Shown: one piece after another, positions 1 through 64,000 of the stretch
How the letters are laid out: every line of letters starts with the position of its first letter
Position numbering within the stretch: the first letter of the stretch is position 1
Assembly: GCA_944382835.1 (NCBI GenBank)
Contig: CALWNP010000004.1
Coordinates: forward strand, 20,462-84,461
Source of the DNA: an uncultured Gemmiger sp.
Lineage (GTDB): Bacteria > Bacillota > Clostridia > Oscillospirales > Ruminococcaceae
Length of the DNA: 64,000 nucleotides
Direction of reading: 5' to 3'
The notes under the pieces: generated by a model
Databases searched by the model: none
What the model was told of the DNA's origin: nothing
Seen by the model: the letters and a program-made list of their open reading frames with translations, nothing else
Made by a program: the position numbers and the translations under genes

Positions 1-879
1 CCCTTTGCCCGGACCTGCCACTCCACCGACGTGGCAGCCCAGTACGGCAGCAACCCTTCCCTCTGTGTCTACGCGGGGGTGCCGGCGGCGATGTTCCTCG
101 CCAATGCCGACCCCGAGGCGGACCTGGCGGTGATGCGGGCGGCCCGGGAAAACCTGCGCCGGATTGCCCCCAAACAGGTGGTGCTGATCTCCTCCATTGC
201 GGTCTACGCCGACAGCCGCGGCAAGGACGAGGACAGCCCCATGGACGAAACCTCGCTGCCTGCCTACGGGCGCAACCGCCTGCAGCTGGAGCGCTGGGTG
301 CGGGAAGACTTTGAGAATGCCCTCATCGTCCGTCTGCCGGCGCTGTACGGCAAAGGTCTCAAGAAAAACTTCCTCTTTGACCTGCACACCATCACCCCTT
401 CCATGCTGCGGCCGGAAAAATATGAGGAGCTGGCGCCCCGGAGTGAGGCGGTGCGGACTGGCTATGCACCGGCCGACAATGGCTTTTACCGCCAGCGCCC
501 CGAGGCGGACCGCCGGGCACTGCGGGACTTTTTTGAAGAGAATGATTTCAACGCCCTCTGCTTCACCGACAGCCGCAGTCGGTACCAGTTCTATAACCTG
601 GGCCGGCTGTGGTCGGACATCGAGAAGGGGAGAGCGGCCGGGCTGAAACTCCTCAACCTGACCACCCCGCCGGTGAGCGCCGCCCGGGTCTACACCGCGG
701 TGACCGGCCGGTCCGGCTGGACAAACATCCTGGACAAGCCGCCCTTTGACTATGACCTGCGCAGCCGCCATGCAGCACTGCTGGGAGGCAGCGACGGGTA
801 TCTCTGCGATGAAGCGGCGGAGCTGGCCGACATCTGCGCCTTTATGAAGCGCTGGGACGAGGAGGAAAACCATGGCTGA
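1..879 (+). CDS. NAD(P)-dependent epimerase/dehydratase-like protein, 5' truncated by window edge
   Basis: The reading frame is open to base 1, so the GTG at 31 is probably internal and the true start lies outside the window. The visible ~292 residues match an extended short-chain dehydrogenase: a strand ending in LISSIAVYAD (the Ser region), then YGRNR at the place of the catalytic YxxxK (Arg instead of Lys), followed by VRLPALYGKG. The N-terminal GxxGxxG nucleotide-binding loop is not in the window. The 3' end overlaps the next gene by 8 nt, and all following genes are for sugar or glycan metabolism, so a nucleotide-sugar role is likely. The substrate is unknown. The Arg for Lys change could mean altered chemistry or loss of dehydrogenase activity. 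Confidence 0.75.
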   Translation, partial: PFARTCHSTDVAAQYGSNPSLCVYAGVPAAMFLANADPEADLAVMRAARENLRRIAPKQVVLISSIAVYADSRGKDEDSPMDETSLPAYGRNRLQLERWVREDFENALIVRLPALYGKGLKKNFLFDLHTITPSMLRPEKYEELAPRSEAVRTGYAPADNGFYRQRPEADRRALRDFFEENDFNALCFTDSRSRYQFYNLGRLWSDIEKGRAAGLKLLNLTTPPVSAARVYTAVTGRSGWTNILDKPPFDYDLRSRHAALLGGSDGYLCDEAAELADICAFMKRWDEEENHG

Positions 880-1669
880 CAAGATCAAGCTGGCGATGAG
901 CAACATCGCCTGGGACAAGGCGGACGACGAGACGGTCTATGCCGCCATGAGGGCGGCGGGCTTTACCGGCCTGGAGCTGGCGCCTACCCGGATTTTCCCC
1001 GAGGAACCCTACGAGAATCTGACCAGCGCCGCCCTTTTCGGCGGATATCTGCTCAACCGCTGGGGCTTTGTGGTGCCCAGCATCCAGAGCATCTGGTACG
1101 GCCAGAAGGGCAACATCTTCCACCCCGAGGATGTGGAGGAGCTTCTGGATTACACCGCCGGGGCCTATCGCTTTGCCCATGCCCTCAACTGCCCCAGTCT
1201 GGTCTTTGGTTGCCCCAAGAATCGGATGCTGCCCGAAGGCCATAGCCCGGCCGAGGCCGATGCCTTCTTCTCCCGGGCCGGGACCCTGGCCGCCCGCCAT
1301 GGGGTGCGACTTGCCATCGAGGCCAACCCGCCGGTGTACACCAACTTCCTCAACGGCACCCGGGACGCCTTTGATCTGGTCAAACGGCTGGACAATCCCG
1401 GCCTTTCGGTCAATCTGGACCTGTCCACCATGCTGACCAACGGGGAACAGCTGCGGGACTTTGTGGATGACCTGCGCTATGTGGGGCACATCCACATCAG
1501 CGAGCCGGGTCTGGCCCCCATCGTCAAGCGGCCGGAACACGCCGAACTGGCCATGCTGCTCAAGGCGGTGGGCTATCAGGGCTTTGTCTCGGTGGAGATG
1601 CGCCGCCCTGAGGAAGGGCTGGGCCCGGTTCTGCAGGCCATCGAAACCATTGCGGAGGTGTTTGCATGA
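872..1669 (+). CDS. Sugar phosphate isomerase/epimerase (xylose isomerase-like TIM barrel)
   Basis: This 265-residue protein fits the AP-endonuclease-2/xylose-isomerase-like TIM barrel family. Candidate metal ligands follow the family order: Glu in LAIEANPP, Asp in VNLDLS, His in GHIHISEP and Glu in VSVEMRRP. Family members isomerise or epimerise sugars and sugar phosphates; the substrate cannot be read from sequence. The ATG start lies inside the end of the upstream epimerase gene, and the stop overlaps the next start by 4 nt (ATGA), so it is translationally coupled in a glycan operon. The likely role is supply of a modified sugar for the neighbouring glycosyltransferases. Confidence 0.8.
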   Translation: MADKIKLAMSNIAWDKADDETVYAAMRAAGFTGLELAPTRIFPEEPYENLTSAALFGGYLLNRWGFVVPSIQSIWYGQKGNIFHPEDVEELLDYTAGAYRFAHALNCPSLVFGCPKNRMLPEGHSPAEADAFFSRAGTLAARHGVRLAIEANPPVYTNFLNGTRDAFDLVKRLDNPGLSVNLDLSTMLTNGEQLRDFVDDLRYVGHIHISEPGLAPIVKRPEHAELAMLLKAVGYQGFVSVEMRRPEEGLGPVLQAIETIAEVFA

Positions 1670-2466
1670 CAGAGATTGCCATTCACAAGGTTAAGGGGGT
1701 GCCGGATTATACCGGCTGCCTGTTTGCGGGCAAGAACAGCGATTACTGCCTGCTGATCCCGGTCATCAACGAGGGGGCCCGCATCCTCACCGAGCTGGGC
1801 CGCGCCCAGAAGGCCGGCATCCAATGGCTGTGTGACATCATCCTCTGTGATGGCGGTTCCACCGACGGCAGCATGCGCCCCGAAACGCTGGAGCTGTACG
1901 GCGTCAACACCCTGCTGACCAAGACCGGCCCCGGCAAACAGGGGGCCCAGCTGCGGATGGGTATTCACTTTGCCCTGGAGCGGGGCTACAAAGGGGTGCT
2001 GACCATCGACGGCAACAACAAAGACTCCATCGAGGATGTGCCCCGCTTTGTGGAAAAACTCAAGGAGGGGTATGATCTGGTGCAGGGCAGCCGGTTTGTC
2101 CGGGGCGGCCATGCCATCCATACCCCGCCTTCCCGCTACCTGGCGGTGCGGCTGATCCATGCCCCCGTCATCAGCCTGGCAGCCCACCAGTGGTTTACCG
2201 ATACCACCAACGCCTATCGGGCTTACAGCCGGGAATACCTGACCCATCCCGAGGTGCGCCCCCTGCGGGACATCTTTATGGGGTATGAGCTGCTGGCCTA
2301 TCTCAGCGTCCGGGCTACCCAGCTGGGGCTTTCGGCCTGCGAGGTGCCGGTCACCCGGGCTTATCCCGCCACCGGAACCACCCCTACCAAGATCAGCGGC
2401 TTCAAGGGCAACAGCGACCTGCTCAAGATTCTGTTCGCCACCCTGGCGGGGCGCTACAACCCGTGA
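1666..2466 (+). CDS. Glycosyltransferase family 2 protein
   Basis: This 266-residue protein has a GT-A fold of the GT2/DPM1-like type: a first strand LLIPVINEG, the nucleotide-binding LCDGGSTDGS, and IDGNNKD where most GT2 enzymes have the DxD metal site. No convincing transmembrane segment is seen, so it is probably cytoplasmic or peripheral. It overlaps the upstream isomerase gene by 4 nt. A 41-nt gap follows before the FAD oxidoreductase gene. Donor and acceptor are unknown. The IDGNN variant of the metal motif makes a specialised subfamily likely. Confidence 0.82.
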   Translation: MTEIAIHKVKGVPDYTGCLFAGKNSDYCLLIPVINEGARILTELGRAQKAGIQWLCDIILCDGGSTDGSMRPETLELYGVNTLLTKTGPGKQGAQLRMGIHFALERGYKGVLTIDGNNKDSIEDVPRFVEKLKEGYDLVQGSRFVRGGHAIHTPPSRYLAVRLIHAPVISLAAHQWFTDTTNAYRAYSREYLTHPEVRPLRDIFMGYELLAYLSVRATQLGLSACEVPVTRAYPATGTTPTKISGFKGNSDLLKILFATLAGRYNP

Positions 2467-2507
2467 GAATTTTTTGCAATTTTTGACAGGACAGGGGATC
2501 ACACATC

Positions 2508-3626
2508 ATGCCCTATGACAAAATCATCCTCGGCGCCGGGCTCTACGGGCTGTATGCGGCGCAGAAATGCGGTGCGGCCGGCCAGCGGGTGCTGGTGCTG
2601 GAACGGGACCCCGGCCCCTTTATGCGGGCCACCTACATCAACCAGGCCCGGGTCCACATGGGGTATCACTACCCCCGCAGCTACTCCACCGCCATCAAGA
2701 GCGCCCATTACTTCCAGCGCTTTTGCCGGGATTACGGTTTCTGCCTCCACACCCAGTTTGACCAGATCTACGCCACCAGCGCCCATTTCTCCTGGACCAA
2801 TGCCGCCGAATTCCGGCATTTCTGCCGGGCGGCGGGCATCCGGTGCGACGATGTCTCGCCTTCGCGGTATTTCAATCCCGGCATGTGTGACGGGGCGTTT
2901 TTGACCACCGAGTATACCTACGATGCCCAGGTCCTGAAAAACTGGTTCCTCACCGAGCTGACCAAGCTGCCCGGGGTGGAGATCCTGTACAGCCACCGGC
3001 CTGACAAAATTGAGGCGGTGGGGGATGTGTGGCGGGTAACGGCAGGGGAGATCACCGCCGAAGCGCCCTTCCTGCTCAACGCCACCTATGCCGGCGTCAA
3101 CGACATCCACGCCATGCTGGGACTGCCCTCCTTCCAGATCAAGTACGAAAAGTGCGAGATGATCCTCTGTGAGGTGGATGAGCGGCTGAAAAATGTGGGC
3201 ATCACCGTCATGGACGGGCCATTCTTCAGCCTGATGCCCTTTGGCCAGACCGGGCTGCACAGCCTGACCAGCGTGACCTTTACCCCCCACGAAACCAGCT
3301 ATGACCCGGTGGCCACCTTTCCCTGCCAGCAGCAGAGCGAGGGCCGCTGTGCGCCGGGCAACCTCTTCAACTGCAACGAATGCCCGGCCAAGCCGGCCAG
3401 CGCCTGGCCCTACATGAGCCAGCTGGCCCGCAAGTATCTCAAGGAAGAGTACCGGTTCCGCTACAAGCGGAGCATGTTCAGCATGAAACCCATCCTCAAG
3501 GCCAGCGAGATTGATGATTCCCGCCCCACCGTGGTGCGGGTGATGCATAGAAATCCGACCCTGGTCAGCGTTTTGTCGGGGAAAATCAATACGGTCTATG
3601 ACCTGGACGAGGTGTTGCAACAATGA
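2508..3626 (+). CDS. FAD-dependent oxidoreductase of the DAO/amine-oxidase type
   Basis: This 372-residue protein opens with a Rossmann dinucleotide-binding strand, IILGAGLYGLYAA (GxGxxG at residues 8-13), and the acidic ribose-binding end VLVLERD, typical of FAD-binding DAO and amine oxidase families. Further on, a cluster RCAPGNLFNCNECPAK gives three closely spaced cysteines, which could bind metal or form a disulfide. It sits between two glycosyltransferase genes and overlaps the next start by 4 nt, so it probably modifies a sugar or lipid-linked intermediate. A UDP-galactopyranose mutase-like role is possible, but I see no signature that proves it. Confidence 0.75.
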   Translation: MPYDKIILGAGLYGLYAAQKCGAAGQRVLVLERDPGPFMRATYINQARVHMGYHYPRSYSTAIKSAHYFQRFCRDYGFCLHTQFDQIYATSAHFSWTNAAEFRHFCRAAGIRCDDVSPSRYFNPGMCDGAFLTTEYTYDAQVLKNWFLTELTKLPGVEILYSHRPDKIEAVGDVWRVTAGEITAEAPFLLNATYAGVNDIHAMLGLPSFQIKYEKCEMILCEVDERLKNVGITVMDGPFFSLMPFGQTGLHSLTSVTFTPHETSYDPVATFPCQQQSEGRCAPGNLFNCNECPAKPASAWPYMSQLARKYLKEEYRFRYKRSMFSMKPILKASEIDDSRPTVVRVMHRNPTLVSVLSGKINTVYDLDEVLQQ

Positions 3627-4537
3627 TAACCAACAAGGAAAAGAACTTCGTCTCGGCGGTGGTCTACCTGCACAACGATGGCGGCCGGGCGGTGGAGTTC
3701 TTCCGCCGGGTCACCGCGGTGCTGGACCAGCATTTTGACCAGTACGAACTGGTGGCAGTGGACGATGCCTGCACCGACAACACGGTGGACTCCCTGCGCA
3801 GCTGGGCCGCCGGCCAGGCCAAACCCCTGACAGTGCTGCACATGAGCCTGTACCAGGGACTGGAACCCTGCATGAATGCCGGGCTGGATGCCGCCATCGG
3901 GGACTATGTCTACGAGTTTGATTCCACCGCCATGCCCTATCAGCCCGAGCTGATCTTTGAGGCCTACCAGACCGCGCTGCGGGGCAATGACATTATCTCG
4001 GTCTGCCCCACCCATACCTCGGGCAGCAGCCGGCTGTTCTACCGGGTCTTCAACGCCAACTCCCATTCGGCCTATCAGCTGCGCACCGATGCCTTTCGGC
4101 TGGTCACCCGGCGGGCCATCAACCGGGTGCACGCTTCCAGCGAAAACCTGCCCTACCGCAAAGCCGCCTATGCGGCCAGCGGCCTCAAGATGGCCGACCT
4201 GGAATTTGAGGGCCGGATGGGGGATAAGGGCACCGGCCGTCTGGCGCTGGCTGCCGACAGCCTGGCGCTGTACACCGATGCCGGGTACAAGGTCAGTGCG
4301 GGGGTCGCCATTGTCATGATGGTGCTGGCCCTCATCGAGCTGGCCTATACCCTGGTGATCTTCTGCGCTGGCCACCCCATCGAGGGCTGGACCACCATGA
4401 TGTTTGTGCTGACCCTGGGCTTCGCCGGGGTATTCGCGGTGCTGACCATCGTGGTCAAATACCTTTCGCTGCTGGTGGACCTGACCTTCAAAAAGCAGAA
4501 ATACCTGGTGGAGAGCATCGAGAAAATCCAGAAGTAA
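3623..4537 (+). CDS. Membrane-anchored family 2 glycosyltransferase (GtrB/DPM1-like)
   Basis: This 304-residue protein has an N-terminal GT2 domain (VAVDDACTDNT near residues 44-54, EFDST where the DxD motif usually lies) and two hydrophobic C-terminal spans around residues 227-249 and 258-283. This is the GtrB or bacterial dolichyl-phosphate mannose synthase-like layout, in which the enzyme charges undecaprenyl phosphate with one sugar. The start overlaps the oxidoreductase stop by 4 nt. The next gene encodes a GT-C-like membrane protein that could use such a lipid-linked sugar. Assignment to the family is good; the sugar is unknown. Confidence 0.82.
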   Translation: MITNKEKNFVSAVVYLHNDGGRAVEFFRRVTAVLDQHFDQYELVAVDDACTDNTVDSLRSWAAGQAKPLTVLHMSLYQGLEPCMNAGLDAAIGDYVYEFDSTAMPYQPELIFEAYQTALRGNDIISVCPTHTSGSSRLFYRVFNANSHSAYQLRTDAFRLVTRRAINRVHASSENLPYRKAAYAASGLKMADLEFEGRMGDKGTGRLALAADSLALYTDAGYKVSAGVAIVMMVLALIELAYTLVIFCAGHPIEGWTTMMFVLTLGFAGVFAVLTIVVKYLSLLVDLTFKKQKYLVESIEKIQK

Positions 4538-4569
4538 ATTATAGACCGCAAAACACAGGGAGGGATGAT

Positions 4570-6261
4570 ATGGCAGCCAACGGGCAACACGGACGGACCC
4601 TGTCGGCCAAAGGATTCTGGCTGGCGGTGGCGGCCTTGGCAGTGGTGCGCTGCCTGCTGACCTCCTTCCAGATGGCCTACACCTGGGTGGGCGGCGCGCC
4701 GCTGGACGATGAACTGATGTTCCGGGCGGCCAACGCCATCTCCAGCGGCCAGTGGCTGGGGGACTATGACTATCTGACCCTCTCCAAGAGCATGTTTTTC
4801 CCGGTCTGGCTGGCCTTGCTCCACGCCCTGCATCTGCCCTATCTGATCAGCGGTACCCTTCTGTGGTGCTCCGCTGCCTTGCTGGCAGCCTTTGCCTTCC
4901 GCCCTCTGTGGCGGGGTAGGGGACTGACCCTGGCTTTCTTCGGGGCGCTGGCCTTCCTCCCTTCCTCCTGGGCGTCCTATACTTTGCGGGTTTACCGGGA
5001 CAACATCTTCCCGGCACTTTGTCTTTTCTGTTTTGCCGGCTTTGCCGGCGCTGCGCTGCGTCTGGCGACCTGGAAAAAGGGAACGCCCCGTCCCCGGCTG
5101 TGGCCCTGGCTGGCGGCCGCCGGGGCAGGGCTTGCCTGCGGTTATCTGAACCGGGAGGATGCCGGCCTTTTTCTGTTGCCCTTTGCCCTGGCGGCCACCC
5201 TGGTGATGGTGGTGTTGGCGGTGGGGCGCAGACTCTGGCGCGCGCTGGTGTCCCAGGTGATCCCCTATGTCCTGTTGGCGGTGGGAGTGCTGACATTCTG
5301 CACCCTCAACCAGATCCATTACGGAATCTTTGCCCTCTCGGATTTCTCCACCGGTGCCTTTGCCGACGCCATGGGGGCGATGATGCGGGTGGACACCGAG
5401 AGCACCGAACCGCTGCTCAGCGTCCCCGCCGATGCCCGGCAAAAGCTTTACGAGGCGGTGCCGGCACTCCAGCCGTTGGAATACTGGCTGGAGGAGGATG
5501 CCCAGCTGCAGAATGATTTCCGGGACCCTCAGCTGGAGGATTATCGGGCCGGCAGCTTTTACTGGGCCATCCGCCGCGCCGCACAGTTTGAGGGCATCTA
5601 TGACAACGCCCAGAAAGCGGAGGACTACTGGGCAGAGGTGGCGGATGCCATCAATGCCGCCTGTGAGGATGGCACCCTGCCCACCCGCACAGGCCAGCGG
5701 AGCAGCACCACCCAGCCCATCCGGGCCTCCTATGTGGCGCCGGTGCTGGCCGAAAGCCTGCGCAGCCTGGTGCATGTGCTGAACTTTGCCGACTGTGACC
5801 CCGCCGAAACCCTGCGCTCCATCGGCACCGAGGAGGACTTTGCCGCCTGGTCGGGCTACCTGCATTGCAGCTTCAACGGCGCGGCGGAAGCCGGCAAGGA
5901 CACCCCCTATTACAGCCCGCTGCAAAAGCTGGTGTTTGCCGGGATGCGGCTGCTTCGCTATCCCTACGCGGCGTTTTGCTGGCTGGGGCTGATCCTGGCG
6001 GTGGTGCACCAGATCGCAACCCTGCCCGGGGTGCTGCGCCGCCGGAACGCCCAGGCTGTGGTGCCTTGGCTGCTGTTGTTGGGGCTGCTGGGGATGGCGG
6101 CTCTGCGCTGTGCCATGATTGCTTTTGTGGAGGTCTCCAGCTTTGGCATCGGCACTTCCACTATGTATCTATCCACCGTCCACCCGCTGCTGCTGCTCTT
6201 TATCCTGGGCAACGGCGCTTTGTGGCTGACCCAGAGGAGGAACCCTCATGTCCAAAATTGA
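4570..6261 (+). CDS. Polytopic membrane protein, probable GT-C-fold glycosyltransferase
   Basis: This 563-residue protein has about ten hydrophobic spans. An acidic loop after the first span, APLDDELMFRAAN, resembles the metal or substrate loop of GT-C enzymes that take sugars from polyprenyl phosphates. Residues ~250-440 form a large soluble part. An RBS-like GGGAGG lies before the ATG. The gene follows a GtrB-like transferase, which fits a donor-making and donor-using pair. No close family could be named from memory. Its last 14 nt overlap the next, functionally unrelated gene, so this is probably the end of the glycan operon. Confidence 0.7.
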   Translation: MAANGQHGRTLSAKGFWLAVAALAVVRCLLTSFQMAYTWVGGAPLDDELMFRAANAISSGQWLGDYDYLTLSKSMFFPVWLALLHALHLPYLISGTLLWCSAALLAAFAFRPLWRGRGLTLAFFGALAFLPSSWASYTLRVYRDNIFPALCLFCFAGFAGAALRLATWKKGTPRPRLWPWLAAAGAGLACGYLNREDAGLFLLPFALAATLVMVVLAVGRRLWRALVSQVIPYVLLAVGVLTFCTLNQIHYGIFALSDFSTGAFADAMGAMMRVDTESTEPLLSVPADARQKLYEAVPALQPLEYWLEEDAQLQNDFRDPQLEDYRAGSFYWAIRRAAQFEGIYDNAQKAEDYWAEVADAINAACEDGTLPTRTGQRSSTTQPIRASYVAPVLAESLRSLVHVLNFADCDPAETLRSIGTEEDFAAWSGYLHCSFNGAAEAGKDTPYYSPLQKLVFAGMRLLRYPYAAFCWLGLILAVVHQIATLPGVLRRRNAQAVVPWLLLLGLLGMAALRCAMIAFVEVSSFGIGTSTMYLSTVHPLLLLFILGNGALWLTQRRNPHVQN

Positions 6262-7486
6262 TCTGCTGGTGGTGGGCGGCGGCGCAGCCGGACTGATGGC
6301 TGCCGGCGCGGCCACGGCCCGGGGCGCTTTGGTCACGGTGCTGGAACATAACCCCAAAGGTCCGGGGCAGAAGCTGCTGATCACCGGCAAGGGGCGGTGT
6401 AATCTGACCAACGACTGCGATGTGCGGGAATTTCTGCCCTTTGTGCGGCACAACCCACGGTTTTTGTATTCCAGCCTCTATGCCTTCCCGCCGGCGGCTG
6501 CCATCTCCCTGTTTGAAGAGCTGGGGGTGCCGGTGAAGACCGAGCGGGGCCGGCGGGTCTTCCCCCAGAGCGACCGCGCCGCCGATGTATTGGCTGCCCT
6601 GCGCAGCTACGCGGCGGATGCGGCGTTTGCCCGGGGCAGTGCCCGGCGGTTGTTGCTCCAGGATGGCGCCTGTGTCGGGGTGGTGACCGACAATGGCCAG
6701 GAACTGCGGGCTGGGGCGGTGCTGCTGGCCACCGGCGGCGTCAGCTACCCGGTCACCGGTAGCGATGGCAGCGGGTACCGTCTGGCAAAACAGGCGGGGC
6801 ACACCATCGTCAAACCCCAGCCCAGCCTGTGCAGCCTGGTTTCGCCGGACCCGGCCTGCCGCCGGATGATGGGGCTGTCGCTGCGCAATGTCCGGTTGAC
6901 CTTGCTCTGTGATGACAAGCCCCTCTTCACCGAGCAGGGGGAGGCGCTGTTCACCCATTTCGGTCTGTCGGGGCCGCTGGTGCTGTCGGCCTCCACCTAC
7001 ATCGAGGATATTGGGGCGCACCACTATTGCTGTGAATTTGATCTCAAGCCGGCATTGGATGAGAAAAACCTCTATGACCGCCTGACCCGGGACTTCGCAG
7101 CCCTGGGCGGCCACAGCGCCCAGGGGGCACTGGAAAAACTACTGCCCCATTCCATGCGCCCGGTGGCGGTGGAAAAATGGGGAATTGACCCGGCCACCCG
7201 GGCGGCTCAGATCACCCGGGAGCAAAAACAGGCACTGGTGCAGCTTTGCAAGCACTGGCAGGTGCCGGTGACTGCTCTGGGCAACCTGGAACACGCGGTC
7301 ATCACGGCCGGAGGTGTGGAAACCCGGGAGGTGGACCCAAAAACTATGGAGAGCCGGCTGTGTCCGGGGCTTTATTTCGCGGGGGAGATTCTGGATGTGG
7401 ATGCCCGCACCGGCGGATACAACCTGCAGATTGCCTGGGCGACGGCACAGGCGGCCGCCCGTGCGGTGGCGGAAACGCTGTCATGA
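6248..7486 (+). CDS. NAD(P)/FAD-dependent oxidoreductase of the HI0933/YhiN/BaiN-like family
   Basis: This 412-residue protein starts LLVVGGGAAGLMAAGAA, a GxGxxG FAD-binding motif, followed by GPGQKLLITGKGRCNLTN, the signature of the HI0933/YhiN flavoprotein family. The C-terminal GLYFAGEILDVDARTGGYN is the second family block, and the length fits the family (~400). Members are often annotated aminoacetone oxidase or BaiN-like; the physiological substrate is uncertain for most. It is followed 28 nt later by cmk, an arrangement common in clostridia as I recall. Confidence 0.85.
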   Translation: MSKIDLLVVGGGAAGLMAAGAATARGALVTVLEHNPKGPGQKLLITGKGRCNLTNDCDVREFLPFVRHNPRFLYSSLYAFPPAAAISLFEELGVPVKTERGRRVFPQSDRAADVLAALRSYAADAAFARGSARRLLLQDGACVGVVTDNGQELRAGAVLLATGGVSYPVTGSDGSGYRLAKQAGHTIVKPQPSLCSLVSPDPACRRMMGLSLRNVRLTLLCDDKPLFTEQGEALFTHFGLSGPLVLSASTYIEDIGAHHYCCEFDLKPALDEKNLYDRLTRDFAALGGHSAQGALEKLLPHSMRPVAVEKWGIDPATRAAQITREQKQALVQLCKHWQVPVTALGNLEHAVITAGGVETREVDPKTMESRLCPGLYFAGEILDVDARTGGYNLQIAWATAQAAARAVAETLS

Positions 7487-7514
7487 ATTTGAAGCTGAAA
7501 AGAGGAACTGTATC

Positions 7515-8177
7515 ATGATATCTGTTGCCATTGACGGCCCTTCCGGGGCCGGAAAATCCAGCATGGCCAAACGTTTGGCTGCGGACCTGGGTTATACCTA
7601 TGTGGATACTGGGGCGATGTACCGCTCCATCGGCTTGTACACCCTGCGGCAGGGCAAAGACCCCGCCGATGCGGCGGCGGTGGAAGCACTGCTGCCTCAG
7701 ATCCACCTGGACATCCGGGTGGAGGAGGGCACCCAGCACATCTATCTCAACGGGGAAGATGTCTCGGAGGCCATCCGCACCGAGGAGTGCGGCATGGCGG
7801 CCTCGGCGGTGGCGGCGCACCCGGCGGTGCGGGCCTTCCTGTTGGACACCCAGCGGGATCTGGCAGCCCGCCAGGACGTGCTGATGGATGGCCGGGACAT
7901 CGGAACGGTGGTGCTGCCCCATGCCACCGTCAAGATCTTCCTGACCGCCACCCCCGAAGCCCGGGCCACCCGTCGTCTGGCCGAGCTGCGCCAGAAGGGC
8001 CAGCCGGCGGAATATGACAAGGTGCTGGCCGACATCCGGCAGCGGGATTATCAGGACAGCCACCGTGCGGTGGCACCGCTGCGCCAGGCCGAGGATGCCA
8101 TCCTGGTGGACACCAGCGAGATCGGTATTGACGAGAGTTTCGCCCTGCTGAAAAAAACCGTTTTGGAAAATATCTGA
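7515..8177 (+). CDS. cmk: Cytidylate kinase
   Basis: This 220-residue protein phosphorylates CMP and dCMP to the diphosphates with ATP in the cytosol. The P-loop GPSGAGKSS starts at residue 8, followed by DTGAMYRS and DGRDIGTVV, both diagnostic for bacterial CMP kinases. I chose the ATG at 7515, preceded by AAAGAGGA, because the P-loop then sits at the normal distance from the N terminus. Longer in-frame starts run into the flavoprotein gene. CMP kinase also recycles the CMP released by CMP-sugar-using transferases, which this genome appears to have. Confidence 0.95.
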   Translation: MISVAIDGPSGAGKSSMAKRLAADLGYTYVDTGAMYRSIGLYTLRQGKDPADAAAVEALLPQIHLDIRVEEGTQHIYLNGEDVSEAIRTEECGMAASAVAAHPAVRAFLLDTQRDLAARQDVLMDGRDIGTVVLPHATVKIFLTATPEARATRRLAELRQKGQPAEYDKVLADIRQRDYQDSHRAVAPLRQAEDAILVDTSEIGIDESFALLKKTVLENI

Positions 8178-8239
8178 ACGGGTGCCCGCATAAAAGCTAG
8201 GGAATGTACAAAAATTAGAGAAATGGTGGGATTGCCCTT

Positions 8240-8860
8240 ATGGTATTGTACTGGATTCTTTTGCCCATCGTCCGGGTACTGCTTCAGATTCTTTGGCGGA
8301 TCCAGGTGATCGGGCGGGAAAACCTCGTCAAAGACCGGCCCTGCGTCATTGCCTCCAACCATCTGTCGGATCTGGACCCGGTTTTTATCCTGGGAATGGT
8401 CTTCAGCTGGAAACGCTACCGCATTCTGGCCAAACAGGAACTGTTCCGCAATCCGCTGATCGGATGGTTCCTTGGCTGCATGGGGGCGGTTGCCATCGAC
8501 CGCGGCAAAGGAGATATGGATACCGTCAACCGGGTGATGGAAGACTGCAAAGCCGGGTCGGGGGTGCTAATCTTCCCCGAAGGAACACGCAGCAAGGATG
8601 GCAAGCTGGGCCAGATCAAGAGCGGTGCCTTTGTCATTGCGGGCCAGGCGGGGGCGGATATGGTGCCCTGCCGGATCATCTATGATACCCCCAACGGCCG
8701 GATGCGGCCCTTCTGCCGGATTCGCATCTGCTTTGGCCCTCACATTCCCGCCTCCGAAATGGCCATCACCGATCCCCGCCATCAGGTCCATGAACTGCGG
8801 ATGCTGCGCAACCGCCTGCGGGATGCGCTGGAGGACCTGTACGCCGCCCACCACTTTTAA
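8240..8860 (+). CDS. plsC: 1-acyl-sn-glycerol-3-phosphate acyltransferase
   Basis: This 206-residue protein acylates lysophosphatidic acid to phosphatidic acid at the membrane. It has the catalytic HX4D motif (NHLSDLD, His41 and Asp46) and the FPEGTRS phosphate-binding block. The N terminus ([16 protein letters not shown]) is a membrane-associating hydrophobic stretch. It lies between cmk and the ispH-rpsA fusion, the order cmk-plsC-ispH seen in many clostridia. Fifteen nt separate it from ispH, with AAGGAGGAG between. Confidence 0.93.
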
Positions 8861-8874
8861 GGAGGAGCCCTGCC

Positions 8875-10815
8875 ATGAGCTTTCATCTTTCCCGCAGCCA
8901 GATTACCCTGGCCAAAACCGCCGGCTTCTGCTTTGGCGTCAACCGTGCGGTCAAAATGACCTATGACCTGCTGGCCCAGGGCCGCAAGGTGGCCACCCTC
9001 GGCCCGCTGATCCACAACCCCCAGGTTGTGGCGGATCTGGAGGCCAAGGGAGCCATCACCTGTGACGATGTGGACAGCGTTCCGGACGGATACGAGGTGG
9101 TGATCCGCAGCCATGGGGTGCCCCGGGCTGTCTATGAAAAAATTACCACACGCGTCCTGGCGTATCATGATGCCACCTGCCCCTTTGTTGCAAAAATCCA
9201 TAAAATTGCGGCAGAAGCGGGCAAAAATGGTGCGCTTTTGCTGGTTGCGGGGGACTGCGACCACCCCGAAGTACAGGGAATTGTGGGCCACGCAACGGGA
9301 GAAGTGCGGGTTTTTGCCGGCGAGGAGGAGCTGGCGGCTCTGCGCACAGAAATTGAGAAACAAAAGTCCATTTACGTTGTCGCACAGACCACCTTTCGGG
9401 TGGAAAGTTGGGAGCAATGCAAAGGTTTTCTAAAAAAATGGTGTACAAATCCCAAAATATTTGATACAATATGTAATGCAACGTGGGCGAGGCAACAGGA
9501 AGCGGAAGACCTCAGCCAAAAATGCGATCACATGGTCGTCATTGGTGGTCATCATTCTTCCAATACCCAAAAGCTGCTGCAGGTCGCTGCCAGGCATACC
9601 AAAGCCATCAACGTCGAGACTGCTGATGAACTCGACCCTGCATGGTTTGCTGGTGCCAAAGCAGTAGGGGTGACAGCCGGGGCTTCAACGCCTTCGTCTA
9701 TAATTGAGGAGGTACTTAACTGTATGAGTGAAGAGATCCGTGACGACATGAGTTTTGCCGAGATGCTGGAGGCATCCGAAGCCAAGCCCCTGTTCGCAGG
9801 TAAAATCGTTAAAGCCAAGGTCATCAGCGTCAGCCCGACCGAGTGTGTGGTCGGTATTGATGGGTCCAAGCACACTGGCATTGTCAAGCTCAACGAAATG
9901 ACCCATGACCCCGCTGCCCGCATGGAGGACCTTGTTAAGGTGGACGACGAACTGGATCTGGTGGTCATCAAGACCAACGACCAGGAAGGCGTCGATACCC
10001 TTTCCCGTGTTCGCTTTGAGGCCCAGAAGGGCATGAAGGACGTCTCCGAGGCTGCCGAAAACGGTACCGTGATGGAAGGCGACGTCATGGAGTCCAACAA
10101 GGGCGGCGTTGTCGTCAATGTCAAGGGCGTCCGTGTCTTTGTTCCCCGTTCTCAGGCCACCATGCGCCGTGACGAGGACTACACCAAGCTGGTTGGTCAG
10201 CATGTCCGCCTGGTTATCACCGAGTGCGCCGGCCGCAAGATCGTCGGCAGCATCAACAAGGTGACCGCCGAGGAGAACAAGGCCAAGCGCGAAGAGTTCT
10301 GGAAGAACGTGGAAGTCGGCAAGCACTACACCGGTGTTGTCAAGAGCCTGACCAGCTACGGTGCCTTTGTTGACATCGGCGGCGTGGATGGCCTGTGCCA
10401 TATCAGCGAGCTGAGCTGGTCCAACATCAAGCATCCCTCTGAGGTTGTCAATGTTGGCGACACCATCGACGTTTATGTCAAGAGCTATGACCCCGAGAAC
10501 CAGAAGGTCTCTCTGGGCTACAAGAAGGAAGAGGATAACCCCTGGGAGAAGCTCAAGACCGATTACCCCATCGGCAGTGAGTTTGTGGCTCCGGTGGTTT
10601 CCATCACCAAGTTTGGTGCCTTTGTCCGGATCCTGCCCGGTGTGGACGGCTTGGTCCACATCAGCGAGATCTCCAACGAGCGCGTCAACAAGGTCAGCGA
10701 TGTGCTGAAGGTTGGCGACGAGGTCAAGGTCAAGCTGATCAACGTCGATTTCGATCGCAAGCGGATCAGCCTGTCCATGAAGGCTTGCCTGAACGAGGGC
10801 GAAGACGCCGAATAA
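8875..10815 (+). CDS. ispH: IspH-ribosomal protein S1 fusion: 4-hydroxy-3-methylbut-2-enyl diphosphate reductase / S1
   Basis: This is a 646-residue fusion. Residues ~1-280 are IspH, the iron-sulfur enzyme of the last step of the MEP isoprenoid pathway. The cluster cysteines are in GFCFGV, ATCPFV and ICNATW, and HHSSNT is present. Residues ~305-640 hold four S1 RNA-binding repeats; the last two are the clearest ([17 protein letters not shown] and [14 protein letters not shown]). Such fusions are known in clostridia. An in-frame ATG at 9724 (Met284) falls at the domain junction and is preceded by GAGGAGG, so free S1 may also be made. Bases ~9130-9480 are more AT-rich than the rest, and the S1 half uses a strongly biased codon set typical of ribosomal genes. 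Confidence 0.93.
9706..9726 (+). promoter_or_regulatory. Internal Shine-Dalgarno and in-frame ATG at the IspH/S1 junction
   Basis: GAGGAGG at 9706-9712 lies 11 nt before ATG 9724, in frame with the fusion, exactly where the IspH domain ends and the S1 repeats begin. A TATAAT hexamer overlaps just upstream (9699-9704), but no good -35 stands 16-18 nt before it. The simplest reading is a relic or active start that yields a separate ~363-residue S1 protein. Confidence 0.5.
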
Positions 10816-10835
10816 TCCCGCTTTTGCGCAAAACG

Positions 10836-10868
10836 GGGGCCTGCCTGGTCAAACAGGCAGGCCCCTTT
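10836..10868 (+). terminator. Rho-independent terminator after ispH-rpsA
   Basis: A perfect 12-bp GC-rich stem (GGGGCCTGCCTG with CAGGCAGGCCCC), a 6-nt loop and a short T run (TTT) lie 20 nt after the S1 stop codon. Confidence 0.85.
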
Positions 10869-10897
10869 CTGGTTTGCGCTGGCGGGGAGGAGCCAAG

Positions 10898-11344
10898 ATG
10901 CAACAGATCAAATCACTTTTTCACAAGTACTACGAGCAGATCTCCTATCTGTTTTTCGGCGGCCTGGCGACCCTTTTGAACTTTGTCATCCTGAACGTCT
11001 TTCAGGCCATGTTCGGCATCGCCTTTGCTGCCGGGATCGGCAACGTCCTCAACAACGCCATCTGTATCCTGTTTGCCTACTGGACCAACCGGACATTCGT
11101 CTTCAAAAGCCGGAATGTGGGCCGTCAGGCACTGAGCGAGTTTGGCCAGTTTGTCAGCTGCCGGATTTTGACCGCGGTGGTGGACCAGCTGATCATGTGG
11201 CTGGGGGTCACCGTGCTGGGACCTTCTGTCACCTTTCTGCCGGCGGCGCTCTGGCCCTCGGTGGTCAAGCTGGTCTCCCAGATTGTTGTGATCCTGTCCA
11301 ATTATGTTTTTTCCAAACTGTTCATCTTTAAAGAAAAAAAGTAA
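10898..11344 (+). CDS. GtrA-like membrane protein
   Basis: This 148-residue protein has four hydrophobic spans with the GtrA family pattern: an N-terminal YLFFGGLATLLNF span, an ANRTFVF-like YWTNRTFVFKS before the third span, and an ending NYVFSKLFIFK. GtrA-type proteins are small membrane proteins linked to flipping or handling polyprenyl-phosphate sugars in glycan synthesis. I chose ATG 10898 because GGGGAGGAG lies 8-15 nt upstream; the longer TTG start at 10874 has no such site and sits in the terminator flank. Its partner may be the GtrB-like transferase at 3623. Confidence 0.88.
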   Translation: MQQIKSLFHKYYEQISYLFFGGLATLLNFVILNVFQAMFGIAFAAGIGNVLNNAICILFAYWTNRTFVFKSRNVGRQALSEFGQFVSCRILTAVVDQLIMWLGVTVLGPSVTFLPAALWPSVVKLVSQIVVILSNYVFSKLFIFKEKK

Positions 11345-11359
11345 AGGAGGCAACTTCCT

Positions 11360-11524
11360 ATGTACACCAACAACAAGATCCCTGGCAAAGGGTTCCGCCT
11401 GGTTGGCCTGATCCTGGGGATCATCGCCACCACCCTTGGAGTAACCTCGGTGATCTTTGCCGCTCTGGGGATGCACCAGGCCCATCTGTGCAAAAGCTGC
11501 CGTAAGGGGAGGGAATACCGGTGA
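11360..11524 (+). CDS. Small membrane protein of unknown function (54 aa)
   Basis: This short gene starts at ATG 11360 after AAAGGAGG (11343-11350), a strong RBS. Its 54 residues have a basic N terminus, one hydrophobic segment (residues ~14-37) and a short tail with a CxxC pair (LCKSCRKG). The stop TGA overlaps the GTG start of deoC (11521), so the two are translationally coupled. I do not recognise the family. The strong RBS and coupling argue that it is a real gene. Confidence 0.65.
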   Translation: MYTNNKIPGKGFRLVGLILGIIATTLGVTSVIFAALGMHQAHLCKSCRKGREYR

Positions 11525-12201
11525 GTCATTATACCAAAGAAGAAATTCTGTCCAAGGTGGATCACACCCTGCTGAAACCCGAGGCCACCTGGCCCCAGAT
11601 CCAGGCGCTGTGTGATGAAGCCATCCGCTACCACACCGCCTCCATCTGCATCAACACCTGTTATGTCCGCCAGGCGGCGGAATACCTGGCAGGGCGGGTG
11701 CCGGTCTGCTGCGTGGTGGGTTTCCCGCTGGGGGCCATGGATACGGCTTCTAAGTGCTTCGAGGCCAAGACTGCGGTGGAAAACGGTGCCTCTGAGGTGG
11801 ACATGGTCATCAACATCGGCCGGCTGAAAAACGGCGAGTACGATGCGGTCCGGGAGGACATTGCCGCCGTCAAGAAGGCGGTGGGGGACAAGGTCCTCAA
11901 GGTCATCATCGAGACCTGCCTGCTCACCGATGTAGAAAAGGAAAAGATGTGTGACATTGTGGTGGAAGCGGGTGCCGATTTCATCAAGACCAGCACCGGC
12001 TTTTCCACCGCCGGTGCCACCTTCCACGACATCGAGTTGTTTGCCCGCTGCGTGGCTGGCCGCTGCAAGATCAAGGCGGCAGGCGGCATCTCCACGGTGG
12101 AGGATATGGAAAAGTTCCTCGACCTGGGCGCTGACCGTCTGGGCACCTCCCGTGCCGTCAAACTGCTGACGGCACCGGGCACCGAGACAACCGGATATTG
12201 A
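11521..12201 (+). CDS. deoC: Deoxyribose-phosphate aldolase
   Basis: This 226-residue class I aldolase splits 2-deoxyribose 5-phosphate into glyceraldehyde 3-phosphate and acetaldehyde in deoxynucleoside catabolism. Signatures are DHTLLKP near the N terminus, EVDMVINIG, KVIIETCLL, FIKTSTGF carrying the Schiff-base Lys near residue 155, and IKAAGGI. The length fits the bacterial family. The GTG start at 11521 overlaps the stop of the small upstream gene. A terminator follows, so deoC ends this unit. Confidence 0.96.
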   Translation: MSHYTKEEILSKVDHTLLKPEATWPQIQALCDEAIRYHTASICINTCYVRQAAEYLAGRVPVCCVVGFPLGAMDTASKCFEAKTAVENGASEVDMVINIGRLKNGEYDAVREDIAAVKKAVGDKVLKVIIETCLLTDVEKEKMCDIVVEAGADFIKTSTGFSTAGATFHDIELFARCVAGRCKIKAAGGISTVEDMEKFLDLGADRLGTSRAVKLLTAPGTETTGY

Positions 12202-12216
12202 GTTTTTCATAGGGCT

Positions 12217-12244
12217 GCTGCGCTTCGGCGCAGCGGTCTTTTCT
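12217..12244 (+). terminator. Rho-independent terminator after deoC
   Basis: GCTGCGC, a TTCG tetraloop and GCGCAGC form a 7-bp stem followed by GGTCTTTTCT, 16 nt after the deoC stop. Confidence 0.75.
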
Positions 12245-12256
12245 GTTGCGGGGAAA

Positions 12257-12298
12257 GTCGAACATCTTTCGACCGGGTCGCTGCATATGGTTGCAGCG
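12257..12298 (+). other. Two adjacent hairpins in the leader of the ZIP transporter gene
   Basis: GTCGAA-CATCT-TTCGAC (12257-12273) is followed 5 nt later by CGCTGCA-TATGGT-TGCAGCG (12279-12298). Neither has a T run, and both lie between the deoC terminator and the ZIP gene. They may form a structured leader or be an operator pair. I could not match them to a known riboswitch. Confidence 0.4.
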
Positions 12299-12369
12299 AG
12301 ATCAAAGAATTTGGCAGCGGACAGACCACAGGGTGTGACGGTGCCATGACATCGAAGGAGGTTCGGATC

Positions 12370-13134
12370 ATGATGGCTTCCCCCTTTCTTTTGACCACCC
12401 TGGCAGGACTGTCCACCGGCCTGGGCGGGCTCATTGCGGCGGCTTTTCGCCCCTCCCAGCGGCTGCTGGCGGCCTGCGCAGGCTTCGCCGGCGGGGTGAT
12501 GCTCACCGTCAGCCTGGCGGACCTGGCCCCTGCGGCCATGGAATTTTATTCGGCCTATCTCTCTCCCTTGGGCTGCGGGATGGCGGTGGCCGGGATGCTG
12601 GCCGCCGGAATGGTCGCGGCGGTGCTGCTGTCCCGCCTGATTCCCGATGAGGCGGAGCTGGCAACCCGGTTTGGCGACGGGGCGGCCGCCATGCGGGCGG
12701 CGTTGGTCACCGGCATCGCCCTGCTGCTGCACAACCTGCCCGAAGGGGTGCTGACCCTGTTTGCCGGGGTGGCCGATCCCCAGCTGGGGCTGCGGACTGC
12801 CCTGGCCATCGCCCTGCACAACATCCCGGAAGGACTGGCGGTGGCGGTGCCCTTTGCCTACGCTACCCACAGCCGGGGCAAGGGGGCAGCGGCGGCCCTG
12901 GCCAGCGGCCTGGCCGAACCGGCGGGGGCACTGCTGGCCTATTTATTTTTCCATGACCTGTTCACCCCGGGCTTTCTCAACGGCACCGTCGTCCTGGTGG
13001 CGGGGATCATGCTGTGGGTGGCCGCGGCGCAGCTGCTGCCCTCGGCCTTTGCGGGGCGGCAGCGGATGGCCGGCAGTGTGGGCCTGGCGCTGGGATGCCT
13101 GACCATGCTGATCGGCATTGCGGCACTGCCGTGA
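12370..13134 (+). CDS. ZIP family divalent metal transporter (ZupT/GufA-like)
   Basis: This 254-residue membrane protein has eight hydrophobic spans and the two ZIP metal-binding helices: HNLPEG in span IV and HNIPEG in span V, followed by GLAEPAGAL. ZIP proteins move zinc, iron or manganese into the cytosol. I chose ATG 12370 because GAAGGAGG (12354-12361) stands 8 nt before it; the ATG at 12346 would put this site inside the gene. The metal cannot be told from sequence. The leader holds two hairpins that may respond to metal. Confidence 0.88.
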   Translation: MMASPFLLTTLAGLSTGLGGLIAAAFRPSQRLLAACAGFAGGVMLTVSLADLAPAAMEFYSAYLSPLGCGMAVAGMLAAGMVAAVLLSRLIPDEAELATRFGDGAAAMRAALVTGIALLLHNLPEGVLTLFAGVADPQLGLRTALAIALHNIPEGLAVAVPFAYATHSRGKGAAAALASGLAEPAGALLAYLFFHDLFTPGFLNGTVVLVAGIMLWVAAAQLLPSAFAGRQRMAGSVGLALGCLTMLIGIAALP

Positions 13135-13138
13135 TTGT

Positions 13139-13151
13139 GGTATACTATACC
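13139..13151 (+). promoter_or_regulatory. Inverted repeat with TATACT -10-like hexamer before the lipoprotein gene
   Basis: GGTATACTATACC is a perfect 6-bp inverted repeat with one central base, beginning 5 nt after the ZIP stop and containing TATACT (13141-13146). It may be the -10 region or an operator for the lipoprotein gene. No clear -35 is seen. Confidence 0.35.
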
Positions 13152-13191
13152 CTGTATTGGTGTAAATCCGGGCAGGGAAGGGGGCGCGGCC

Positions 13192-14502
13192 ATGAGAGGA
13201 AAAAAGACGGTTCGGTGTCGCCTTCCGGCCCTGCTTCTGGCGGTACTGCTCTCGGGCTGCAGCGCCACCATCGGCAATGATGTGGAATCCCTGCTGCGTG
13301 CTCCCCGCCTGTCGGGGGAAACCGGCGCGGTACAGAAGGCGCTGAACAGCTACCTGGGTGGCACCGCGACGATGAAATATCCGGCCAGCGGCGATTTCCT
13401 TTCCCCCTTTCTGTTTGGGGACTGGGACGGCGACGGTACCCAGGAAGCTGCCGCACTTTACACCGCGGATTCCACCGGGCAGAATACCTGCCTGGCCATT
13501 CTGGAACCTGTCGCTGACGGATGGCAGGTGACCCAGACCACCGAGGGACTTTCCAACGAGGTGGAAAGCGTGACCTATGCTCATCTCTGGGATACCGATT
13601 CCCTTCAGATCCTGGTGGGGTACGGCAGCGCCCAGGGGGACCACTATCTGGTGGTGTACCAGTACAGCGACGGCGCCCTGCGGGACATCATCCGGCAGAA
13701 CTATACCGACATGATTCTGGCCGATATCACCGGCCGCAATGAGGACGGCATCCAGGACCTGATTCTGGCGCTGCCCACCGACGCCGAAAACGGCGGCGTC
13801 AATCTTCAGCTGCTCACCAACACCGGCGGCGAGTTCCACTCGGCCCAGACCCTGGCGGTGGGGGCGGGGGTCTTCAATGGCTGCGCTGCGCTCCATGCCG
13901 GCACCGACCAGGACGGCAGCCCCTACCTGGTGGTGGACGCCTGGAATGGCACCTCGGGCAACAGCCTGGCCTCGGCCATCATCCGGTATGATGAGGAAAG
14001 CGGATTCTTGCAGACCTATACCCCGCCCGGCATCTCGGACATCTATCGTGCCACCCTGCGGGATGCCTCGCTCTTCAGCACCGATTTGGACCACAATGGG
14101 ACCATCGACATTCCCACCGAGATCAGCGACGGCGGCACCATCCAAAGCTCGTTGGACAAGCGGCTACAGTTTCTTCTCTGGAAGGACTTTGACAGCGCAA
14201 CCGGGGGCACCACCCATTTTGGCATTTACGACAGCGAATACCGATTTTTCCTCGCCCTGCCCGAGTCGATGCACGGCAGCGTGATGCTGCGCAGCAACTG
14301 GGAAAACAATGGCTGGATGATCTGCAACGCCGAGGGCACTGTTGTCTACTGTGAACTGCGGGTGGTAGATCCTGCCGAGGAAAGCGAAAAATACCAGTGG
14401 ATCGCCACCATCGGCAGCCAGCAGCTGCAGGTGCGGATCATTACCGACTATTACGGGTTGGGTCTGGAAGACATTCAAAACGGCACGACCCTGCTGGAAT
14501 AA
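13192..14502 (+). CDS. Lipoprotein with FG-GAP/VCBS-like repeats, near a two-component system
   Basis: This 436-residue protein has a type II signal: a basic start (MRGKKTVRCR), a hydrophobic core and the lipobox LLSGC, so it should be lipid-anchored outside the membrane. Acidic repeat units such as GDWDGDGTQEA, NEDGIQDLI and DLDHNGTIDI resemble FG-GAP/VCBS or Ca-binding loops, suggesting a beta-propeller-like shape. I chose ATG 13192 since upstream codons would spoil the signal peptide. Only 33 nt separate it from the response regulator gene, so it may act with that sensor system. Exact function unknown. Confidence 0.72.
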   Translation: MRGKKTVRCRLPALLLAVLLSGCSATIGNDVESLLRAPRLSGETGAVQKALNSYLGGTATMKYPASGDFLSPFLFGDWDGDGTQEAAALYTADSTGQNTCLAILEPVADGWQVTQTTEGLSNEVESVTYAHLWDTDSLQILVGYGSAQGDHYLVVYQYSDGALRDIIRQNYTDMILADITGRNEDGIQDLILALPTDAENGGVNLQLLTNTGGEFHSAQTLAVGAGVFNGCAALHAGTDQDGSPYLVVDAWNGTSGNSLASAIIRYDEESGFLQTYTPPGISDIYRATLRDASLFSTDLDHNGTIDIPTEISDGGTIQSSLDKRLQFLLWKDFDSATGGTTHFGIYDSEYRFFLALPESMHGSVMLRSNWENNGWMICNAEGTVVYCELRVVDPAEESEKYQWIATIGSQQLQVRIITDYYGLGLEDIQNGTTLLE

Positions 14503-14535
14503 TCATAGGCAAGACCGACGAGAGGAGCAACGACA

Positions 14536-15237
14536 ATGAAACGTGTTCTGGTTGTGGAGGATGAGGACAGCATCCGGGAGATGGTGGCCCTCAACCTTAA
14601 GATGAACGGATGGGAGGTGCTGGAGGCACCCAGTGCCGAGCGCGCCCTGGAACTGTTGCAGAGCAACCCCTCCTGTGATGCCGCACTGCTGGACATCATG
14701 CTGCCCGGTATGGATGGCCTTTCCCTGTGTGAGACCATCCGGCGCAGCAACGCCGACATCGGCATCATCATGGTCTCGGCCAAAGGACAGGAGGCGGACA
14801 AGATCCGCGGCCTTTCCATCGGGGCCGATGACTATATCACCAAACCCTTCTCGGTTTCGGAGCTCATTGCCCGGCTGGAGGCTCTGGTACGCCGGGTCCG
14901 CCGCAGCAGTTCGGAAGGCCGGGAGAATGCCGAACCGGACCAGCTGGTCAGCGGCTCCTTTGTGCTGGATGAGAAAAGTCGGGTGCTGTACAAGGCCGGC
15001 AAGCCCATTGACCTGACCCAGGTGGAATTTCAGATCATGGAGCTCTTCTTCCGCAACCCCGGCACCGCCATGGTGCGGGAAAAGATCCTGGAAGGGGTCT
15101 GGGGCAAGGGCTATTTCGGTGATGTCAAGATCGTGGATGTCAACATCCGCCGCCTGCGGATGAAGATTGAGGACGAGCCCAGCAGCCCCCAGCACATCAT
15201 GACGGTGTGGGGGTATGGCTACCGCTGGAATCCCTGA
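14536..15237 (+). CDS. OmpR/PhoB-family response regulator
   Basis: This 233-residue protein has a receiver domain (acidic pocket EDED near residues 8-11, phospho-acceptor Asp53 in LLDIMLPG, Lys in ITKPFS) and a C-terminal winged-helix DNA-binding domain ending in VWGYGYRW. It is preceded by GAGAGGAGC. The cognate histidine kinase gene follows after 33 nt. Target genes are unknown; the lipoprotein gene just upstream is a plausible member of the same unit. Confidence 0.95.
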   Translation: MKRVLVVEDEDSIREMVALNLKMNGWEVLEAPSAERALELLQSNPSCDAALLDIMLPGMDGLSLCETIRRSNADIGIIMVSAKGQEADKIRGLSIGADDYITKPFSVSELIARLEALVRRVRRSSSEGRENAEPDQLVSGSFVLDEKSRVLYKAGKPIDLTQVEFQIMELFFRNPGTAMVREKILEGVWGKGYFGDVKIVDVNIRRLRMKIEDEPSSPQHIMTVWGYGYRWNP

Positions 15238-15270
15238 TTTCTCCAAACAGACGGAAGGAGGTGGGCTGTC

Positions 15271-16713
15271 ATGACAAGCATCACCCGGCGCTGGCTGCAG
15301 GGCAGCCTGCTGATCACCGTTCTGGTGGTGGTCCTGGCCGAGTCCCTGTTTCTTTATAACAGCTACCAGGGATTATACGGCGGGGTACAGCGGGCGATTC
15401 TGAATCGCTTCTCCACCATCGAGGGCCGGCTGCAGGCCACCGGCACCGCCGGCGACACCGGAGATACCCAGGCCAGCCGCAGCCAGGCACTGCGCCGCAC
15501 GGTGGAGCAGTTTGAGGAGAAGGACAAGTTCGAGTTCATGCTGCTGGATTCCAGCGGCAGCGTGCTGGCGACGGCCAGCGGCACCATGAACCAGAACCTG
15601 GCCGAGGGCAAGGACTTTTATCAGGCCCAGACCAGTGCCTCAGGCACCGGAACGGCCATCTTCCGCACCCCGGACGGGGAGCGGGTGATGGCGGTGACCA
15701 CCCTGGTGCCCTATGCGGCAGGAGGCATTGCCGCCATGCGGATGATCACCAGCCTGAGCCTTATCGACCAGCAATGGCAGCGCTATCTGCTCCTGTCGTT
15801 GGGGGTGGTGATTGCGGTGCTGGGCTTTACCCTGTGGAGCGGTTTGTTCTTCGTCCGTTCCATTGTCCTGCCCCTGGCCCAGGTGGAAGCCGCGGCCACC
15901 CGCATCGCCGAGGGCAACCTGGAAAACCGGCTGCCCGACACCCGCTACAATGACGAAATCGGCCGGCTCTGCCGCACCATCAACCAGATGGCCGAGGCGC
16001 TGGCCAAAACCGAAAAGATGAAGAATGAGTTCATCTCCTCGGTCAGCCATGAACTGCGCACCCCACTGACCAGCATCAAGGGATGGGTGGAGACCATCTC
16101 CAACATCCGGGACCCCGAGGATGAAAACTACCGCAAGGGCATTGCCATCATCAGCGCCGAGACCGACCGTCTCTACGCCATGGTGGAGGAGCTGCTGGAT
16201 TTCTCCCGGCTGCAAAATGGGATCCAGCTCCACTGTGAGGTGCTGGATCTGGTGGCTGAGGTCACCGATGCCGCCCTGTTTGTGGAAGCCCGGATCAACA
16301 AGGAAGGGCTGCACCTGGCCTATGAGGAGCCTCCCGAGCCCTATCCGGTCTGGGCCGATCCGGCCCGGCTGCGGCAGGTCCTGGTCAACATTCTGGACAA
16401 TGCCATCAAGTATTCGCCCCCCGGCGGCACCATCTTCATCACGATGGAACACCGGGATACCACCGTCAGCATCTCGATCCGGGACCAGGGACGGGGCATT
16501 TCGCCGGAGGACCTGGCCAACGTGAAACTCAAGTTTTTCAAAGCCAAAAATGCGGTGCGGGGGTCCGGCATCGGGCTGGCGGTGGTGGATGAAATTGTTC
16601 GCGCCCTGGGCGGCACGGTGGACATCACCTCCACCCTGGGGCAGGGAACCACCGTCTGCGTCATTCTGCCCACCTACCACCCGGGGCAGGAACATCTGCA
16701 CCAACCCATCTGA
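15271..16713 (+). CDS. Membrane sensor histidine kinase
   Basis: This 480-residue kinase has a first transmembrane helix at ~11-31, an extracytoplasmic sensor region at ~32-170, a second helix at ~172-194, a HAMP linker (PLAQVEAAATRIAEGN), the H box SVSHELRTP with the phospho-His near residue 260, the N box DNAIKYSPPGG, and GRGISP plus GSGIGLAVV for ATP binding. The order is that of PhoR/ResE-type kinases. It is paired with the response regulator just upstream (AAGGAGGTG before the ATG). The signal is unknown; the sensor region shows no named domain. Confidence 0.94.
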   Translation: MTSITRRWLQGSLLITVLVVVLAESLFLYNSYQGLYGGVQRAILNRFSTIEGRLQATGTAGDTGDTQASRSQALRRTVEQFEEKDKFEFMLLDSSGSVLATASGTMNQNLAEGKDFYQAQTSASGTGTAIFRTPDGERVMAVTTLVPYAAGGIAAMRMITSLSLIDQQWQRYLLLSLGVVIAVLGFTLWSGLFFVRSIVLPLAQVEAAATRIAEGNLENRLPDTRYNDEIGRLCRTINQMAEALAKTEKMKNEFISSVSHELRTPLTSIKGWVETISNIRDPEDENYRKGIAIISAETDRLYAMVEELLDFSRLQNGIQLHCEVLDLVAEVTDAALFVEARINKEGLHLAYEEPPEPYPVWADPARLRQVLVNILDNAIKYSPPGGTIFITMEHRDTTVSISIRDQGRGISPEDLANVKLKFFKAKNAVRGSGIGLAVVDEIVRALGGTVDITSTLGQGTTVCVILPTYHPGQEHLHQPI

Positions 16714-16755
16714 CCGCCGCCCGACGGTCCTGGAATGGTCATACAAAGGAGAACT

Positions 16756-17703
16756 ATGCAACAGGAAAGACGTCCAACCGAAAAATTCCGGACCACCGTG
16801 GGTGGTCAGGCCTTGATGGAAGGCATTATGATGCGGGGCCCAAAACGGATCTGCTGTGCGGTCCGCCGCCCCGACGGCAGCATCGACCTCACCGAGGAGC
16901 CGGTGCACAGCCACTGGTATAACCGGGTCCCGCTGGTGCGCGGGGTCTGCAACATGGTGGAAAGCCTCTACAAAGGCTACCACTATCTGATGCACGCGGC
17001 GGATATCGCCCTGAGCGGGGAAGAGGAGGAAGAAGAGCCCTCCAAGCTGGACCGCTGGCTGGAGGAGCACACCGGCCCCCGGTTCCAGAGTTTCCTCATG
17101 GGCATTTCGGCCTTTGCCGGGGTACTGCTGGCCATCTTCCTCTTTGTGTTTCTGCCCACCTTCCTCACCGGGATGCTGGGCAATGTGGTGGAACTGGGGC
17201 GCTGGCCCCGGGTCATCATCGAAGCGGCCCTCAAGCTGGCCCTCTTCCTCTCCTACATGTACCTCTGCACCCGGACCAAGGAAATCCACCGGATGTTCCA
17301 GTACCATGGTGCCGAGCACAAGACCATCGCCTGTTATGAGGCAGGGGAGCCGCTGACGGTGGAAAACATCCGCCGACACAGCCGGTTCCATCCCCGGTGC
17401 GGCACCAGCTTTTTGATCCTGGTCATCCTGATCAGCATTTTTCTCTACGCGGTGCTGCCCTGGACCAGCACCGGGCTGCGGATTCTCTACAAACTGGCCA
17501 TGCTGCCGCTGCTGGTGGGGATTTCCTACGAGGTCCTCAAATGGGCCGGGCGTTCCAATTCGCTCCTGTCCCGGATGATCTCCCAGCCGGGGCTCTGGCT
17601 GCAGCGTCTGACCACCTTTGAACCCACCGACGACATGATCGAGGTGGCCATTGCCGCGGTGACCCCGGTGCTGCCCGACAACCCCGAGGAGGGCAGATGG
17701 TAA
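16756..17703 (+). CDS. DUF1385 family membrane protein (YqhQ-like)
   Basis: This 315-residue protein carries the DUF1385 signature GGQALMEGIMMRGP near residue 17 and the later YHGAEHKTI and HPRCGTSF blocks, with four hydrophobic spans. The family is widespread in Gram-positives, commonly next to prmC, and its function is not established. I chose ATG 16756 with AAAGGAG just before it, rather than the ATG at 16735. The stop overlaps the prmC start by 7 nt, so the two are coupled. Confidence 0.9.
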   Translation: MQQERRPTEKFRTTVGGQALMEGIMMRGPKRICCAVRRPDGSIDLTEEPVHSHWYNRVPLVRGVCNMVESLYKGYHYLMHAADIALSGEEEEEEPSKLDRWLEEHTGPRFQSFLMGISAFAGVLLAIFLFVFLPTFLTGMLGNVVELGRWPRVIIEAALKLALFLSYMYLCTRTKEIHRMFQYHGAEHKTIACYEAGEPLTVENIRRHSRFHPRCGTSFLILVILISIFLYAVLPWTSTGLRILYKLAMLPLLVGISYEVLKWAGRSNSLLSRMISQPGLWLQRLTTFEPTDDMIEVAIAAVTPVLPDNPEEGRW

Positions 17704-18569
17704 CCGCCGCTGCGCTCTGTGCGCTGCCGCCGCGCCAGGCAGTGCGGCTGGTGCAGGCAGAGCTGGAGGCGGCCGGCTGCCCCGATGCGGATTTTGATGC
17801 CCGGGAACTCTACCGGCTGGCCACCGGACGGGACAGCCGGCTGGACGACAGCCTTTCTGCCGAAGAAGGGCAGAAGCTGGCTGAGCTGACCGCCCGCCGT
17901 GCCGGGCGGGAGCCGCTGCAATACCTGGCGGGCAGTTGGGACTTTCTGGACTTTACCCTTCGGGTGGGGCCGGGGGTGCTCTGCCCCCGGGCTGACAGCG
18001 AGGTGGTCTGTGAGACCGCCATCGAACTGCTGCAGGGCAAGCCGGCGCCGGAGGTGCTGGACCTCTGCGCCGGTACCGGCTGCCTGGGGCTGGGCATCAA
18101 GCGATTTGTCCCCGGGGCCCGGGTCCGTTGTCTCGAGATGAGCGAAGAAGCCTGGCCTTACCTCACCGAGAACGCAGCCCATGCGCTGCCCAGCGGGACG
18201 GTGGAGCCGGTGCGGGGGGATGTGAAGACCTTCTGGCAGCAGATCCCCGAAGGTTCGCTGGATCTGATCATCTCCAACCCGCCCTATCTGACGGCGGAAG
18301 AGATGGCACACCGGATGCCCGAGACTGCCCGCGAGCCGGAGATGGCGCTGGACGGGGGAGAAGACGGGCTGGATTTCTACCGCTGCATCCTCCGGCATTA
18401 CCGGCGGGCACTGGTACCCGGCGGGGCGCTGGTGCTGGAAATCGGCTGTGCCCAGGCCCGGGATGTGCTGGGGCTGGCAGCTGGTGAGGGGTGGCAGAAC
18501 ACCGCCTGCCGCAAGGATTACGGTGGAAATGACCGGGTCATTCTGGCCTATCGCGGAAAAGAAGAGTGA
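17697..18569 (+). CDS. prmC: Peptide chain release factor N5-glutamine methyltransferase
   Basis: This 290-residue enzyme methylates the Gln of the GGQ motif in release factors RF1 and RF2. It has the N-terminal helical domain, the SAM-binding block LDLCAGTGCLGLG and the catalytic NPPY (SNPPYLT). Length fits PrmC. The ATG at 17697 lies inside the end of the DUF1385 gene. Confidence 0.93.
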   Translation: MVTAAALCALPPRQAVRLVQAELEAAGCPDADFDARELYRLATGRDSRLDDSLSAEEGQKLAELTARRAGREPLQYLAGSWDFLDFTLRVGPGVLCPRADSEVVCETAIELLQGKPAPEVLDLCAGTGCLGLGIKRFVPGARVRCLEMSEEAWPYLTENAAHALPSGTVEPVRGDVKTFWQQIPEGSLDLIISNPPYLTAEEMAHRMPETAREPEMALDGGEDGLDFYRCILRHYRRALVPGGALVLEIGCAQARDVLGLAAGEGWQNTACRKDYGGNDRVILAYRGKEE

Positions 18570-18596
18570 AAGTCCTTCTTATCGCCCTGCAAATGC

Positions 18597-18611
18597 ACAA
18601 CTTACGGTTGT
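18597..18611 (+). promoter_or_regulatory. Candidate SOS (LexA) operator over the recA -35 region
   Basis: ACAAC-TTACG-GTTGT is a perfect 5-bp inverted repeat overlapping the -35 hexamer of the recA promoter. Its position and symmetry suit LexA, but it is not the classical Bacillus CGAAC-N4-GTTCG box, so the assignment is an inference. Confidence 0.4.
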
Positions 18612-18636
18612 AATTTGTATCAAAAACGGATATAAT
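18608..18636 (+). promoter_or_regulatory. recA promoter (TTGTAA-17-TATAAT)
   Basis: TTGTAA at 18608-18613 and TATAAT at 18631-18636 are 17 bp apart. They lie 52 nt upstream of the chosen recA start, outside the prmC gene. Confidence 0.8.
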
Positions 18637-18687
18637 AAGGATATGCAATGAATCATAAACCGCAAATGCGTGAAGGAGAATATTTCT

Positions 18688-19863
18688 ATGGCAGCAAAGA
18701 AAGAAACCACAAAAGCAACGCCCGCCCCGGCCGGTGACAAGAAAGCAGCACTGGAAACCGCTCTGGCGCAGATTGAAAAACAGTTCGGCAAAGGCGCTGT
18801 GATGAAGCTGGGGGCCAACGTCACCATGCAGGTGGACGCCATCTCCACCGGCAGCCTGGGGCTGGATCTGGCACTGGGCATCGGAGGTCTGCCCCGCGGA
18901 CGGATCATCGAGGTCTACGGGCCGGAATCTTCGGGCAAAACCACCCTGGCACTGCATGTGCTGGCCGAGGCCCAGAAGGCCGGCGGCGAAGTCGCCTTCA
19001 TCGACGTGGAACATGCGCTGGACCCGGCCTATGCCCGGGCACTGGGGGTGGACATCGACAGTCTGCTGGTTAGCCAGCCGGACACCGGCGAGCAGGCCAT
19101 GGAAATCTGTGAGGCACTGGTCCGTTCCGGCGCCATCGACGCCATTGTGGTGGACTCGGTGGCCGCCATGGTGCCCAAGGCGGAAATCGAGGGCGAGATG
19201 GGGGACAGCCATGTGGGTCTGCAGGCCCGTCTGATGAGTCAGGCTCTGCGCAAACTCACCGGCATCATCGGCAAGACCAACACCGTCTGCATCTTCATCA
19301 ACCAGCTGCGTGAAAAGGTGGGCATTGTCTACGGCAACCCCGAAGTGACCACCGGCGGCCGTGCCCTGAAATATTACTCCTCGGTGCGGATTGATGTGCG
19401 CCGCATCGAAGGGTTGAAGGACTCCAACGGTTCCTTCATCGGCAACCGGACCCGGGCCAAGATTGTCAAGAACAAGGTGGCCCCGCCCTTCCGGGAGGCC
19501 GAGTTTGACATCATGTTCGGTGAGGGCATTTCCAAGATCGGCGAGATTCTGGATCTCGGCGTCAAGCTGGGCATCGTCCAGAAGAGCGGCGCCTGGTTCA
19601 ACTATGGGGATGTCCGGCTGGGACAGGGCCGCGACAACGCCAAGGTTTATCTGAAAGAACATCCCGAGGTGTCGGATGAGATCGAAAAGCTGGTCCGCGA
19701 CAATGCAGACCGTCTGCTGGCGGCGGGCAAGAAGGGAACCGTCAAGCCGGTGGAAAAGCCGGCGGTGACCCCGGTGGAGGCCCCGGCCGCAGCTGCTGAG
19801 GCGCCGGCTGCCCCCAAGACCACCGGCAGCGAGCTGGACCTGGACATCATGGTGGATGAGTAA
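18688..19863 (+). CDS. recA: Recombinase RecA
   Basis: This 391-residue protein is the ATP-dependent strand-exchange protein and SOS co-protease. It has Walker [10 protein letters not shown] (residues 78-86), [16 protein letters not shown], and INQLREKVG. The C-terminal tail is unusually rich in Ala, Pro and Glu (from about residue 350). I chose ATG 18688 with AAGGAG 9 nt before it instead of a GTG at 18670 that would overlap this site. The stop codon shares one base with the recX start, so they form an operon, probably DNA-damage controlled. Confidence 0.98.
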
Positions 19864-20483
19864 TGCCGGAACTGACCCAATGCAAGGAGACCAAGCGGGG
19901 GCGCTTTGCGCTGTTTTTTGACGGCGAGTTTGCCTTTTCGCTGGATGAGGAGACCTTTGCCAGCAGCGACCTGCACACCGGGGATGTGCTGGAGGACTGG
20001 GAGATTGAACAGCTCCGCACACGGAGCGACACCCGCAAGGCGCTGGACAAGGCGCTGGACTACCTGGCGCTGCGGGACCACGCGGCGGGGGAACTCTACC
20101 AGAAACTCTGCCGCAAGTTTGACCCCCACAGCGCGGCGGCTGCGGTGGCCAAGGCGGAGGCGCTGGGACTGCTGGACGATGAAAACTTTGCCCGCCGCCG
20201 CGCGGCCGAACTGCTGGCCAAACGCAAAAGCCGGCGGGAGATTGACCGGGATCTCGCGGCCAAGGGCATCGACCGGGACCTGGTTTACCGGGTGCTGGAA
20301 GAGCTCTTTGCCGACGAGGAAGGGGAGGACCCTGAACTGGCCGCTGCCCGTGCCCTGGTACAGCGCCAGTATGCCTCCAAACTGGCTGCCGGAAAATGGC
20401 AGCAGGTGGCGGCCGCCCTGGCGCGCCGGGGCTTTCCCCACAGCGTGATCCGCGCCGTGCTGGACGAGGCCGGCGAAGACTGA
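19863..20483 (+). CDS. recX: Regulatory protein RecX
   Basis: This 206-residue protein fits RecX, which binds RecA filaments and limits their activity. It is made largely of three-helix repeats; KALDKALDYLALRDHAAGELYQ and ALGLLDDENFARR-type blocks are typical. The ATG overlaps the recA stop (TAATG), which supports both identity and coupled translation. Confidence 0.9.
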   Translation: MPELTQCKETKRGRFALFFDGEFAFSLDEETFASSDLHTGDVLEDWEIEQLRTRSDTRKALDKALDYLALRDHAAGELYQKLCRKFDPHSAAAAVAKAEALGLLDDENFARRRAAELLAKRKSRREIDRDLAAKGIDRDLVYRVLEELFADEEGEDPELAAARALVQRQYASKLAAGKWQQVAAALARRGFPHSVIRAVLDEAGED

Positions 20484-20517
20484 CCAACAACACATAGAAT
20501 AGGAACATGACATCGCT

Positions 20518-21864
20518 ATGAAAATTGCTATTGTTTCCCTCGGCTGCCCCAAAAATCAGGTGGATGCCGATGTATTTTGCCATGCACTGCTCAAGGCCGG
20601 ACACGAAACGGTGTCAGATGCCGCCCAGGCGGATGTGATCATTGTCAACACCTGCGGGTTTATCCAGTCGGCCAAGGAGGAAGCCATCGAGAACATCCTC
20701 CTGGCCTGCAGCTACAAACAGCAGAACCCCGACCTCAAGGTGATCGTCACCGGCTGCCTGGCCGAGCGCTATAAACAGCAGATTGTCCAGGAAATCCCCG
20801 AAGTGGACGCGGTGGTGGGCATCGGCTCCAACGCCGCACTGCCTGCCATTGTGGAACGGGTCTGCGCTTCCGGCGCCGGCCAGGTGGAGAGCTATGGCCC
20901 CAAGAGCGATATGCCGTTGGGCGGGGCCCGGGTGATCTCCACCCCGCGGCACTATGCCTATCTCAAGATCGCCGAGGGCTGCAACAACCGCTGCCATTAC
21001 TGTGCCATCCCGCTGATCCGGGGCCCGCTGCGCAGCCGTCCCCTGGAGGACTGCCTGGCCGAAGCCCGCTGGCTGGCAGGGGAGGGGGTCCGGGAGCTGA
21101 TTGTGGTGGCCCAGGACCCCACTGCCTATGGCGAGGACTGGGGCAAACCGGGGGCCGTCTGCGAGCTGCTGGATGGCCTCAATGCCATCGAGGGGCTGCG
21201 GTGGATCCGGGTTCTCTATGCCTACCCCGAGCGGATCACCGATGATTTCATCGCGGCCATGGTCCGCAACAAAAAAGTGCTGCCCTACCTGGATCTGCCC
21301 ATCCAGCACTGTGATGATGCGGTGCTGCGGGCGATGAACCGCCGCGGCGGCCGCCGGGAGATTGAGGATGCCATTGCCCGGTTGCGGGCCGCCATCCCCG
21401 ACCTGACCCTGCGCACCACCCTGATTGCCGGCTTCCCCGGAGAAACCGAGGAGCAGTATGCCGAGCTGTGCGATTTCGTCAAGACGGTCCGGTTTGACCG
21501 TCTGGGCTGCTTTGCCTATTCGGCGGAGGAAAACACCGTGGCGGCCCGGATGGAGGGCCAGATTGACGAGGAGACCAAGCAGCGCCGCGCCGACCACATC
21601 ATGGAACTGCAGGCGGAGATCAGCGCCGAAAAGCAGGCGGCCAAGGTGGGCCAGACGCTGGAGTGCATCTGTGACGGGGTGGACGAGGAGAGCGGAATGT
21701 ACCTGCTGCGCGGCAAGGGGGATTGTCCCGAGATCGACGGCTGTATTTTGGCCCCGGCCGATACCCCGCTGGAGACCGGCGCCTTCTACCGGGTTACCAT
21801 CACCGACAGCGATACCTATGATCTTTACGGCTATGCCGAGGAAAAATTGGAGGATGCACAATGA
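20518..21864 (+). CDS. rimO: Ribosomal protein S12 methylthiotransferase
   Basis: This 448-residue radical-SAM enzyme adds a methylthio group to an Asp of ribosomal protein S12. The N-terminal domain has cluster cysteines C10, C46 (NTCGF) and C80 (TGCLAERY); the radical-SAM motif CxxxCxxC is C155, C159 and C162 (GCNNRCHYC). A C-terminal TRAM domain covers ~380-445. SLGCPKNQVDAD and IRGPLRSRP separate RimO from MiaB. The stop overlaps the pgsA start by 4 nt. Confidence 0.95.
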   Translation: MKIAIVSLGCPKNQVDADVFCHALLKAGHETVSDAAQADVIIVNTCGFIQSAKEEAIENILLACSYKQQNPDLKVIVTGCLAERYKQQIVQEIPEVDAVVGIGSNAALPAIVERVCASGAGQVESYGPKSDMPLGGARVISTPRHYAYLKIAEGCNNRCHYCAIPLIRGPLRSRPLEDCLAEARWLAGEGVRELIVVAQDPTAYGEDWGKPGAVCELLDGLNAIEGLRWIRVLYAYPERITDDFIAAMVRNKKVLPYLDLPIQHCDDAVLRAMNRRGGRREIEDAIARLRAAIPDLTLRTTLIAGFPGETEEQYAELCDFVKTVRFDRLGCFAYSAEENTVAARMEGQIDEETKQRRADHIMELQAEISAEKQAAKVGQTLECICDGVDEESGMYLLRGKGDCPEIDGCILAPADTPLETGAFYRVTITDSDTYDLYGYAEEKLEDAQ

Positions 21865-22436
21865 ATCTGCCCAATAAACTGACCATGATGCGGGTGGTGC
21901 TGGTGCCCGTCTTTATGGTGTTCGCCGCCTTTGGCCAGATCGGCACCGCCGCCTACAACCCCTATGCCCATCTGGCTGCCGGCATTGTCTTTGCCATTGC
22001 CAGCTTCACCGATTTTCTGGACGGTTACCTGGCCCGGAAATATCATCTTGTCACCGATTTCGGCAAGTTTATGGACCCGCTGGCGGACAAGATGCTGACC
22101 ACCGCCGCCTTTATTTACATGCTGGCAGACGGCGTCTGCTCCCCGGTGGTGCTGGCGCTGATCCTGTTCCGGGAATTTGCAGTGGCCGGGGTGCGGATGA
22201 TCGCCGCCGGTTCCGGCACCGTCATCGCCGCCAACATCTGGGGCAAGGTCAAGACGGTGCTCCAGATGCTGACGGTCTTGGTCTATTACTTTGTGCCCTT
22301 CTTTATGGGGAGCAGCGATATGCTGGGATTCTCCCTCGTCACCCAGGTTCTGTGCTGGCTGGTGGCCGTTGTGACGGTGCTGTCGGGTGCAATCTATCTG
22401 TGGCAGAACCGCGTTTGTTTCATGCAGGCAAAATAA
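21861..22436 (+). CDS. pgsA: CDP-diacylglycerol-glycerol-3-phosphate 3-phosphatidyltransferase
   Basis: This 191-residue membrane enzyme makes phosphatidylglycerol phosphate. The CDP-alcohol phosphotransferase motif DGx2ARx8Gx3Dx3D is complete, from Asp54 to Asp76 (DGYLAR then G68, D72, D76). Several hydrophobic spans surround it. It overlaps rimO by 4 nt, the rimO-pgsA order being common in Firmicutes. Confidence 0.94.
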   Translation: MNLPNKLTMMRVVLVPVFMVFAAFGQIGTAAYNPYAHLAAGIVFAIASFTDFLDGYLARKYHLVTDFGKFMDPLADKMLTTAAFIYMLADGVCSPVVLALILFREFAVAGVRMIAAGSGTVIAANIWGKVKTVLQMLTVLVYYFVPFFMGSSDMLGFSLVTQVLCWLVAVVTVLSGAIYLWQNRVCFMQAK

Positions 22437-22449
22437 ACCGCTTTGCGCC

Positions 22450-22478
22450 TTGCACCGGGGCGGCAGTCGGGCTATAAT
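22450..22478 (+). promoter_or_regulatory. cysS promoter (TTGCAC-17-TATAAT)
   Basis: TTGCAC at 22450-22455 and TATAAT at 22473-22478 are 17 bp apart, in the gap between pgsA and cysS. This starts a new transcription unit about 40 nt before the cysS ATG. Confidence 0.82.
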
Positions 22479-22522
22479 AAAACAGAAATCCCTGCCATAG
22501 AAGGCCGGAAAGGAAGTCCGTT

Positions 22523-23917
22523 ATGCAGATCTTTAATACCCTGACCCGTCAGAAGGAAGAGTTTGTCCCGCAGGTTCCCGGAGAGTACCGCATCTATGTC
22601 TGCGGTCCCACCGTTTACAACTACATTCATGTGGGCAACGCCCGCCCCATGATCGTCTTTGACACCCTGCGCCGGTATCTGGAATACCGCGGCAACAAGG
22701 TGTACTATGTCTCCAACATCACCGACATCGACGATAAGCTCATCGCCAAAGGCCAGCAGGAGGGTGTCTCGATGCAGGAGGTGGCCCGCAAGTTTGAGGC
22801 GGAATACATCAAGGATTCCCAGGGCCTGAACGTGATGGAGCCCACCGTCCGCCCCCGTGCCACCGAGCACATCGGGGAGATCATCAAGATTGTCAAGGAT
22901 CTGGTGGATTCCGGCCATGCCTATGTGGCCCGCAACGGGGATGTCTATTTCCGGGTCAAGTCTGATCCCGGCTACGGCAAGCTCAGCCACCTCAATCTGG
23001 ACGACCTGGAAAGCGGCAACCGCGCCCTGCGCAGCCAGATGGACGATGACCTGAAAGAAGACCCCGCCGACTTTGCAGTCTGGAAGGCCGCCAAGCCGGG
23101 CGAACCCTACTGGGACAGCCCCTGGGGCAAGGGTCGGCCGGGTTGGCACATCGAGTGCAGTGCCATGGCCCGCGAACACCTGGGCAAGACCATCGACCTG
23201 CATGCCGGCGGCCAGGACTTGATCTTCCCCCATCATGAAAACGAGATCGCCCAGAGCGAATGCGCCAACGGCTGCACTTTCAGTCGCTACTGGATGCACA
23301 ACGGATTTTTGAACATCAACAACCAGAAGATGTCCAAGAGCGCCGGCAATTTCTTCACTGTGCGGGAGATCGCCGAAAAGTACGGCTATGAGCCCATCCG
23401 CTATTTTATGCTCACCGCCGGCTACCGCATGCCGCTGAACTACACGGTGGAACTGATTGAAAGCTGCAAAAACTCGCTGGAGCGTCTGTACACCTGCCGG
23501 GACAACCTGGACTTTGCCATCGAGCATGCTCAGGGCACCGATACCTCGCTGGCCGAAAAGGCCCAGCAGGCCAAGGACAAATTCATCGCCGCCATGGACG
23601 ATGACCTGAACACCCCCGATGCCTTGGCTGCTCTCTTTGACTTTGTCCGCGAGATCAACACCTTGTCCGGAAGCAGTGATCGTGCCACCCTGGAGCAGGC
23701 TGCCAAGACTTTTGACGAGCTGACCGGAGTGCTGGGGCTGCTGTACAACCGCAAGAAGGATACTGTGCCGCCCGAGGTCACCGCCCTGGTGGAGGAACGT
23801 GCCGCAGCCAAGAAAGCCAAGGACTACGCCCGTGCCGATGCCATCCGTGCCCAGCTGGCCGAGATGGGATGGTCGGTGATGGACACCGCCAAGGGACCGC
23901 AGATCAGCAAACTCTGA
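22523..23917 (+). CDS. cysS: Cysteine-tRNA ligase
   Basis: This 464-residue class I synthetase charges tRNA-Cys. It shows YNYIHVGNARP (the HIGH motif), the CysS-specific NISDIDDK-like NITDIDDK, WHIECSAM, HHENEIAQSE (zinc site) and KMSKS (NQKMSKSAGN). Length is normal. It has its own promoter and is followed by a long-stem terminator. Confidence 0.98.
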   Translation: MQIFNTLTRQKEEFVPQVPGEYRIYVCGPTVYNYIHVGNARPMIVFDTLRRYLEYRGNKVYYVSNITDIDDKLIAKGQQEGVSMQEVARKFEAEYIKDSQGLNVMEPTVRPRATEHIGEIIKIVKDLVDSGHAYVARNGDVYFRVKSDPGYGKLSHLNLDDLESGNRALRSQMDDDLKEDPADFAVWKAAKPGEPYWDSPWGKGRPGWHIECSAMAREHLGKTIDLHAGGQDLIFPHHENEIAQSECANGCTFSRYWMHNGFLNINNQKMSKSAGNFFTVREIAEKYGYEPIRYFMLTAGYRMPLNYTVELIESCKNSLERLYTCRDNLDFAIEHAQGTDTSLAEKAQQAKDKFIAAMDDDLNTPDALAALFDFVREINTLSGSSDRATLEQAAKTFDELTGVLGLLYNRKKDTVPPEVTALVEERAAAKKAKDYARADAIRAQLAEMGWSVMDTAKGPQISKL

Positions 23918-23972
23918 GCCAATCCGCAGGTTTCTCGCCTTGCCGGCTGTGACACGGCACAATGAGAAAATC

Positions 23973-24033
23973 AGGAGGAACCGTCAACCGGCATCGCCGC
24001 TGCGCTGCCAAGAAAGCGGTTCCTCCTTGTTTT
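23973..24033 (+). terminator. Long-stem terminator after cysS
   Basis: AGGAGGAACCG (23973-23983) pairs with CGGTTCCTCCT (24017-24027), followed by TGTTTT. The 33-nt loop can fold further (GGCATCGCCGCTGCGCTGCC). Confidence 0.7.
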
Positions 24034-24068
24034 ATCCCCGTCTTATCACACGAAAAAGGATCTTTTCT

Positions 24069-27068
24069 ATGCCGACACTCATCAAAAAGAACAACCGGGA
24101 AACCCTGTGGTGGATTCTGCTGGGCGCGCTGGTACTGCGGCTGCTGCTGGCCATCCTGACCGAGGGGTACTCCTATGACATGAGCTGCTTTGTGGCCTGG
24201 GGAGAAAAGCTGGCCGCGGAGGGCCCCCGGCAATTTTACAGCGAAGGGTACTTTGCCGACTATCCGCCGGGCTATATCCTGGTGCTGGGGGTCATCGGTG
24301 CGCTGCGGCAGCTGCTCTCCCTGGGGATGGAATCGCCGGGAACTCGGCTACTGTTGGCCCTTGTCCCCAGCCTGTGCGACTGTGCCGCCGCAGGGCTGCT
24401 CTGGTGGGTGGGGGAGAAGACCATCGGCCCGGGGTCTGCCCTGACCCGGCTGACTCTGTTCTATGCGTTTTGCCCGCTGTTTCTCTACGACACCGGCATC
24501 TGGAAGCAGATTGACGGGGCATTTTGTCTGCCGCTGTTGCTGTGCTTTTTGCTGTTGGAGGGCAAGCGCTATCTGCCGGCGGCTTTGCTCTACGGGGTGG
24601 CGCTGGCCATCAAGCCCCAGGCACTGCTGGCCGGGCCGGTGCTGGCTGTCTGCTTCCTTTTGGGGGTGGCGGATGGATTCGGTTCGGGGGACAACCGGGC
24701 CCTGCTGCGTGCGCTGGCCCGGATTCCGGCGGGCATCCTGGCTGCCCTGGCCCCGGTTCTGCTGGTGGGACTGCCCTTCTTTGGCCCGCAGGCGCTGCTT
24801 TCGTCGCTGTGGGACAAATACCTGGGTACGGCCTCCAGCTACCCTTATGCCACCATCAACGCCTTCAACTGGTTTGCTGCTTTGGGGGGCAATTGGCAGG
24901 GGCTGGACATCAAGGTCTTTGGCCTGATTCCCTGGTCCATGCTGGGCACCGTCAATCTGGTGCTGCTGACCCTGTGGATGTTTTTCCTCTCCGCCCGCAG
25001 CTGGCGCGCCAATCGTTTCTCGCCCCTGCTCATGGCGGGGCTTTATACCACCGGTGTCTTTACTGTGGGGCACTGCATGCATGAGCGGTATATCGTTCTG
25101 GGAACCATCCTGACCTTCTTTGCCGCCATCCGCTGGAATGACATCCGGCTCTACGGGGCGGGGTTCGGGCTGTCACTGTGCGGATTTCTCAACCTGGCCG
25201 CGGTTTACAGCCTGGTGGGAACCGACGACGAGTGGATGACCAGCGCCACCAGCGGTATGTTTGCCGGGGTGACCGGCTTTGCCGAAACCGTCTGTTTCTT
25301 GCTGTTGGCCTTTGCGGTCTATGATATTGCCGCCAAGGGGCGGACCTCGCCTCTCAAACAACCACTGGTCCATCTGCCGGGACGCCACATCAACCGTGAC
25401 GCGGCCCTGATGCCCACCCCGGCCCCCCAGCCGCGCTGGACCGGGCGGGAGCGGCTGCTCCTGTTGGGGCTGACCGCAGCCACCGCGGTGCTGAGCTTTG
25501 CCTATCTGGGGGAAATGACAGCCCCTCAGACCCCGCTGGATGCCACCGGAACCACCCTCAGTGAAACGGTAACCCTGCAGGGGGAGGCGACGGAACTCTG
25601 GATTTATCCCGGCATCAGTTTTGGCGGCTCCATGACCATCACCAATGGCGCCGGAACTGTGGTCTACGAGGAGACGCTGGATTACCAGACCCCTTTCTGC
25701 TGGATCCGGGTGGCCTTCTCCGGCGCCAACGGCCAGCCCCTGACCGTGACCCTAAACAACGCACAGATGTTTGAACTGGCCTTCCGGGATGGGCAGGGGG
25801 CACTGGTGCCGGTGAGCGGCGGCGGAGCGCTGTTTGACGAACAGGCAGAGGTGCCTGACACCATCAGCCAGCTCAACAGCATGTATTTTGACGAAATCTA
25901 CCACGGCCGGACCGGGTACGAGATGCTGCACAAAATGCCGGTATATGAGACCACCCATCCGCCTCTGGGCAAGGATTTCATCATGATGGGCATTGCCTTG
26001 TTCGGGATGACGGGCTTTGGCTGGCGCTTTTCCGGCACACTGTTCGGAGTGCTGCTGGTCCCGTTGGCCTGGTGCTTTGTCCGGCGGCTGACCCGTAAAC
26101 CTTGGATTGCAGGGGTGGCGGCGGTGCTGCTGGCCCTGGACTTTATGCGCTATTCCCAAAGCCGGATTGCCACCATTGACATCTATGGCACCTTTTTTAT
26201 TCTGCTGGGCGCCTACTTTATGCTGTGGTATTGCCAGAGCGTGCTGCAAAAAGGGGTCTGTGCCTCCCTGTGGCCCATGGCCTTGGGGGGCGTGGCCTTT
26301 GGCTTGGGCTGTGCCTCCAAATGGACCGGCATCTATGCGGGGGCAGGGCTGGCCATCCTCTACTTTGCAGTGCTCTATGCCCGCTGGCGGCAAAAGCCCC
26401 AGAATTTCTCCCGGGAGTTTGGAACTGCGGCGGTGGGGGGCGTTGCCTTCTATATTCTGGTGCCGCTGGGAATCTATCTGCTCTCCTACCTGCCCTATCG
26501 GTGGCGGGACCCCTCTTTCTCGCTGGCGGACTGGTGGAGCTGTCAGGTCAGCATGTACACCTACCACTCCGCCCTGGAGGCCACCCATCCCTTTGAGAGC
26601 CGGTGGTACACCTGGCTGCTGGATCTGCGCCCGGTGTGGTATTATTCCAACAGCGGCCTGCCCGAGGGCCTCAAGGGCAGCATTGCGGGGCTGGGTGGGC
26701 CTGTGATCTGGCTGGCTGGACTCTTCTGCATTTTGCTGCTGCTGTGGCGGCAGGTCTCGGGACGGGGCACCCCGGCTGCGGGATGCGTGCTGGTGCTGTA
26801 CGGCGCCCAGCTGGTTCCCTGGATGATGGTCAGCCGCTGCACCTTCCTCTACCACTATTTCCCCAGCTCCATCTTCTGCCTGGCGGCCATTGCCCTGGTG
26901 CTGGCCCAGATGCGGGATGGCCGGCTGGCGCGCTGGTGGGGGATTGGGCTGTGCATTGCCGCAGCGGTGCTCTTTGTCTGGTTCTATCCGGTGCTCTCCG
27001 GGTTGCCGGTGGCGGATTTGTGGGCGGACAGCCTGAAGATCCTGCCCAGCTACGGCTTCTATCTCTGA
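24069..27068 (+). CDS. Tandem GT-C membrane glycosyltransferase (two modules, PMT/GT39-like C-terminal half)
   Basis: This 999-residue membrane protein has two halves. The first (~1-430) is a polytopic GT-C-like module with an early acidic loop (EGYSYDMSCFVAWG). After a linker and a beta-rich soluble segment (~490-600), the second half begins with the protein O-mannosyltransferase pattern FDEIYHGR near residue 606 and THPPLGK near 628, followed by more spans. PMT-like enzymes move a sugar from a polyprenyl phosphate onto an outer acceptor. I chose ATG 24069 with AAAGGA upstream; the longer frame would read through the cysS terminator. It stands alone between two terminators. Substrates unknown. 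Confidence 0.82.
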   Translation: MPTLIKKNNRETLWWILLGALVLRLLLAILTEGYSYDMSCFVAWGEKLAAEGPRQFYSEGYFADYPPGYILVLGVIGALRQLLSLGMESPGTRLLLALVPSLCDCAAAGLLWWVGEKTIGPGSALTRLTLFYAFCPLFLYDTGIWKQIDGAFCLPLLLCFLLLEGKRYLPAALLYGVALAIKPQALLAGPVLAVCFLLGVADGFGSGDNRALLRALARIPAGILAALAPVLLVGLPFFGPQALLSSLWDKYLGTASSYPYATINAFNWFAALGGNWQGLDIKVFGLIPWSMLGTVNLVLLTLWMFFLSARSWRANRFSPLLMAGLYTTGVFTVGHCMHERYIVLGTILTFFAAIRWNDIRLYGAGFGLSLCGFLNLAAVYSLVGTDDEWMTSATSGMFAGVTGFAETVCFLLLAFAVYDIAAKGRTSPLKQPLVHLPGRHINRDAALMPTPAPQPRWTGRERLLLLGLTAATAVLSFAYLGEMTAPQTPLDATGTTLSETVTLQGEATELWIYPGISFGGSMTITNGAGTVVYEETLDYQTPFCWIRVAFSGANGQPLTVTLNNAQMFELAFRDGQGALVPVSGGGALFDEQAEVPDTISQLNSMYFDEIYHGRTGYEMLHKMPVYETTHPPLGKDFIMMGIALFGMTGFGWRFSGTLFGVLLVPLAWCFVRRLTRKPWIAGVAAVLLALDFMRYSQSRIATIDIYGTFFILLGAYFMLWYCQSVLQKGVCASLWPMALGGVAFGLGCASKWTGIYAGAGLAILYFAVLYARWRQKPQNFSREFGTAAVGGVAFYILVPLGIYLLSYLPYRWRDPSFSLADWWSCQVSMYTYHSALEATHPFESRWYTWLLDLRPVWYYSNSGLPEGLKGSIAGLGGPVIWLAGLFCILLLLWRQVSGRGTPAAGCVLVLYGAQLVPWMMVSRCTFLYHYFPSSIFCLAAIALVLAQMRDGRLARWWGIGLCIAAAVLFVWFYPVLSGLPVADLWADSLKILPSYGFYL

Positions 27069-27077
27069 TTACAAAGC

Positions 27078-27119
27078 AAAACAGCCGCGCTTACCCTTGG
27101 CGGGAAAGGCGGCTGTTTT
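27078..27119 (+). terminator. Terminator after the GT-C gene, possibly bidirectional
   Basis: AAAACAGCCGC (27078-27088) pairs with GCGGCTGTTTT (27109-27119). The A run on one side and T run on the other allow use by both the + strand GT-C gene and the convergent phosphofructokinase gene, whose stop is at 27154. Confidence 0.85.
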
Positions 27120-27153
27120 GTGTGAGGAAGAAGATGCACAAAAGGAAAGAGAA

Positions 27154-28386
27154 TTACTCGGGAAGATAGATGTGGTGGGGGAGCCCTTCCACATAGATGG
27201 GGGTCAGCTCAGCCTGGATCAGCGGCAGGGCGTAGGCCAGAAACTCCGGCATCATATCGGTGTGATCGGCGTTAATCCATTCCAGCGGGACCTTCTTTTC
27301 CAGGTTGGCCACCTCCCGGATGGGGTGCAGCTCGGTGGTGCACTGGTAGGGGGCGTTGGAGATCCGTTTGAGGGCCACCATCTCGCCGGTGTGGCCCTCG
27401 AAGGCAGCCTTGGCGGCGGCGCCGCCCACCTGGTAGGCCTCGGTGATGTCGGTGCGGCTGGTCAGGTGTCCGGCGCAGCGCTGCAGGGTGGACAGCTCGA
27501 TGCAGCGGGTCTTGGTGTTCAGCCGGCGGGCCACCGTGTTGGCCAGAAACCGCGCGGTGCCGGTGAGGGCCTTGTGACCGAAGGCGTCCACCGCATGGAC
27601 ATCGTCGGCCAGCTCACAGACATAGCGGCCGTCCTCCAGCTTGACGCCCTCCGAAACCGCGATGACAATGCTGGGCTTTCTGGCCTGCATCCGGGCCACC
27701 TTTTCCACAAAATGATCCACATTGAAGGGAATCTCGGGCAGGCAGATCATGTCAACCCCTTCACAGTCTTCGGCACGGGCCAGGGCTGCTGCGGCGGTCA
27801 GCCAACCGGCGTTGCGGCCCATGATCTCCACAATGGTCACATAGTTGGTGCCGTAGACGGTGGCATCCCGGATAATCTCCTTCATCACCACCCCGATGTA
27901 CTTGGCGGCACTGCCGTAGCCGGGGGTGTGATCGGTGACCATCAGGTCGTTGTCGATGGTTTTGGGCACCCCCATAAAGCGGATCTCGCTGCCGATGTGA
28001 GCCCCGTAGTCGGCCAGCTTGCCGATGGTGTCCATGCTGTCGTTGCCGCCGATGTAAAAGAAATAGCCGATGTCCAACTCTTTCAGAATTTCAAAAAGAT
28101 GCTGATACACCGCTTCTCCCTCATGGGTGTGCCAGTCCGGCAATTTGTAGCGGCAGCTGCCCAGGTAGCTGGACGGAGTGCGTTTGAGCAGTTCAATGTC
28201 CATTGCACACCGCAGCTTTTCATCCAGCAGACAATACCGGCGCTCCAACAAACCAGCCACGCCGTGCATCATGCCATATACCTTGGCGGCACCGCGCTTT
28301 TTGGCACTCTCGTAGACACCGGCCAGGCTGGCGTTGATGACCGAGGTGGGGCCGCCAAATTGGCCGACAATCGCATTCTTTGCCAT
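27154..28386 (-). CDS. Phosphofructokinase, PPi-dependent type signature (paralogue 1)
   Basis: This 410-residue protein belongs to the PfkA superfamily, which phosphorylates fructose 6-phosphate. At residues 113-117 it has GGNDS, where ATP enzymes have GGDGS; at 141-147 it has PKTIDND, where ATP enzymes have PGTIDND. Asp and Lys at these places mark PPi-dependent enzymes, but the Asn at the usual Asp103 position is notable. The N-terminal loop is GQFGGPTSVIN and the MGRNAGW block is at 189-195. ATG 28386 has AGGAGGG 7 nt upstream. A paralogue of equal length lies just upstream. Confidence 0.9.
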   Translation of the reverse strand: MAKNAIVGQFGGPTSVINASLAGVYESAKKRGAAKVYGMMHGVAGLLERRYCLLDEKLRCAMDIELLKRTPSSYLGSCRYKLPDWHTHEGEAVYQHLFEILKELDIGYFFYIGGNDSMDTIGKLADYGAHIGSEIRFMGVPKTIDNDLMVTDHTPGYGSAAKYIGVVMKEIIRDATVYGTNYVTIVEIMGRNAGWLTAAAALARAEDCEGVDMICLPEIPFNVDHFVEKVARMQARKPSIVIAVSEGVKLEDGRYVCELADDVHAVDAFGHKALTGTARFLANTVARRLNTKTRCIELSTLQRCAGHLTSRTDITEAYQVGGAAAKAAFEGHTGEMVALKRISNAPYQCTTELHPIREVANLEKKVPLEWINADHTDMMPEFLAYALPLIQAELTPIYVEGLPHHIYLPE

Positions 28387-28680
28387 AATGTACCCTCCTG
28401 TTTCGGCAGGGAAGAGGTCCGCAGGCAGGCCCTCCGCCGCACGAATTTTGACATCCTTAGTGTAGCATCGGAGGGGCACACTTGACCATTGTGGGAGTTG
28501 CGAAAACCAGATCGGCCCTTTTGAACCGAAAAATTCCACAAGGTGGAATTCCATTCCAAAAGAAATCCCACACAGAGGAATGCGATTCCATAATATGAAA
28601 CATTCAAACGAATAAAGAAACACAAGAATCCTGAAAAAGGCATTGTAAAAGTTGCTGAAATCAAACGTCTTCTCTCCAAA
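28387..28680 (-). promoter_or_regulatory. Long AT-richer leader of the first phosphofructokinase gene with a TGGAAT repeat cluster
   Basis: No gene fits here. The stretch 28532-28592 holds a perfect inverted repeat AATTCCAC-AAG-GTGGAATT (28532-28550) and further TGGAAT/ATTCC copies, including GGAATGCGATTCC (28578-28590). I found no strong promoter on the minus strand: TACACT at 28458-28463 has only a poor -35. The repeats may be an operator array or fold in the mRNA leader. Confidence 0.45.
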
Positions 28681-28730
28681 CAAAAACGGCATGCCGTTCC
28701 GCTTTCAGACGACATGCCGTATATTTTGTT
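28681..28730 (-). terminator. Terminator between the two phosphofructokinase genes
   Basis: On the minus strand ACGGCATG and CATGCCGT (28713-28720 with 28686-28693) form an 8-bp stem followed by TTTTTG, 20 nt after the stop of the upstream gene. The two kinase genes are therefore likely separate transcripts. Confidence 0.7.
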
Positions 28731-28739
28731 ATAAAAGAA

Positions 28740-29972
28740 TCAATCCAGATGGATGTGGCGGGGGACACCGTTGATGTAAATGGGGGTCAGCTCGGCCTGG
28801 ATCAGGGGACGTGCATACTGTTCAAAAGCCTCGGTCATGTGCATGCCATCCGCCGAGATCCACTCGTCGGGGACCTTTTTCTCCAGATTGGCCACCTTGT
28901 CCACATCCACCGTTTCGGTGGTGATGAGGTAGGGCAGGTCCGACAGGCGCTTGATGGCGCACATCTTGCCGGTTTCGCCGCGGGCGGCTGCTTCCACGGC
29001 GGCACCGCCCACCTGATAGGCCTCGGTGATGTCGGTGCGGCTGGCCAGATGGGAGGCACAGCGCTGCAGGGTGGAGAACTCGATGGCCCGGGTCTTGCAG
29101 CCCAGCCGGACCCGGATCAGGTCGGCCAGGTAGCGGCTGGTGCCCGACAGGATGGCCTTGTGGCCGAAGGCATCCAACTGTCCGGCGGTGCTGACCAGGT
29201 CGCAGAGGAAGACACCGTCCCGGTTCTTGACCCCTTCGCTGACCGCGATGATCAGGTTGTGACGGGTCTTTTCCAGTTCTGCCACACGGTTCAGAAAGGC
29301 ATTCTCGTCAAAGGTCCGCTCGGGCAGCAGGATGATGTCCGGCCCGTCGCAGTCGCTGCCCTTGGCCAGGCTGGCGGCACCGGCCAGCCAGCCGGTGTGA
29401 CGACCCATGATCTCGGCCACCGTGACGCTGCGAATGTCATAGACGCTGGAATCACAGATAACCTCTTTGAGGATGGTGGCAATGTATTTGGCGGCACTGC
29501 CGTAGCCGGGGGTGTGGTCGGTGAACATCAGATCGTTGTCGATGGTCTTCGGCACCCCGATAAAACGGATTTCACTGTTTTTGGCTGCGCCGTAGCGGGC
29601 CAGCTTGGAGATGGTATCCATGCTGTCATTGCCGCCAATGTAGAACACCGCGCCGATGGAATGCTCAGCAAACAGTGCAAACAGCTTCTGGAAGGGACGC
29701 TCATCCACATCGGGATCGGGCAGCTTGTAGCGGCAGCTGCCCAGATAACTGGACGGGGTACGCTTGAGCAGCTCAATCTGCATCTTGTCGTCCAGATAAG
29801 AATCCAGCTCGACCATTTTTCCCTTCAAAAGGCCTTCGATGCCATACTGCATCCCATATACATGGTGGATGCCCAAGCTTTTGGAGCTCTCAAACACGCC
29901 GGCGAGGCTGGCGTTGATCACGGCGGTCGGCCCGCCCGATTGACCAACCAAAACGTTGGTTGCCCATGCCAT
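28740..29972 (-). CDS. Phosphofructokinase, PPi-dependent type signature (paralogue 2)
   Basis: This 410-residue paralogue has the same motif positions as its neighbour: GQSGGPTAVIN at 9-20, GGNDS at 113-117, PKTIDND at 141-147 and MGRHTGW. The two are co-linear over their whole length but clearly diverged, so the duplication is not recent. They may differ in phosphoryl donor (PPi against ATP), in substrate (fructose 6-phosphate against sedoheptulose 7-phosphate) or in regulation. It has its own promoter (30058-30086). Confidence 0.9.
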   Translation of the reverse strand: MAWATNVLVGQSGGPTAVINASLAGVFESSKSLGIHHVYGMQYGIEGLLKGKMVELDSYLDDKMQIELLKRTPSSYLGSCRYKLPDPDVDERPFQKLFALFAEHSIGAVFYIGGNDSMDTISKLARYGAAKNSEIRFIGVPKTIDNDLMFTDHTPGYGSAAKYIATILKEVICDSSVYDIRSVTVAEIMGRHTGWLAGAASLAKGSDCDGPDIILLPERTFDENAFLNRVAELEKTRHNLIIAVSEGVKNRDGVFLCDLVSTAGQLDAFGHKAILSGTSRYLADLIRVRLGCKTRAIEFSTLQRCASHLASRTDITEAYQVGGAAVEAAARGETGKMCAIKRLSDLPYLITTETVDVDKVANLEKKVPDEWISADGMHMTEAFEQYARPLIQAELTPIYINGVPRHIHLD

Positions 29973-30057
29973 GGTAGTACACCTGCTTTCCCGGATTGCC
30001 GCCCCGAAAACAGGGGTTCGGGAGCGGAAAATCCTGTGCTAAATTATAGTTTCCTCT

Positions 30058-30086
30058 ATTGTATTCTATCCTGCATCAAAAGGCAA
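30058..30086 (-). promoter_or_regulatory. Promoter of phosphofructokinase paralogue 2 (TTGCCT-17-TACAAT)
   Basis: On the minus strand TTGCCT (30081-30086) and TACAAT (30058-30063) are 17 bp apart. A second -10-like TATAAT lies at 30043-30048. A small hairpin CCCGAA/TTCGGG (30003-30022) falls in the leader. Confidence 0.65.
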
Positions 30087-30100
30087 GTGCGGGCGAAAAA

Positions 30101-30928
30101 TCAGGAATTCAGGACAAACTTCTCGATGGCCTGGGCCACACCGTCGTGGTTGTTGTCTGCGGTGATATACTTCGCCACCGCCTTGACCGGTTCGGTGGCG
30201 TTGGCCATGGCCACGCCCAGCCCGGCCATCCGGACCATCTCCAGGTCGTTGCCGGAGTCGCCGCAGGCCATGACCTGTTCCGGCGCCAGGCCCAGCTCCT
30301 TGGCAAGGGTCATCAGGCCACGGCCCTTGTTGACGCCGGGGGCGTTCAGCTCCAGATTCAATGCCACACTGGTGGTGGCCTCCACCGGCGCAGCGGCAGT
30401 GGCCGCAGCCCAGGCGGCATCCCGGGTAGCCTCGTCCTTGTAGAGGATGCTGAACTTTTCGATGCCGTCGGCATGGGCCTGCATAAAAGCGTGGATGTCG
30501 TCCACCACATGGCGGCTGTTGCGGAAGTAAGGGAGCAGTTCAGGCGGGGCGTACTGCTCGGTGCGGGCATCATTCTCCCGGGAGGTGTAGGCGTCTCCAT
30601 CGATGAAGATGCTCATCATGCAGTCAAAGGGCTGTACCGCATCATAGACCTTCTGGGCCTGGACCGGGTCAAAGGGCAGGTTTACCAACCGCCGTCCGGT
30701 GGCAATTACGCTGACGGTGGCTCCGTTGCTGGTCAGGGCATAACGCACCCCCGGCATCTCCAGAAATTCCTTGGGCACCCCCCGCAGGTTGCGGCCGGTG
30801 GCGGGCAGAACCACAACCCCCTGCTCCAGGGCGGCCTGGATGGCAGCCAGGGTGCGGGGACTGATGCGTTTTTGATCGTCAAAGACGGTACCGTCGAGAT
30901 CCAGTGCGATAAGGCGGATGGGCAGCAT
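30101..30928 (-). CDS. Cof-type HAD-IIB phosphatase
   Basis: This 275-residue hydrolase has HAD motif I LDLDGTVFDD near the N terminus, TGRNLRG (motif II region), a large cap, a Lys block (NKGRGL) and the closing ACGDSGNDLEMV with AMANATEPVK. These are typical of Cof/YkrA-type sugar phosphatases; substrates range over sugar and flavin phosphates. ATG 30928 has GGGAGG 8 nt upstream; a TTG two codons earlier is less likely. Its divergent promoter faces the gene at 31093. Confidence 0.9.
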   Translation of the reverse strand: MLPIRLIALDLDGTVFDDQKRISPRTLAAIQAALEQGVVVLPATGRNLRGVPKEFLEMPGVRYALTSNGATVSVIATGRRLVNLPFDPVQAQKVYDAVQPFDCMMSIFIDGDAYTSRENDARTEQYAPPELLPYFRNSRHVVDDIHAFMQAHADGIEKFSILYKDEATRDAAWAAATAAAPVEATTSVALNLELNAPGVNKGRGLMTLAKELGLAPEQVMACGDSGNDLEMVRMAGLGVAMANATEPVKAVAKYITADNNHDGVAQAIEKFVLNS

Positions 30929-30993
30929 GGGCAATACCTCCCTGAATGGTTATGGCAAAATCGGACACGGGACTTTGGTCAAATCCGACAAAG

Positions 30994-31022
30994 ATTGTAC
31001 CGCAAATTCGATCAATATGCAA
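30994..31022 (-). promoter_or_regulatory. Promoter of the HAD phosphatase (TTGCAT-17-TACAAT)
   Basis: On the minus strand TTGCAT (31017-31022) and TACAAT (30994-30999) are 17 bp apart, 66 nt before the ATG. It is back-to-back with the + promoter at 31032. Confidence 0.75.
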
Positions 31023-31031
31023 TAAGAAGGC

Positions 31032-31060
31032 TTGCAAAAATTCGCACAAGTGTGTAGAAT
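31032..31060 (+). promoter_or_regulatory. Promoter of the DUF1624 gene (TTGCAA-17-TAGAAT)
   Basis: TTGCAA at 31032-31037 and TAGAAT at 31055-31060 are 17 bp apart and divergent from the HAD promoter, with only 9 bp between their -35 boxes. Confidence 0.78.
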
Positions 31061-31092
31061 AGCAGACAATAGTGGGGAAGGGAAGAACGCAG

Positions 31093-31848
31093 ATGAAACA
31101 CTCCAAACGGTTGTGGGCGGTGGATGCCCTGCGGGGACTGGCGCTGCTGAACATGCTGGTCTACCACGGCATGTACGACTGGGTGTATATCTTCGGGTAT
31201 CCCAGCGGATGGTACGACATCGGCGCCGCGGGCTGCCATGTCTGGCAGCAGTACATCTGCTGGAGTTTCCTGTTGCTGTCGGGTTTCAGCTTCGGGCTGG
31301 CCCGCCGTCCTTTGAAAAACGGGCTGATTGTGGCCGGATGTGCGGTGGTACTCACCGCTGTGACGGTGACCGTGATGCCGTCAGAGACCATCCTGTTTGG
31401 TGTGCTGCACCTCAATGCCTGTGCGGTGCTGCTGACCTGTCTGCTGCGCCCGGCACTGGAGCGGATTCCCGCACTGCCGGGTCTGGGGCTCAGTGCGGCG
31501 CTGTTTGCCCTGACCAACCAGGTCCCCTATGGGTTCCTGGGCTTTGAAAACTGGCACCTCTGCGCCCTGCCCCAGGGGCTCTACCGGGCCAATCCGTTCT
31601 GGCTGGGCTTTCCCGACCTGGAAAAGTTTGCCTCAGCTGACTATTTCCCGATCCTGCCCTGGGTATTTTTGTTCTGGTGCGGCTGGTTTGGGTTCCGGGT
31701 CCTGCGGGATCATCTTCCTGCCCCGGCGCCGGCCCCGCGGCTGCTGCGCCCGCTCTGCTTTGTGGGGCAGCGAACTCTGTTGGTGTACATGCTGCATCAG
31801 CCCATTCTCTTTGGCGCTTTATGGATTCTGGACAATTTTGTTCGCTGA
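31093..31848 (+). CDS. DUF1624 / heparan-alpha-glucosaminide N-acetyltransferase-like membrane protein
   Basis: This 251-residue membrane protein has about seven hydrophobic spans and the start pattern AVDALRGLALLNMLVYHGM, in which the RG and the later His are conserved in the acyltransferase-like HGSNAT/DUF1624 group. Such proteins are thought to carry acetyl groups across the membrane to sugars. I chose ATG 31093, preceded by GGAAGGGAAG. It is monocistronic, with its own promoter, and the next promoter (rpsU) follows closely. Function by family only. Confidence 0.75.
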   Translation: MKHSKRLWAVDALRGLALLNMLVYHGMYDWVYIFGYPSGWYDIGAAGCHVWQQYICWSFLLLSGFSFGLARRPLKNGLIVAGCAVVLTAVTVTVMPSETILFGVLHLNACAVLLTCLLRPALERIPALPGLGLSAALFALTNQVPYGFLGFENWHLCALPQGLYRANPFWLGFPDLEKFASADYFPILPWVFLFWCGWFGFRVLRDHLPAPAPAPRLLRPLCFVGQRTLLVYMLHQPILFGALWILDNFVR

Positions 31849-31924
31849 GCAAGGAAAAAGCGGAAAACACTATTGAACTTTTTGTGAATTTTTGTAAACT
31901 TTGCCCGTGTTGGCCCATTGGCGG

Positions 31925-31954
31925 TTGACATTCAGGGGTAAGTTATAGTATAAT
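31925..31954 (+). promoter_or_regulatory. rpsU promoter (TTGACA-18-TATAAT)
   Basis: A consensus TTGACA (31925-31930) and TATAAT (31949-31954), 18 bp apart, stand 75 nt before the rpsU start. The strength fits a ribosomal protein gene. Confidence 0.88.
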
Positions 31955-32029
31955 CTACGGTACTGGTTAAGTAGTATTTTGGCTATTGACCGGCAAACTC
32001 CTGTCTCAGGCCAAGGGAGGGAAAACAAG

Positions 32030-32206
32030 ATGTCGGAGATCCGTGTCAAAGAGGGCGAATCCCTGGAGAGCGCCCTGCGCCGTTTCAAGCGCAGCACTGC
32101 CCGCAGCGGCGTGCTCGCCGAGGTGCGCAAACGCGAGGCTTATGAGAAGCCGTCCGTGCGCCGCAAGAAGAAGTCCGAAGCTGCGCGCAAGCGCAAGTAT
32201 AAGTAA
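32030..32206 (+). CDS. rpsU: 30S ribosomal protein S21
   Basis: This 58-residue basic protein matches S21: an N-terminal [19 protein letters not shown], then [15 protein letters not shown] and a Lys/Arg tail. ATG 32030 has GGGAGG (32015-32020) 9 nt upstream; a longer in-frame start would include the promoter leader. It has its own strong promoter and two terminator-like hairpins downstream that separate it from yqeG. Confidence 0.97.
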
Positions 32207-32223
32207 GATCTGCAACCGTCGGC

Positions 32224-32243
32224 GCGGCAATTGCCGCCGTTTT
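32224..32243 (+). terminator. First hairpin after rpsU, palindromic with T run
   Basis: GCGGCAATTGCCGC is a perfect 14-bp palindrome followed by CGTTTTC, 18 nt after the rpsU stop. A perfect palindrome must open its centre to form the loop, so it may be a weaker terminator. Confidence 0.5.
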
Positions 32244-32275
32244 CGATACCGTCAGTGCTTACAACAGGAACGGCT

Positions 32276-32310
32276 AAAGCAGGCCCGCAACCAACGCGGG
32301 CCTGCTTTTT
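32276..32310 (+). terminator. Strong terminator between rpsU and yqeG
   Basis: AGCAGGCCCGC pairs with GCGGGCCTGCT around a 7-nt loop, followed by five T. It begins 70 nt after rpsU and ends 33 nt before yqeG. Confidence 0.88.
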
Positions 32311-32343
32311 CGTTCCCGCGCTTTCCCACAAAGGAGGTCTGCC

Positions 32344-32850
32344 ATGATTTTGACCCCACAGTTTATCTTTCGCAATGTCGAGGCCATCACCCCTGCCTTT
32401 CTGCGCAGCCATGGGATCACCGCCCTGGTGCTGGATGTGGACAATACGCTGACCGGCGACGGAAGCCAGAAACTGGAACCCTCGGTGCAGAGCTGGCTGG
32501 ATGCCATGCGGGCGGCCGGCATCAGCCTGACCATTGTGTCCAACAACACCGCCCGCCGGGTGGCACCCTTTGCCCGGCGGGTGGGGCTGGCCTGGGTGCC
32601 GCTGGCCTGCAAGCCGCTGCCCATCGGGCTGATGGTGGCCCGGGCCCGTCTCAGGGTGCCGCGCCGCCAGATGGCCATGGTGGGGGACCAGATTTTTACC
32701 GACCGGATGGCGGCAGGGCTGTTCGGTATCCCCTGTCTGCTGGTACAGCCCCGGGGCGGGGACCGCAGCAAGGGGGTCCGGTTCAAACGCCGGTTTGAGG
32801 GCCGGTTCATCAATCGCTATTATCACAGAGGAGGAACACTTTATGAGTGA
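32344..32850 (+). CDS. yqeG: YqeG-family HAD-IIIA phosphatase
   Basis: This 168-residue protein has HAD motif I LVLDVDNTLTG, motif II IVSNNT, and MVGDQIFTDRM for the closing acidic pair, all typical of the YqeG family (PGP-like phosphatases). Length fits. It is preceded by AAAGGAGG and overlaps the next gene by 8 nt. In Firmicutes yqeG usually sits near shikimate or ribosome-assembly genes; here it is coupled to an endonuclease IV gene. Confidence 0.9.
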   Translation: MILTPQFIFRNVEAITPAFLRSHGITALVLDVDNTLTGDGSQKLEPSVQSWLDAMRAAGISLTIVSNNTARRVAPFARRVGLAWVPLACKPLPIGLMVARARLRVPRRQMAMVGDQIFTDRMAAGLFGIPCLLVQPRGGDRSKGVRFKRRFEGRFINRYYHRGGTLYE

Positions 32851-33712
32851 TGCACCGCGCTTTGGCACGGCGGGGCTTTCGGACAGCTTCCGCGCGGCCA
32901 AACGCAGCGGGCCCGAGGAGATTGCGGCCTACACCGCCTCCTTTGGCCTGAATGCCTTTGAATACCAGTGCGGGCGGGGCGTCCGCCTGGCGCTGGACAA
33001 GGCGGCGGCGCTGGGGGAGGCCTGTGCCAAGCGGGACATTGTTCTCTCGGTCCATGCCCCCTATTACATCAGCATGAGCAGCCTGGAAGAGGAAAAGCGG
33101 TTGCACAGCATCGATTATCTGCTGCAGAGCTGTGCGCTGGTCAAGGCCCTGGGGGGCCGGCGCGTGATCTTTCACTCGGGCTCCTGCGGCAAACAGAGCC
33201 GGGAAGCGGCCCTGGAAAAGGCGCTGGACACCCTGCGCCGCGCCGTGGAAGCGGTGGATGCTGCGGGCTTTGGCGATTGCGTACTCTGCCCCGAAACGAT
33301 GGGCAAGGTCAACCAGCTGGGGGATCTGGAGGAGGTCCTGGCCCTGTGCCAGGTAGACCCCCGCATCACCCCCTGCATTGATTTCGGCCATCTCTACGCC
33401 CGCAGCCAGGGCACCCAGATGGCCGACGAGGAGAGCGCTCCGGCCGACTATGCCGCCATTCTGGACCGGATCGCCCAGGCACTGCCCGATGAACGGGCCA
33501 AGAGTTTCCATGTGCATTTCTCCCGCATTGCCTACACCAAGGGCGGGGAAAAATGCCATCTGACCTTTGCCGATACCGAATATGGCCCGCCGCACCAGCC
33601 TTTGCTGCGCCTGATGCGGGAGCGGGGCCTGACCCCCACCGTGATCTGTGAATCGGCGGGGACCCAGGCTGAGGATGCCCGGACGCTGGCCCAGACCTGG
33701 GCGGCGCTCTGA
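32843..33712 (+). CDS. nfo: Deoxyribonuclease IV (endonuclease IV) family protein
   Basis: This 289-residue TIM-barrel protein retains the run of metal-binding residues of endonuclease IV: VHAPYYI, VIFHSG, LCPETMG, CIDFGHLYAR, HVHFS and VICESAG. Endonuclease IV cuts DNA at abasic sites in base-excision repair. I chose ATG 32843 with GAGGAGG before it; it overlaps yqeG by 8 nt. A sugar isomerase of the same fold is the alternative, but the complete metal set favours the DNA enzyme. Confidence 0.87.
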   Translation: MSDAPRFGTAGLSDSFRAAKRSGPEEIAAYTASFGLNAFEYQCGRGVRLALDKAAALGEACAKRDIVLSVHAPYYISMSSLEEEKRLHSIDYLLQSCALVKALGGRRVIFHSGSCGKQSREAALEKALDTLRRAVEAVDAAGFGDCVLCPETMGKVNQLGDLEEVLALCQVDPRITPCIDFGHLYARSQGTQMADEESAPADYAAILDRIAQALPDERAKSFHVHFSRIAYTKGGEKCHLTFADTEYGPPHQPLLRLMRERGLTPTVICESAGTQAEDARTLAQTWAAL

Positions 33713-33764
33713 GGAAAAAATGCCGAAAAGTCTCAAAAATCCCGCAAAAGACCGGGGGAGGGGC

Positions 33765-33793
33765 TTGCAATACGGCATTTTATCGGGTAAAAT
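33765..33793 (+). promoter_or_regulatory. efp promoter (TTGCAA-17-TAAAAT)
   Basis: TTGCAA (33765-33770) and TAAAAT (33788-33793) are 17 bp apart, 46 nt before the efp ATG, between nfo and efp. Confidence 0.78.
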
Positions 33794-33838
33794 ACTTACA
33801 GGTATGTTTTACAATAATAAAATTGGAGGAGTTTCCAT

Positions 33839-34399
33839 ATGATCTCTGCAGGCGAATTCCGCAACGGCGTTACCTTCGAGCAGGACGGCCAGGTCCTTCA
33901 GGTCGTCGAGTTCCAGCATGTCAAGCCCGGCAAGGGCGCTGCCTTTGTGCGCACCAAGACCAAGAACGTGATCACCGGTTCTGTGGTTGAAACCAGCTAC
34001 AACCCCACTGCCAAGTTCCCCCAGGCGTTCATCGAGCGCAAGGAGGTTACCTACAGCTACGAAGACGGTGATCTGTACCACTTCATGGACAACGAGACCT
34101 ACGATGACATCCCGGTCAGCGCTTCCGACGTGCCCGAGAACTTCAAGTTCTGCAAGGAGAACGAGATCTGCAAGCTGCTCTCCTACAAGGGCAAGGTGTT
34201 CAGCGTCGAAATCCCCAACTTCATCGACCTGACCGTCACCGAGACTGAGCCCGGCTTCAAGGGCAACACCGCCACCAACACCCTGAAGCCCGCCAAGGTG
34301 GAGACCGGCGCCGAGATCCGTGTGCCGCTGTTCATCAACGAGGGCGACGTCATCCGCATCGATACCCGCACCGGCGAGTATATGGAGCGCGTGAACTGA
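33839..34399 (+). CDS. efp: Elongation factor P
   Basis: This 186-residue protein relieves ribosome stalling at proline runs. It has the three-domain EF-P sequence; the tip residue is Lys32 in KPGKGAAF, the site modified in many bacteria. [10 protein letters not shown]-like [16 protein letters not shown] and the ending [13 protein letters not shown] are diagnostic. GGAGG stands before the ATG. It has its own promoter and terminator. No EpmA-type modifying enzyme is in the window. Confidence 0.98.
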
Positions 34400-34421
34400 T
34401 TTTTTCATAAAATCCACAATC

Positions 34422-34448
34422 GGCCGGGCCGTGTACCGCCCGGCCTTT
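34422..34448 (+). terminator. Terminator after efp
   Basis: GGCCGGGC pairs with GCCCGGCC around an 8-nt loop, followed by TTT, 22 nt after efp and 35 nt before the next start. The T run is short, so partial read-through is likely. Confidence 0.65.
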
Positions 34449-34483
34449 CCGATGCTCGCCGTTATGGCAAGGAGGATTTGACC

Positions 34484-34939
34484 ATGGCTATGGATTTGAA
34501 TGCCAAGGCTGCCTACATTCGCGGCCTGATGACCGGTATGGAGTTTGACCCCAACAGCAAAAACGGCAAGGTGATTGCCGCCATGATGGAGCTGCTGGAG
34601 GAGATGGCAGCCACCGTGACCGAGCATGACAACGCGCTGAACCAGGTGTACGACGAACTGGACACCCTGGATCAGGATCTGGATGATCTGGTGGGCAGCC
34701 TGTACGGCTACGACGATGAGGAGCCGGACAGCGAGGAGGACGAAGAAGGGGAGGACGAGGCCGTCTATGAGGTGACCTGCCCCAACTGCAACTTCGTCAC
34801 CACCGTGGACGAGGACACCCTGCTCAACCGTGAGCTGGTCTGCCCCAACTGCGGCGCTTCCTTTGACATTGAGCTGGAAACCGGCGATGATGCCCAGGAA
34901 GAGGCACAGCCCCAGACCACCGAGATCAAGATTGACTGA
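34484..34939 (+). CDS. CD1247-type protein with C-terminal zinc ribbon
   Basis: This 151-residue protein begins AMDLNAKAAYIRGLMTGME, which resembles the CD1247 N-terminal domain of clostridia. A helical, very acidic middle follows (EEPDSEEDEEGEDEA). The C terminus holds two CPNC knuckles (CPNCNF and CPNCGA, residues ~100-125) that can bind zinc. ATG 34484 has AAGGAGG 8 nt upstream. Function unknown; conserved next to efp, as I recall, in related genomes. Confidence 0.72.
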   Translation: MAMDLNAKAAYIRGLMTGMEFDPNSKNGKVIAAMMELLEEMAATVTEHDNALNQVYDELDTLDQDLDDLVGSLYGYDDEEPDSEEDEEGEDEAVYEVTCPNCNFVTTVDEDTLLNRELVCPNCGASFDIELETGDDAQEEAQPQTTEIKID

Positions 34940-34996
34940 GGCAGAGGAAAATCCTTTGCCGCTGCCCTGATCGGCAGCTCTTCGTATGACAGTCTT

Positions 34997-35039
34997 AACA
35001 GGCACGAACCGTGGAAAAACGGTCCGTGCCTGTTTTTTT
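34997..35039 (+). terminator. Terminator after the CD1247-type gene
   Basis: AACAGGCACG and CGTGCCTGTT, extended by ACCGT/ACGGT across one mismatch, form a long stem with a GGAAAA loop and seven T. The remaining gap up to 35220 shows no gene or clear signal. Confidence 0.9.
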
Positions 35040-35220
35040 GTATACCGAGACTGACAAACGGGGCAGGAAGACCCCGCGGCGGTCATTTCCGGCCCGTTTG
35101 GCGCGTTTTGAACTGCCCACAAGAAAGAAACATAGGAGAGAAAAACACGGCACAGCGGGGCTGTCTGGGGCTGATCCGCAAGGAGGAGAAAGACTGGTCC
35201 TCCGGCAGAAAAATGGGCAT

Positions 35221-35245
35221 AAAAAATCCCCCGCCGCAGCGAGGG
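35221..35245 (-). terminator. Terminator of the 102-residue protein gene
   Basis: On the minus strand CCCTCGC, TGCG and GCGGGGG form a 7-bp stem followed by ATTTTTT, about 15 nt after the stop codon. Confidence 0.7.
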
Positions 35246-35259
35246 AAGAAAGCAAAATT

Positions 35260-35568
35260 TTACTTTTTTTCGGCGGCAGTCTTTTCCGCCTTGAGCTGAC
35301 TTTGCAGCATGATATCGCCAAAGGACAGCGCGTTGAACAACCCGCTCTTGTTGGCCTGGCGCACGATGCGCTCGGGCAGCGGCTTGCTGTCGTCGGTGGA
35401 GAGCAGGACAATGTGGACCTTGTCGGCCACATCGGCACCGTTTTCCTTTTTGGTGGTCAAAATCTGCAGATAGATCACATAGGGATCGCTCATCGAACCG
35501 TAGTAAATATCATTGCCGCAGCGCACCAGCGGGTGGCCCTTGTAGGTCAGTTTGGGGGTAAAAGCCAT
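35260..35568 (-). CDS. Conserved hypothetical protein (102 aa)
   Basis: This 102-residue soluble protein has no signal or membrane segment. It reads KLTYKGHPLVRCGNDIYYG at the start, a mixed beta pattern in the middle and a Lys/Ala/Glu-rich helical end. ATG 35568 has AAGG about 10 nt upstream; the TTG at 35577 is too close to that site. It has its own strong promoter and terminator, so it is expressed alone. I do not recognise a function. Confidence 0.7.
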   Translation of the reverse strand: MAFTPKLTYKGHPLVRCGNDIYYGSMSDPYVIYLQILTTKKENGADVADKVHIVLLSTDDSKPLPERIVRQANKSGLFNALSFGDIMLQSQLKAEKTAAEKK

Positions 35569-35612
35569 ATCTTGCAACCTTCTTTCCTGGCAGAATCTAT
35601 TCTGAATATCTT

Positions 35613-35641
35613 ATTATACCATAGAATACGGGTCTTTACAA
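35613..35641 (-). promoter_or_regulatory. Promoter of the 102-residue protein gene (TTGTAA-17-TATAAT)
   Basis: On the minus strand TTGTAA (35636-35641) and TATAAT (35613-35618) are 17 bp apart, in the gap after the DUF2304 gene. Confidence 0.82.
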
Positions 35642-35655
35642 ATCCTATTTCGCCG

Positions 35656-36015
35656 TCACAGGTCCAGTTTTTCCCGTTCCACCTTTTCCTCGTTCAGCGC
35701 CACCCGTTCTGTCAGAATCCGCACCTTGCTGTCCAGCTGGCTGAGCCGGATGGAGGTGAAGAACTGCTGTGCCAGCAACAGAAAGATGATGACGATGTAG
35801 ACAAAGTTGATGGGGCTCTGGAAGCCCAGCAGGTTGGCGGCCCAGTAAGCGATGCCGGGGAAGATGGCCAGCACCAGCAAAACGGCGCTGAACAGCAGCC
35901 AGAACAGGGTATCCTCGATCTGGACCTTCGCCAGGCGGACCCGGCGCAGCACAAAGATGGCGGTGATCAGGCTGCCCACAACCAGGCAGACCCGGATGAT
36001 CGGTTGATCCAGCAT
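35656..36015 (-). CDS. DUF2304 domain membrane protein
   Basis: This 119-residue protein has three hydrophobic spans (residues ~5-24, 35-56, 66-86) and a charged coiled-coil-like C terminus (LDSKVRILTERVALNEEKVE). This is the DUF2304 pattern. DUF2304 genes usually pair with a DPM1-like GT2 gene, as here (1 nt apart), so it is probably a helper or anchor for that transferase. It is the last gene of the exporter/ulosonic-acid unit. Confidence 0.85.
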   Translation of the reverse strand: MLDQPIIRVCLVVGSLITAIFVLRRVRLAKVQIEDTLFWLLFSAVLLVLAIFPGIAYWAANLLGFQSPINFVYIVIIFLLLAQQFFTSIRLSQLDSKVRILTERVALNEEKVEREKLDL

Positions 36016-36016
36016 A

Positions 36017-36736
36017 TCACAGGCTCCTTTCGGGATAGGGGGTTTCGGTGTCGCGCTTGCGGAACCACTGGATCAGCAGGATCGAGATGGACATCTTGAT
36101 CATGTATTGGACGCTGTTCCAGAGGTTCAGGTAGCTCTGCCCGGCCACGCGTTCCCCCATCTTGACCTGGCATTCCTTGACGACGGCCCCGTTTTTGATC
36201 AGGTAGCTGATGGTGTCGGGCTCGGGACCATAGTTCAGGTTCTGGGCAAACTCCTCCACCATGGCACGGTTGAACATCCGCATCCCGCTGGTGGGATCGC
36301 AGATGGCCCGGCCGGTGGTCAGCCGGATGGACCAGCTGATGATATAACTGCCCAGCATCCGCAGGGTTTTTGGTTTTTTGACGGTCAGAAAACGGCTGCC
36401 GATGACAATGTCGGCGCCGTCCTCCAGCTCGGCCAGCATGGGAGCGATGTACTCCGGCCGGTGCTGGCCGTCGGCGTCCAGCTGCATGGCGCAGTCGTAG
36501 CCGTTTTCGGCGGCGTAGCGCAGCCCGGTCTGAAAGGCCCCAGCCAGGCCCAGATTGACAGGCAGGTCAATCAGATGGAACCCGGCAGCCCGGCAGACGG
36601 CGGCGGTCTTGTCCCGGCTGCCGTCGTTGATCACCACATAGTCGTACTGCGGGTAGTTGGTAATCAGATGATTGACCACCCGTGCAATGTTGGCTTCCTC
36701 GTTGTAGGCGGGGATGACGATGAGTAGTTTAGACAT
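36017..36736 (-). CDS. Family 2 glycosyltransferase, DPM1/polyprenyl-phosphate type
   Basis: This 239-residue protein has VIPAYNEEANI, VINDGSRDKT, NLGLAGAFQTG and the catalytic QLDADGQH. These blocks fit DPM1-type enzymes that charge a polyprenyl phosphate with a sugar. No transmembrane span of its own; the neighbouring DUF2304 protein may hold it at the membrane. It is 9 nt downstream of the GT4 gene in the same unit. Confidence 0.9.
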   Translation of the reverse strand: MSKLLIVIPAYNEEANIARVVNHLITNYPQYDYVVINDGSRDKTAAVCRAAGFHLIDLPVNLGLAGAFQTGLRYAAENGYDCAMQLDADGQHRPEYIAPMLAELEDGADIVIGSRFLTVKKPKTLRMLGSYIISWSIRLTTGRAICDPTSGMRMFNRAMVEEFAQNLNYGPEPDTISYLIKNGAVVKECQVKMGERVAGQSYLNLWNSVQYMIKMSISILLIQWFRKRDTETPYPERSL

Positions 36737-36745
36737 ATCGACTCC

Positions 36746-37885
36746 TTAACCGGTAGATTTCGCAATTTCTATGATTTTATCAAAGACTGCGTCCCATGTA
36801 AAGTGGTCGCAGAGATTGCGGTAGGTCCTGTCGGCACAGGAATGGGCATAACTGGGGTCCCCCAGCATCCGCTGCAGCCCGGCACGGATGGCATCGGGCC
36901 CGGTATCGGACAACAGCACCCCGTATTCCGGTCCGGGCAGCAGTTCCTCGGTGCCGGCAGTGGGGGTGCAGACGATGGGACAGCGGCAGGCCGCCGCCTC
37001 CAGCAGGGTAGTGGGAAACCCCTCGGCATAGCGGGTAGGCAGGCAGTAGACATCCGCCTGGGCCAGCAGCTGGATGGTCTCGGGGTAGGGGACACTGCCG
37101 GGGCAGAAGACGTTGGCGGCAGAGCTTTGCCGCAGCCCTGCCAGCAGCGGCCCATCCCCGGCAATGACCAGGGCGGCATCAGGCATCCCGGCCACTGCCT
37201 GGGCCAGTTCGGCGGCGCCCTTTTCGGGGATCAGCCGCCCCACATAGGCCACCAGTTTGGTCTGGGGACCGATCCCGCAGGCCGCCCGCCAATCCTTGGG
37301 ATTCTTCTCGGCCAGGGCCTGCAGGCCAGCGGGATCTACCGCATTGGGCAGACAGCCCGCCGCTGTGATCCCAAAGGTGGTCAGCCAGCGGGTGACTGCC
37401 GCCGAGACCCCGTAAAAGTTGGGATGGGTCCGGCGGATCAGGCCACAGGCCAGATGCTCATAGATCCGTCCGCACAACCCCACCAGGCCGCCGCCCACCG
37501 GCATGTATCCGGTGGAGTGGTCGATCACGATGGCCGGAATCCGCCGCCTGCGGGCGCCCAGGGCGGCCCAGACACTTTGGGGGTACATCCTGGTCTGGAT
37601 CACGCAAAAGTCGATGGGCAGGGCCCACAGAGCCTTTGCGGCGCGCTGGAGATCGGCACCGGGCCGCAGAACCGGAAACCGGCCCTTCATCAGTGGCCAG
37701 ACCGGCAGACGAAAGATCTCGATGCCGTCCCGGTCGGTCTCCTGCGCGGGCAGGCCGGGCAGGGCGCTGGTCACGACGATGGCCCGATGCCCGGTCGCGA
37801 CGGTGCGCCGGGCCAGGTTCCAGGTGTACCGCTCGACCCCGCCCACTGTGGGCAGATACTGGGCCGAAAAGTAGCAGATCACCAT
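36746..37885 (-). CDS. Family 4 glycosyltransferase
   Basis: This 379-residue GT-B enzyme has the N-terminal glycine loop PTVGGVERYTWN and a C-terminal nucleotide-sugar domain with VAYVGRLIPEKGA, VIAGDGPLL and the E(x7)E motif in RYAEGFPTTLLEAAAC. These define GT4. Donor and acceptor unknown. It lies between the DUF2142 protein and the DPM1-like gene in one minus-strand unit. Confidence 0.9.
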   Translation of the reverse strand: MVICYFSAQYLPTVGGVERYTWNLARRTVATGHRAIVVTSALPGLPAQETDRDGIEIFRLPVWPLMKGRFPVLRPGADLQRAAKALWALPIDFCVIQTRMYPQSVWAALGARRRRIPAIVIDHSTGYMPVGGGLVGLCGRIYEHLACGLIRRTHPNFYGVSAAVTRWLTTFGITAAGCLPNAVDPAGLQALAEKNPKDWRAACGIGPQTKLVAYVGRLIPEKGAAELAQAVAGMPDAALVIAGDGPLLAGLRQSSAANVFCPGSVPYPETIQLLAQADVYCLPTRYAEGFPTTLLEAAACRCPIVCTPTAGTEELLPGPEYGVLLSDTGPDAIRAGLQRMLGDPSYAHSCADRTYRNLCDHFTWDAVFDKIIEIAKSTG

Positions 37886-37905
37886 GATGCGGGTCTCCTT
37901 TCGTT

Positions 37906-40500
37906 TCAGCGTGCCACAATCACCAGCATGGCGTTGACTAGCACCCCGGCATGGACCAGGCAGAAAACCGACAGCAGCCCGGAAGCGGCGACATGGCCAT
38001 CCCGGACGGTGGCCCGGCGGGGAATGCAGGTCAACAGCAGCAGAGGCAGCACCGGCAGGAAATACCGGCCCTGCAAGCCGTAAAGGGTTTCATTGTGCAC
38101 CGGGGTCCAGAGCAGGCAGCTGGCCACCGCCAGAGCGCAGCAGACCAGTGCGGCGACAGCGCCCCAAACGCGATACCGCCCCTGGGGCAGCTGGGCCAGA
38201 CCCTCGGCGGTGGGCAGGGCGGCGTAGGCCAGCAGCAGATAGAGCAGAATGACCCAGCCCCAGGCCAGATCAAGAGAATAGTAGCTCAGGCTGCCGCCCA
38301 CCAGGGTGCAGAGATAGTGGTCGGTGTTCTGCAACAGGGTGCGCACCAGCATCATCACCGTCTGGGCAGGATGGCGCAGAATATACCCTGGCGTGTAGGT
38401 GATCCGGTCTTCCTCGGCGGTGTAGCTCTGGTTTTCCCGCACGGTGCGGGCCTGCTCCGCCTCCTGTTGGAGGTCACTGCGGTCCAGGGGATAGCGGTCG
38501 GGGTCAAATTCTCCCACCGTGATGCCGCAGGCGGCAAACCGGTTGGCGGCCTCCTCGCTGGCATACAGCGCCTTGAACACGGTAACATTACCGTCCGTCT
38601 GCTGCATGGTGCGGAACTGGTCCGGGTCATCCTGCATCACATCCCGCCCCAGAAAGACATAGCTGGCGGCGGAGATAAAGGCATCCCCGGTCAGGGTGGG
38701 ATTCTCCACCGCCTCGGGGCTGAAGAAGAAGCTCTGGGCCAACAGGGCGGCGGTGGTATCCCCCTCGGTCAGCGCCTGTACCCAGAAATCCACTTCCTTC
38801 TGGGGCAGATCGGTGGTCTCTTCGGTGCAGTAGTAGAGCAGCCGCACAAAGGCTTCGGGAGTATTTTCCAGCAGCTCTTCCGGTACGGCGGAGAATGCAG
38901 AGGTTTCCGCCGTTTCGGGGGAGGGCTTTCCCTTGAGCACCGCACTGGTGGTATCGGCCTGGACCACAGGCTCGGCGGTTTCGGTTACTTCGGTTTCCGG
39001 CGCCGTCGTGATGGCATCGGAAAGCATGGTGCCGTTGAGTGCCAGCGCCAGCAGGACACAGGCTGCCAGATAGCCGGCCTTTTTCAGCCCGGCCCGCCGT
39101 CCCAGCCGGGCAGCGGGGATCAGCAGCACCAGGGCAGCCAGGGGCAGATACACCACCTTGGCTGGGGCCAGCAGCAGCCCGCAGAGCGCCATCGGCAGCC
39201 ATAGCCGCCAGGACAGCCGGGCCTCGGACTGGCCGTAGATCGCCTGGGCACACAGGGCAGTGAAGGCAAAGCAGAGGCCCAGAAGCAGGGCGTCCCGGCT
39301 GAAGGAAGCCGCCAGATGCAGCGTCATGGGCAGCAGTGCCGCGGCGGCAAAGATTCGTTTGCCGAAGGGCGCCCGGCGCACCGCCAGGGCGGCCAACGCC
39401 GCAAAGCAGAGCAGATTGGCCAGACGCCCCAGCATCAGGGTGGGTACAAAACCCAGGCGCAGCAAAAAGCAGAGAAAGACCACAGCGGCGCTGGGCAGGT
39501 AGAGCAGGGGATTGCGGTCGGTCTGCTGTTCGTCCCGTGCCAGATGGCTGTCAAAGGCGTCAGGGCTTCGGGTCAGCAGCTGGTCGGTCACCTCCTGCCA
39601 GGTAAAGACGGTGGTGCGCTCCTCCTGCAGCAGCGGGTCGGTGTCGTGTTCCCGGCGGTAGGAGGTGGTCAGCGGGACGTTGCCCATCTTCCAGTCCTCG
39701 CTGCTGAAAAAGTTTGCCCAGCGGCAGGCCAGGGTGAAGGACTGGTTGATGTGGTATTGTTCATCGGGGGCGGCATAGGGGGGCAGCACCACGCTGTACA
39801 GCAAACCAAAGCAGAGCACCAGCCCAAAGACAAGGCGGTGCAGCGCAACTTTCCGGGACAAAGCAGCGCGCATCCCGAAAAAGACCACCACGCAGGCAGC
39901 CAGCCCCACCAGCAGGAAGAACCGGGTCAGGAATCCGCCGATCCGCCGGTAGGTTACGATCATGGCCAGGGTGCCGTCCACCGTCTGTCCCGCCACCGTG
40001 AGGGTGTCATCCCAGAGGACGGCACCGTTGGAATAGCAGACCGACAGGCGGCCTTCGCCGGTGTAGTGGGGGGTCAGGCTCAGCAGATAGCGGCGCCCTT
40101 CCACACCTTCCACCGGCGGGTCCAGCCCCAGACCGGTGTATTGGCCCGGCAGGATGTTGCCCATCTCGCCGGTGGAGGTGGCCAGCACCTGGCCGGTTTC
40201 GGCATCAGCCAGGGTCAGCTCCAGGGACCCGGTGGGCTGTTCCCCGGGGATGGAAAAGACTAGCGCCATGGCCAGCAGATCGCTGTCCAGCGAAAAGCTC
40301 TGGGTGACCGTCTGACCGTCTTCCAGCGGTTCCGAGGAGACGGTGTAGTCATCGCAGAGGGTGGTGGAAAGGCCCTTGCCCAAATTGGGGCGGACCGCCG
40401 CCAGCCAGATCAGAAATAACAGCACAAGGCACCCCGCCGAGGCTGCCAGAGCCAGGACGGTGTGCCTGTGAAGATGCAGTTTTTGACGAAAACCGGACAT
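37906..40500 (-). CDS. DUF2142-family large membrane protein
   Basis: This 864-residue membrane protein has one N-terminal span, a beta-rich outer domain (~35-230), then many spans. The PPYAAPDEQYH motif after a span is the hallmark of DUF2142 (PPDEPxH), a group thought to have a GT-C-like fold in polysaccharide loci. A second outer segment interrupts the spans at ~530-690. I chose ATG 40500 with GGGAGG before it; ATG 40524, overlapping the KdsC stop, is the alternative. It probably adds or transfers a sugar outside the membrane. Confidence 0.78.
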   Translation of the reverse strand: MSGFRQKLHLHRHTVLALAASAGCLVLLFLIWLAAVRPNLGKGLSTTLCDDYTVSSEPLEDGQTVTQSFSLDSDLLAMALVFSIPGEQPTGSLELTLADAETGQVLATSTGEMGNILPGQYTGLGLDPPVEGVEGRRYLLSLTPHYTGEGRLSVCYSNGAVLWDDTLTVAGQTVDGTLAMIVTYRRIGGFLTRFFLLVGLAACVVVFFGMRAALSRKVALHRLVFGLVLCFGLLYSVVLPPYAAPDEQYHINQSFTLACRWANFFSSEDWKMGNVPLTTSYRREHDTDPLLQEERTTVFTWQEVTDQLLTRSPDAFDSHLARDEQQTDRNPLLYLPSAAVVFLCFLLRLGFVPTLMLGRLANLLCFAALAALAVRRAPFGKRIFAAAALLPMTLHLAASFSRDALLLGLCFAFTALCAQAIYGQSEARLSWRLWLPMALCGLLLAPAKVVYLPLAALVLLIPAARLGRRAGLKKAGYLAACVLLALALNGTMLSDAITTAPETEVTETAEPVVQADTTSAVLKGKPSPETAETSAFSAVPEELLENTPEAFVRLLYYCTEETTDLPQKEVDFWVQALTEGDTTAALLAQSFFFSPEAVENPTLTGDAFISAASYVFLGRDVMQDDPDQFRTMQQTDGNVTVFKALYASEEAANRFAACGITVGEFDPDRYPLDRSDLQQEAEQARTVRENQSYTAEEDRITYTPGYILRHPAQTVMMLVRTLLQNTDHYLCTLVGGSLSYYSLDLAWGWVILLYLLLAYAALPTAEGLAQLPQGRYRVWGAVAALVCCALAVASCLLWTPVHNETLYGLQGRYFLPVLPLLLLTCIPRRATVRDGHVAASGLLSVFCLVHAGVLVNAMLVIVAR

Positions 40501-40516
40501 AATGCCTCCCGGATGG

Positions 40517-41023
40517 TCAGACATCGGCGCCAAAGGCGGTGCGGGCAGCCTGCTGCCAGCGGCCTTCCCGGCGCAGCAGCTGGTCCACCACCCCGCGCAC
40601 CGCACCCTGGCCGCCCTTCTGGGGGCAGATGTAGTCCACATGGGCCCGGACGGCCTGGACCGCATCGGCGGGGCAGGCGGCAAAGCCGCAGAGGGCCATG
40701 GCAGCCAGATCGTTCAGATCATCGCCGCAGTAGGCGACCTCCTCCTTCTGGAGGTTGTGCTCGACCAGAAATTTCTGTAAAAAGGCGGCCTTGTCCTGCA
40801 CATCCTGGTAGAGGTACTTGATCTTCAGATCCCGGGCGCGGTGGGCCAGGGCCTCACAGGCGCGGCCGGTGCAGATCAGCACCTCGATGCCGGCCGCCCG
40901 GGCCAGCAGAATTCCGGCGCCGTCCCGCACCGCAAATTTTTTCACCTCGTTGCCGGTGGCATCGTAGTAGATGCCGCCATCGGTCATGGTGCCGTCAACG
41001 TCCAAAACCAGCAGTTTAATCAT
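40517..41023 (-). CDS. KdsC-like HAD phosphatase (ulosonic acid phosphate phosphatase type)
   Basis: This 168-residue HAD enzyme lacks a cap domain and has LLVLDVDGTMTDGGIYY (nucleophile Asp8, Asp10), ICTGR, KAAFLQKF and YCGDDLNDLAAM. This matches KdsC, which removes phosphate from Kdo 8-phosphate, and the related NeuNAc 9-phosphate phosphatases. ATG 41023 has AAAGGAT upstream and starts 4 nt beyond the aldolase stop. With the KdsB-like gene nearby, it should act on a keto-deoxy sugar acid phosphate. No KdsA is in the window. Confidence 0.87.
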   Translation of the reverse strand: MIKLLVLDVDGTMTDGGIYYDATGNEVKKFAVRDGAGILLARAAGIEVLICTGRACEALAHRARDLKIKYLYQDVQDKAAFLQKFLVEHNLQKEEVAYCGDDLNDLAAMALCGFAACPADAVQAVRAHVDYICPQKGGQGAVRGVVDQLLRREGRWQQAARTAFGADV

Positions 41024-41027
41024 CGTT

Positions 41028-42593
41028 TCAAATCCTTTCGTATTCACTCGGCGTCACAAAGCGCACCGGCAGACCCGCGGCGCTCACGGCGCGGATGGCA
41101 CCCGCCACCGACACATTGTAGGCTGTACCCCGGTCGGTGTGGGTGTGCAGGCGGGCATCGGCATAGGCGGGGGTCCCTTCCCGGTAGCCGTCGGCACCGG
41201 CCAGCAGCGCTTCGGCGGCGCCGCACAGCCGCAGCAGCCGCAGCAGCATCAGCACACTGTTTCCGGCCTGGGCATCGGCGCCGGCCAGCCGGTCGTAGCA
41301 GACCGCCAGGGCCTGCTCGGGCAACGGCCGCAGGTTGGAGGTCAGGATCACCGGGCAGGGCAGGGCCTCTGCCTTTTCGTACCGCTTGCTGTTGGTGTAA
41401 AAGGCATAGTCCGGGGTACAGAACTCGGGGCAGAAGTTGGCCGAAACGGTCAGATCGGCACCGGCAGCGGCCACGGCGGCCTGTCCTTCGGGGGTGGCCA
41501 GACTGGCACCGGGGGCCAGCACCAGCACCCGCTTGCCGCCAAAGGCAGCCTTCAGGGTTTCCAGCGCCTTGGCATCGTCGATGTTGCGGCGCTGGTACTC
41601 GTTGTACAGCCCGTCGGCGTAGGCGGCGTCAAAGACGGCGGCCTTGGAGCGGTCGATGGCCGAGAGAATGTGGTTGATGTCCCGGTTGGTCAGATCCCCC
41701 TTGGCCAGATAGTGCTCGGCATAGTTGCGGTGCAGGTTGAACCGGGCCGAGAGGAAGTAGGCCGGGGTGTAGCCCCACTGGGTTTCCCCCTTGAGGGGGG
41801 CGATGTGATCCTGGATGGCATCCATCAGCTCGTCGATGTCATAGTGGGCGCTGTGGCTTTCGTTGAGGTAGTCGGCCACCAGCTCGATGGGCAGGTTGCC
41901 GGGAATCCGGCCCATTCCCATCAGGCTGGCGTCGATGGTGATGTCCCGCTGGAGCTGCTTCTCCACAAACTCCTGGGCCAGGCAGAAGCTCAGCGCCATA
42001 TTCTCGTGCAGATGCAGCCCTACCCGGATATCGGGGGCCAGGTTGTGGTCCACCAGGCTGACAATCCGGTCCAGATCCCGCCGGCGCATGCTGCCGAAGG
42101 TATCCACGATGGAGAACTGCCAGGGATGGATGGCGTTGACCTGGTCCAGAATCCAGAGCAGGTCCTTGTCGGAATAGCCCATGATATTGATGGGGTTGAT
42201 GGAGAGCTGGTATCCCCGGGCCTTGACCTCCCGGGCAAAGTCCATGCCCTCCCGGATGTCGTACTCGTGGGCGGTGATGCGCAGAATGGAGATGCCCTTG
42301 CCCTCGTAGGGGGAGAGCTTGCGGATGTCGTAGTTGGAGCGCATGGCCATGCCGCTGTACAGAGTATGTCCGGTGTTGGCGGGCAGCAATCGGTTGAGCT
42401 CCTCGATGGTATTGCAGACCGTCACATCGGGGTTGTATTCCGGTACATTGCGCAGGAAGCCGACCTCCACAATGTTGGTGCCGGCCTTGGTCAGGGTGGA
42501 GATGATGTCCCGGGCCGGGGCAAAACCCCAGTGCCAGTTGTTGACATACCCTCCGTCCCGCAGGGTGCAGTCCAGAAGATCAATCTTGGGCAT
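41028..42593 (-). CDS. DmpG/HMGL-like aldolase with extra C-terminal domain
   Basis: This 521-residue protein has an N-terminal DRE-TIM metallolyase-type barrel: DCTLRDGGY (residues 8-16), GYSDKDL, VDTFGSMR and the metal-binding HLH at 194-196. Closest known enzymes are 4-hydroxy-2-oxovalerate aldolases, which join or split pyruvate and an aldehyde. From ~350 a second domain begins (KRVLVLAPGASL), resembling Rossmann-like DUF115/MptE-type domains. It sits between KdsC-like and KdsB-like genes, where a Kdo or sialic acid synthase would be expected, so it may build the sugar acid. The exact reaction is inferred. Confidence 0.8.
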   Translation of the reverse strand: MPKIDLLDCTLRDGGYVNNWHWGFAPARDIISTLTKAGTNIVEVGFLRNVPEYNPDVTVCNTIEELNRLLPANTGHTLYSGMAMRSNYDIRKLSPYEGKGISILRITAHEYDIREGMDFAREVKARGYQLSINPINIMGYSDKDLLWILDQVNAIHPWQFSIVDTFGSMRRRDLDRIVSLVDHNLAPDIRVGLHLHENMALSFCLAQEFVEKQLQRDITIDASLMGMGRIPGNLPIELVADYLNESHSAHYDIDELMDAIQDHIAPLKGETQWGYTPAYFLSARFNLHRNYAEHYLAKGDLTNRDINHILSAIDRSKAAVFDAAYADGLYNEYQRRNIDDAKALETLKAAFGGKRVLVLAPGASLATPEGQAAVAAAGADLTVSANFCPEFCTPDYAFYTNSKRYEKAEALPCPVILTSNLRPLPEQALAVCYDRLAGADAQAGNSVLMLLRLLRLCGAAEALLAGADGYREGTPAYADARLHTHTDRGTAYNVSVAGAIRAVSAAGLPVRFVTPSEYERI

Positions 42594-43320
42594 GAGAGCC
42601 TCCTTTCAGGATCTCGTTGACAAGGGCGAGATCTTTGGGGGTGTCCACGCTCACCGTCTTGTAGGGGCTGAGGATGGCGTGGACCTTGTGGCCGTTTTCC
42701 ACGAACCGCATCATGTCGTTTTCCTCGGCCAGTTCCAGGGCAGATTTGGGGGTGTCGTGGTAGAATTGCAGGGCCCGGCGGCTGTACAGCTGAATGCCGG
42801 TGACCTTTTCATAGTCAAAATCCAGGGTTCCTTTGGGGTAGGGGATGGGGCTGCGGGAGATCATCAGAATTTCCCGGGCCGCATTGGTTACCACCTTCTG
42901 GTTGGAAAAGTCGATGACATCGGCGGGGTGGTCCATTCGGTTGGTCAGCACCGCCACATAGAAGGGATCCTCGGGCAGGGTCTTGGGCAGAATCAGCTCA
43001 AAGGCCTTGGCGTTGATCAGCGGCTCGTCCCCCATGACCTGGAGATAGAGGTCGGCTTCCACCTTGGTGGAGACCTCCCAGATCCGCCCGGTGGGGGTGT
43101 CGTGGTCGGGGCTGGTCATGCAGTATTTCATGCCGTGGGTTTCACAGGCGGCGGCAATCCGCTGGTCGTCTGTGGCGATCAGGCAGTCGTCCAACAGGGG
43201 GCTCTTTTTGGCCTCCTGATAGACCCACCAGATCATGGGTTTGCCCAGCACGTCGGCCAGGGGTTTGCCCGGCATCCGGGAACTGGCGTAGCGCGCCGGA
43301 ATCACAGCGATGGTTTTCAT
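42580..43320 (-). CDS. KdsB-like CMP-sugar (3-deoxy-manno-octulosonate) cytidylyltransferase
   Basis: This 246-residue enzyme has the CMP-Kdo synthetase signature IPARYASSRMPGKPL at the N terminus, ATDDQRI, the catalytic VMGDEPLI (usually QGDEPLI) and later IPYPKG. Enzymes of this family couple CTP to a 2-keto-3-deoxy acid. Length fits KdsB (~250). ATG 43320 has AAAGGA 8 nt upstream; the stop overlaps the aldolase start by 14 nt. Gram-positives seldom carry this gene, so another sugar acid than Kdo may be the substrate. Confidence 0.88.
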   Translation of the reverse strand: MKTIAVIPARYASSRMPGKPLADVLGKPMIWWVYQEAKKSPLLDDCLIATDDQRIAAACETHGMKYCMTSPDHDTPTGRIWEVSTKVEADLYLQVMGDEPLINAKAFELILPKTLPEDPFYVAVLTNRMDHPADVIDFSNQKVVTNAAREILMISRSPIPYPKGTLDFDYEKVTGIQLYSRRALQFYHDTPKSALELAEENDMMRFVENGHKVHAILSPYKTVSVDTPKDLALVNEILKGGSHAQD

Positions 43321-43345
43321 GGTCAATCCTTTCCGGTCCGGATGC

Positions 43346-44314
43346 TCAGAGCAGTGCCCGGGCCTGGTCTAGGGTGAGAAAAACGGTCTCCTCGGCAGCA
43401 GTGAAGCCGCGCAGCACCCAGCTCTGGACAGTAACCGCCCGGCGGAACTTGCCCGGCAGGCAGAAATTGAGCACCTCGCTGGGCATGGTGCGCTCCAGCA
43501 CCACGGCCTGGGGAAACAGTGCGGTATAGTCGGTGGTGTCCCGGGGATGGGTCTTGATGAACAGCGGCCCGTCAGCATAGCGGGCGGCCACCGCCCGGAA
43601 GATGGCATCCTGGGTTTTCTGGTCCATCAGCCCGTCCTGGACAAAGCTGCGGGGCAAAAGCAGGGTGGCCTTGCCCAGCAAAGCGGAGTCATCGGGCAGG
43701 GGCTGGGTCAGAAAGACCCGGCGCACCGCGGCTTTTTCAGCATCGGTCAGCCCGGCCAGCAGAGCCGCCTTGGAAAAAGTCAGCAACTTGTCGGCAGGGA
43801 AGAGGGTGCAGCGGGCTGCGTCCTCGCTCTCCACCTTGCGGCAGCAGGGGCTGTCCCCCCAATAGAGGTAAGGCCCGGCAGGCTTGGCCCGCTGTTCCAC
43901 CAGCAGATGCTGGTCGGGGTCCAGGGTGGCACCCTGGGTGTCCTCACAGAGGATGTAGGGCGCACCGCAGTCCTGGAGATACCGCCCCGCCACACTCCAG
44001 TCGTTGCTGATGTAGATGTGGCGGTAGCGGTGCCGGTCCAGCGCCGGACCCACGCCGGCCTTTTCATAGGCGCGGCGGTTGCGCAGATGCCCCAGCGGCC
44101 CGGTGACGATGCCCGGCCAGCGGGACTCGTGCAGCACCGCAATCTCGGAGAAGATCCCCTCCAGGCGTCCGGAGGCAGCCAGGCCTTCGGCGTTGGGAAC
44201 CTCTTCACAGAGCCAGAGGGCCTGCCCGCCGCCGGCCCGCAGCGCCCGGATCACCGCAATCAGCAGGTGATAGGCGGTGTGGCAGACAAACAGATCGGGA
44301 TGGGATTGTGACAT
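43346..44314 (-). CDS. Polysialyltransferase-like (GT52-type) glycosyltransferase
   Basis: This ~322-residue protein begins LFVCHTAYHLLIAVIRA, which resembles the start of GT52 and alpha-2,8-polysialyltransferase-like enzymes (a strand followed by T-x-YH-L). Later blocks IKTHPRDTTDY and LPGKFRRAVTVQSW fit the acceptor and CMP sites only loosely. These families use CMP-sialic acid, matching the CMP-sugar synthetase gene 25 nt downstream. Start is ATG 44314 or 44317; both follow GGAGG at 44322-44326. Family call is moderate. Confidence 0.62.
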   Translation of the reverse strand: MSQSHPDLFVCHTAYHLLIAVIRALRAGGGQALWLCEEVPNAEGLAASGRLEGIFSEIAVLHESRWPGIVTGPLGHLRNRRAYEKAGVGPALDRHRYRHIYISNDWSVAGRYLQDCGAPYILCEDTQGATLDPDQHLLVEQRAKPAGPYLYWGDSPCCRKVESEDAARCTLFPADKLLTFSKAALLAGLTDAEKAAVRRVFLTQPLPDDSALLGKATLLLPRSFVQDGLMDQKTQDAIFRAVAARYADGPLFIKTHPRDTTDYTALFPQAVVLERTMPSEVLNFCLPGKFRRAVTVQSWVLRGFTAAEETVFLTLDQARALL

Positions 44315-44316
44315 CA

Positions 44317-45594
44317 TCAGTCCTCCAGCAGTTTGACGGGCGGGAAGTGAATCCGGCCCCATCCGGCGGCCCACTCCGGCATGGAGAGGTCGCCGCTGGT
44401 GACTTCAAAGGCAAACTCGGTCACCGGCTTGTCCAGGCAGACGGCCTGGGCCAGGGCTCCGTCAAAGATATCGATGTAGAAGAAATACTGTCCCTCCCCC
44501 AGCAGACTGGGGTCAAACTCAAAGATGGTGGTGTACAGCCGCCCCGGTTCGGCGGCGCCCAGGTCCACCGGATGGGTGATGCCCACCGGGGTGGAGTCCC
44601 GGAAATGCAGGTTGAGTTTCATGTGGATGCCGGCAAAGGGCTCGGACACCCGCCAGGTGATCTTCACCCGCATCTTTTCGGTGTCGGCAAAGACGCTGGA
44701 CTCTTTATCGAGAAAATCCAGGCTTTCCAGCCGCAGCCGTTTGCCGGCGCTGCCGGTCATCCGGGAAACCTTGGCCAGATCATAGTGCACCACATTGACA
44801 TCGGTGGTGTCCATATAAACGGCGATGGCCTGTTCCACATCCCCGTCATAGATGATCTTGCCCTGATCCAGCACCACGCAGCGGGTGCAGAGCTGGCGGA
44901 TGGTGCTCATGTTGTGACTGACATAGAGGACGGTGCGGCCTTCCTGACCGGCCACGTCGCTCATCTTGCCCAGGCATTTCTGCTGGAACTTCATGTCACC
45001 CACGGCCAGGACCTCGTCCATGACCATGATCTCGCTGTCCAGATGGGCCGCCACAGCAAAAGCCAGCTTGACGAACATGCCGCTGGAATACCGCTTGACC
45101 GGGGTGTCGATGAAATCTCCACACTCGGAAAATTCGATGATCTGGTCCAGCTTGGCGTCCACCTCGGCCCGGGTCATGCCCAGGATGGCGCCGTTCATAT
45201 AGATATTTTCCCGGCCGGTCATCTCGTTGTTGAAGCCGGTGCCCACCTCCAGCATCGAGGCTACCCGGCCGCGCAGCCGGATTTCCCCCTCGGTGGGGGC
45301 GGTGATGCGGGAGAGAATCTTGAGCAGGGTGGATTTTCCGGCGCCGTTGCGCCCGATGATGCCCAGGGCTTCCCCCTGATAGACGGTCAGATCCACCCCG
45401 TTGAGGGCCATGAAGGTCTGACCGAACAGCCGGGTGTCGGTGCCGATGACGGTGTTGGGGTCCTCCTTGCCGCGCACCCGCGCCCACCAGCTTTGCAGGT
45501 CGTGGGTCAGGGTGCCGCCGCCGATCTGCCCCAGTTTGTATTGCTTTTTCAGGCCCGTGATCTGGATGACGGGCCGACGCTGTGTTGATGCCAT
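44317..45594 (-). CDS. Polysaccharide ABC exporter ATPase with Wzt-type C-terminal domain
   Basis: This 425-residue protein has Walker A GRNGAGKST (81-89), the KRYSSGMFVKLAF signature and MVMDEVLAVGD Walker B, typical of TagH/Wzt-class exporters. Residues ~265-425 form an extra beta-rich domain like the Wzt carbohydrate-binding C terminus, which in O-antigen export recognises a finished chain end. With the permease just upstream (12 nt) it forms the exporter. The extra domain suggests that export depends on a terminal sugar, perhaps that set by the genes downstream. Confidence 0.9.
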   Translation of the reverse strand: MASTQRRPVIQITGLKKQYKLGQIGGGTLTHDLQSWWARVRGKEDPNTVIGTDTRLFGQTFMALNGVDLTVYQGEALGIIGRNGAGKSTLLKILSRITAPTEGEIRLRGRVASMLEVGTGFNNEMTGRENIYMNGAILGMTRAEVDAKLDQIIEFSECGDFIDTPVKRYSSGMFVKLAFAVAAHLDSEIMVMDEVLAVGDMKFQQKCLGKMSDVAGQEGRTVLYVSHNMSTIRQLCTRCVVLDQGKIIYDGDVEQAIAVYMDTTDVNVVHYDLAKVSRMTGSAGKRLRLESLDFLDKESSVFADTEKMRVKITWRVSEPFAGIHMKLNLHFRDSTPVGITHPVDLGAAEPGRLYTTIFEFDPSLLGEGQYFFYIDIFDGALAQAVCLDKPVTEFAFEVTSGDLSMPEWAAGWGRIHFPPVKLLED

Positions 45595-45606
45595 CTTGGT
45601 CCTCCC

Positions 45607-46482
45607 TTACACGGTGTCCATAAAGGTCTTTTCGATCCGGCTGAACAGGATGATACCCGCCACCAGTGCGATGAGGGTGACGACAACGCTGTACACCAGA
45701 TTGCCCACCAGGACGGTGCCGGTGCCCAGGGTGGCCATCCGGAACACCTCCACAGGGGAGGTCATGGGGTTGAGGGTCATCAGAGCCCGCAGACGGGGGG
45801 ACTCATCCAGGCTGGACAGGGGATAGACCACGGGGGAAATGTACATCCAGAGCTGGACACCGAAGCCCACCGCGATGGCGAGATCCCGGTATTTGGTGGT
45901 CAGGGCCGAGACAATGATGCCCACGCCCAGACCCAGCAGCATGACCTCCAGCACCACAAAAGGCAGGGCAATGACCCAGAGGGTCAGATGAATCCCGGCG
46001 CCGGTGACCCAGAAATAGATCCAGAAGAGAACGAACATCACAAACTGGATGAAGAAGTTGATAAGACTGGTCAGCACCTGGCTGATGGGGGTGGACAGGC
46101 GGGGAAAATACACCTTGCCGAATACCTGGCTGTTGGCCACAAAGGTGTTGGCGGTGTTGTTGATGCAGGAGGCAAAGAAGGTCCACAGAGTATTGCCCGC
46201 CATGTAAAACAGGAAGGAGGGGGTACCGTCGGTGGACAGACCCGCAATGCCGCCGAACACCACGTTGAAGAGGACGGTGGTGATCAGCGGGTTAAGGATG
46301 ATCCACAGCGGGCCCAGGATGGTCTGTTTGTAGAGCACCGTAAAGTTGCGCTTGACAAACATCGTGATCAGATCACGGTAACGCCAGAGTTCCTGCAAGT
46401 CGATGTCGAACCAACCGGTGCGGGGTTTGATGATGGTGGTCCATTCATCGTTGCGGTCGTTGGTTTGGATTTGTTCAGCCAT
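45607..46482 (-). CDS. ABC-2 type polysaccharide exporter permease (Wzm/TagG-like)
   Basis: This 291-residue membrane protein has six hydrophobic spans and the Wzm/TagG pattern: LWRYRDLITMFVKRNFTVLYKQTILGPLW before span 1, and PVVYPLSSL with NPMTSPVEVFR near the last two. It forms the channel with the ATPase gene 12 nt downstream. I chose ATG 46482 with AAAGG upstream; an in-frame TTG at 46515 is less likely. First gene of its unit, behind the promoter at 46533. Confidence 0.92.
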   Translation of the reverse strand: MAEQIQTNDRNDEWTTIIKPRTGWFDIDLQELWRYRDLITMFVKRNFTVLYKQTILGPLWIILNPLITTVLFNVVFGGIAGLSTDGTPSFLFYMAGNTLWTFFASCINNTANTFVANSQVFGKVYFPRLSTPISQVLTSLINFFIQFVMFVLFWIYFWVTGAGIHLTLWVIALPFVVLEVMLLGLGVGIIVSALTTKYRDLAIAVGFGVQLWMYISPVVYPLSSLDESPRLRALMTLNPMTSPVEVFRMATLGTGTVLVGNLVYSVVVTLIALVAGIILFSRIEKTFMDTV

Positions 46483-46532
46483 GGTGGCACCTTTCTTTTT
46501 GGTGGATTGAGCCAAAGCTCTATATAGGCATT

Positions 46533-46561
46533 ATTCTACCATGTTTCGGTCGAAAATACAA
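46533..46561 (-). promoter_or_regulatory. Promoter of the exporter/ulosonic-acid operon (TTGTAT-17-TAGAAT)
   Basis: On the minus strand TTGTAT (46556-46561) and TAGAAT (46533-46538) are 17 bp apart, just after the terminator of the upstream glycosyltransferase unit. No other promoter or terminator was seen down to 35656, so ten genes may share it. Confidence 0.75.
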
Positions 46562-46589
46562 TCTGCGGCGGGAAACGGGCAACAGGCAC

Positions 46590-46624
46590 AAAAATGCCAT
46601 CCCCGGCAATTCCGGGAATGGCAT
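46590..46624 (-). terminator. Terminator ending the nine-glycosyltransferase unit
   Basis: On the minus strand ATGCCATTCCCGG and CCGGGGATGGCAT pair (one G-T), followed by TTTTTG, 18 nt after the stop at 46642. Confidence 0.88.
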
Positions 46625-46641
46625 CCCAATGATTCATCGGT

Positions 46642-47703
46642 TCAGGGGCGCTTCATCCGTCCCAGCAGCAGGTAGTAGCCGCCCCAGTCCAGCTTGCCGA
46701 ACAGCGGCGAACCGGTGCGGGCCGCTTCGGACAGGGCATACAGCCAGTGCAGGCTGCGCCATCGCAGGGGCAGGTAGTAGGGGCTGTAACAGTGTTCCCG
46801 CCGCATCTGGCGCAGCAGGCCCAGCAGCCAGGGGTTCAGCAGGGCGTTGCGGGCTTTCTGTCGGCGCAAAACACCGGGGTGCAGCGGGTCCCGGCGCAGG
46901 ATGTCGGCCACCCCTTCGCCGTAAACCCGCAGCTCGGCCCGGTGCAGCGGCAGCAGGTCCTCGGCAGGGCAGTTGGCATCGGCGCAGGCGGCGTTGAGCT
47001 TGGCAAAGTGCTCGGGCCAGATGGCGCAGTATTCGGGGTGGTAGCGGGTGGAAAGGGTCCCATCCCGGCTGCAGTCGTAAAAGGTCAGGGCACTTTCAAG
47101 GACACGATACCGGAAATGAGGCGTTTTTCGGCCCAGCAGCGCGATATAATCCAGAACAAACTGTAAATCTTCCCCCAAGGTGTATGCTGCGTTGAACTTC
47201 AGCAGCTTGGCCAGGTCACAGCGGTAGAGCTTGTTCCAGGGCATGGCGATGAGGCAGTCCAGATACAGCCGTGCCAGGGCGTCCTGGGGGCGGGTCTGTG
47301 CCGCAGCGGTGACCGGCGCCGGATCATTGGCATCGGTGGTGTAGTTCCAGAGGACAAAACTGTCCGGGTCCGCGGCCTGGGCATCCAGGGCGGCTTGCAG
47401 TGCACCGGGGCGCAGGGCGTCGTCGCTGTCCAGAAAGACCACATAGTCGGCGTAGGCCAGGTCCAGCCCGGCGTTGCGAGCGGTGGAAACACCCCCGTCC
47501 TCCTTGTGCAGGGCGGTGACCCGGGGGTCCCGGCGGGCGTATTCGTCACACATCGCACCGCAGTTGTCGGGGCTGCCGTCGTCCACCAGGACACAGCAAA
47601 GCCCGCCCTCCACCTGTTGGGAGAGAATGCTCTCCACACAGCGGGACAGGGTCTTTTCGGCGCCCCAGACCGGGACAATCACACAGACGGCGGGTTTTTG
47701 CAT
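46642..47703 (-). CDS. Family 2 glycosyltransferase
   Basis: This 353-residue protein has VIVPVWGAEKTLSRCVES, VDDGSPDNCG, GGVSTARNAGLD and FLDSDD, the standard GT2 blocks. The C-terminal ~140 residues are helical and specific to this group. It is the last gene of the unit and overlaps the upstream GT4 gene by 25 nt. Likely a cytoplasmic enzyme adding a sugar to a lipid-linked chain. Confidence 0.9.
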   Translation of the reverse strand: MQKPAVCVIVPVWGAEKTLSRCVESILSQQVEGGLCCVLVDDGSPDNCGAMCDEYARRDPRVTALHKEDGGVSTARNAGLDLAYADYVVFLDSDDALRPGALQAALDAQAADPDSFVLWNYTTDANDPAPVTAAAQTRPQDALARLYLDCLIAMPWNKLYRCDLAKLLKFNAAYTLGEDLQFVLDYIALLGRKTPHFRYRVLESALTFYDCSRDGTLSTRYHPEYCAIWPEHFAKLNAACADANCPAEDLLPLHRAELRVYGEGVADILRRDPLHPGVLRRQKARNALLNPWLLGLLRQMRREHCYSPYYLPLRWRSLHWLYALSEAARTGSPLFGKLDWGGYYLLLGRMKRP

Positions 47704-48926
47704 ACCGATTCTCCAAAGTCACCAAAGTCGTAGACGATGCGCAGAAAATTCTCGTAGAACCGCCCGGTGGAAAACTTCTGGGCGGTCTGGGCGCCGGCAC
47801 GGCCCATCTCCCGGCGCAATTCGGGGTGATCCCGCAGCATTTCAATGGCCCAGACCAGCTGACCGGTCACATCCCGGTCCCGGTCAATCAACACCGCCTG
47901 GCTGCCCTCCAGATACTCCGGCATACCGCCGCTGCGGGTGGCCAGCACCGGGCGGCCACAGCCCATGGCTTCTACCGCCACCAGACCGGCGGCCTCCTCC
48001 ACCAGGGTGGGCACACAGACCAGGTCCGCCAGACGGTAATAGTCGGGCAGGTCCCGGTTGTTGACAAACCCGGTGAACTTGACCCGGTTGCCCAGGCTCC
48101 GGGCCTGCTGTTCCAGCCGGCGCAAAAAAGGGCTGGACTGAGTCCGCCCGAAGAAGGGGCTGCCCACGATGAGCAGCTTCACATGCTCGTCGTGCAGTCC
48201 GGCCACCGCCTCCAGCAGCTTGTGGATGCCCTTGTCGGGTTCCAGCCGTCCGCAGAAGAGCAACACAAAATCCTCCGGCGCAAACCCCAGCGAGGCGCGC
48301 AGGGCGGCGTCGGGGGAGCCGGGGGTAAACAATCCGGTGTCGATGCAGTTGGGCAGGATATAAGCGTTTTTGCGGTCCAGGGCGCTGGTTTTCAGATAGT
48401 CATCCCGGATGAACCGGCTCAGAGCCAGGACACCTCCGTAGATTTCATCCATCTGACGGCTGCAGGAGGTCTGGCCATGGAGATGGGCCAGGCAGCGCTT
48501 GCGGCCGAACATCCGGCTGATGGCACTGCACTGGGTCAGGGTGCCGCCCTCGGCCACAATCAGATCGGGCGGGGGCAGTTCCAGCGCCAGCGAGAGCTGG
48601 ACCTTCTGATACCAGGGATCATAGGGCGCAGCAATGCCCAGGCACCGCTCAATAAAGACCATGGGCCAGTAACGGCGGGTGCCTTTGGGGCGAGGAATGT
48701 AGAGCATCTTGGTGTGGACAAAGTCGTCCGCCTGGGCTTTGGCCGCCGGATCGGGGATGCTGGCGCAGAGCAAATCCAGCTTGCCTGCCCGCTCGTTTTC
48801 CCGGATCAGGTGGGTGATCAGGGTTTCCACCGCACCGCCCTGCACTGCGGGCACCGGAAGTTCCGGCGGCGGAATGAGCAGGATGCGGGGCCGATGGGGC
48901 GGTTTGGCCGTGTTGCGAAGCGGCAA
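47679..48926 (-). CDS. Family 4 glycosyltransferase
   Basis: This 415-residue GT-B enzyme has an N-terminal LIPPPELPVPAVQGGAVETL loop and the C-terminal LLFCGRLEPDKGIHKLLEA, LIVGSPFF and EEAAGLVAVEAMGCGRPV (E(x7)E) blocks of GT4. It overlaps the following GT2 gene. GGAGG is seen before the ATG. Sugar specificity unknown. Confidence 0.9.
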   Translation of the reverse strand: MPLRNTAKPPHRPRILLIPPPELPVPAVQGGAVETLITHLIRENERAGKLDLLCASIPDPAAKAQADDFVHTKMLYIPRPKGTRRYWPMVFIERCLGIAAPYDPWYQKVQLSLALELPPPDLIVAEGGTLTQCSAISRMFGRKRCLAHLHGQTSCSRQMDEIYGGVLALSRFIRDDYLKTSALDRKNAYILPNCIDTGLFTPGSPDAALRASLGFAPEDFVLLFCGRLEPDKGIHKLLEAVAGLHDEHVKLLIVGSPFFGRTQSSPFLRRLEQQARSLGNRVKFTGFVNNRDLPDYYRLADLVCVPTLVEEAAGLVAVEAMGCGRPVLATRSGGMPEYLEGSQAVLIDRDRDVTGQLVWAIEMLRDHPELRREMGRAGAQTAQKFSTGRFYENFLRIVYDFGDFGESVCKNPPSV

Positions 48927-48977
48927 GGAAAAACCTCCTTCCTCAGATTGGGCAGCGGGGCAATATGCCGCTCTGCC

Positions 48978-49958
48978 TTACTTTTTGGAAGGGCAGAGGC
49001 TTTCGGCCGGCATCATGGCCCAGCGGGCGGCCGAAAGTTTTTCGGTCATCTTGAGCTGCTTGCAGTTGGGCAGGTAGCTGATCAGCCCCTGCATCAGGAA
49101 CTGCTCTTTGGAGATCGCCTTGATCAGCTGGGGGGTGGGGGCCTGGCGCACCTTGGCGCACAGGAAGAGGTACCGCCGCCAGCAAGCCGCATAGGCGTTG
49201 TCAATCACCGAGCGCTCGGCGCTGTTCTCTACATAGAAGCGGTAGCGGTCGGCCAGACCATCCACCGCGTCAAAGGCCTCGGGCTTGGTGGCGGTGCGGC
49301 AGATGCTGCCATTGCGCAGCCGGTAGCAGTAGAGCTTATCCGGCAGGCAGACCACCTTGTCGCAGCGCCAGAACAGCCGGTGGGCCACGAAGTCATCCTC
49401 GTGCAGCCGTCCCTCGGGGTAGTGGAGCAGTTTCCATACCTCGGCACGGTAGAGTTTATTCCAAGCAACGGTGTAATAGGTACCGTTGGGGGCATAGAAG
49501 CAGTTGAGCAGATCCTTGCCGCAGAAGGTGCCCACCTCGGTGGGATCGGTGTAGCTGGGCGGATCCAGGCTGCTGCCGTCCTCGGCCACGTCCTCCACCG
49601 CGCAGATGGCCATGTAGGCGTCGTTGGTCTCGCAGGCGTCGTACAACGTCTGCAGATAGCTCGGACGCAGGATGTCATCCGAGTCCACAAAGGCGTAATA
49701 ACGCCCGTGGGCGGCATCAATGCCGGTGTTGCGGGCGGCGGAAAGCCCCTGGTTCTCCTGATGGAACACCCGCACCCGGGTATCTTTGGCCGCAAATTCA
49801 TCGCACAGTTCGCCGCACCCGTCGGTGGAACCGTCGTCCACCAGCAGGACTTCAAAGGATTGGTCGAAAGCCTGGTTCAGGATGCTGTTGATACATTCCT
49901 CCAACCAAGGCTTGGTGTTGTAGATGGGAACGATCACACTGACAATCACATGTTCCAT
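48978..49958 (-). CDS. Family 2 glycosyltransferase
   Basis: This 326-residue GT2 enzyme has VIVPIYNTKPWLEECINS, VDDGSTDGCG, GLSAARNTGID and FVDSDD. The C-terminal half, with KLYRAEVWKLL and HEDDFVAHRLF, is that of the capsular GT2 group. It is separated by 6 nt from the upstream GT2 gene. The four GT2 proteins around here are similar in layout, which suggests past duplication. Confidence 0.9.
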   Translation of the reverse strand: MEHVIVSVIVPIYNTKPWLEECINSILNQAFDQSFEVLLVDDGSTDGCGELCDEFAAKDTRVRVFHQENQGLSAARNTGIDAAHGRYYAFVDSDDILRPSYLQTLYDACETNDAYMAICAVEDVAEDGSSLDPPSYTDPTEVGTFCGKDLLNCFYAPNGTYYTVAWNKLYRAEVWKLLHYPEGRLHEDDFVAHRLFWRCDKVVCLPDKLYCYRLRNGSICRTATKPEAFDAVDGLADRYRFYVENSAERSVIDNAYAACWRRYLFLCAKVRQAPTPQLIKAISKEQFLMQGLISYLPNCKQLKMTEKLSAARWAMMPAESLCPSKK

Positions 49959-49964
49959 AACGCT

Positions 49965-50987
49965 TTAACCTCTTTTCCCGCATTTCTCAATCACGATTCC
50001 CCACAGCCCGGCCAGCTTGTAGGCTGCCGACGGGTTGGCGCAGAACAAAACTGCGCGGATTTTTTCAAATTTCGGCACATACGGACACCGCAAGATGTCC
50101 GGCAGAATCTGGTCCAGATGCTTCTTGTGCTTGGCAAATCCTTCTTTGAGGGTTTGCTGAACCCCGGCGGCCCCGGCCAGACACCAGAAGGTGTAAAAGA
50201 CCTTCCAGTACCAGGCCACCGCCCATTGGTGCCACAGTTCCCGCCCCGGACGGGCGGCAAAATAACACAGCCAATCCCAGTACATCCGCAGGTCATCCAG
50301 CTTGCGGGCCGGGAAGGTGGAGGCGGTCATCTGCCCCCGGCGGGTGCGGTAATGGTAGAGCACATCGGGCAAACAGACAGCCTTTTCGCCCTCGAAGACC
50401 AGGTGCAGCACACTGGCATCATCCCCGAAAAACATCGACTCGTCATAATGGATGCCTTTGTCCCGGAAAACATGAAGATCAAACAGCTTGTTCCAGCTCA
50501 ACGGGCCGTAGAAGCTGCCGGTCTGGAAGGTTTCCAGCAGCAACTCCTGGGCGTCTCGTACCCCATGCTGCCGGATTTCCACCATCCGCCCCGGGATGGG
50601 TTGGCCTTCCTCGTCGATGGCATCCCCGGTGCAGGCCGCAATCCGGGCACCGGTGGACTGGATGGCCCGGTAGAGGGTTTCGTACATCCGCGGTTCGATC
50701 AGATCATCCGAATCCACAAACCCCACATAATCCCCGCGGGCATTGTCCAGCCCCACATTGGCCGCCGAAGCAGGACCGCCGTTGGGCTTGTGGAACACCC
50801 GGATCCGGGGATCGGTCTTGGCCAGCTCGTCGCACAGCGCTCCGCAGCCGTTGGGGCTGCCATCCTCCACCAACAGCAGTTCAAAGTCGGTGAAGGTCTG
50901 GGCCAGAATGCTCTGTACGGTGTGCGGCAGATAGTCCTTGGCATCGTAGACGGTGGTAATGATGCTGATCGTCGGGTGAGAGGGCAT
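49965..50987 (-). CDS. Family 2 glycosyltransferase
   Basis: This 340-residue GT2 enzyme has IITTVYDAKDYLPHTVQS, VEDGSPNGCG, GPASAANVGLDNARG and FVDSDD, with a helical C terminus (SWNKLFDLHVF, FGDDASVLHLV). It lies between two other GT2 genes in the same orientation. Donor and acceptor unknown. Confidence 0.9.
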   Translation of the reverse strand: MPSHPTISIITTVYDAKDYLPHTVQSILAQTFTDFELLLVEDGSPNGCGALCDELAKTDPRIRVFHKPNGGPASAANVGLDNARGDYVGFVDSDDLIEPRMYETLYRAIQSTGARIAACTGDAIDEEGQPIPGRMVEIRQHGVRDAQELLLETFQTGSFYGPLSWNKLFDLHVFRDKGIHYDESMFFGDDASVLHLVFEGEKAVCLPDVLYHYRTRRGQMTASTFPARKLDDLRMYWDWLCYFAARPGRELWHQWAVAWYWKVFYTFWCLAGAAGVQQTLKEGFAKHKKHLDQILPDILRCPYVPKFEKIRAVLFCANPSAAYKLAGLWGIVIEKCGKRG

Positions 50988-51009
50988 CGGAAGCTCCTTT
51001 TGACAAGAT

Positions 51010-52029
51010 TTACAGCAGGCGGTTTTTCAGCAGGGTATAGGCCGCCAGAAAACCGGGCAGGCCAAACGCCACACCAAAGCGGTAGGGCAGGGCCAGCAAA
51101 CGGTTGGGGTCGGCCCGCAGCTGCCCGGTTAAGGCGGCACGGGCGGGGACACAGGCCAGAATCCGGGCAAAGAGCGCCCGGCGCCTGGCGTAGGACATCT
51201 GCCCCTTGCATCCGGTGAGCAGCCCGTACTGGTTGAGGGCTGCCCGGACCTCGCTCTCCTGCAGCATCGCCTGGCAGGTTTCGGGCGGCAGCGAAAGGCT
51301 TTGCAGCAGCCGGGCCAGGGAGGGGCGGATGTAGACCTCGGTGTCCAGCAGATCCCCCCGCAGACGGCGGGACAAACTGCCCGACAAAAGGTCGTTTTGC
51401 TTATAGTATACACCCGGCAGGCAATAAATGGCAGAGGAATTTTGTAAAAAAAGTAAAAAATCTATGTTGAACAAAACATCCTCGTTGATTTTCAAACCCT
51501 CGTCAAACCGCAATTTGCCCCGGCGGAGCAGGTCGGCCCGGAACACCTTGGCATAGGGGGCGGCCAGGTATCCGCTCTCAAACAGCAACGGGCGCAGGGC
51601 CTGCCCCAGGGCGGCGGTGTTGGGGTACTGCCCCGGCGCCAGCGGACAGGGGGCCGGGCCGCTGGCGCGGGTCATACCGAAGAGAACCAGAGCAGGGGAG
51701 TCGGCCAGGGGGACTTCCAGTGCCTGCCACAGGCCGGGCAGCAGTTCGTCATCGGCGTCCACAAAGAGAACCCAATCGCCCCGGGCATTTTCAAGACCGG
51801 TGTTGCGGGCCGCCGAAGCGCCTCCGTTGGGGCGGTGGAAAACCTTGATCCGGGCATCCTGCCCGGCCAGCGTGTCACAGAGGGCACCGGTCCCGTCGGG
51901 GCTTCCGTCCTCCACCAACAGCAATTCCAGGTTTTCCGGGGCATCCCGCAGTACACTGTGGACTGCCCGCTCCAGGGTTTGCTCGGCGCGGTAACAGGGG
52001 ACAATCACACTGATGGAGGGCAGACTCAT
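51010..52029 (-). CDS. Family 2 glycosyltransferase
   Basis: This 339-residue GT2 enzyme has VIVPCYRAEQTLERAVHS, VEDGSPDGTG, GGASAARNTGLENARG and FVDADD. I chose ATG 52029, which overlaps the stop of the upstream GT4 gene (ATGA). The open frame continues upstream only as a shadow of that gene. The C terminus (KVFRADLL, INEDVLFN) fits the same capsular GT2 group as its neighbours. Confidence 0.9.
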   Translation of the reverse strand: MSLPSISVIVPCYRAEQTLERAVHSVLRDAPENLELLLVEDGSPDGTGALCDTLAGQDARIKVFHRPNGGASAARNTGLENARGDWVLFVDADDELLPGLWQALEVPLADSPALVLFGMTRASGPAPCPLAPGQYPNTAALGQALRPLLFESGYLAAPYAKVFRADLLRRGKLRFDEGLKINEDVLFNIDFLLFLQNSSAIYCLPGVYYKQNDLLSGSLSRRLRGDLLDTEVYIRPSLARLLQSLSLPPETCQAMLQESEVRAALNQYGLLTGCKGQMSYARRRALFARILACVPARAALTGQLRADPNRLLALPYRFGVAFGLPGFLAAYTLLKNRLL

Positions 52030-53306
52030 GGTTGGGCCTCCTCGGTGATGGCGGTGTAGATACCCAGCAGGTCGGCGGCGTTGCGGGCCGGGTCGTGGGT
52101 GGCCAGGGCCCGGCGGCGGGCTGCTGCGCCCTGGGCGGCACCGTGGTCGGGGGCGGACAACAGCTCGATGGCAGCCGAGGCCAGCGCCTCGGCATCCCCG
52201 GCAGGACCGTAGATCCGGCCCTCCTTGCCATCCTCCAGCATGTCGGGAATTCCGCCCGCCCGGCTGGCCAGGCAGGGCATCCCGAGAAGCATGGCTTCTC
52301 CCAGACTGTTGGGGCTGTTCTCGCTGAAGGAGGGCAGTACAAAGAGGTCGGCATCCAAGAATGCCTGCCGCATGGCATCGGCCTGGAGGGGGCCGGTGTA
52401 GTGCAGGCAGTCCTCCACCCTCAACCGGTGGGCCAGGGACTGGCAATAGTGCTGGTAGGGAAACATCCATTGGATGACCGGCCGCAACAGCGGACCTTTG
52501 TCCAGCGGCGGCCATCCGGCAATGTGCAAGGTCAGGCCGGGCCAGCGCTGGCGCAGCCGGGGCAGGGCCTGCAGCACGGTGTGCAGGTTTTTCAGCGGAT
52601 AGTTGCCCTGGCTCAGCAGCAGCACCGGGGACTGGCCGAATTCATGGGGCTGCCAGAGGGGACCGCTGTAAAAGGGAGAACGCAGGGTTTCGTTGCAGCG
52701 AAAATACCGGGCTTGGGGGGCCATCTTCTGGCAGAACTGCCGGTCAAAACCGGTGCGGCCGGTGAGATACCGGGCCTTGCGGAGGACGGCAGCTTCGTTT
52801 TGGGCCAGGGCGTCAAAGTTGGCCTGGCTTTTGTCCAAGAGCGCACCGGGGACCACCCGGTCCACCAGACGCTGCAATACAGAGCTGTGGAGATAGCGCT
52901 CGGGCACCCCGTCACAGAGATGGGCCGCGCAGTCCCCCATGATCCCCTGGATGCCCAGCAGCACCGGCAGATGCAGCGCTTCGGCAGCGGCCTGCAAAGC
53001 GGAAACAGCGGGGTATTCGGTCCCCCAGATGTGGACAAGATCGGGGTGTTCCTGCCGCAGCAGAGCGGCAAAGGTCGGTTGGCTGGCATCGGGCAGCAGG
53101 GCAAACCGGATGCCGTCCCGGCTGCCGGTGGTCAGGGTACTGACCCGGTGGTCAATACTGCAGATGGTCAGCGCCGGGGCATCGGGGCGGGCGGTCAGAG
53201 CGGTGAGCTGGCCGGTCAGCCAACCGCCGCTCACTTCCCGGGCCTGCAGGCCGCAGGCAGCGGCTGCCGCAGGCAGGGTGATGCTCACAAGCCAGAGGAC
53301 CTTCAT
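52026..53306 (-). CDS. Family 4 glycosyltransferase
   Basis: This 426-residue GT-B enzyme begins VLWLVSITLPAAAAACGL, and its C-terminal half has LLSQGNYPLKNLHTVLQAL, LHIAGWPP and SENSPNSLGEAMLLGMP with the E(x7)E-like pair. These fit GT4. It overlaps the downstream GT2 gene by 4 nt. A run of Ala codons near the N terminus replaces the usual glycine loop, a small oddity. Confidence 0.87.
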   Translation of the reverse strand: MKVLWLVSITLPAAAAACGLQAREVSGGWLTGQLTALTARPDAPALTICSIDHRVSTLTTGSRDGIRFALLPDASQPTFAALLRQEHPDLVHIWGTEYPAVSALQAAAEALHLPVLLGIQGIMGDCAAHLCDGVPERYLHSSVLQRLVDRVVPGALLDKSQANFDALAQNEAAVLRKARYLTGRTGFDRQFCQKMAPQARYFRCNETLRSPFYSGPLWQPHEFGQSPVLLLSQGNYPLKNLHTVLQALPRLRQRWPGLTLHIAGWPPLDKGPLLRPVIQWMFPYQHYCQSLAHRLRVEDCLHYTGPLQADAMRQAFLDADLFVLPSFSENSPNSLGEAMLLGMPCLASRAGGIPDMLEDGKEGRIYGPAGDAEALASAAIELLSAPDHGAAQGAAARRRALATHDPARNAADLLGIYTAITEEAQP

Positions 53307-53333
53307 GGAAAATGCTCCTTTCAGCGGAAACGC

Positions 53334-54560
53334 TCAGGGCAGCTGATTCAAAAAATCGGCCGCCACACCGGCGGGGGTGAACTGGGGATAGAGGGCGGCT
53401 GCCTGGGCATAGGGGACGGTTTCGCCTGCCACATCATCCAGCCACCGGCGCAGCCGTTCCACTGCGGCGGGGGTGACGCCGTCCCCGGCCTGCAAAACCA
53501 GTGCCAGAGGATAGCGCTCCAGATAGGGCAGGGTGGGGTCGGAGGGGGTGACGGCCAGGTGCAGGATCGGCTTGCCATAGCCGAAGTATTCAAACAGTTT
53601 GCTGGGCATCTGGTTGTCCACCGCGTTGCCCAGGCTCAGCAGCAGGTCGGCACCTTGCTGCAATTCCACCGCCCGCTGGGGGGCAACGGGGCCCGGAATC
53701 TGCAGCCTGCCCTCCATGGCATCCTCGGCCCGCTCGGCCTCGGCGGCAAAGGACTGCCAGCCGCCCCCGGCCATCACCAGCTGCCAGCAACAGCCGGCTT
53801 TGGCCAGCGCACTGAAGAGGTCCAGGGCAAAGCCGGGCTCCCGCAGACCGGGGTACAGGGTGCCGCAAAAAACACAGCGGTTGCCCAGGGTTTTTTGTGG
53901 GGTACTCTCCTGGGGGAGCAGGCAGGGAAAACCCAGCAGCCGGGCCTTGTCCCGGTAATCGGCCAGCGGGCGGCCGGGGGCATAGTCCTCCATGGCCTGC
54001 GGCGTCACAAAGACCCGGTCCAGCTGTGCCAGCAGCTCTCCCTCCCGGGCATAGCCGCCCGGGGCCTGATAATCCCGGTTCCCGCCGTAGGGATCCATCT
54101 GCCACAGCACCTTGCGGGCTTTGGTCTGTACCTCCTGCAGCGCAAAGGCGGCGCGGTAGGGGGCCGCCACCGCCGTGATGCAGTCAAATCCAAATTCTCT
54201 GTCCAGCCGCTGGATTTCCGCCCGGCAGGCGGTCATTCGGCGGGGGCGGTGCAGCACCAGCTGCCGGAAAGCGGCAGATACTGCGGTGGGGTGAAGGGCC
54301 AGCCGCGCCAGCCGCAGCGGCAGAGGGCTGCCCTGACGGGCCCCATTTTCCAGTGCCCGGTTCATCAGTCGCTCATCGGAAAAGGGGAGAAGGTGAGCGG
54401 TGGTATCCTCCAAAACGGGCGGCGGCGTTTCGCCGTCCCACAGTTCCAGCAGATGGACCTCGTGGCCTTTGGCGGCCAGTTGGGCGGCCAGACGGCGGCC
54501 CAGACGGGGATTGGCGGCGGCTGGATTTTCCACACTGTCCAGCACCATCAAAAAACGCAT
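53334..54560 (-). CDS. GT-B fold glycosyltransferase
   Basis: This 408-residue protein looks like a GT-B enzyme: a first strand MRFLMVLDSVENPAAANPRL, a C-terminal domain with FCGTLYPGLREPG, VMAGGGW and MPSKLFEYFGYGKPILHL, the last resembling the donor-binding block of GT4-like enzymes. It lacks the typical E(x7)E, so it may form a side branch of the family. It is 12 nt from the upstream GT2 gene. Confidence 0.75.
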   Translation of the reverse strand: MRFLMVLDSVENPAAANPRLGRRLAAQLAAKGHEVHLLELWDGETPPPVLEDTTAHLLPFSDERLMNRALENGARQGSPLPLRLARLALHPTAVSAAFRQLVLHRPRRMTACRAEIQRLDREFGFDCITAVAAPYRAAFALQEVQTKARKVLWQMDPYGGNRDYQAPGGYAREGELLAQLDRVFVTPQAMEDYAPGRPLADYRDKARLLGFPCLLPQESTPQKTLGNRCVFCGTLYPGLREPGFALDLFSALAKAGCCWQLVMAGGGWQSFAAEAERAEDAMEGRLQIPGPVAPQRAVELQQGADLLLSLGNAVDNQMPSKLFEYFGYGKPILHLAVTPSDPTLPYLERYPLALVLQAGDGVTPAAVERLRRWLDDVAGETVPYAQAAALYPQFTPAGVAADFLNQLP

Positions 54561-54572
54561 CTCTGGCCCTCC

Positions 54573-55565
54573 TTATTGACGGTCCCGCAGATAGCGGCGG
54601 CAGAACTTTTGCCACAGCCCCGGGAATTTGGCGGTGGCGATGGCGGAGAGGCGGATGGACAGCGGCAGCCGGGGATTGCGGCCCAGGTTGCGGTCTTTCA
54701 GGCCGGAGGTGATGCCCACCCCCAGCTCGTTGAGCTGAACCCGGTAGTCCGCCGCATTGTCCCGGCGCAGGATCATACTGGCCAGATAGACCAGCTTTTC
54801 GTAGTAGAACGCATCCGCCGACTGCTGCATGGCGGGCCCGGCATGTTCCCGGATGAAGAGGGCGGCCCTGCGCTGTTCGTCAATGCTGGCCGGGGAGAGG
54901 GGACGGTGGCTGGCAGACTGGGCATGCTGGCGGTAGTGATAGCCGGCAAAATCCACAAAGGCAATGCCGGAAATCCGGCTGAACACCTGCCAGTTGGCCA
55001 GCAGATCCTCGTTGTAGCTGAAATCGATGTCCAGATCGTCGGGGAGCAACACTTCTCTGGCATAAAGCTTGTTGCAAAGGCTGAAGTCCACCCGGTGGTC
55101 GTGGAGCAGGGCATCCAGATGGGCCGGATCGTTCAGGATCTGGCAGCCCGAAACGGGGGCCTTTTCGGCAGGCAGGGTTTCGGCAAAACTGTCATAGCGG
55201 CAGCAGGCCACCTGCTGCCCCGAGGAGACAGCCGCCTGCAGCAGGGTCTCGAGGAAGGCCGGGTGGTAGAGGTCGTCGGCATCGCAGAAGGCAAACCAGG
55301 CGGCCTCGGTTTGCAGGGCGGCCCGGATTCCCGCCGCCCGCGCTGCCGAAACCCCGCTCTGCTGCTGGTGCAGGACCAGAAACCGGGAATCCGCTGCTGC
55401 TTTTGTATCACAGAGGGCGGGGGAGGCATCGGTGGAACCGTCGTCCACCAGGGTGCAGACAAATTCCGAATGGGTCTGTGCGGTCAGGGCGTCCAGACAG
55501 GCGGGCAGATAGGCCGCCGCATTGTGGACCGGCACCACCACCGCGATGCAGGCGGGGGCGCTCAT
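54573..55565 (-). CDS. Family 2 glycosyltransferase
   Basis: This 330-residue GT2 enzyme has VVVPVHNAAAYLPACLDA, VDDGSTDASP, GVSAARAAGIRAA and FCDADD. The C-terminal part contains NKLYAREVL and YNEDLLANWQVF, typical for capsular GT2 enzymes. It overlaps the stop of the upstream GT4 gene by 4 nt. Confidence 0.9.
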   Translation of the reverse strand: MSAPACIAVVVPVHNAAAYLPACLDALTAQTHSEFVCTLVDDGSTDASPALCDTKAAADSRFLVLHQQQSGVSAARAAGIRAALQTEAAWFAFCDADDLYHPAFLETLLQAAVSSGQQVACCRYDSFAETLPAEKAPVSGCQILNDPAHLDALLHDHRVDFSLCNKLYAREVLLPDDLDIDFSYNEDLLANWQVFSRISGIAFVDFAGYHYRQHAQSASHRPLSPASIDEQRRAALFIREHAGPAMQQSADAFYYEKLVYLASMILRRDNAADYRVQLNELGVGITSGLKDRNLGRNPRLPLSIRLSAIATAKFPGLWQKFCRRYLRDRQ

Positions 55566-56671
55566 CCGGTCACCTCGGCATAACGGCGCAGGTAAAATTC
55601 CTGCAGGATGCTGGCGCTGGTGCGCACATCAAAGCCAGCGTCGATGGCCTTGCGCTGGGCGTCGGGGTCCCGGGTCAGGGGAGCGGCGAGGATGGCATCG
55701 GCCCAGGCCTCAGGGTCCCCCAGGGGTAAGTAATGGGTGTTGGCGGTGAACGCCGCACCCCGGTCCACGGTATCTGCCACAAAGCAGGGCAGCCCGGAAG
55801 TCTGGGCTTCCACCAGCACCACCGGCAGCCCTTCAAAGAGACTGGGCAGCAGAAAAGCATCCATGGCATCATAAAAACAGGCAATATCGGTGCGCACTCC
55901 GGCAAAGATCACAGCATCCTGCAGCCCCATCTGGGTGGTGCGGGCCTTGATCTGCTCCTCCAGCGCCCCGCCGCCCAACAGCAGCAGCCGGGCCCGTGGC
56001 AGTCGTTTGCGCAGGGCAGCAAAGATCTGCAACAGCCCCTCGTGGTTTTTCTGGGCCGAAAAACGGCCCACATGGCCAAAGAGAACCTCGTCTTCCGCCA
56101 CGCCCAGGTGCTCCCGCAGTTTTGCCCGGCGCTCGGGATCGTGCCGGGCAAAGACATCGGTTTCCACCCCGTTGGGCAGCACCTGGAAGGGGGCGCTGCC
56201 GAACAGCATCTCCCCGGCTTTCTGGCTGCAGGCAAACCGGTCGGTGAGCCCCCGGGAGAAAAAGCGGCTCATCTGCCGGTCCAGCTGGCCCACCAGATTG
56301 GGCTCGTAGGCGGTATTGTGGCTGTGGCCCACCCGGACCTGAATCCCACACTGCCGGGCCTTTTTGTTGTAAAACATCCCAAAACCGCTGTAATGGCCGT
56401 GGATGATCTTCCACTCGGGATGGCTGCGGAAGAGCTCCTCCAGCTGGTGGAGATAGCGGGGCAGGTTGTTGTCCTGCCGCACCGTCAGCTTGGTAATCCG
56501 GCCGCCCAGGGCCTGGATTTCATAATCAAAAAAGCAGGGCTTGTCATAGTGATACAAAAAGTCGAACTGGACTTTTTCCCGGTTGATGGCGCGGTAGACA
56601 TTCATGACGAAGGTTTCCATACCGCCTGCATCCATTGCCGGCATGATCTGCAACACACGGATTGGTGCCAA
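55562..56671 (-). CDS. Family 4 glycosyltransferase (EpsF/capsule type)
   Basis: This 369-residue GT-B enzyme has QIMPAMDAGGMETFVMNVYR at the N terminus and FGHVGRFSAQKNHEGLL, LLLLGGGALEEQI, and SLFEGLPVVLVEAQTSGLP (E(x7)E) in the C-terminal domain, as in EpsF-type exopolysaccharide GT4 enzymes. The start is TTG 56671, with GGGAGG 9 nt upstream; no better ATG is in frame near it. It follows the PPK2 gene by 30 nt and is the first glycosyltransferase of the unit. Confidence 0.9.
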   Translation of the reverse strand: MAPIRVLQIMPAMDAGGMETFVMNVYRAINREKVQFDFLYHYDKPCFFDYEIQALGGRITKLTVRQDNNLPRYLHQLEELFRSHPEWKIIHGHYSGFGMFYNKKARQCGIQVRVGHSHNTAYEPNLVGQLDRQMSRFFSRGLTDRFACSQKAGEMLFGSAPFQVLPNGVETDVFARHDPERRAKLREHLGVAEDEVLFGHVGRFSAQKNHEGLLQIFAALRKRLPRARLLLLGGGALEEQIKARTTQMGLQDAVIFAGVRTDIACFYDAMDAFLLPSLFEGLPVVLVEAQTSGLPCFVADTVDRGAAFTANTHYLPLGDPEAWADAILAAPLTRDPDAQRKAIDAGFDVRTSASILQEFYLRRYAEVTG

Positions 56672-56701
56672 AGATCATCGCCTCCCTTTCTCCAAACTCA
56701 A

Positions 56702-57571
56702 TCAGTCATCCTTCAGCTGCTTCTTGCACTGGGCCAGGGCAGCCTGAGCCTCCTCCGAAAGCCGGGGATAGGCGGGATGACAGCTTTTCAGGGTTTTTAC
56801 CACGATTTCCGAGACAAGATACCGGGTGTACCATTTCTGGTCGGCCGGCAGCACATACCAGGGACTGTATTCCGAGGCGGTCTCGTTGATGACCTCCTGG
56901 TACAGATCCTGGTATTTATCAAACAGGGCGCGCTCCCGCAGGTCAGCCGCCGAGAACTTCCAGTTCTTGGACGGCTTTTCGATCCGCTCCAGAAACCGCT
57001 TCTTCTGCTCCTCCTTGGACAGGTGGAGGAAGATTTTCACCACCCGGTAGCTGTTGTCGTAGAGATATTCCTCGTAGTCCCGGATCTGACGGTACCGCTT
57101 GCGGAAGAACTTTTTCTTGTCCTCCTCCAACACCCGGCGGGCCATCTGGTAGCTCTTCTGCAGGTCGTGCAGCTGGACCACCAGCACATCTTCGTAATAG
57201 CTGCGGTTGAAGATGGCAACACTGCCGCGGGGTGGCAGGGCCTTGTTCACCCGCCAGAGAAAATCATGCTGCAACTCCTCGCTGGTGGGCTGCTTGAAAC
57301 TGTGCACCACCACGCCCTGGGGGTTCAGCCCGCCCATCACATGCTTGACGGTGCTGTCCTTGCCGGCGGCATCCAGGGCCTGGAGCACAAAGATCACACC
57401 TTCCCGCCCTTCGGCGTACAGGGCGTCATGCAGGGAGGCCATCTCTTTCAGGTTGGATTCGGTGCGGGTCAGGATCTCCGCCTTCTCCACCCGGTCCGCC
57501 TTGCTGTCGCAGGGCAACTTGCGCAGGTCACAGGGCTTGGAACCGTCAAAACGGTAGCGTTCGCATTTCAA
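56702..57571 (-). CDS. PPK2-family polyphosphate:nucleotide phosphotransferase
   Basis: This 289-residue protein has Walker A ALDAAGKDS (residues 65-73), VMGGLNPQGV, the lid region PPRGSVAIFNRSYYEDVLV and FLHLSKEEQKKR, all typical of PPK2 enzymes, which move phosphate between polyphosphate and nucleotides. Single-domain length (~290) fits class I or III. I chose TTG 57571 since AAAGGGAGG lies 8 nt before it; no ATG is close. It stands at the head of the glycosyltransferase unit and could regenerate nucleoside triphosphates from polyphosphate, an inference. Confidence 0.9.
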   Translation of the reverse strand: MKCERYRFDGSKPCDLRKLPCDSKADRVEKAEILTRTESNLKEMASLHDALYAEGREGVIFVLQALDAAGKDSTVKHVMGGLNPQGVVVHSFKQPTSEELQHDFLWRVNKALPPRGSVAIFNRSYYEDVLVVQLHDLQKSYQMARRVLEEDKKKFFRKRYRQIRDYEEYLYDNSYRVVKIFLHLSKEEQKKRFLERIEKPSKNWKFSAADLRERALFDKYQDLYQEVINETASEYSPWYVLPADQKWYTRYLVSEIVVKTLKSCHPAYPRLSEEAQAALAQCKKQLKDD

Positions 57572-57607
57572 TGCCACAACCTCCCTTTTGGTGCGATATA
57601 TGGAAAT

Positions 57608-57636
57608 AGTATAACCGTTTTGAGATGTTTCTGCAA
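57608..57636 (-). promoter_or_regulatory. Promoter of PPK2 and probably the glycosyltransferase unit (TTGCAG-17-TATACT)
   Basis: On the minus strand TTGCAG (57631-57636) and TATACT (57608-57613) are 17 bp apart, 37 nt before the TTG start of the PPK2 gene. Confidence 0.8.
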
Positions 57637-57670
57637 CCAAAGCACCGGTAAATCCTTCCATTTCTGAGAC

Positions 57671-57708
57671 AACAAAAAAGCCCGCCCCGCGGCAGAGCCG
57701 GGAGCGGA
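57671..57708 (-). terminator. Terminator of the ferrous iron uptake unit
   Basis: On the minus strand a GC-rich stem (CCGCTCCCGGC with GCCGCGGGGCGG, one bulge) is followed by TTTTTTG, about 9 nt after the stop of the FeoB-associated gene. Confidence 0.8.
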
Positions 57709-57716
57709 CGATGGGA

Positions 57717-57899
57717 TCATTCTTTGGTTTGCTGGGAAGAAAATTCTTTCTTCTTCTCAGGGGTAGAGCAGTGCTGGTGGCAGCCGGCACAGTTGCCGGT
57801 GCAGCCGCCCTGCCATCCGCCGTGCTGACAGATAAACAGGATCGCCAGCCCCAGCAGCACAAAGATCACGAGCAGAATCAAAAAACTTTGCAGGTTCAT
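57717..57899 (-). CDS. FeoB-associated Cys-rich membrane protein
   Basis: This 60-residue protein has one N-terminal membrane span (residues ~6-24) followed by a Cys-rich stretch, HGGWQGGCTGNCAGCHQHC, which fits the small FeoB-associated protein family. It probably sits with FeoB and handles iron or redox. ATG 57899 has AAGGAGA 8 nt upstream and lies 47 nt after the feoB stop. The longer open frame overlaps the end of feoB and is not needed. Confidence 0.88.
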   Translation of the reverse strand: MNLQSFLILLVIFVLLGLAILFICQHGGWQGGCTGNCAGCHQHCSTPEKKKEFSSQQTKE

Positions 57900-57945
57900 A
57901 TCAAATTCTCCTTGCCTTTTTTGGCGGGAAAGGGAAAACGGTCCT

Positions 57946-60324
57946 TCAGACCAGGCCGAACAGCATCCCCACCGTGTGCACCACAAAGGCTGCCAGCCAG
58001 GCGATCACACACTGGGTTGCCGCCACACCGGCCGCTGCCCGGGCAGTGCCCATCTCCCGGCGGACCGCCGCGATGGCTGCCACGCAGGGGGTGTACAGCA
58101 AGGTGAAGACCAGGAAGACCAGGGCGGTGAAGGGGGTGAACATCTGGGCCAGCTGTGCGGTATCGCCGCCCAGCAGCACGGTCAGGGTGGACACCACGCT
58201 CTCCTTGGCGGTGAAGCCGGTGATCAGTGCGGTGGACACCCGCCAGTCGCCGAAGCCCAGCGGGGTGAAGATGGGGGCGATCCAGCTGCCGATCATGGCC
58301 AGAAGGCTTGAGTCGGGGGTGGTGGCCACATTGAGGCGGGTGTCAAAGGTCTGCAGGAACCAGATGATGACGGTGGCCACAAAGATGATGGTGAAGGCTT
58401 TCTGGACAAAGTCCCGGGCCTTTTCCCAGATCAGCTGGCCGACGCTGCGGGCCGAAGGAAAGCGGTAGTTGGGCAGCTCCATGACGAAGGGAACCGGCTC
58501 ACCCTGGAACCGGGTATGCTTGAGCAGCAGGGCGAAGAGGATGCCGATGATGATGCCGGTGAGATAAAGCCCGACCATCACCGGTGCCCGCAGGATGGGG
58601 GCGAAGAAGGCGGTGGTAAAGAGGGCATAGATGGGCAGCTTGGCCGAGCAGCTCATGAAGGGGGTGAGCAGAATGGTCATCCGGCGGTCCCGGTCACTGG
58701 ACAGGGTGCGGGTGGCCATGATGGCGGGCACCGAGCAGCCGAAGCCGATGAGCATGGGCACAAAGCTGCGGCCGGACAGTCCAATGCGGCGCAGCAGCTT
58801 GTCCATGACAAAGGCGACCCGGGCCATGTAGCCGGTGTCTTCCAGAATGGAGAGGAAGAAGAACAGGGTCACGATGATGGGCAAAAAGCTCAGCACGCTG
58901 CCCACGCCGGCAAAGATGCCGTCAATGACCAGCGAATGCACCACCGGGTTGATGCCGTAGGCGGTGAGGGCGTAGTCGGTCAGATTGGTGAGAGCGTCAA
59001 TACCCAGGGTCATCCAGTCGGAGAGGATGGCGCCGATAACCCCGAAGGTCAGCCAGAAGACCAGCGCCATGATGCCCACAAAGCAGGGCAGGGCGGTGAA
59101 CCGTCCGGTCAGCACCTTGTCGATGGCCACGCTGCGGCGATGCTCCCGGCTTTCGCTGGGTTTGACCACCGTGTCGGCGCACAGTTCTTCGATGAAGGCA
59201 AACCGCATATCGGCCAGGGCGGCCTCCCGGTCCAGACCGGTTTCGGTTTCCAGCTCGGTGATGGTGTGGCCCAGCAGTTCCTTCTCGTTCTGGTCCAGAT
59301 CTAGCTTTTCCTCGATGAGAGCGTCACCCTCCACCAGCTTGGTGGCAGCAAAACGCAGCGGCAGGTTCGCCCGCTTGGCATGGTCCTCAATCAGGTGGAT
59401 AACGGCATGGATACAGCGGTGGACCGCGCCGCGGGGATCGTCCGGCTCACTGGGATTGCAAAAGTCGATCCGGCCCGGCGCTTCCCGGTGACGGGCCACA
59501 TGCAGGGCGTGGTCGATCAGCTCATCGATGCCCTCGTTCTTTGCGGCCGAAATGGGAACCACCGGGATGCCCAGCGCTTCCTCCAGGGCGTTGACCATGA
59601 TGGTGCCGCCATTGGCCCGGACTTCATCCATCATGTTCAGCGCCAGCACCATCGGGATGCCCAACTCCATCAGCTGCATGGTCAGATATAGGTTGCGCTC
59701 GATGTTGGAGGCATCCACAATGTTGATGATGCCGGTGGGCGGGTTGTTGAGCAGAAAATCCCGGGTGACGATCTCCTCATTGGAATAGGGGGAGAGGGAG
59801 TAGATGCCCGGCAGGTCGGTGACGGTGGCTTCGGAGTGCCCGCGGATCACCCCGTCCTTGCGGTCCACCGTCACGCCAGGGAAATTGCCCACATGTTGGT
59901 TGGAACCGGTCAGCTGGTTGAACAGGGTGGTTTTGCCGCAGTTCTGGTTGCCGGCCAACGCAAAGGTCAGAGGCTGGCCTTTGGGGATGGGAGCACCCAG
60001 CTTGTGGCTGCGGTAGCTATCAGCCTTTCCCAGCTCACCCACACCGGGGTGGGCGATGGGTGTGTGGCGCTTGTCGTCCCGCGCTGCCCGGTCGGTGCTG
60101 TGCACCCCCTCAATCTCGATGCGGCGGGCATCATCCAGCCGCAGGGTCAGTTCATAGCCGCGCAGTTCCAGCTCAATGGGGTCTCCCATTGGGGCTACCT
60201 TGCGCAGCGTGACCTCGGTGCCGGGGGTCAGGCCCATGTCCAACAGATGGTGCCGCAGTTCTCCCTCACCGCCAACGGTCTGGATGACAGCATCCTGGCC
60301 GATCTTTAAATCCGCAAGTGTCAT
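57946..60324 (-). CDS. feoB: FeoA-FeoB fusion, ferrous iron transporter
   Basis: This ~792-residue protein joins an N-terminal FeoA SH3-like domain (residues ~1-72, LRHHLLDMGLTPGTEV, VAPMGDPIELELRG) to FeoB: G1 AGNQNCGKT (~125-132), GNFPGVTVD, DLPGIYS, ALNMMDE, then the Gate-type membrane core (FVPMLIGFGCSVPAI). It imports Fe2+ across the membrane. ATG 60324 gives the normal FeoA start (MTLADLK); ATG 60348 is possible but has no RBS. The FeoA domain is fused rather than a separate gene. Confidence 0.93.
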   Translation of the reverse strand: MTLADLKIGQDAVIQTVGGEGELRHHLLDMGLTPGTEVTLRKVAPMGDPIELELRGYELTLRLDDARRIEIEGVHSTDRAARDDKRHTPIAHPGVGELGKADSYRSHKLGAPIPKGQPLTFALAGNQNCGKTTLFNQLTGSNQHVGNFPGVTVDRKDGVIRGHSEATVTDLPGIYSLSPYSNEEIVTRDFLLNNPPTGIINIVDASNIERNLYLTMQLMELGIPMVLALNMMDEVRANGGTIMVNALEEALGIPVVPISAAKNEGIDELIDHALHVARHREAPGRIDFCNPSEPDDPRGAVHRCIHAVIHLIEDHAKRANLPLRFAATKLVEGDALIEEKLDLDQNEKELLGHTITELETETGLDREAALADMRFAFIEELCADTVVKPSESREHRRSVAIDKVLTGRFTALPCFVGIMALVFWLTFGVIGAILSDWMTLGIDALTNLTDYALTAYGINPVVHSLVIDGIFAGVGSVLSFLPIIVTLFFFLSILEDTGYMARVAFVMDKLLRRIGLSGRSFVPMLIGFGCSVPAIMATRTLSSDRDRRMTILLTPFMSCSAKLPIYALFTTAFFAPILRAPVMVGLYLTGIIIGILFALLLKHTRFQGEPVPFVMELPNYRFPSARSVGQLIWEKARDFVQKAFTIIFVATVIIWFLQTFDTRLNVATTPDSSLLAMIGSWIAPIFTPLGFGDWRVSTALITGFTAKESVVSTLTVLLGGDTAQLAQMFTPFTALVFLVFTLLYTPCVAAIAAVRREMGTARAAAGVAATQCVIAWLAAFVVHTVGMLFGLV

Positions 60325-60423
60325 TCTTTCCCAAAGTCCCTTCTTCATTTATATATAGGCAGGTCATGGGCTGTGGTGCGAAGCTGTAAAATTCTCCGCA
60401 CTGCCATTCGACTGTTTTTTTAC

Positions 60424-60452
60424 AGTGTAGCATTGTGCCATAGGGGTGTCAA
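60424..60452 (-). promoter_or_regulatory. feoAB promoter (TTGACA-17-TACACT)
   Basis: On the minus strand TTGACA (60447-60452) and TACACT (60424-60429) are 17 bp apart, about 76-100 nt before the feo start. I see no classical Fur palindrome over it. Confidence 0.75.
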
Positions 60453-60464
60453 TAGGGACAAAAC

Positions 60465-60498
60465 TGAATAAAAATACATAATTATGGATAAATATACA
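60465..60498 (+). promoter_or_regulatory. Tandem ARG-box-like pair (candidate ArgR operator)
   Basis: TGAATAAAAATACA (60465-60478) and TGGATAAATATACA (60485-60498) both match TGNATWWWWATNCA without mismatch, with starts 20 bp apart. They lie between the feoAB promoter and the amino acid transporter promoter. The region is AT-rich, so chance matches must be considered. Confidence 0.45.
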
Positions 60499-60649
60499 GA
60501 TGCGCAAAAAGCAGTATGTCCCTGCCGGTCCACGGGATTTTCCCCGAAAAACCAGCGAAGAGGAAAAGAAAGAATCAGTAAAGAGAAACAAAGAAAAACT
60601 GTACAAAAAAATCCACGTAGTTTTTTTGGAATCTTGCAAAACGCCAAAA

Positions 60650-60684
60650 AACATAAATATACATTGACAATGAATATCTATGCA
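60650..60684 (+). promoter_or_regulatory. Second ARG-box-like pair over the amino acid transporter promoter
   Basis: A half-conserved box (60650-60663, two mismatches) and TGAATATCTATGCA (60671-60684, one mismatch) start 21 bp apart, the spacing of known ArgR box pairs. The second lies between the -35 and -10 hexamers, where a repressor would block transcription. Confidence 0.45.
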
Positions 60685-60692
60685 ACTATACT
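60664..60692 (+). promoter_or_regulatory. Promoter of the amino acid ABC transporter (TTGACA-17-TATACT)
   Basis: TTGACA (60664-60669) and TATACT (60687-60692) are 17 bp apart. The leader of ~65 nt contains a 9-bp GC hairpin at 60705-60729 (CCCGGCGCC with GGCGCCGGG, 7-nt loop) with no T run, before the RBS. Confidence 0.88.
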
Positions 60693-60762
60693 TGGAACAT
60701 CCTCCCCGGCGCCGGAAAGGGGCGCCGGGAAGAGTGAAAAAGAGATAAAGAGGGAAAACACG

Positions 60763-61626
60763 ATGAAAAAGTTTGCAAGCATTCTGATGGCTTCTGCCAT
60801 GGTGCTGAGCCTGGCCGGCTGCGGCGCCACCGCTGATACCACCGCCGAGAGCAGCTCCAGCGAGGCTACCTCCTCCGAGGCCGCTTCCTCCGAAGTGACC
60901 AGCGAAGCTTCCTCTGAAGCCTCCGCCGAGACCGCTTCTGCCGAGCTGAAGACCGTTGAGCCCGGCAAGCTGATCATGTCCACCAACGCGGCCTTCCCGC
61001 CGTACGAGATGACCACCGACAGCGGCGACTTCGAGGGCATCGACATCGAGATCGCCACCGCCATCGCCGAGAAACTGGGCCTGGAGCTCCAGATCGACGA
61101 TATGGACTTTGACAGCGCGCTGCTGGCTGTGCAGCAGGGCAAGAGCGATATGGTCATGGCCGGCGTCACCGTCACCGACGAGCGCCTGAACGTCATGGAC
61201 TTCTCCGAGACCTACGCCAACGGCATCCAGTCGGTCATCGTCCCCGAGGATTCCGACATCGCCAGCATCGACGACCTGGAGGGCAAGACCATCGGCACCC
61301 AGCGCGGCACCACCGGCTACCTCTACTGTGTGGATGACTACGGCGACGAGAACGTCATCGCCTACGACAACGGTCTGACCGCTGTCCAGGCCCTGAACAA
61401 CGGCCAGGTGGACTGCGTTGTCATCGATAACGCGCCTGCCCAGGAGTTCGTCTCTGCCAACCCCGGCCTGAAGATCCTGGACACCGAGTATGCCAACGAG
61501 GACTACGCCATCGGCGTCAACAAGGGCAACACTGCTCTGCTGGATGCCATCAACGGCGCCCTGGATGAGCTGAAGGCCGATGGTACCATCCAGAGCATCC
61601 TGGACAAGTACATCAGCGCTGAATAA
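60763..61626 (+). CDS. Polar amino acid ABC transporter substrate-binding lipoprotein
   Basis: This 287-residue protein has a lipoprotein signal (SLAGC, Cys20), a Ser/Glu/Ala-rich linker (~21-55) and a family 3 solute-binding domain: STNAAFPPYEM, FEGIDIEIA, VTVTDERL, GTQRGTTGYLY. It binds an amino acid outside the membrane for the permease and ATPase genes downstream. I chose ATG 60763, as longer starts cross the promoter and leader. ARG-box-like sites suggest arginine, ornithine or lysine as ligand, an inference. Confidence 0.92.
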   Translation: MKKFASILMASAMVLSLAGCGATADTTAESSSSEATSSEAASSEVTSEASSEASAETASAELKTVEPGKLIMSTNAAFPPYEMTTDSGDFEGIDIEIATAIAEKLGLELQIDDMDFDSALLAVQQGKSDMVMAGVTVTDERLNVMDFSETYANGIQSVIVPEDSDIASIDDLEGKTIGTQRGTTGYLYCVDDYGDENVIAYDNGLTAVQALNNGQVDCVVIDNAPAQEFVSANPGLKILDTEYANEDYAIGVNKGNTALLDAINGALDELKADGTIQSILDKYISAE

Positions 61627-61741
61627 TTTTGATGCAATTGGCGGCTTGATGCCGCAGGGAGACGGCCACTCCGTGGGCCGCCTCCCTTTTGCGGTATTGA
61701 CCCCGCGAAACAGACGTCCCCATGAAAGGTAGGAGATGTGC

Positions 61742-62518
61742 ATGGCCTCGCTGGCCGAACAGTTTGAAGTTCTTTCCGGGCTCGCCAAAAGTGGTGCGCA
61801 CCTGAGCTTCGGACAGGACTTCTTTGTCAAGTTTTACCAGGCATTCCTGCTGTCCAACCGCTGGCAGCAGTACATCGAAGGTGTGGGCACCACCCTTGTG
61901 GTCACTGCCATCGCACTGATCATCGGTGTGATTCTGGGCGGGGTTGTGGCGCTGGTGCGCACTGCCCACGACCAGCAGCGCCACAGCCATCGCAACTTCC
62001 TTTTGGGGGTTGTCAACCAGATCTGCAAGATCTACACCACCGTAATCCGCGGCACCCCCATGATGGTGCAACTGCTGATCATGGGTATGGTGGTTTTTGC
62101 CAGCAGCCGCAACTTTACCGTGGTCGGTGCCCTGACCCTGGGCATCAACTCGGGGGCATATGTCTCCGAGATCATCCGCGGCGGCCTGATGGGGGTGGAC
62201 CCCGGCCAGATGGAAGCCGGCCGCAGCCTGGGCCTGAACTACATGACCACCATGGTGACCATCGTCATCCCTCAGGCGGTCAAATCCATCCTGCCGGCAT
62301 TGGGCAATGAGTTCATCATTCTGCTCAAGGACACCTCGCTGATCACCGTCATCGGCGGCAAGGAACTGCTGTATGCGGCACAGGGCGTCATGAACCGTAC
62401 CTACGAAGCCATGTTCCCGCTGCTGGGCACTGCGGTGATCTACCTGATCCTGGTCATGATCTTCACCTGGCTGCTGGGCAAACTGGAAGGGAGGCTGAGA
62501 CAGAGTGATCGTCGTTAA
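61742..62518 (+). CDS. Polar amino acid ABC transporter permease
   Basis: This 258-residue membrane protein has about five spans and the His/Glu/Gln-type permease signature: [16 protein letters not shown] near the N terminus, [12 protein letters not shown], and the EAA loop [15 protein letters not shown] with [20 protein letters not shown] 61742 has AGGAG 6 nt upstream. It overlaps the ATPase gene by 14 nt. The 115 nt before it hold only a weak repeat-like stretch. Confidence 0.94.
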
Positions 62519-63221
62519 AGATCTGAAAAAGCAATACAACGGTCTCCAGGTGCTCAAGGGGGTAAACCTGACCATCAACAAGGGGGATGTGGTTTGCCTG
62601 GTGGGACCTTCCGGCTGTGGTAAGTCCACCTTCCTGCGCTGCCTCAACCGTCTGGAAGAGCCGGACGGCGGTACCGTCACCCTGGACGGCAAGGAAATCA
62701 CCGAAAAGGACATCGACGCGGTGCGTGCCAAGATGGGGATGGTGTTCCAGCATTTCAATCTTTTCCCCCATCTGACGGTGCGCAAGAACATCACCCTGGC
62801 GCCGGTCAAGCTCAAGCGGATGAGCCAGAAGGAAGCGGACCAGACGGCCCTCAAGCTGTTGGAGCGCATTGGTCTGGCTGACAAGGCAGACAGCTATCCC
62901 AACATGCTGTCCGGCGGTCAGAAACAGCGGATTGCCATTGTGCGTGCCCTGGCCATGAACCCCGAGGTGCTGCTCTTTGACGAGCCCACCAGCGCCCTGG
63001 ACCCCGAGATGGTGGGGGAGGTTCTGGAACTGATGAAGGAACTGGCCCACAGCGGTATGACCATGGTGGTGGTGACCCACGAGATGGGCTTTGCCCGGGA
63101 GGTGGCCAACCGGGTCATCTTCATTGATGAGGGCAAGGTCCAGGTGGACAAGCCGCCGCAGGAGTTCTTCAAGGATCCCGAGAACCCCCGCCTCAAGGCG
63201 TTCCTTTCCAAAGTTCTGTAA
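62505..63221 (+). CDS. Polar amino acid ABC transporter ATP-binding protein
   Basis: This 238-residue ATPase has Walker [10 protein letters not shown], the Q loop [11 protein letters not shown], signature LSGGQKQR, Walker [15 protein letters not shown] and the switch His in [10 protein letters not shown]. This is the GlnQ/ArtP type. The GTG start at 62505 overlaps the permease gene by 14 nt. It completes the three-gene transporter. Confidence 0.96.
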
Positions 63222-63256
63222 AATACTTGCGGTATTTTATGGTGTGAGTTTTAGAA

Positions 63257-63297
63257 AAAGGCAGATGCAGCCATTGCGGGGCCGCATCTGCCTTTGT
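63257..63297 (+). terminator. Terminator after the amino acid transporter, possibly bidirectional
   Basis: AAAGGCAGATGC (63257-63268) pairs with GCATCTGCCTTT (63284-63295), with extra pairing GCAGCC/GGGGCC near the loop. A further AT-rich hairpin TAAAATAC/GTATTTTA lies at 63219-63239, over the stop codon. It can also serve the convergent carbonic anhydrase gene. Confidence 0.82.
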
Positions 63298-63312
63298 TGG
63301 TTGTTGGAAAAA

Positions 63313-63834
63313 TTACCGGGAAGTCTCGGCAGCATGGCGTTTGGCCATGGTGACATACCCGGCGGTGTTGACCTGGTTGGCGCTGGCCACTTCGGGGCGG
63401 ACAGGACCATGAATTTTGGCCGGCACCCCGATGGCCAGCATTCCGTCGGGAACCACCATCCCCTCAGTGACCAGGGTACCTGCCGCTACCACCGCCCCGG
63501 CACCGATCACCGCCCGATTGAGGACGGTGGCGTGCATCCCGATCAGGGCGCCATCCTTCACAGTGCAGCCGTGCACCAGGGCACTGTGGCCGATTGTGAC
63601 GTTGTCGCCCACCACCACGTCCTCATGGGTGCCGGTGTGGAGCACCGCGTTGTCCTGGACATTGGTGCCGCTGCCCACCACAATCCGGCCGGTGTCAGCC
63701 CGCAGCACCGCGCCATACCAGACGCTGGCGTCCCGCCCCAGGGTGATGTCTCCAATCAGGGCTGCGGTTTCGGCCACAAATGCGGCCTCGGTTGTGCAGG
63801 GCGTCTTGCCGCCCAGAGATTTCAGGAAGGCCAT
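63313..63834 (-). CDS. Gamma-class carbonic anhydrase-like protein
   Basis: This 173-residue protein is a left-handed beta-helix of hexapeptide repeats with the three zinc histidines of the gamma-carbonic anhydrase family in VLHTGTHED and NVTIGHSALVHGC. Members interconvert CO2 and bicarbonate or act as acyltransferase relatives (PaaY/YrdA). I chose ATG 63834; the longer frame to 63879 adds 15 residues without family support. Length matches the family (~170). Confidence 0.88.
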   Translation of the reverse strand: MAFLKSLGGKTPCTTEAAFVAETAALIGDITLGRDASVWYGAVLRADTGRIVVGSGTNVQDNAVLHTGTHEDVVVGDNVTIGHSALVHGCTVKDGALIGMHATVLNRAVIGAGAVVAAGTLVTEGMVVPDGMLAIGVPAKIHGPVRPEVASANQVNTAGYVTMAKRHAAETSR

Positions 63835-63890
63835 GCAGCCCACCGCCTTTCGTTTTACTCTGCCCTGATTGTACTCCATCCACCCGAAAA

Positions 63891-63919
63891 TTGCAAAAAT
63901 TCCTTGAAACTGATATAAT
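63891..63919 (+). promoter_or_regulatory. Promoter just upstream of the group II intron start (TTGCAA-17-TATAAT)
   Basis: TTGCAA (63891-63896) and TATAAT (63914-63919) are 17 bp apart. Transcription would start near 63926, a few bases before the intron-like GTGCG at 63930. Confidence 0.72.
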
Positions 63920-63929
63920 CCGCGTGGGG

Positions 63930-64000
63930 GTGCGCCAGTTCGGTGCAGGTAATACAGTCTGGTGAAAGACCAGACCCGGCAAAGCGTAGCGAGCAGCCGG
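63930..64000 (+). mobile_element. 5' end of a group IIC intron (runs out of the window)
   Basis: From 63930 the sequence starts GTGCGCCAG, fitting the group II intron 5' consensus GUGYG. It then shows, in the order recalled for the Oceanobacillus iheyensis group IIC intron: GGTGCAG, AATA, a stem with GGTGAAAGACC, GGCAAAGCGTAGCG and AGCC. The rest, including any reverse transcriptase gene, is outside the window. A cobalamin riboswitch was considered and does not fit. The match rests on memory of one reference sequence. Confidence 0.68.

Follow-up and report, generated by a model that had tools for sequence, protein, structure and literature searches.

Our results support a model whereby six adjoining genes of an uncultured Gemmiger sp. 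form an operon that likely encodes an aldolase-initiated route to a CMP-activated 3-deoxy-2-ulosonic acid. This sequence-based proposal rests on gene content, conservation, a gene fusion, partner swapping, and the lack of the standard enzymes. The genes form one run on the minus strand of the window, by which we mean the whole 64,000-nucleotide stretch of DNA that was analysed (Table 1). In our model, a metal-dependent DRE-TIM aldolase would condense pyruvate, as its enolate, with a sugar-phosphate aldehyde to form a 2-keto-3-deoxy sugar-acid phosphate, and this step would stand in for both the PEP-dependent synthase (KdsA or NeuB) and the arabinose-5-phosphate isomerase. Judging from family membership, the KdsC-like HAD enzyme would then remove the terminal phosphate and, with its catalytic residues kept as well, the KdsB-like enzyme would couple the free acid to CMP; a GT52-type enzyme would place the acid on a surface glycan, and Wzm/Wzt would export the glycan. 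Kdo and sialic-acid-type sugars are the textbook surface acids, and to our knowledge the known routes to them all begin with a PEP-dependent synthase.

Table 1 Genes of the run and its flanks in the window (feature, positions, strand, start, family match)
Wzm-type ABC exporter permease	45607..46515	-	likely ATG start 46482	PF01061 ABC2_membrane 62.8 bits, cut-off 26.9
Wzt-type ABC exporter ATPase with C-terminal extension	44317..45594	-		PF00005 ABC_tran 80.2 bits, cut-off 25
GT52-type transferase	43346..44374	-		PF07922 29.1 bits, cut-off 26.1
KdsB-like CMP-ulosonate synthetase	42580..43326	-		PF02348 CTP_transf_3 131.6 bits, cut-off 22.6
DRE-TIM (HMGL-like) aldolase, 521 aa	41028..42593	-		HMGL-like 54.4 bits, cut-off 29
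KdsC-like HAD phosphatase	40517..41047	-		TIGR01670 KdsC 153.4 bits, cut-off 106.95
DUF2142 membrane protein, next downstream of KdsC-like gene	37906..40683	-		PF09913 136.7 bits
Upstream part of surface-glycan region, several glycosyltransferase-like genes	46642..52515, approximate	-		ORF sequences; PF00535 match for 46642-47703

An ORF check found open frames for all six genes at these positions, with spacings of +12, -58, +19, -14, and -20 bases in the order Wzm, Wzt, transferase, KdsB-like, aldolase, and KdsC-like; frames, spacings, and family scans bear out the initial annotation, which had described a six-gene minus-strand unit with nearly all genes overlapping or closely spaced. From its TTG start, the DUF2142 gene would overlap the KdsC-like gene by 167 bases, and an internal start is likelier; a neighbour family that contains a DUF2142 protein (cluster 19) occurs in 7 of 80 named loci among the matches listed. 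The nearest relatives of the window locus are Gemmiger-like. The same six-gene order is present in seven further records named Gemmiger, Subdoligranulum, or Clostridia (L100) (L086, L087, L089, L090, L096, L100, and L144), and up to the contig end in L088; L090 is the type strain Gemmiger formicilis ATCC 27749. Because the order recurs in this way, the grouping of the genes is more than chance.

The aldolase has the R-D, E, and HxH residues and the TIM-barrel fold of DRE-TIM metallolyases, with a catalytic domain at about residues 1-310 and a C-terminal domain at about 340-521, approximately 190 residues that were absent from the initial description. That description had called the enzyme DmpG-like, which holds as a distant likeness (60 bits with the DmpG model TIGR03217) and fails as an assignment, the cut-off being 286 and the C-terminal domain being extra. 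Clustering with catabolic DmpG-DmpF pairs was looked for and not found: the aldolase stands apart from three DmpGs of DmpG-DmpF operons in a tree (separating branch 4.21, support 100). The conserved histidine that follows TLRDG in DmpG, which we take to be the catalytic base, is present in all three DmpGs, while the window aldolase has Tyr16 at this position and its relatives have Tyr in 76/89 cases and His in 8/89; because the position is mostly Tyr, the chemistry may differ from that of DmpG. A family scan of eight locus proteins found no aldehyde dehydrogenase, unlike the setting of DmpG/BphI. The extra domain, the Tyr for His, and the separate branch all set the window aldolase apart from the DmpG/BphI 4-hydroxy-2-oxovalerate aldolases, and a catabolic DmpG is ruled out by the tree, the TIGR03217 score, and the gene neighbours. 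The nearest solved relative by sequence (3.5e-47), tied first by structure in a comparison dominated by the barrel, is PDB 3dxi, the N-terminal domain of the 'putative aldolase' BVU_2661 of Bacteroides vulgatus, whose title gives no function. The window copy of the C-terminal domain has no Pfam family match; 14 members compared with Pfam gave nothing beyond isolated weak matches, one to D-lyxose isomerase (0.00079) and one to MptE-like (0.0014). Pairwise hhalign with MptE-like neighbours gave an E of 1.4e-4 and a probability of 52%, and among solved chains the best E was 0.2, with the pterin pyrophosphokinase 8sd5 at 0.31.

In agreement with the initial annotation, which had noted neither KdsA nor NeuB in the window and had placed the aldolase in their stead, whole-genome searches for the two families found no match on the contig that carries the window (C4). 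KdsA was not found in the genome (90.9% complete), where PF00793 matches two genes, both DAHP synthases (TIGR01361 402 and 386 bits; KdsA model TIGR01362 120 and 115 bits vs a cut-off of 314). A NeuB linked to the gene set from elsewhere was likewise sought; the NeuB family (PF03102) has matches only on contigs C7 and C11, and the NeuB of the genome lies in a separate legionaminate-type locus with its own cytidylyltransferase. The window system shares the CMP-ulosonate logic of the nonulosonic acid pathways (NeuB/PseI/LegI with NeuA-type enzymes), and some aldolase relatives do pair with NeuA-type enzymes, but it differs from them in having no NeuB. The KpsF/KdsD isomerase model (TIGR00393) had no match in the genome at E<=1e-10, a search that a short SIS-only isomerase could escape. 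A CMP-activated phosphonate was ruled out as the product, PEP mutase being absent from the genome at E<=0.001.

The KdsB-like enzyme passes the broader subfamily model PRK05450.1-5 (212 bits vs 193) and falls short of the KdsB equivalog TIGR00466 (122.3 bits vs 155.2); its nearest solved sequence is the 3-deoxy-manno-octulosonate cytidylyltransferase 1gq9. D98 and D225 (KpsU numbering; the aspartates of GDEP and VDTP), presumably the metal ligands, are kept in 52/52 aldolase-linked KdsBs. By contrast, positions that are invariant in 7/7 Kdo-type KdsBs and lie in or near the pocket domain have changed, with T124 retained in 1/52, R162 in 2/52, L200 and Q202 in 0/52 each, Q96 in 10/52, and H172 in 28/52. 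The KdsC-like phosphatase misses the KdsC equivalog PRK09484.1 (149.6 bits vs 208), and its nearest solved sequence is 3e81, which we take to be the Bacteroides Kdn-9-phosphate phosphatase. The product is probably a CMP-ulosonate other than CMP-Kdo. We consider it unlikely that Kdo-8-phosphate, or a common stereoisomer of it, is the aldolase product and that only the first enzyme sets this pathway apart from the usual CMP-Kdo one. Such a pathway would fit the KdsB- and KdsC-like partners and the occurrence, in the same class, of loci (L170 and L171) in which KdsA is partnered by KdsC and a KdsB- or NeuA-type enzyme, but it is at odds with the altered pocket-region positions, with a tree that places the aldolase-linked KdsBs on one side of one branch (support 87), and with the isomerase counts: a KpsF-type isomerase exceeds the cut-off of 203.7 in 0/24 aldolase-KdsB genomes, two of which have weaker SIS-domain matches (G434, 134 bits; G104, 113 bits), and in both KdsA controls, with the proviso that the model could miss a short isomerase without CBS domains. 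The window system resembles the CMP-Kdo pathway (KdsD/KpsF, KdsA, KdsC, and KdsB), with which L170 and L171 allow a direct comparison of layouts within the class, in the succession of a KdsC-like enzyme and KdsB-like CMP activation within a surface-glycan locus; it differs in its changed KdsB pocket domain and in having an aldolase where no KdsA or over-cut-off isomerase was found.

The partnership of aldolase and cytidylyltransferase recurs well beyond the window. Among 391 genomes in an unbiased sample of the window's class, ten have KdsB-like genes, which adjoin this aldolase in eight, KdsA and a KpsF-type isomerase in one, and a DHDPS-family aldolase in one. A KdsB- or NeuA-type cytidylyltransferase lies nearby in 71/80 named relatives among the matches listed, a count that is biased because the alignment used for retrieval consisted of aldolases linked to cytidylyltransferases. 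Of the 24 NeuA-type assignments, ten score just ~95-116 bits; five of the ten, along with two stronger ones, were examined further, and all are PF02348. In 27/80 named loci among the matches listed, no phosphatase was found on the same strand up to 7 kb away. A search across genomes for the aldolase-KdsB-KdsC triad, suggested at the outset together with its co-occurrence with loss of KdsA/NeuB, showed that it recurs, and 24/40 genomes with a KdsB-linked aldolase have neither KdsA nor NeuB, absences that are soft because many are draft or metagenome assemblies. NeuB occurs elsewhere in 28/65 other genomes, and one locus (L165) has it in the neighbourhood. Neighbour clustering of the 80 listed loci gave 21 unlabelled clusters in at least four loci; in the 18 scanned against Pfam with one member each, no sugar isomerase or kinase was found, the content being glycosyltransferases, flippases, and other common types, with four lacking a Pfam match.

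It is very unlikely, in our estimation, that KdsB activates a scavenged acid (e.g., sialic acid from the host or Kdo from the diet) while the aldolase serves another branch of the glycan pathway. Record titles do show the relatives to be largely gut organisms, and one class genome (G011) has a KdsB locus that also carries a DHDPS-family aldolase and YhcH and may serve sialic-acid use; nevertheless, the aldolase repeatedly adjoins KdsB or NeuA-type genes after its partner has changed many times along the aldolase tree, aldolase and KdsC are fused into a single protein in one genome, and free scavenged acids need no phosphatase.

In other relatives, the aldolase is associated with acetolactate-synthase-like TPP enzymes and CDP-3,6-dideoxyhexose genes, or forms an IspD fusion that has a 2-hydroxyacid dehydrogenase next to it. 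These links would suit an aldolase that provides a branch-point keto acid for general use, its product here going to an enzyme other than KdsB, e.g., a TPP enzyme encoded outside the operon. We give this idea very little credence given that TPP enzymes and cytidylyltransferases are nearly exclusive: among the matches listed, the two occur together in 1/80 named loci, a TPP enzyme alone in 6/80, and neither in 3/80, two of these three starting <700 bases from a contig end. The class sample contains two mixed loci, L057 (a 33-bit match only) and L072, and our TPP model found no such enzyme in positions 33001-54000 of the window. We instead favour the aldolase-started route to a CMP-ulosonate and speculate, with rather less than even confidence, that the pyruvate-using DRE-TIM aldolase and the HAD phosphatase are a portable keto-acid module, a third enzymatic entry into CMP-ulosonates, with three fates: KdsB- or NeuA-type enzymes would activate the acid with CMP, as in the window, TPP enzymes would transfer it onto CDP-sugars, and IspD-type fusions would reduce it and activate it with CDP.

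For the last steps of the model, the initial label of a polysialyltransferase-like enzyme gives way to GT52: the polysialyltransferase model PF07388 (GT38) is not reached (17.6 bits vs 23.3) and PF07922 is (29.1 vs 26.1). The features of GT52/GT38 CMP-sugar transferases, namely the PF07922 score, an HP motif, and an acidic pair, are all present, and all 19 rows chosen, the window counted among them, retain E144-D145 and H276-P277. The accessible part of PMC5517516 describes the HP motif as a feature of sialyl- and beta-Kdo transferases; relative to the D/E-D/E-G motif given there, the glycine spacing differs in the window enzyme. The transferase is a probable user of a CMP-sugar. In the exporter, the core domains of permease and ATPase both exceed their cut-offs; the best NCBIfam model for Wzm, a galactan export permease, scores 63 bits, far under its cut-off of 380, and Wzt_C in the ATPase reaches 19.7 bits vs 30.4. 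Assembly and export of a polymer by the window genes are only plausible.

The pathway had been proposed as one of a Gram-positive, but the gene set is not confined to such bacteria. An aldolase-KdsB-HAD triad lies on a Leisingera plasmid (25.5% identity), and records named Akkermansia, Spirochaetaceae, and Gastranaerophilales contain loci that pair the aldolase with a cytidylyltransferase; these are metagenome assemblies, in which misplaced contigs are possible. Among plasmid KdsB controls (7/86 records, the Leisingera record not counted), KdsA and an isomerase adjoin KdsB in Pseudomonas and Streptomyces NBC_00963, the kps-type locus of Klebsiella oxytoca includes a KpsF-family gene, and no synthase is listed near KdsB in Bacteroides, Parabacteroides, Streptomyces NBC_01471, and Fusobacterium.

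We found no description of an aldolase-entry route in the literature searched, which most subscription journals lie outside, and the accessible parts of PMC12409901, PMC6697681, PMC3149649, and PMC5517516 hold no account of one. The arrangement recurs in other bacteria and therefore points to an undescribed way to a CMP-activated sugar acid. Were the module portable as we speculate, surface sugar acids not yet seen would be expected, probably with chain lengths other than those of Kdo and sialic acid. Finally, if our model is correct, the surfaces of gut bacteria such as Gemmiger would bear ulosonic acids to which current annotation would give the name Kdo; this would add to host-facing glycan chemistry and provide a new set of enzymes for CMP-sugar synthesis.

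The six genes that the initial annotation picked out, which it read as a route to a CMP-activated ulosonic acid with an aldolase replacing KdsA or NeuB, prove to be genuine open frames, all on the minus strand and with Pfam/NCBIfam matches, and the gaps between them (-58 to +19 bases) are operon-like. Their order, Wzm-Wzt-GT-KdsB-aldolase-KdsC (GT, a GT52-type transferase), is common to loci L086, L087, L089, L090, L096, L100 and L144 and holds in L088 up to the contig end. The aldolase is present in single copy in its own genome, and its closest relatives, among the matches listed and also in the tree, come from records that carry the names Gemmiger and Subdoligranulum, with 73-78% identity across the best segment.

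In the organism's own genome (2.5 Mb, 90.9% complete), KpsF was not found at E<=1e-10 and a PF00793 search found no KdsA, matching instead two DAHP synthases; PF03102 gave one true NeuB (313 bits, contig C7), the weak matches being the same two DAHP synthases. That NeuB lies within a legionaminate-type locus having its own cytidylyltransferase; with no KdsA found, the standard synthases are therefore unlinked to the operon, consistent with the initial reading. The remaining genes of the C7 locus, mostly named from sequence, we take to encode an aminotransferase, a nucleotidyltransferase, an epimerase and oxidoreductases.

Across an unbiased sample of 391 genomes of the same class (from the relatives' names, probably Clostridia), the aldolase query matched 46 at E<=1e-20, short forms included, and the KdsB query matched ten at E<=1e-15. 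The aldolase adjoins KdsB in eight of these ten; its position is taken by KdsA, an SIS/CBS isomerase and KdsC in genome G243 and by a DHDPS-family aldolase in G011, and thus all ten KdsB-like genes found adjoin a gene from an enzyme family able to form keto acids. The G011 locus may serve sialic-acid or Kdn use. KdsA exceeded the cut-off in two of the 391 genomes, G243 and G202 (the latter laid out NeuA-type-KdsA-isomerase-KdsC), as did KpsF in the same two among 27 genomes examined; SIS-domain matches in G434 and G104 were weaker than the KpsF cut-off. The G243 and G202 loci (L170 and L171) are complete-looking Kdo modules within the window's class, each with cytidylyltransferase, KdsA, SIS/CBS isomerase and KdsC. 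The 40 neighbourhoods fetched from 49 match rows (own genome and eight weaker rows left out) held a KdsB-type gene in 7 cases and a NeuA-type gene in 9 (<=2.5 kb, same strand), and a TPP enzyme in 11.

A second set, the best 80 matches among genome contigs, is biased because its query was built from cytidylyltransferase-linked aldolases. Partners on the same strand within 7 kb were a cytidylyltransferase with a phosphatase at 51 loci, a cytidylyltransferase only at 19, a cytidylyltransferase with a TPP enzyme at 1, a TPP enzyme only at 6, a phosphatase only at 2 and none of the three at 1. No KdsA-like match lay near the aldolase at any of the 80 loci, and NeuB was nearby at one (L165; 46 bits to a one-sequence model, 138.5 bits to PF03102). 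Among 65 genomes examined for synthases (50 of the best 80 named relatives and 15 from the class sample), KdsA exceeded the cut-off in 5, NeuB reached at least 100 bits in 28, and 34 had neither, absences that are soft where genomes are draft. Weaker PF03102 matches, reaching about 51 bits, were excluded from the NeuB count, since the own genome's DAHP synthases give similar scores.

Clustering of the aldolase with catabolic DmpG, which would have undercut the proposal, was not seen: a catalytic-domain tree with 130 members sets three DmpGs apart at a support of 100. After removal of 20 rows (long branches, DmpG and partnerless short forms), the more careful 110-row tree required 16 changes for the KdsB label (shuffled mean 37) and 16 for the NeuA-type label (shuffled mean 27). 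This repeated interchange of two different cytidylyltransferase families beside the same aldolase argues that the aldolase product would be the substrate that both activate. A single 760-residue protein combines aldolase and KdsC in G057 (L061).

Related aldolases also occur with other partners. At L075 an IspD-type cytidylyltransferase (PF01128) precedes the same aldolase domain in one fused protein, encoded beside a D-2-hydroxyacid dehydrogenase, and L074 and L076 are similar in length, start and neighbour, making a third fate of the keto acid possible. Relatives beside acetolactate-synthase-like TPP enzymes (L056, L059, L062, L063, L066, L067, L068, L073 and others) often have CDP-3,6-dideoxyhexose genes nearby and perhaps belong to a branched-sugar pathway such as that of yersiniose. 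Two of the 80 loci, L112 and L113, encode a 345-residue aldolase lacking the C-terminal domain in an otherwise similar locus. Several of the aldolase loci also encode versions of one conserved protein, roughly 700 residues long, whose L047 copy had no Pfam match at 0.001.

Features of the operon and of related loci
Feature	Sequence	Coordinates	Remarks
Aldolase C-terminal domain	window	41031-41576	Invariant AGxDG; weak MptE-like similarity
Conserved protein of about 700 residues	L047	7757-9862	With relatives (C15)
Legionaminate-type CMP-sugar locus	L085 (G000, contig C7)	5011-12304	Same genome as the operon
Region with a KdsB-like gene	L169 (G011)	4222-6400	Flanked by YhcH-family and DHDPS-family aldolase genes
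IspD-type fusion (L075) and similar loci	L074 (G115), L075 (G076), L076 (G255)		

In our model, which builds on observed gene content, order, conservation, fusion and replacement, the aldolase would use pyruvate as donor and a sugar phosphate as acceptor, the phosphatase would act before activation by the cytidylyltransferase, and the product would then be transferred and exported. Because no dedicated isomerase or kinase was found among the neighbour families scanned, an aldose phosphate of central metabolism is the likeliest acceptor. From the phosphatase step onward the predicted route resembles those to Kdo and to nonulosonates, but the operon is not classed in either because KdsA, KpsF and, at the operon, a linked NeuB were not found. 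We found no description of an aldolase-entry route in the open literature and conclude that the operon, judged from its sequence, is a predicted new variant of CMP-ulosonate biosynthesis.
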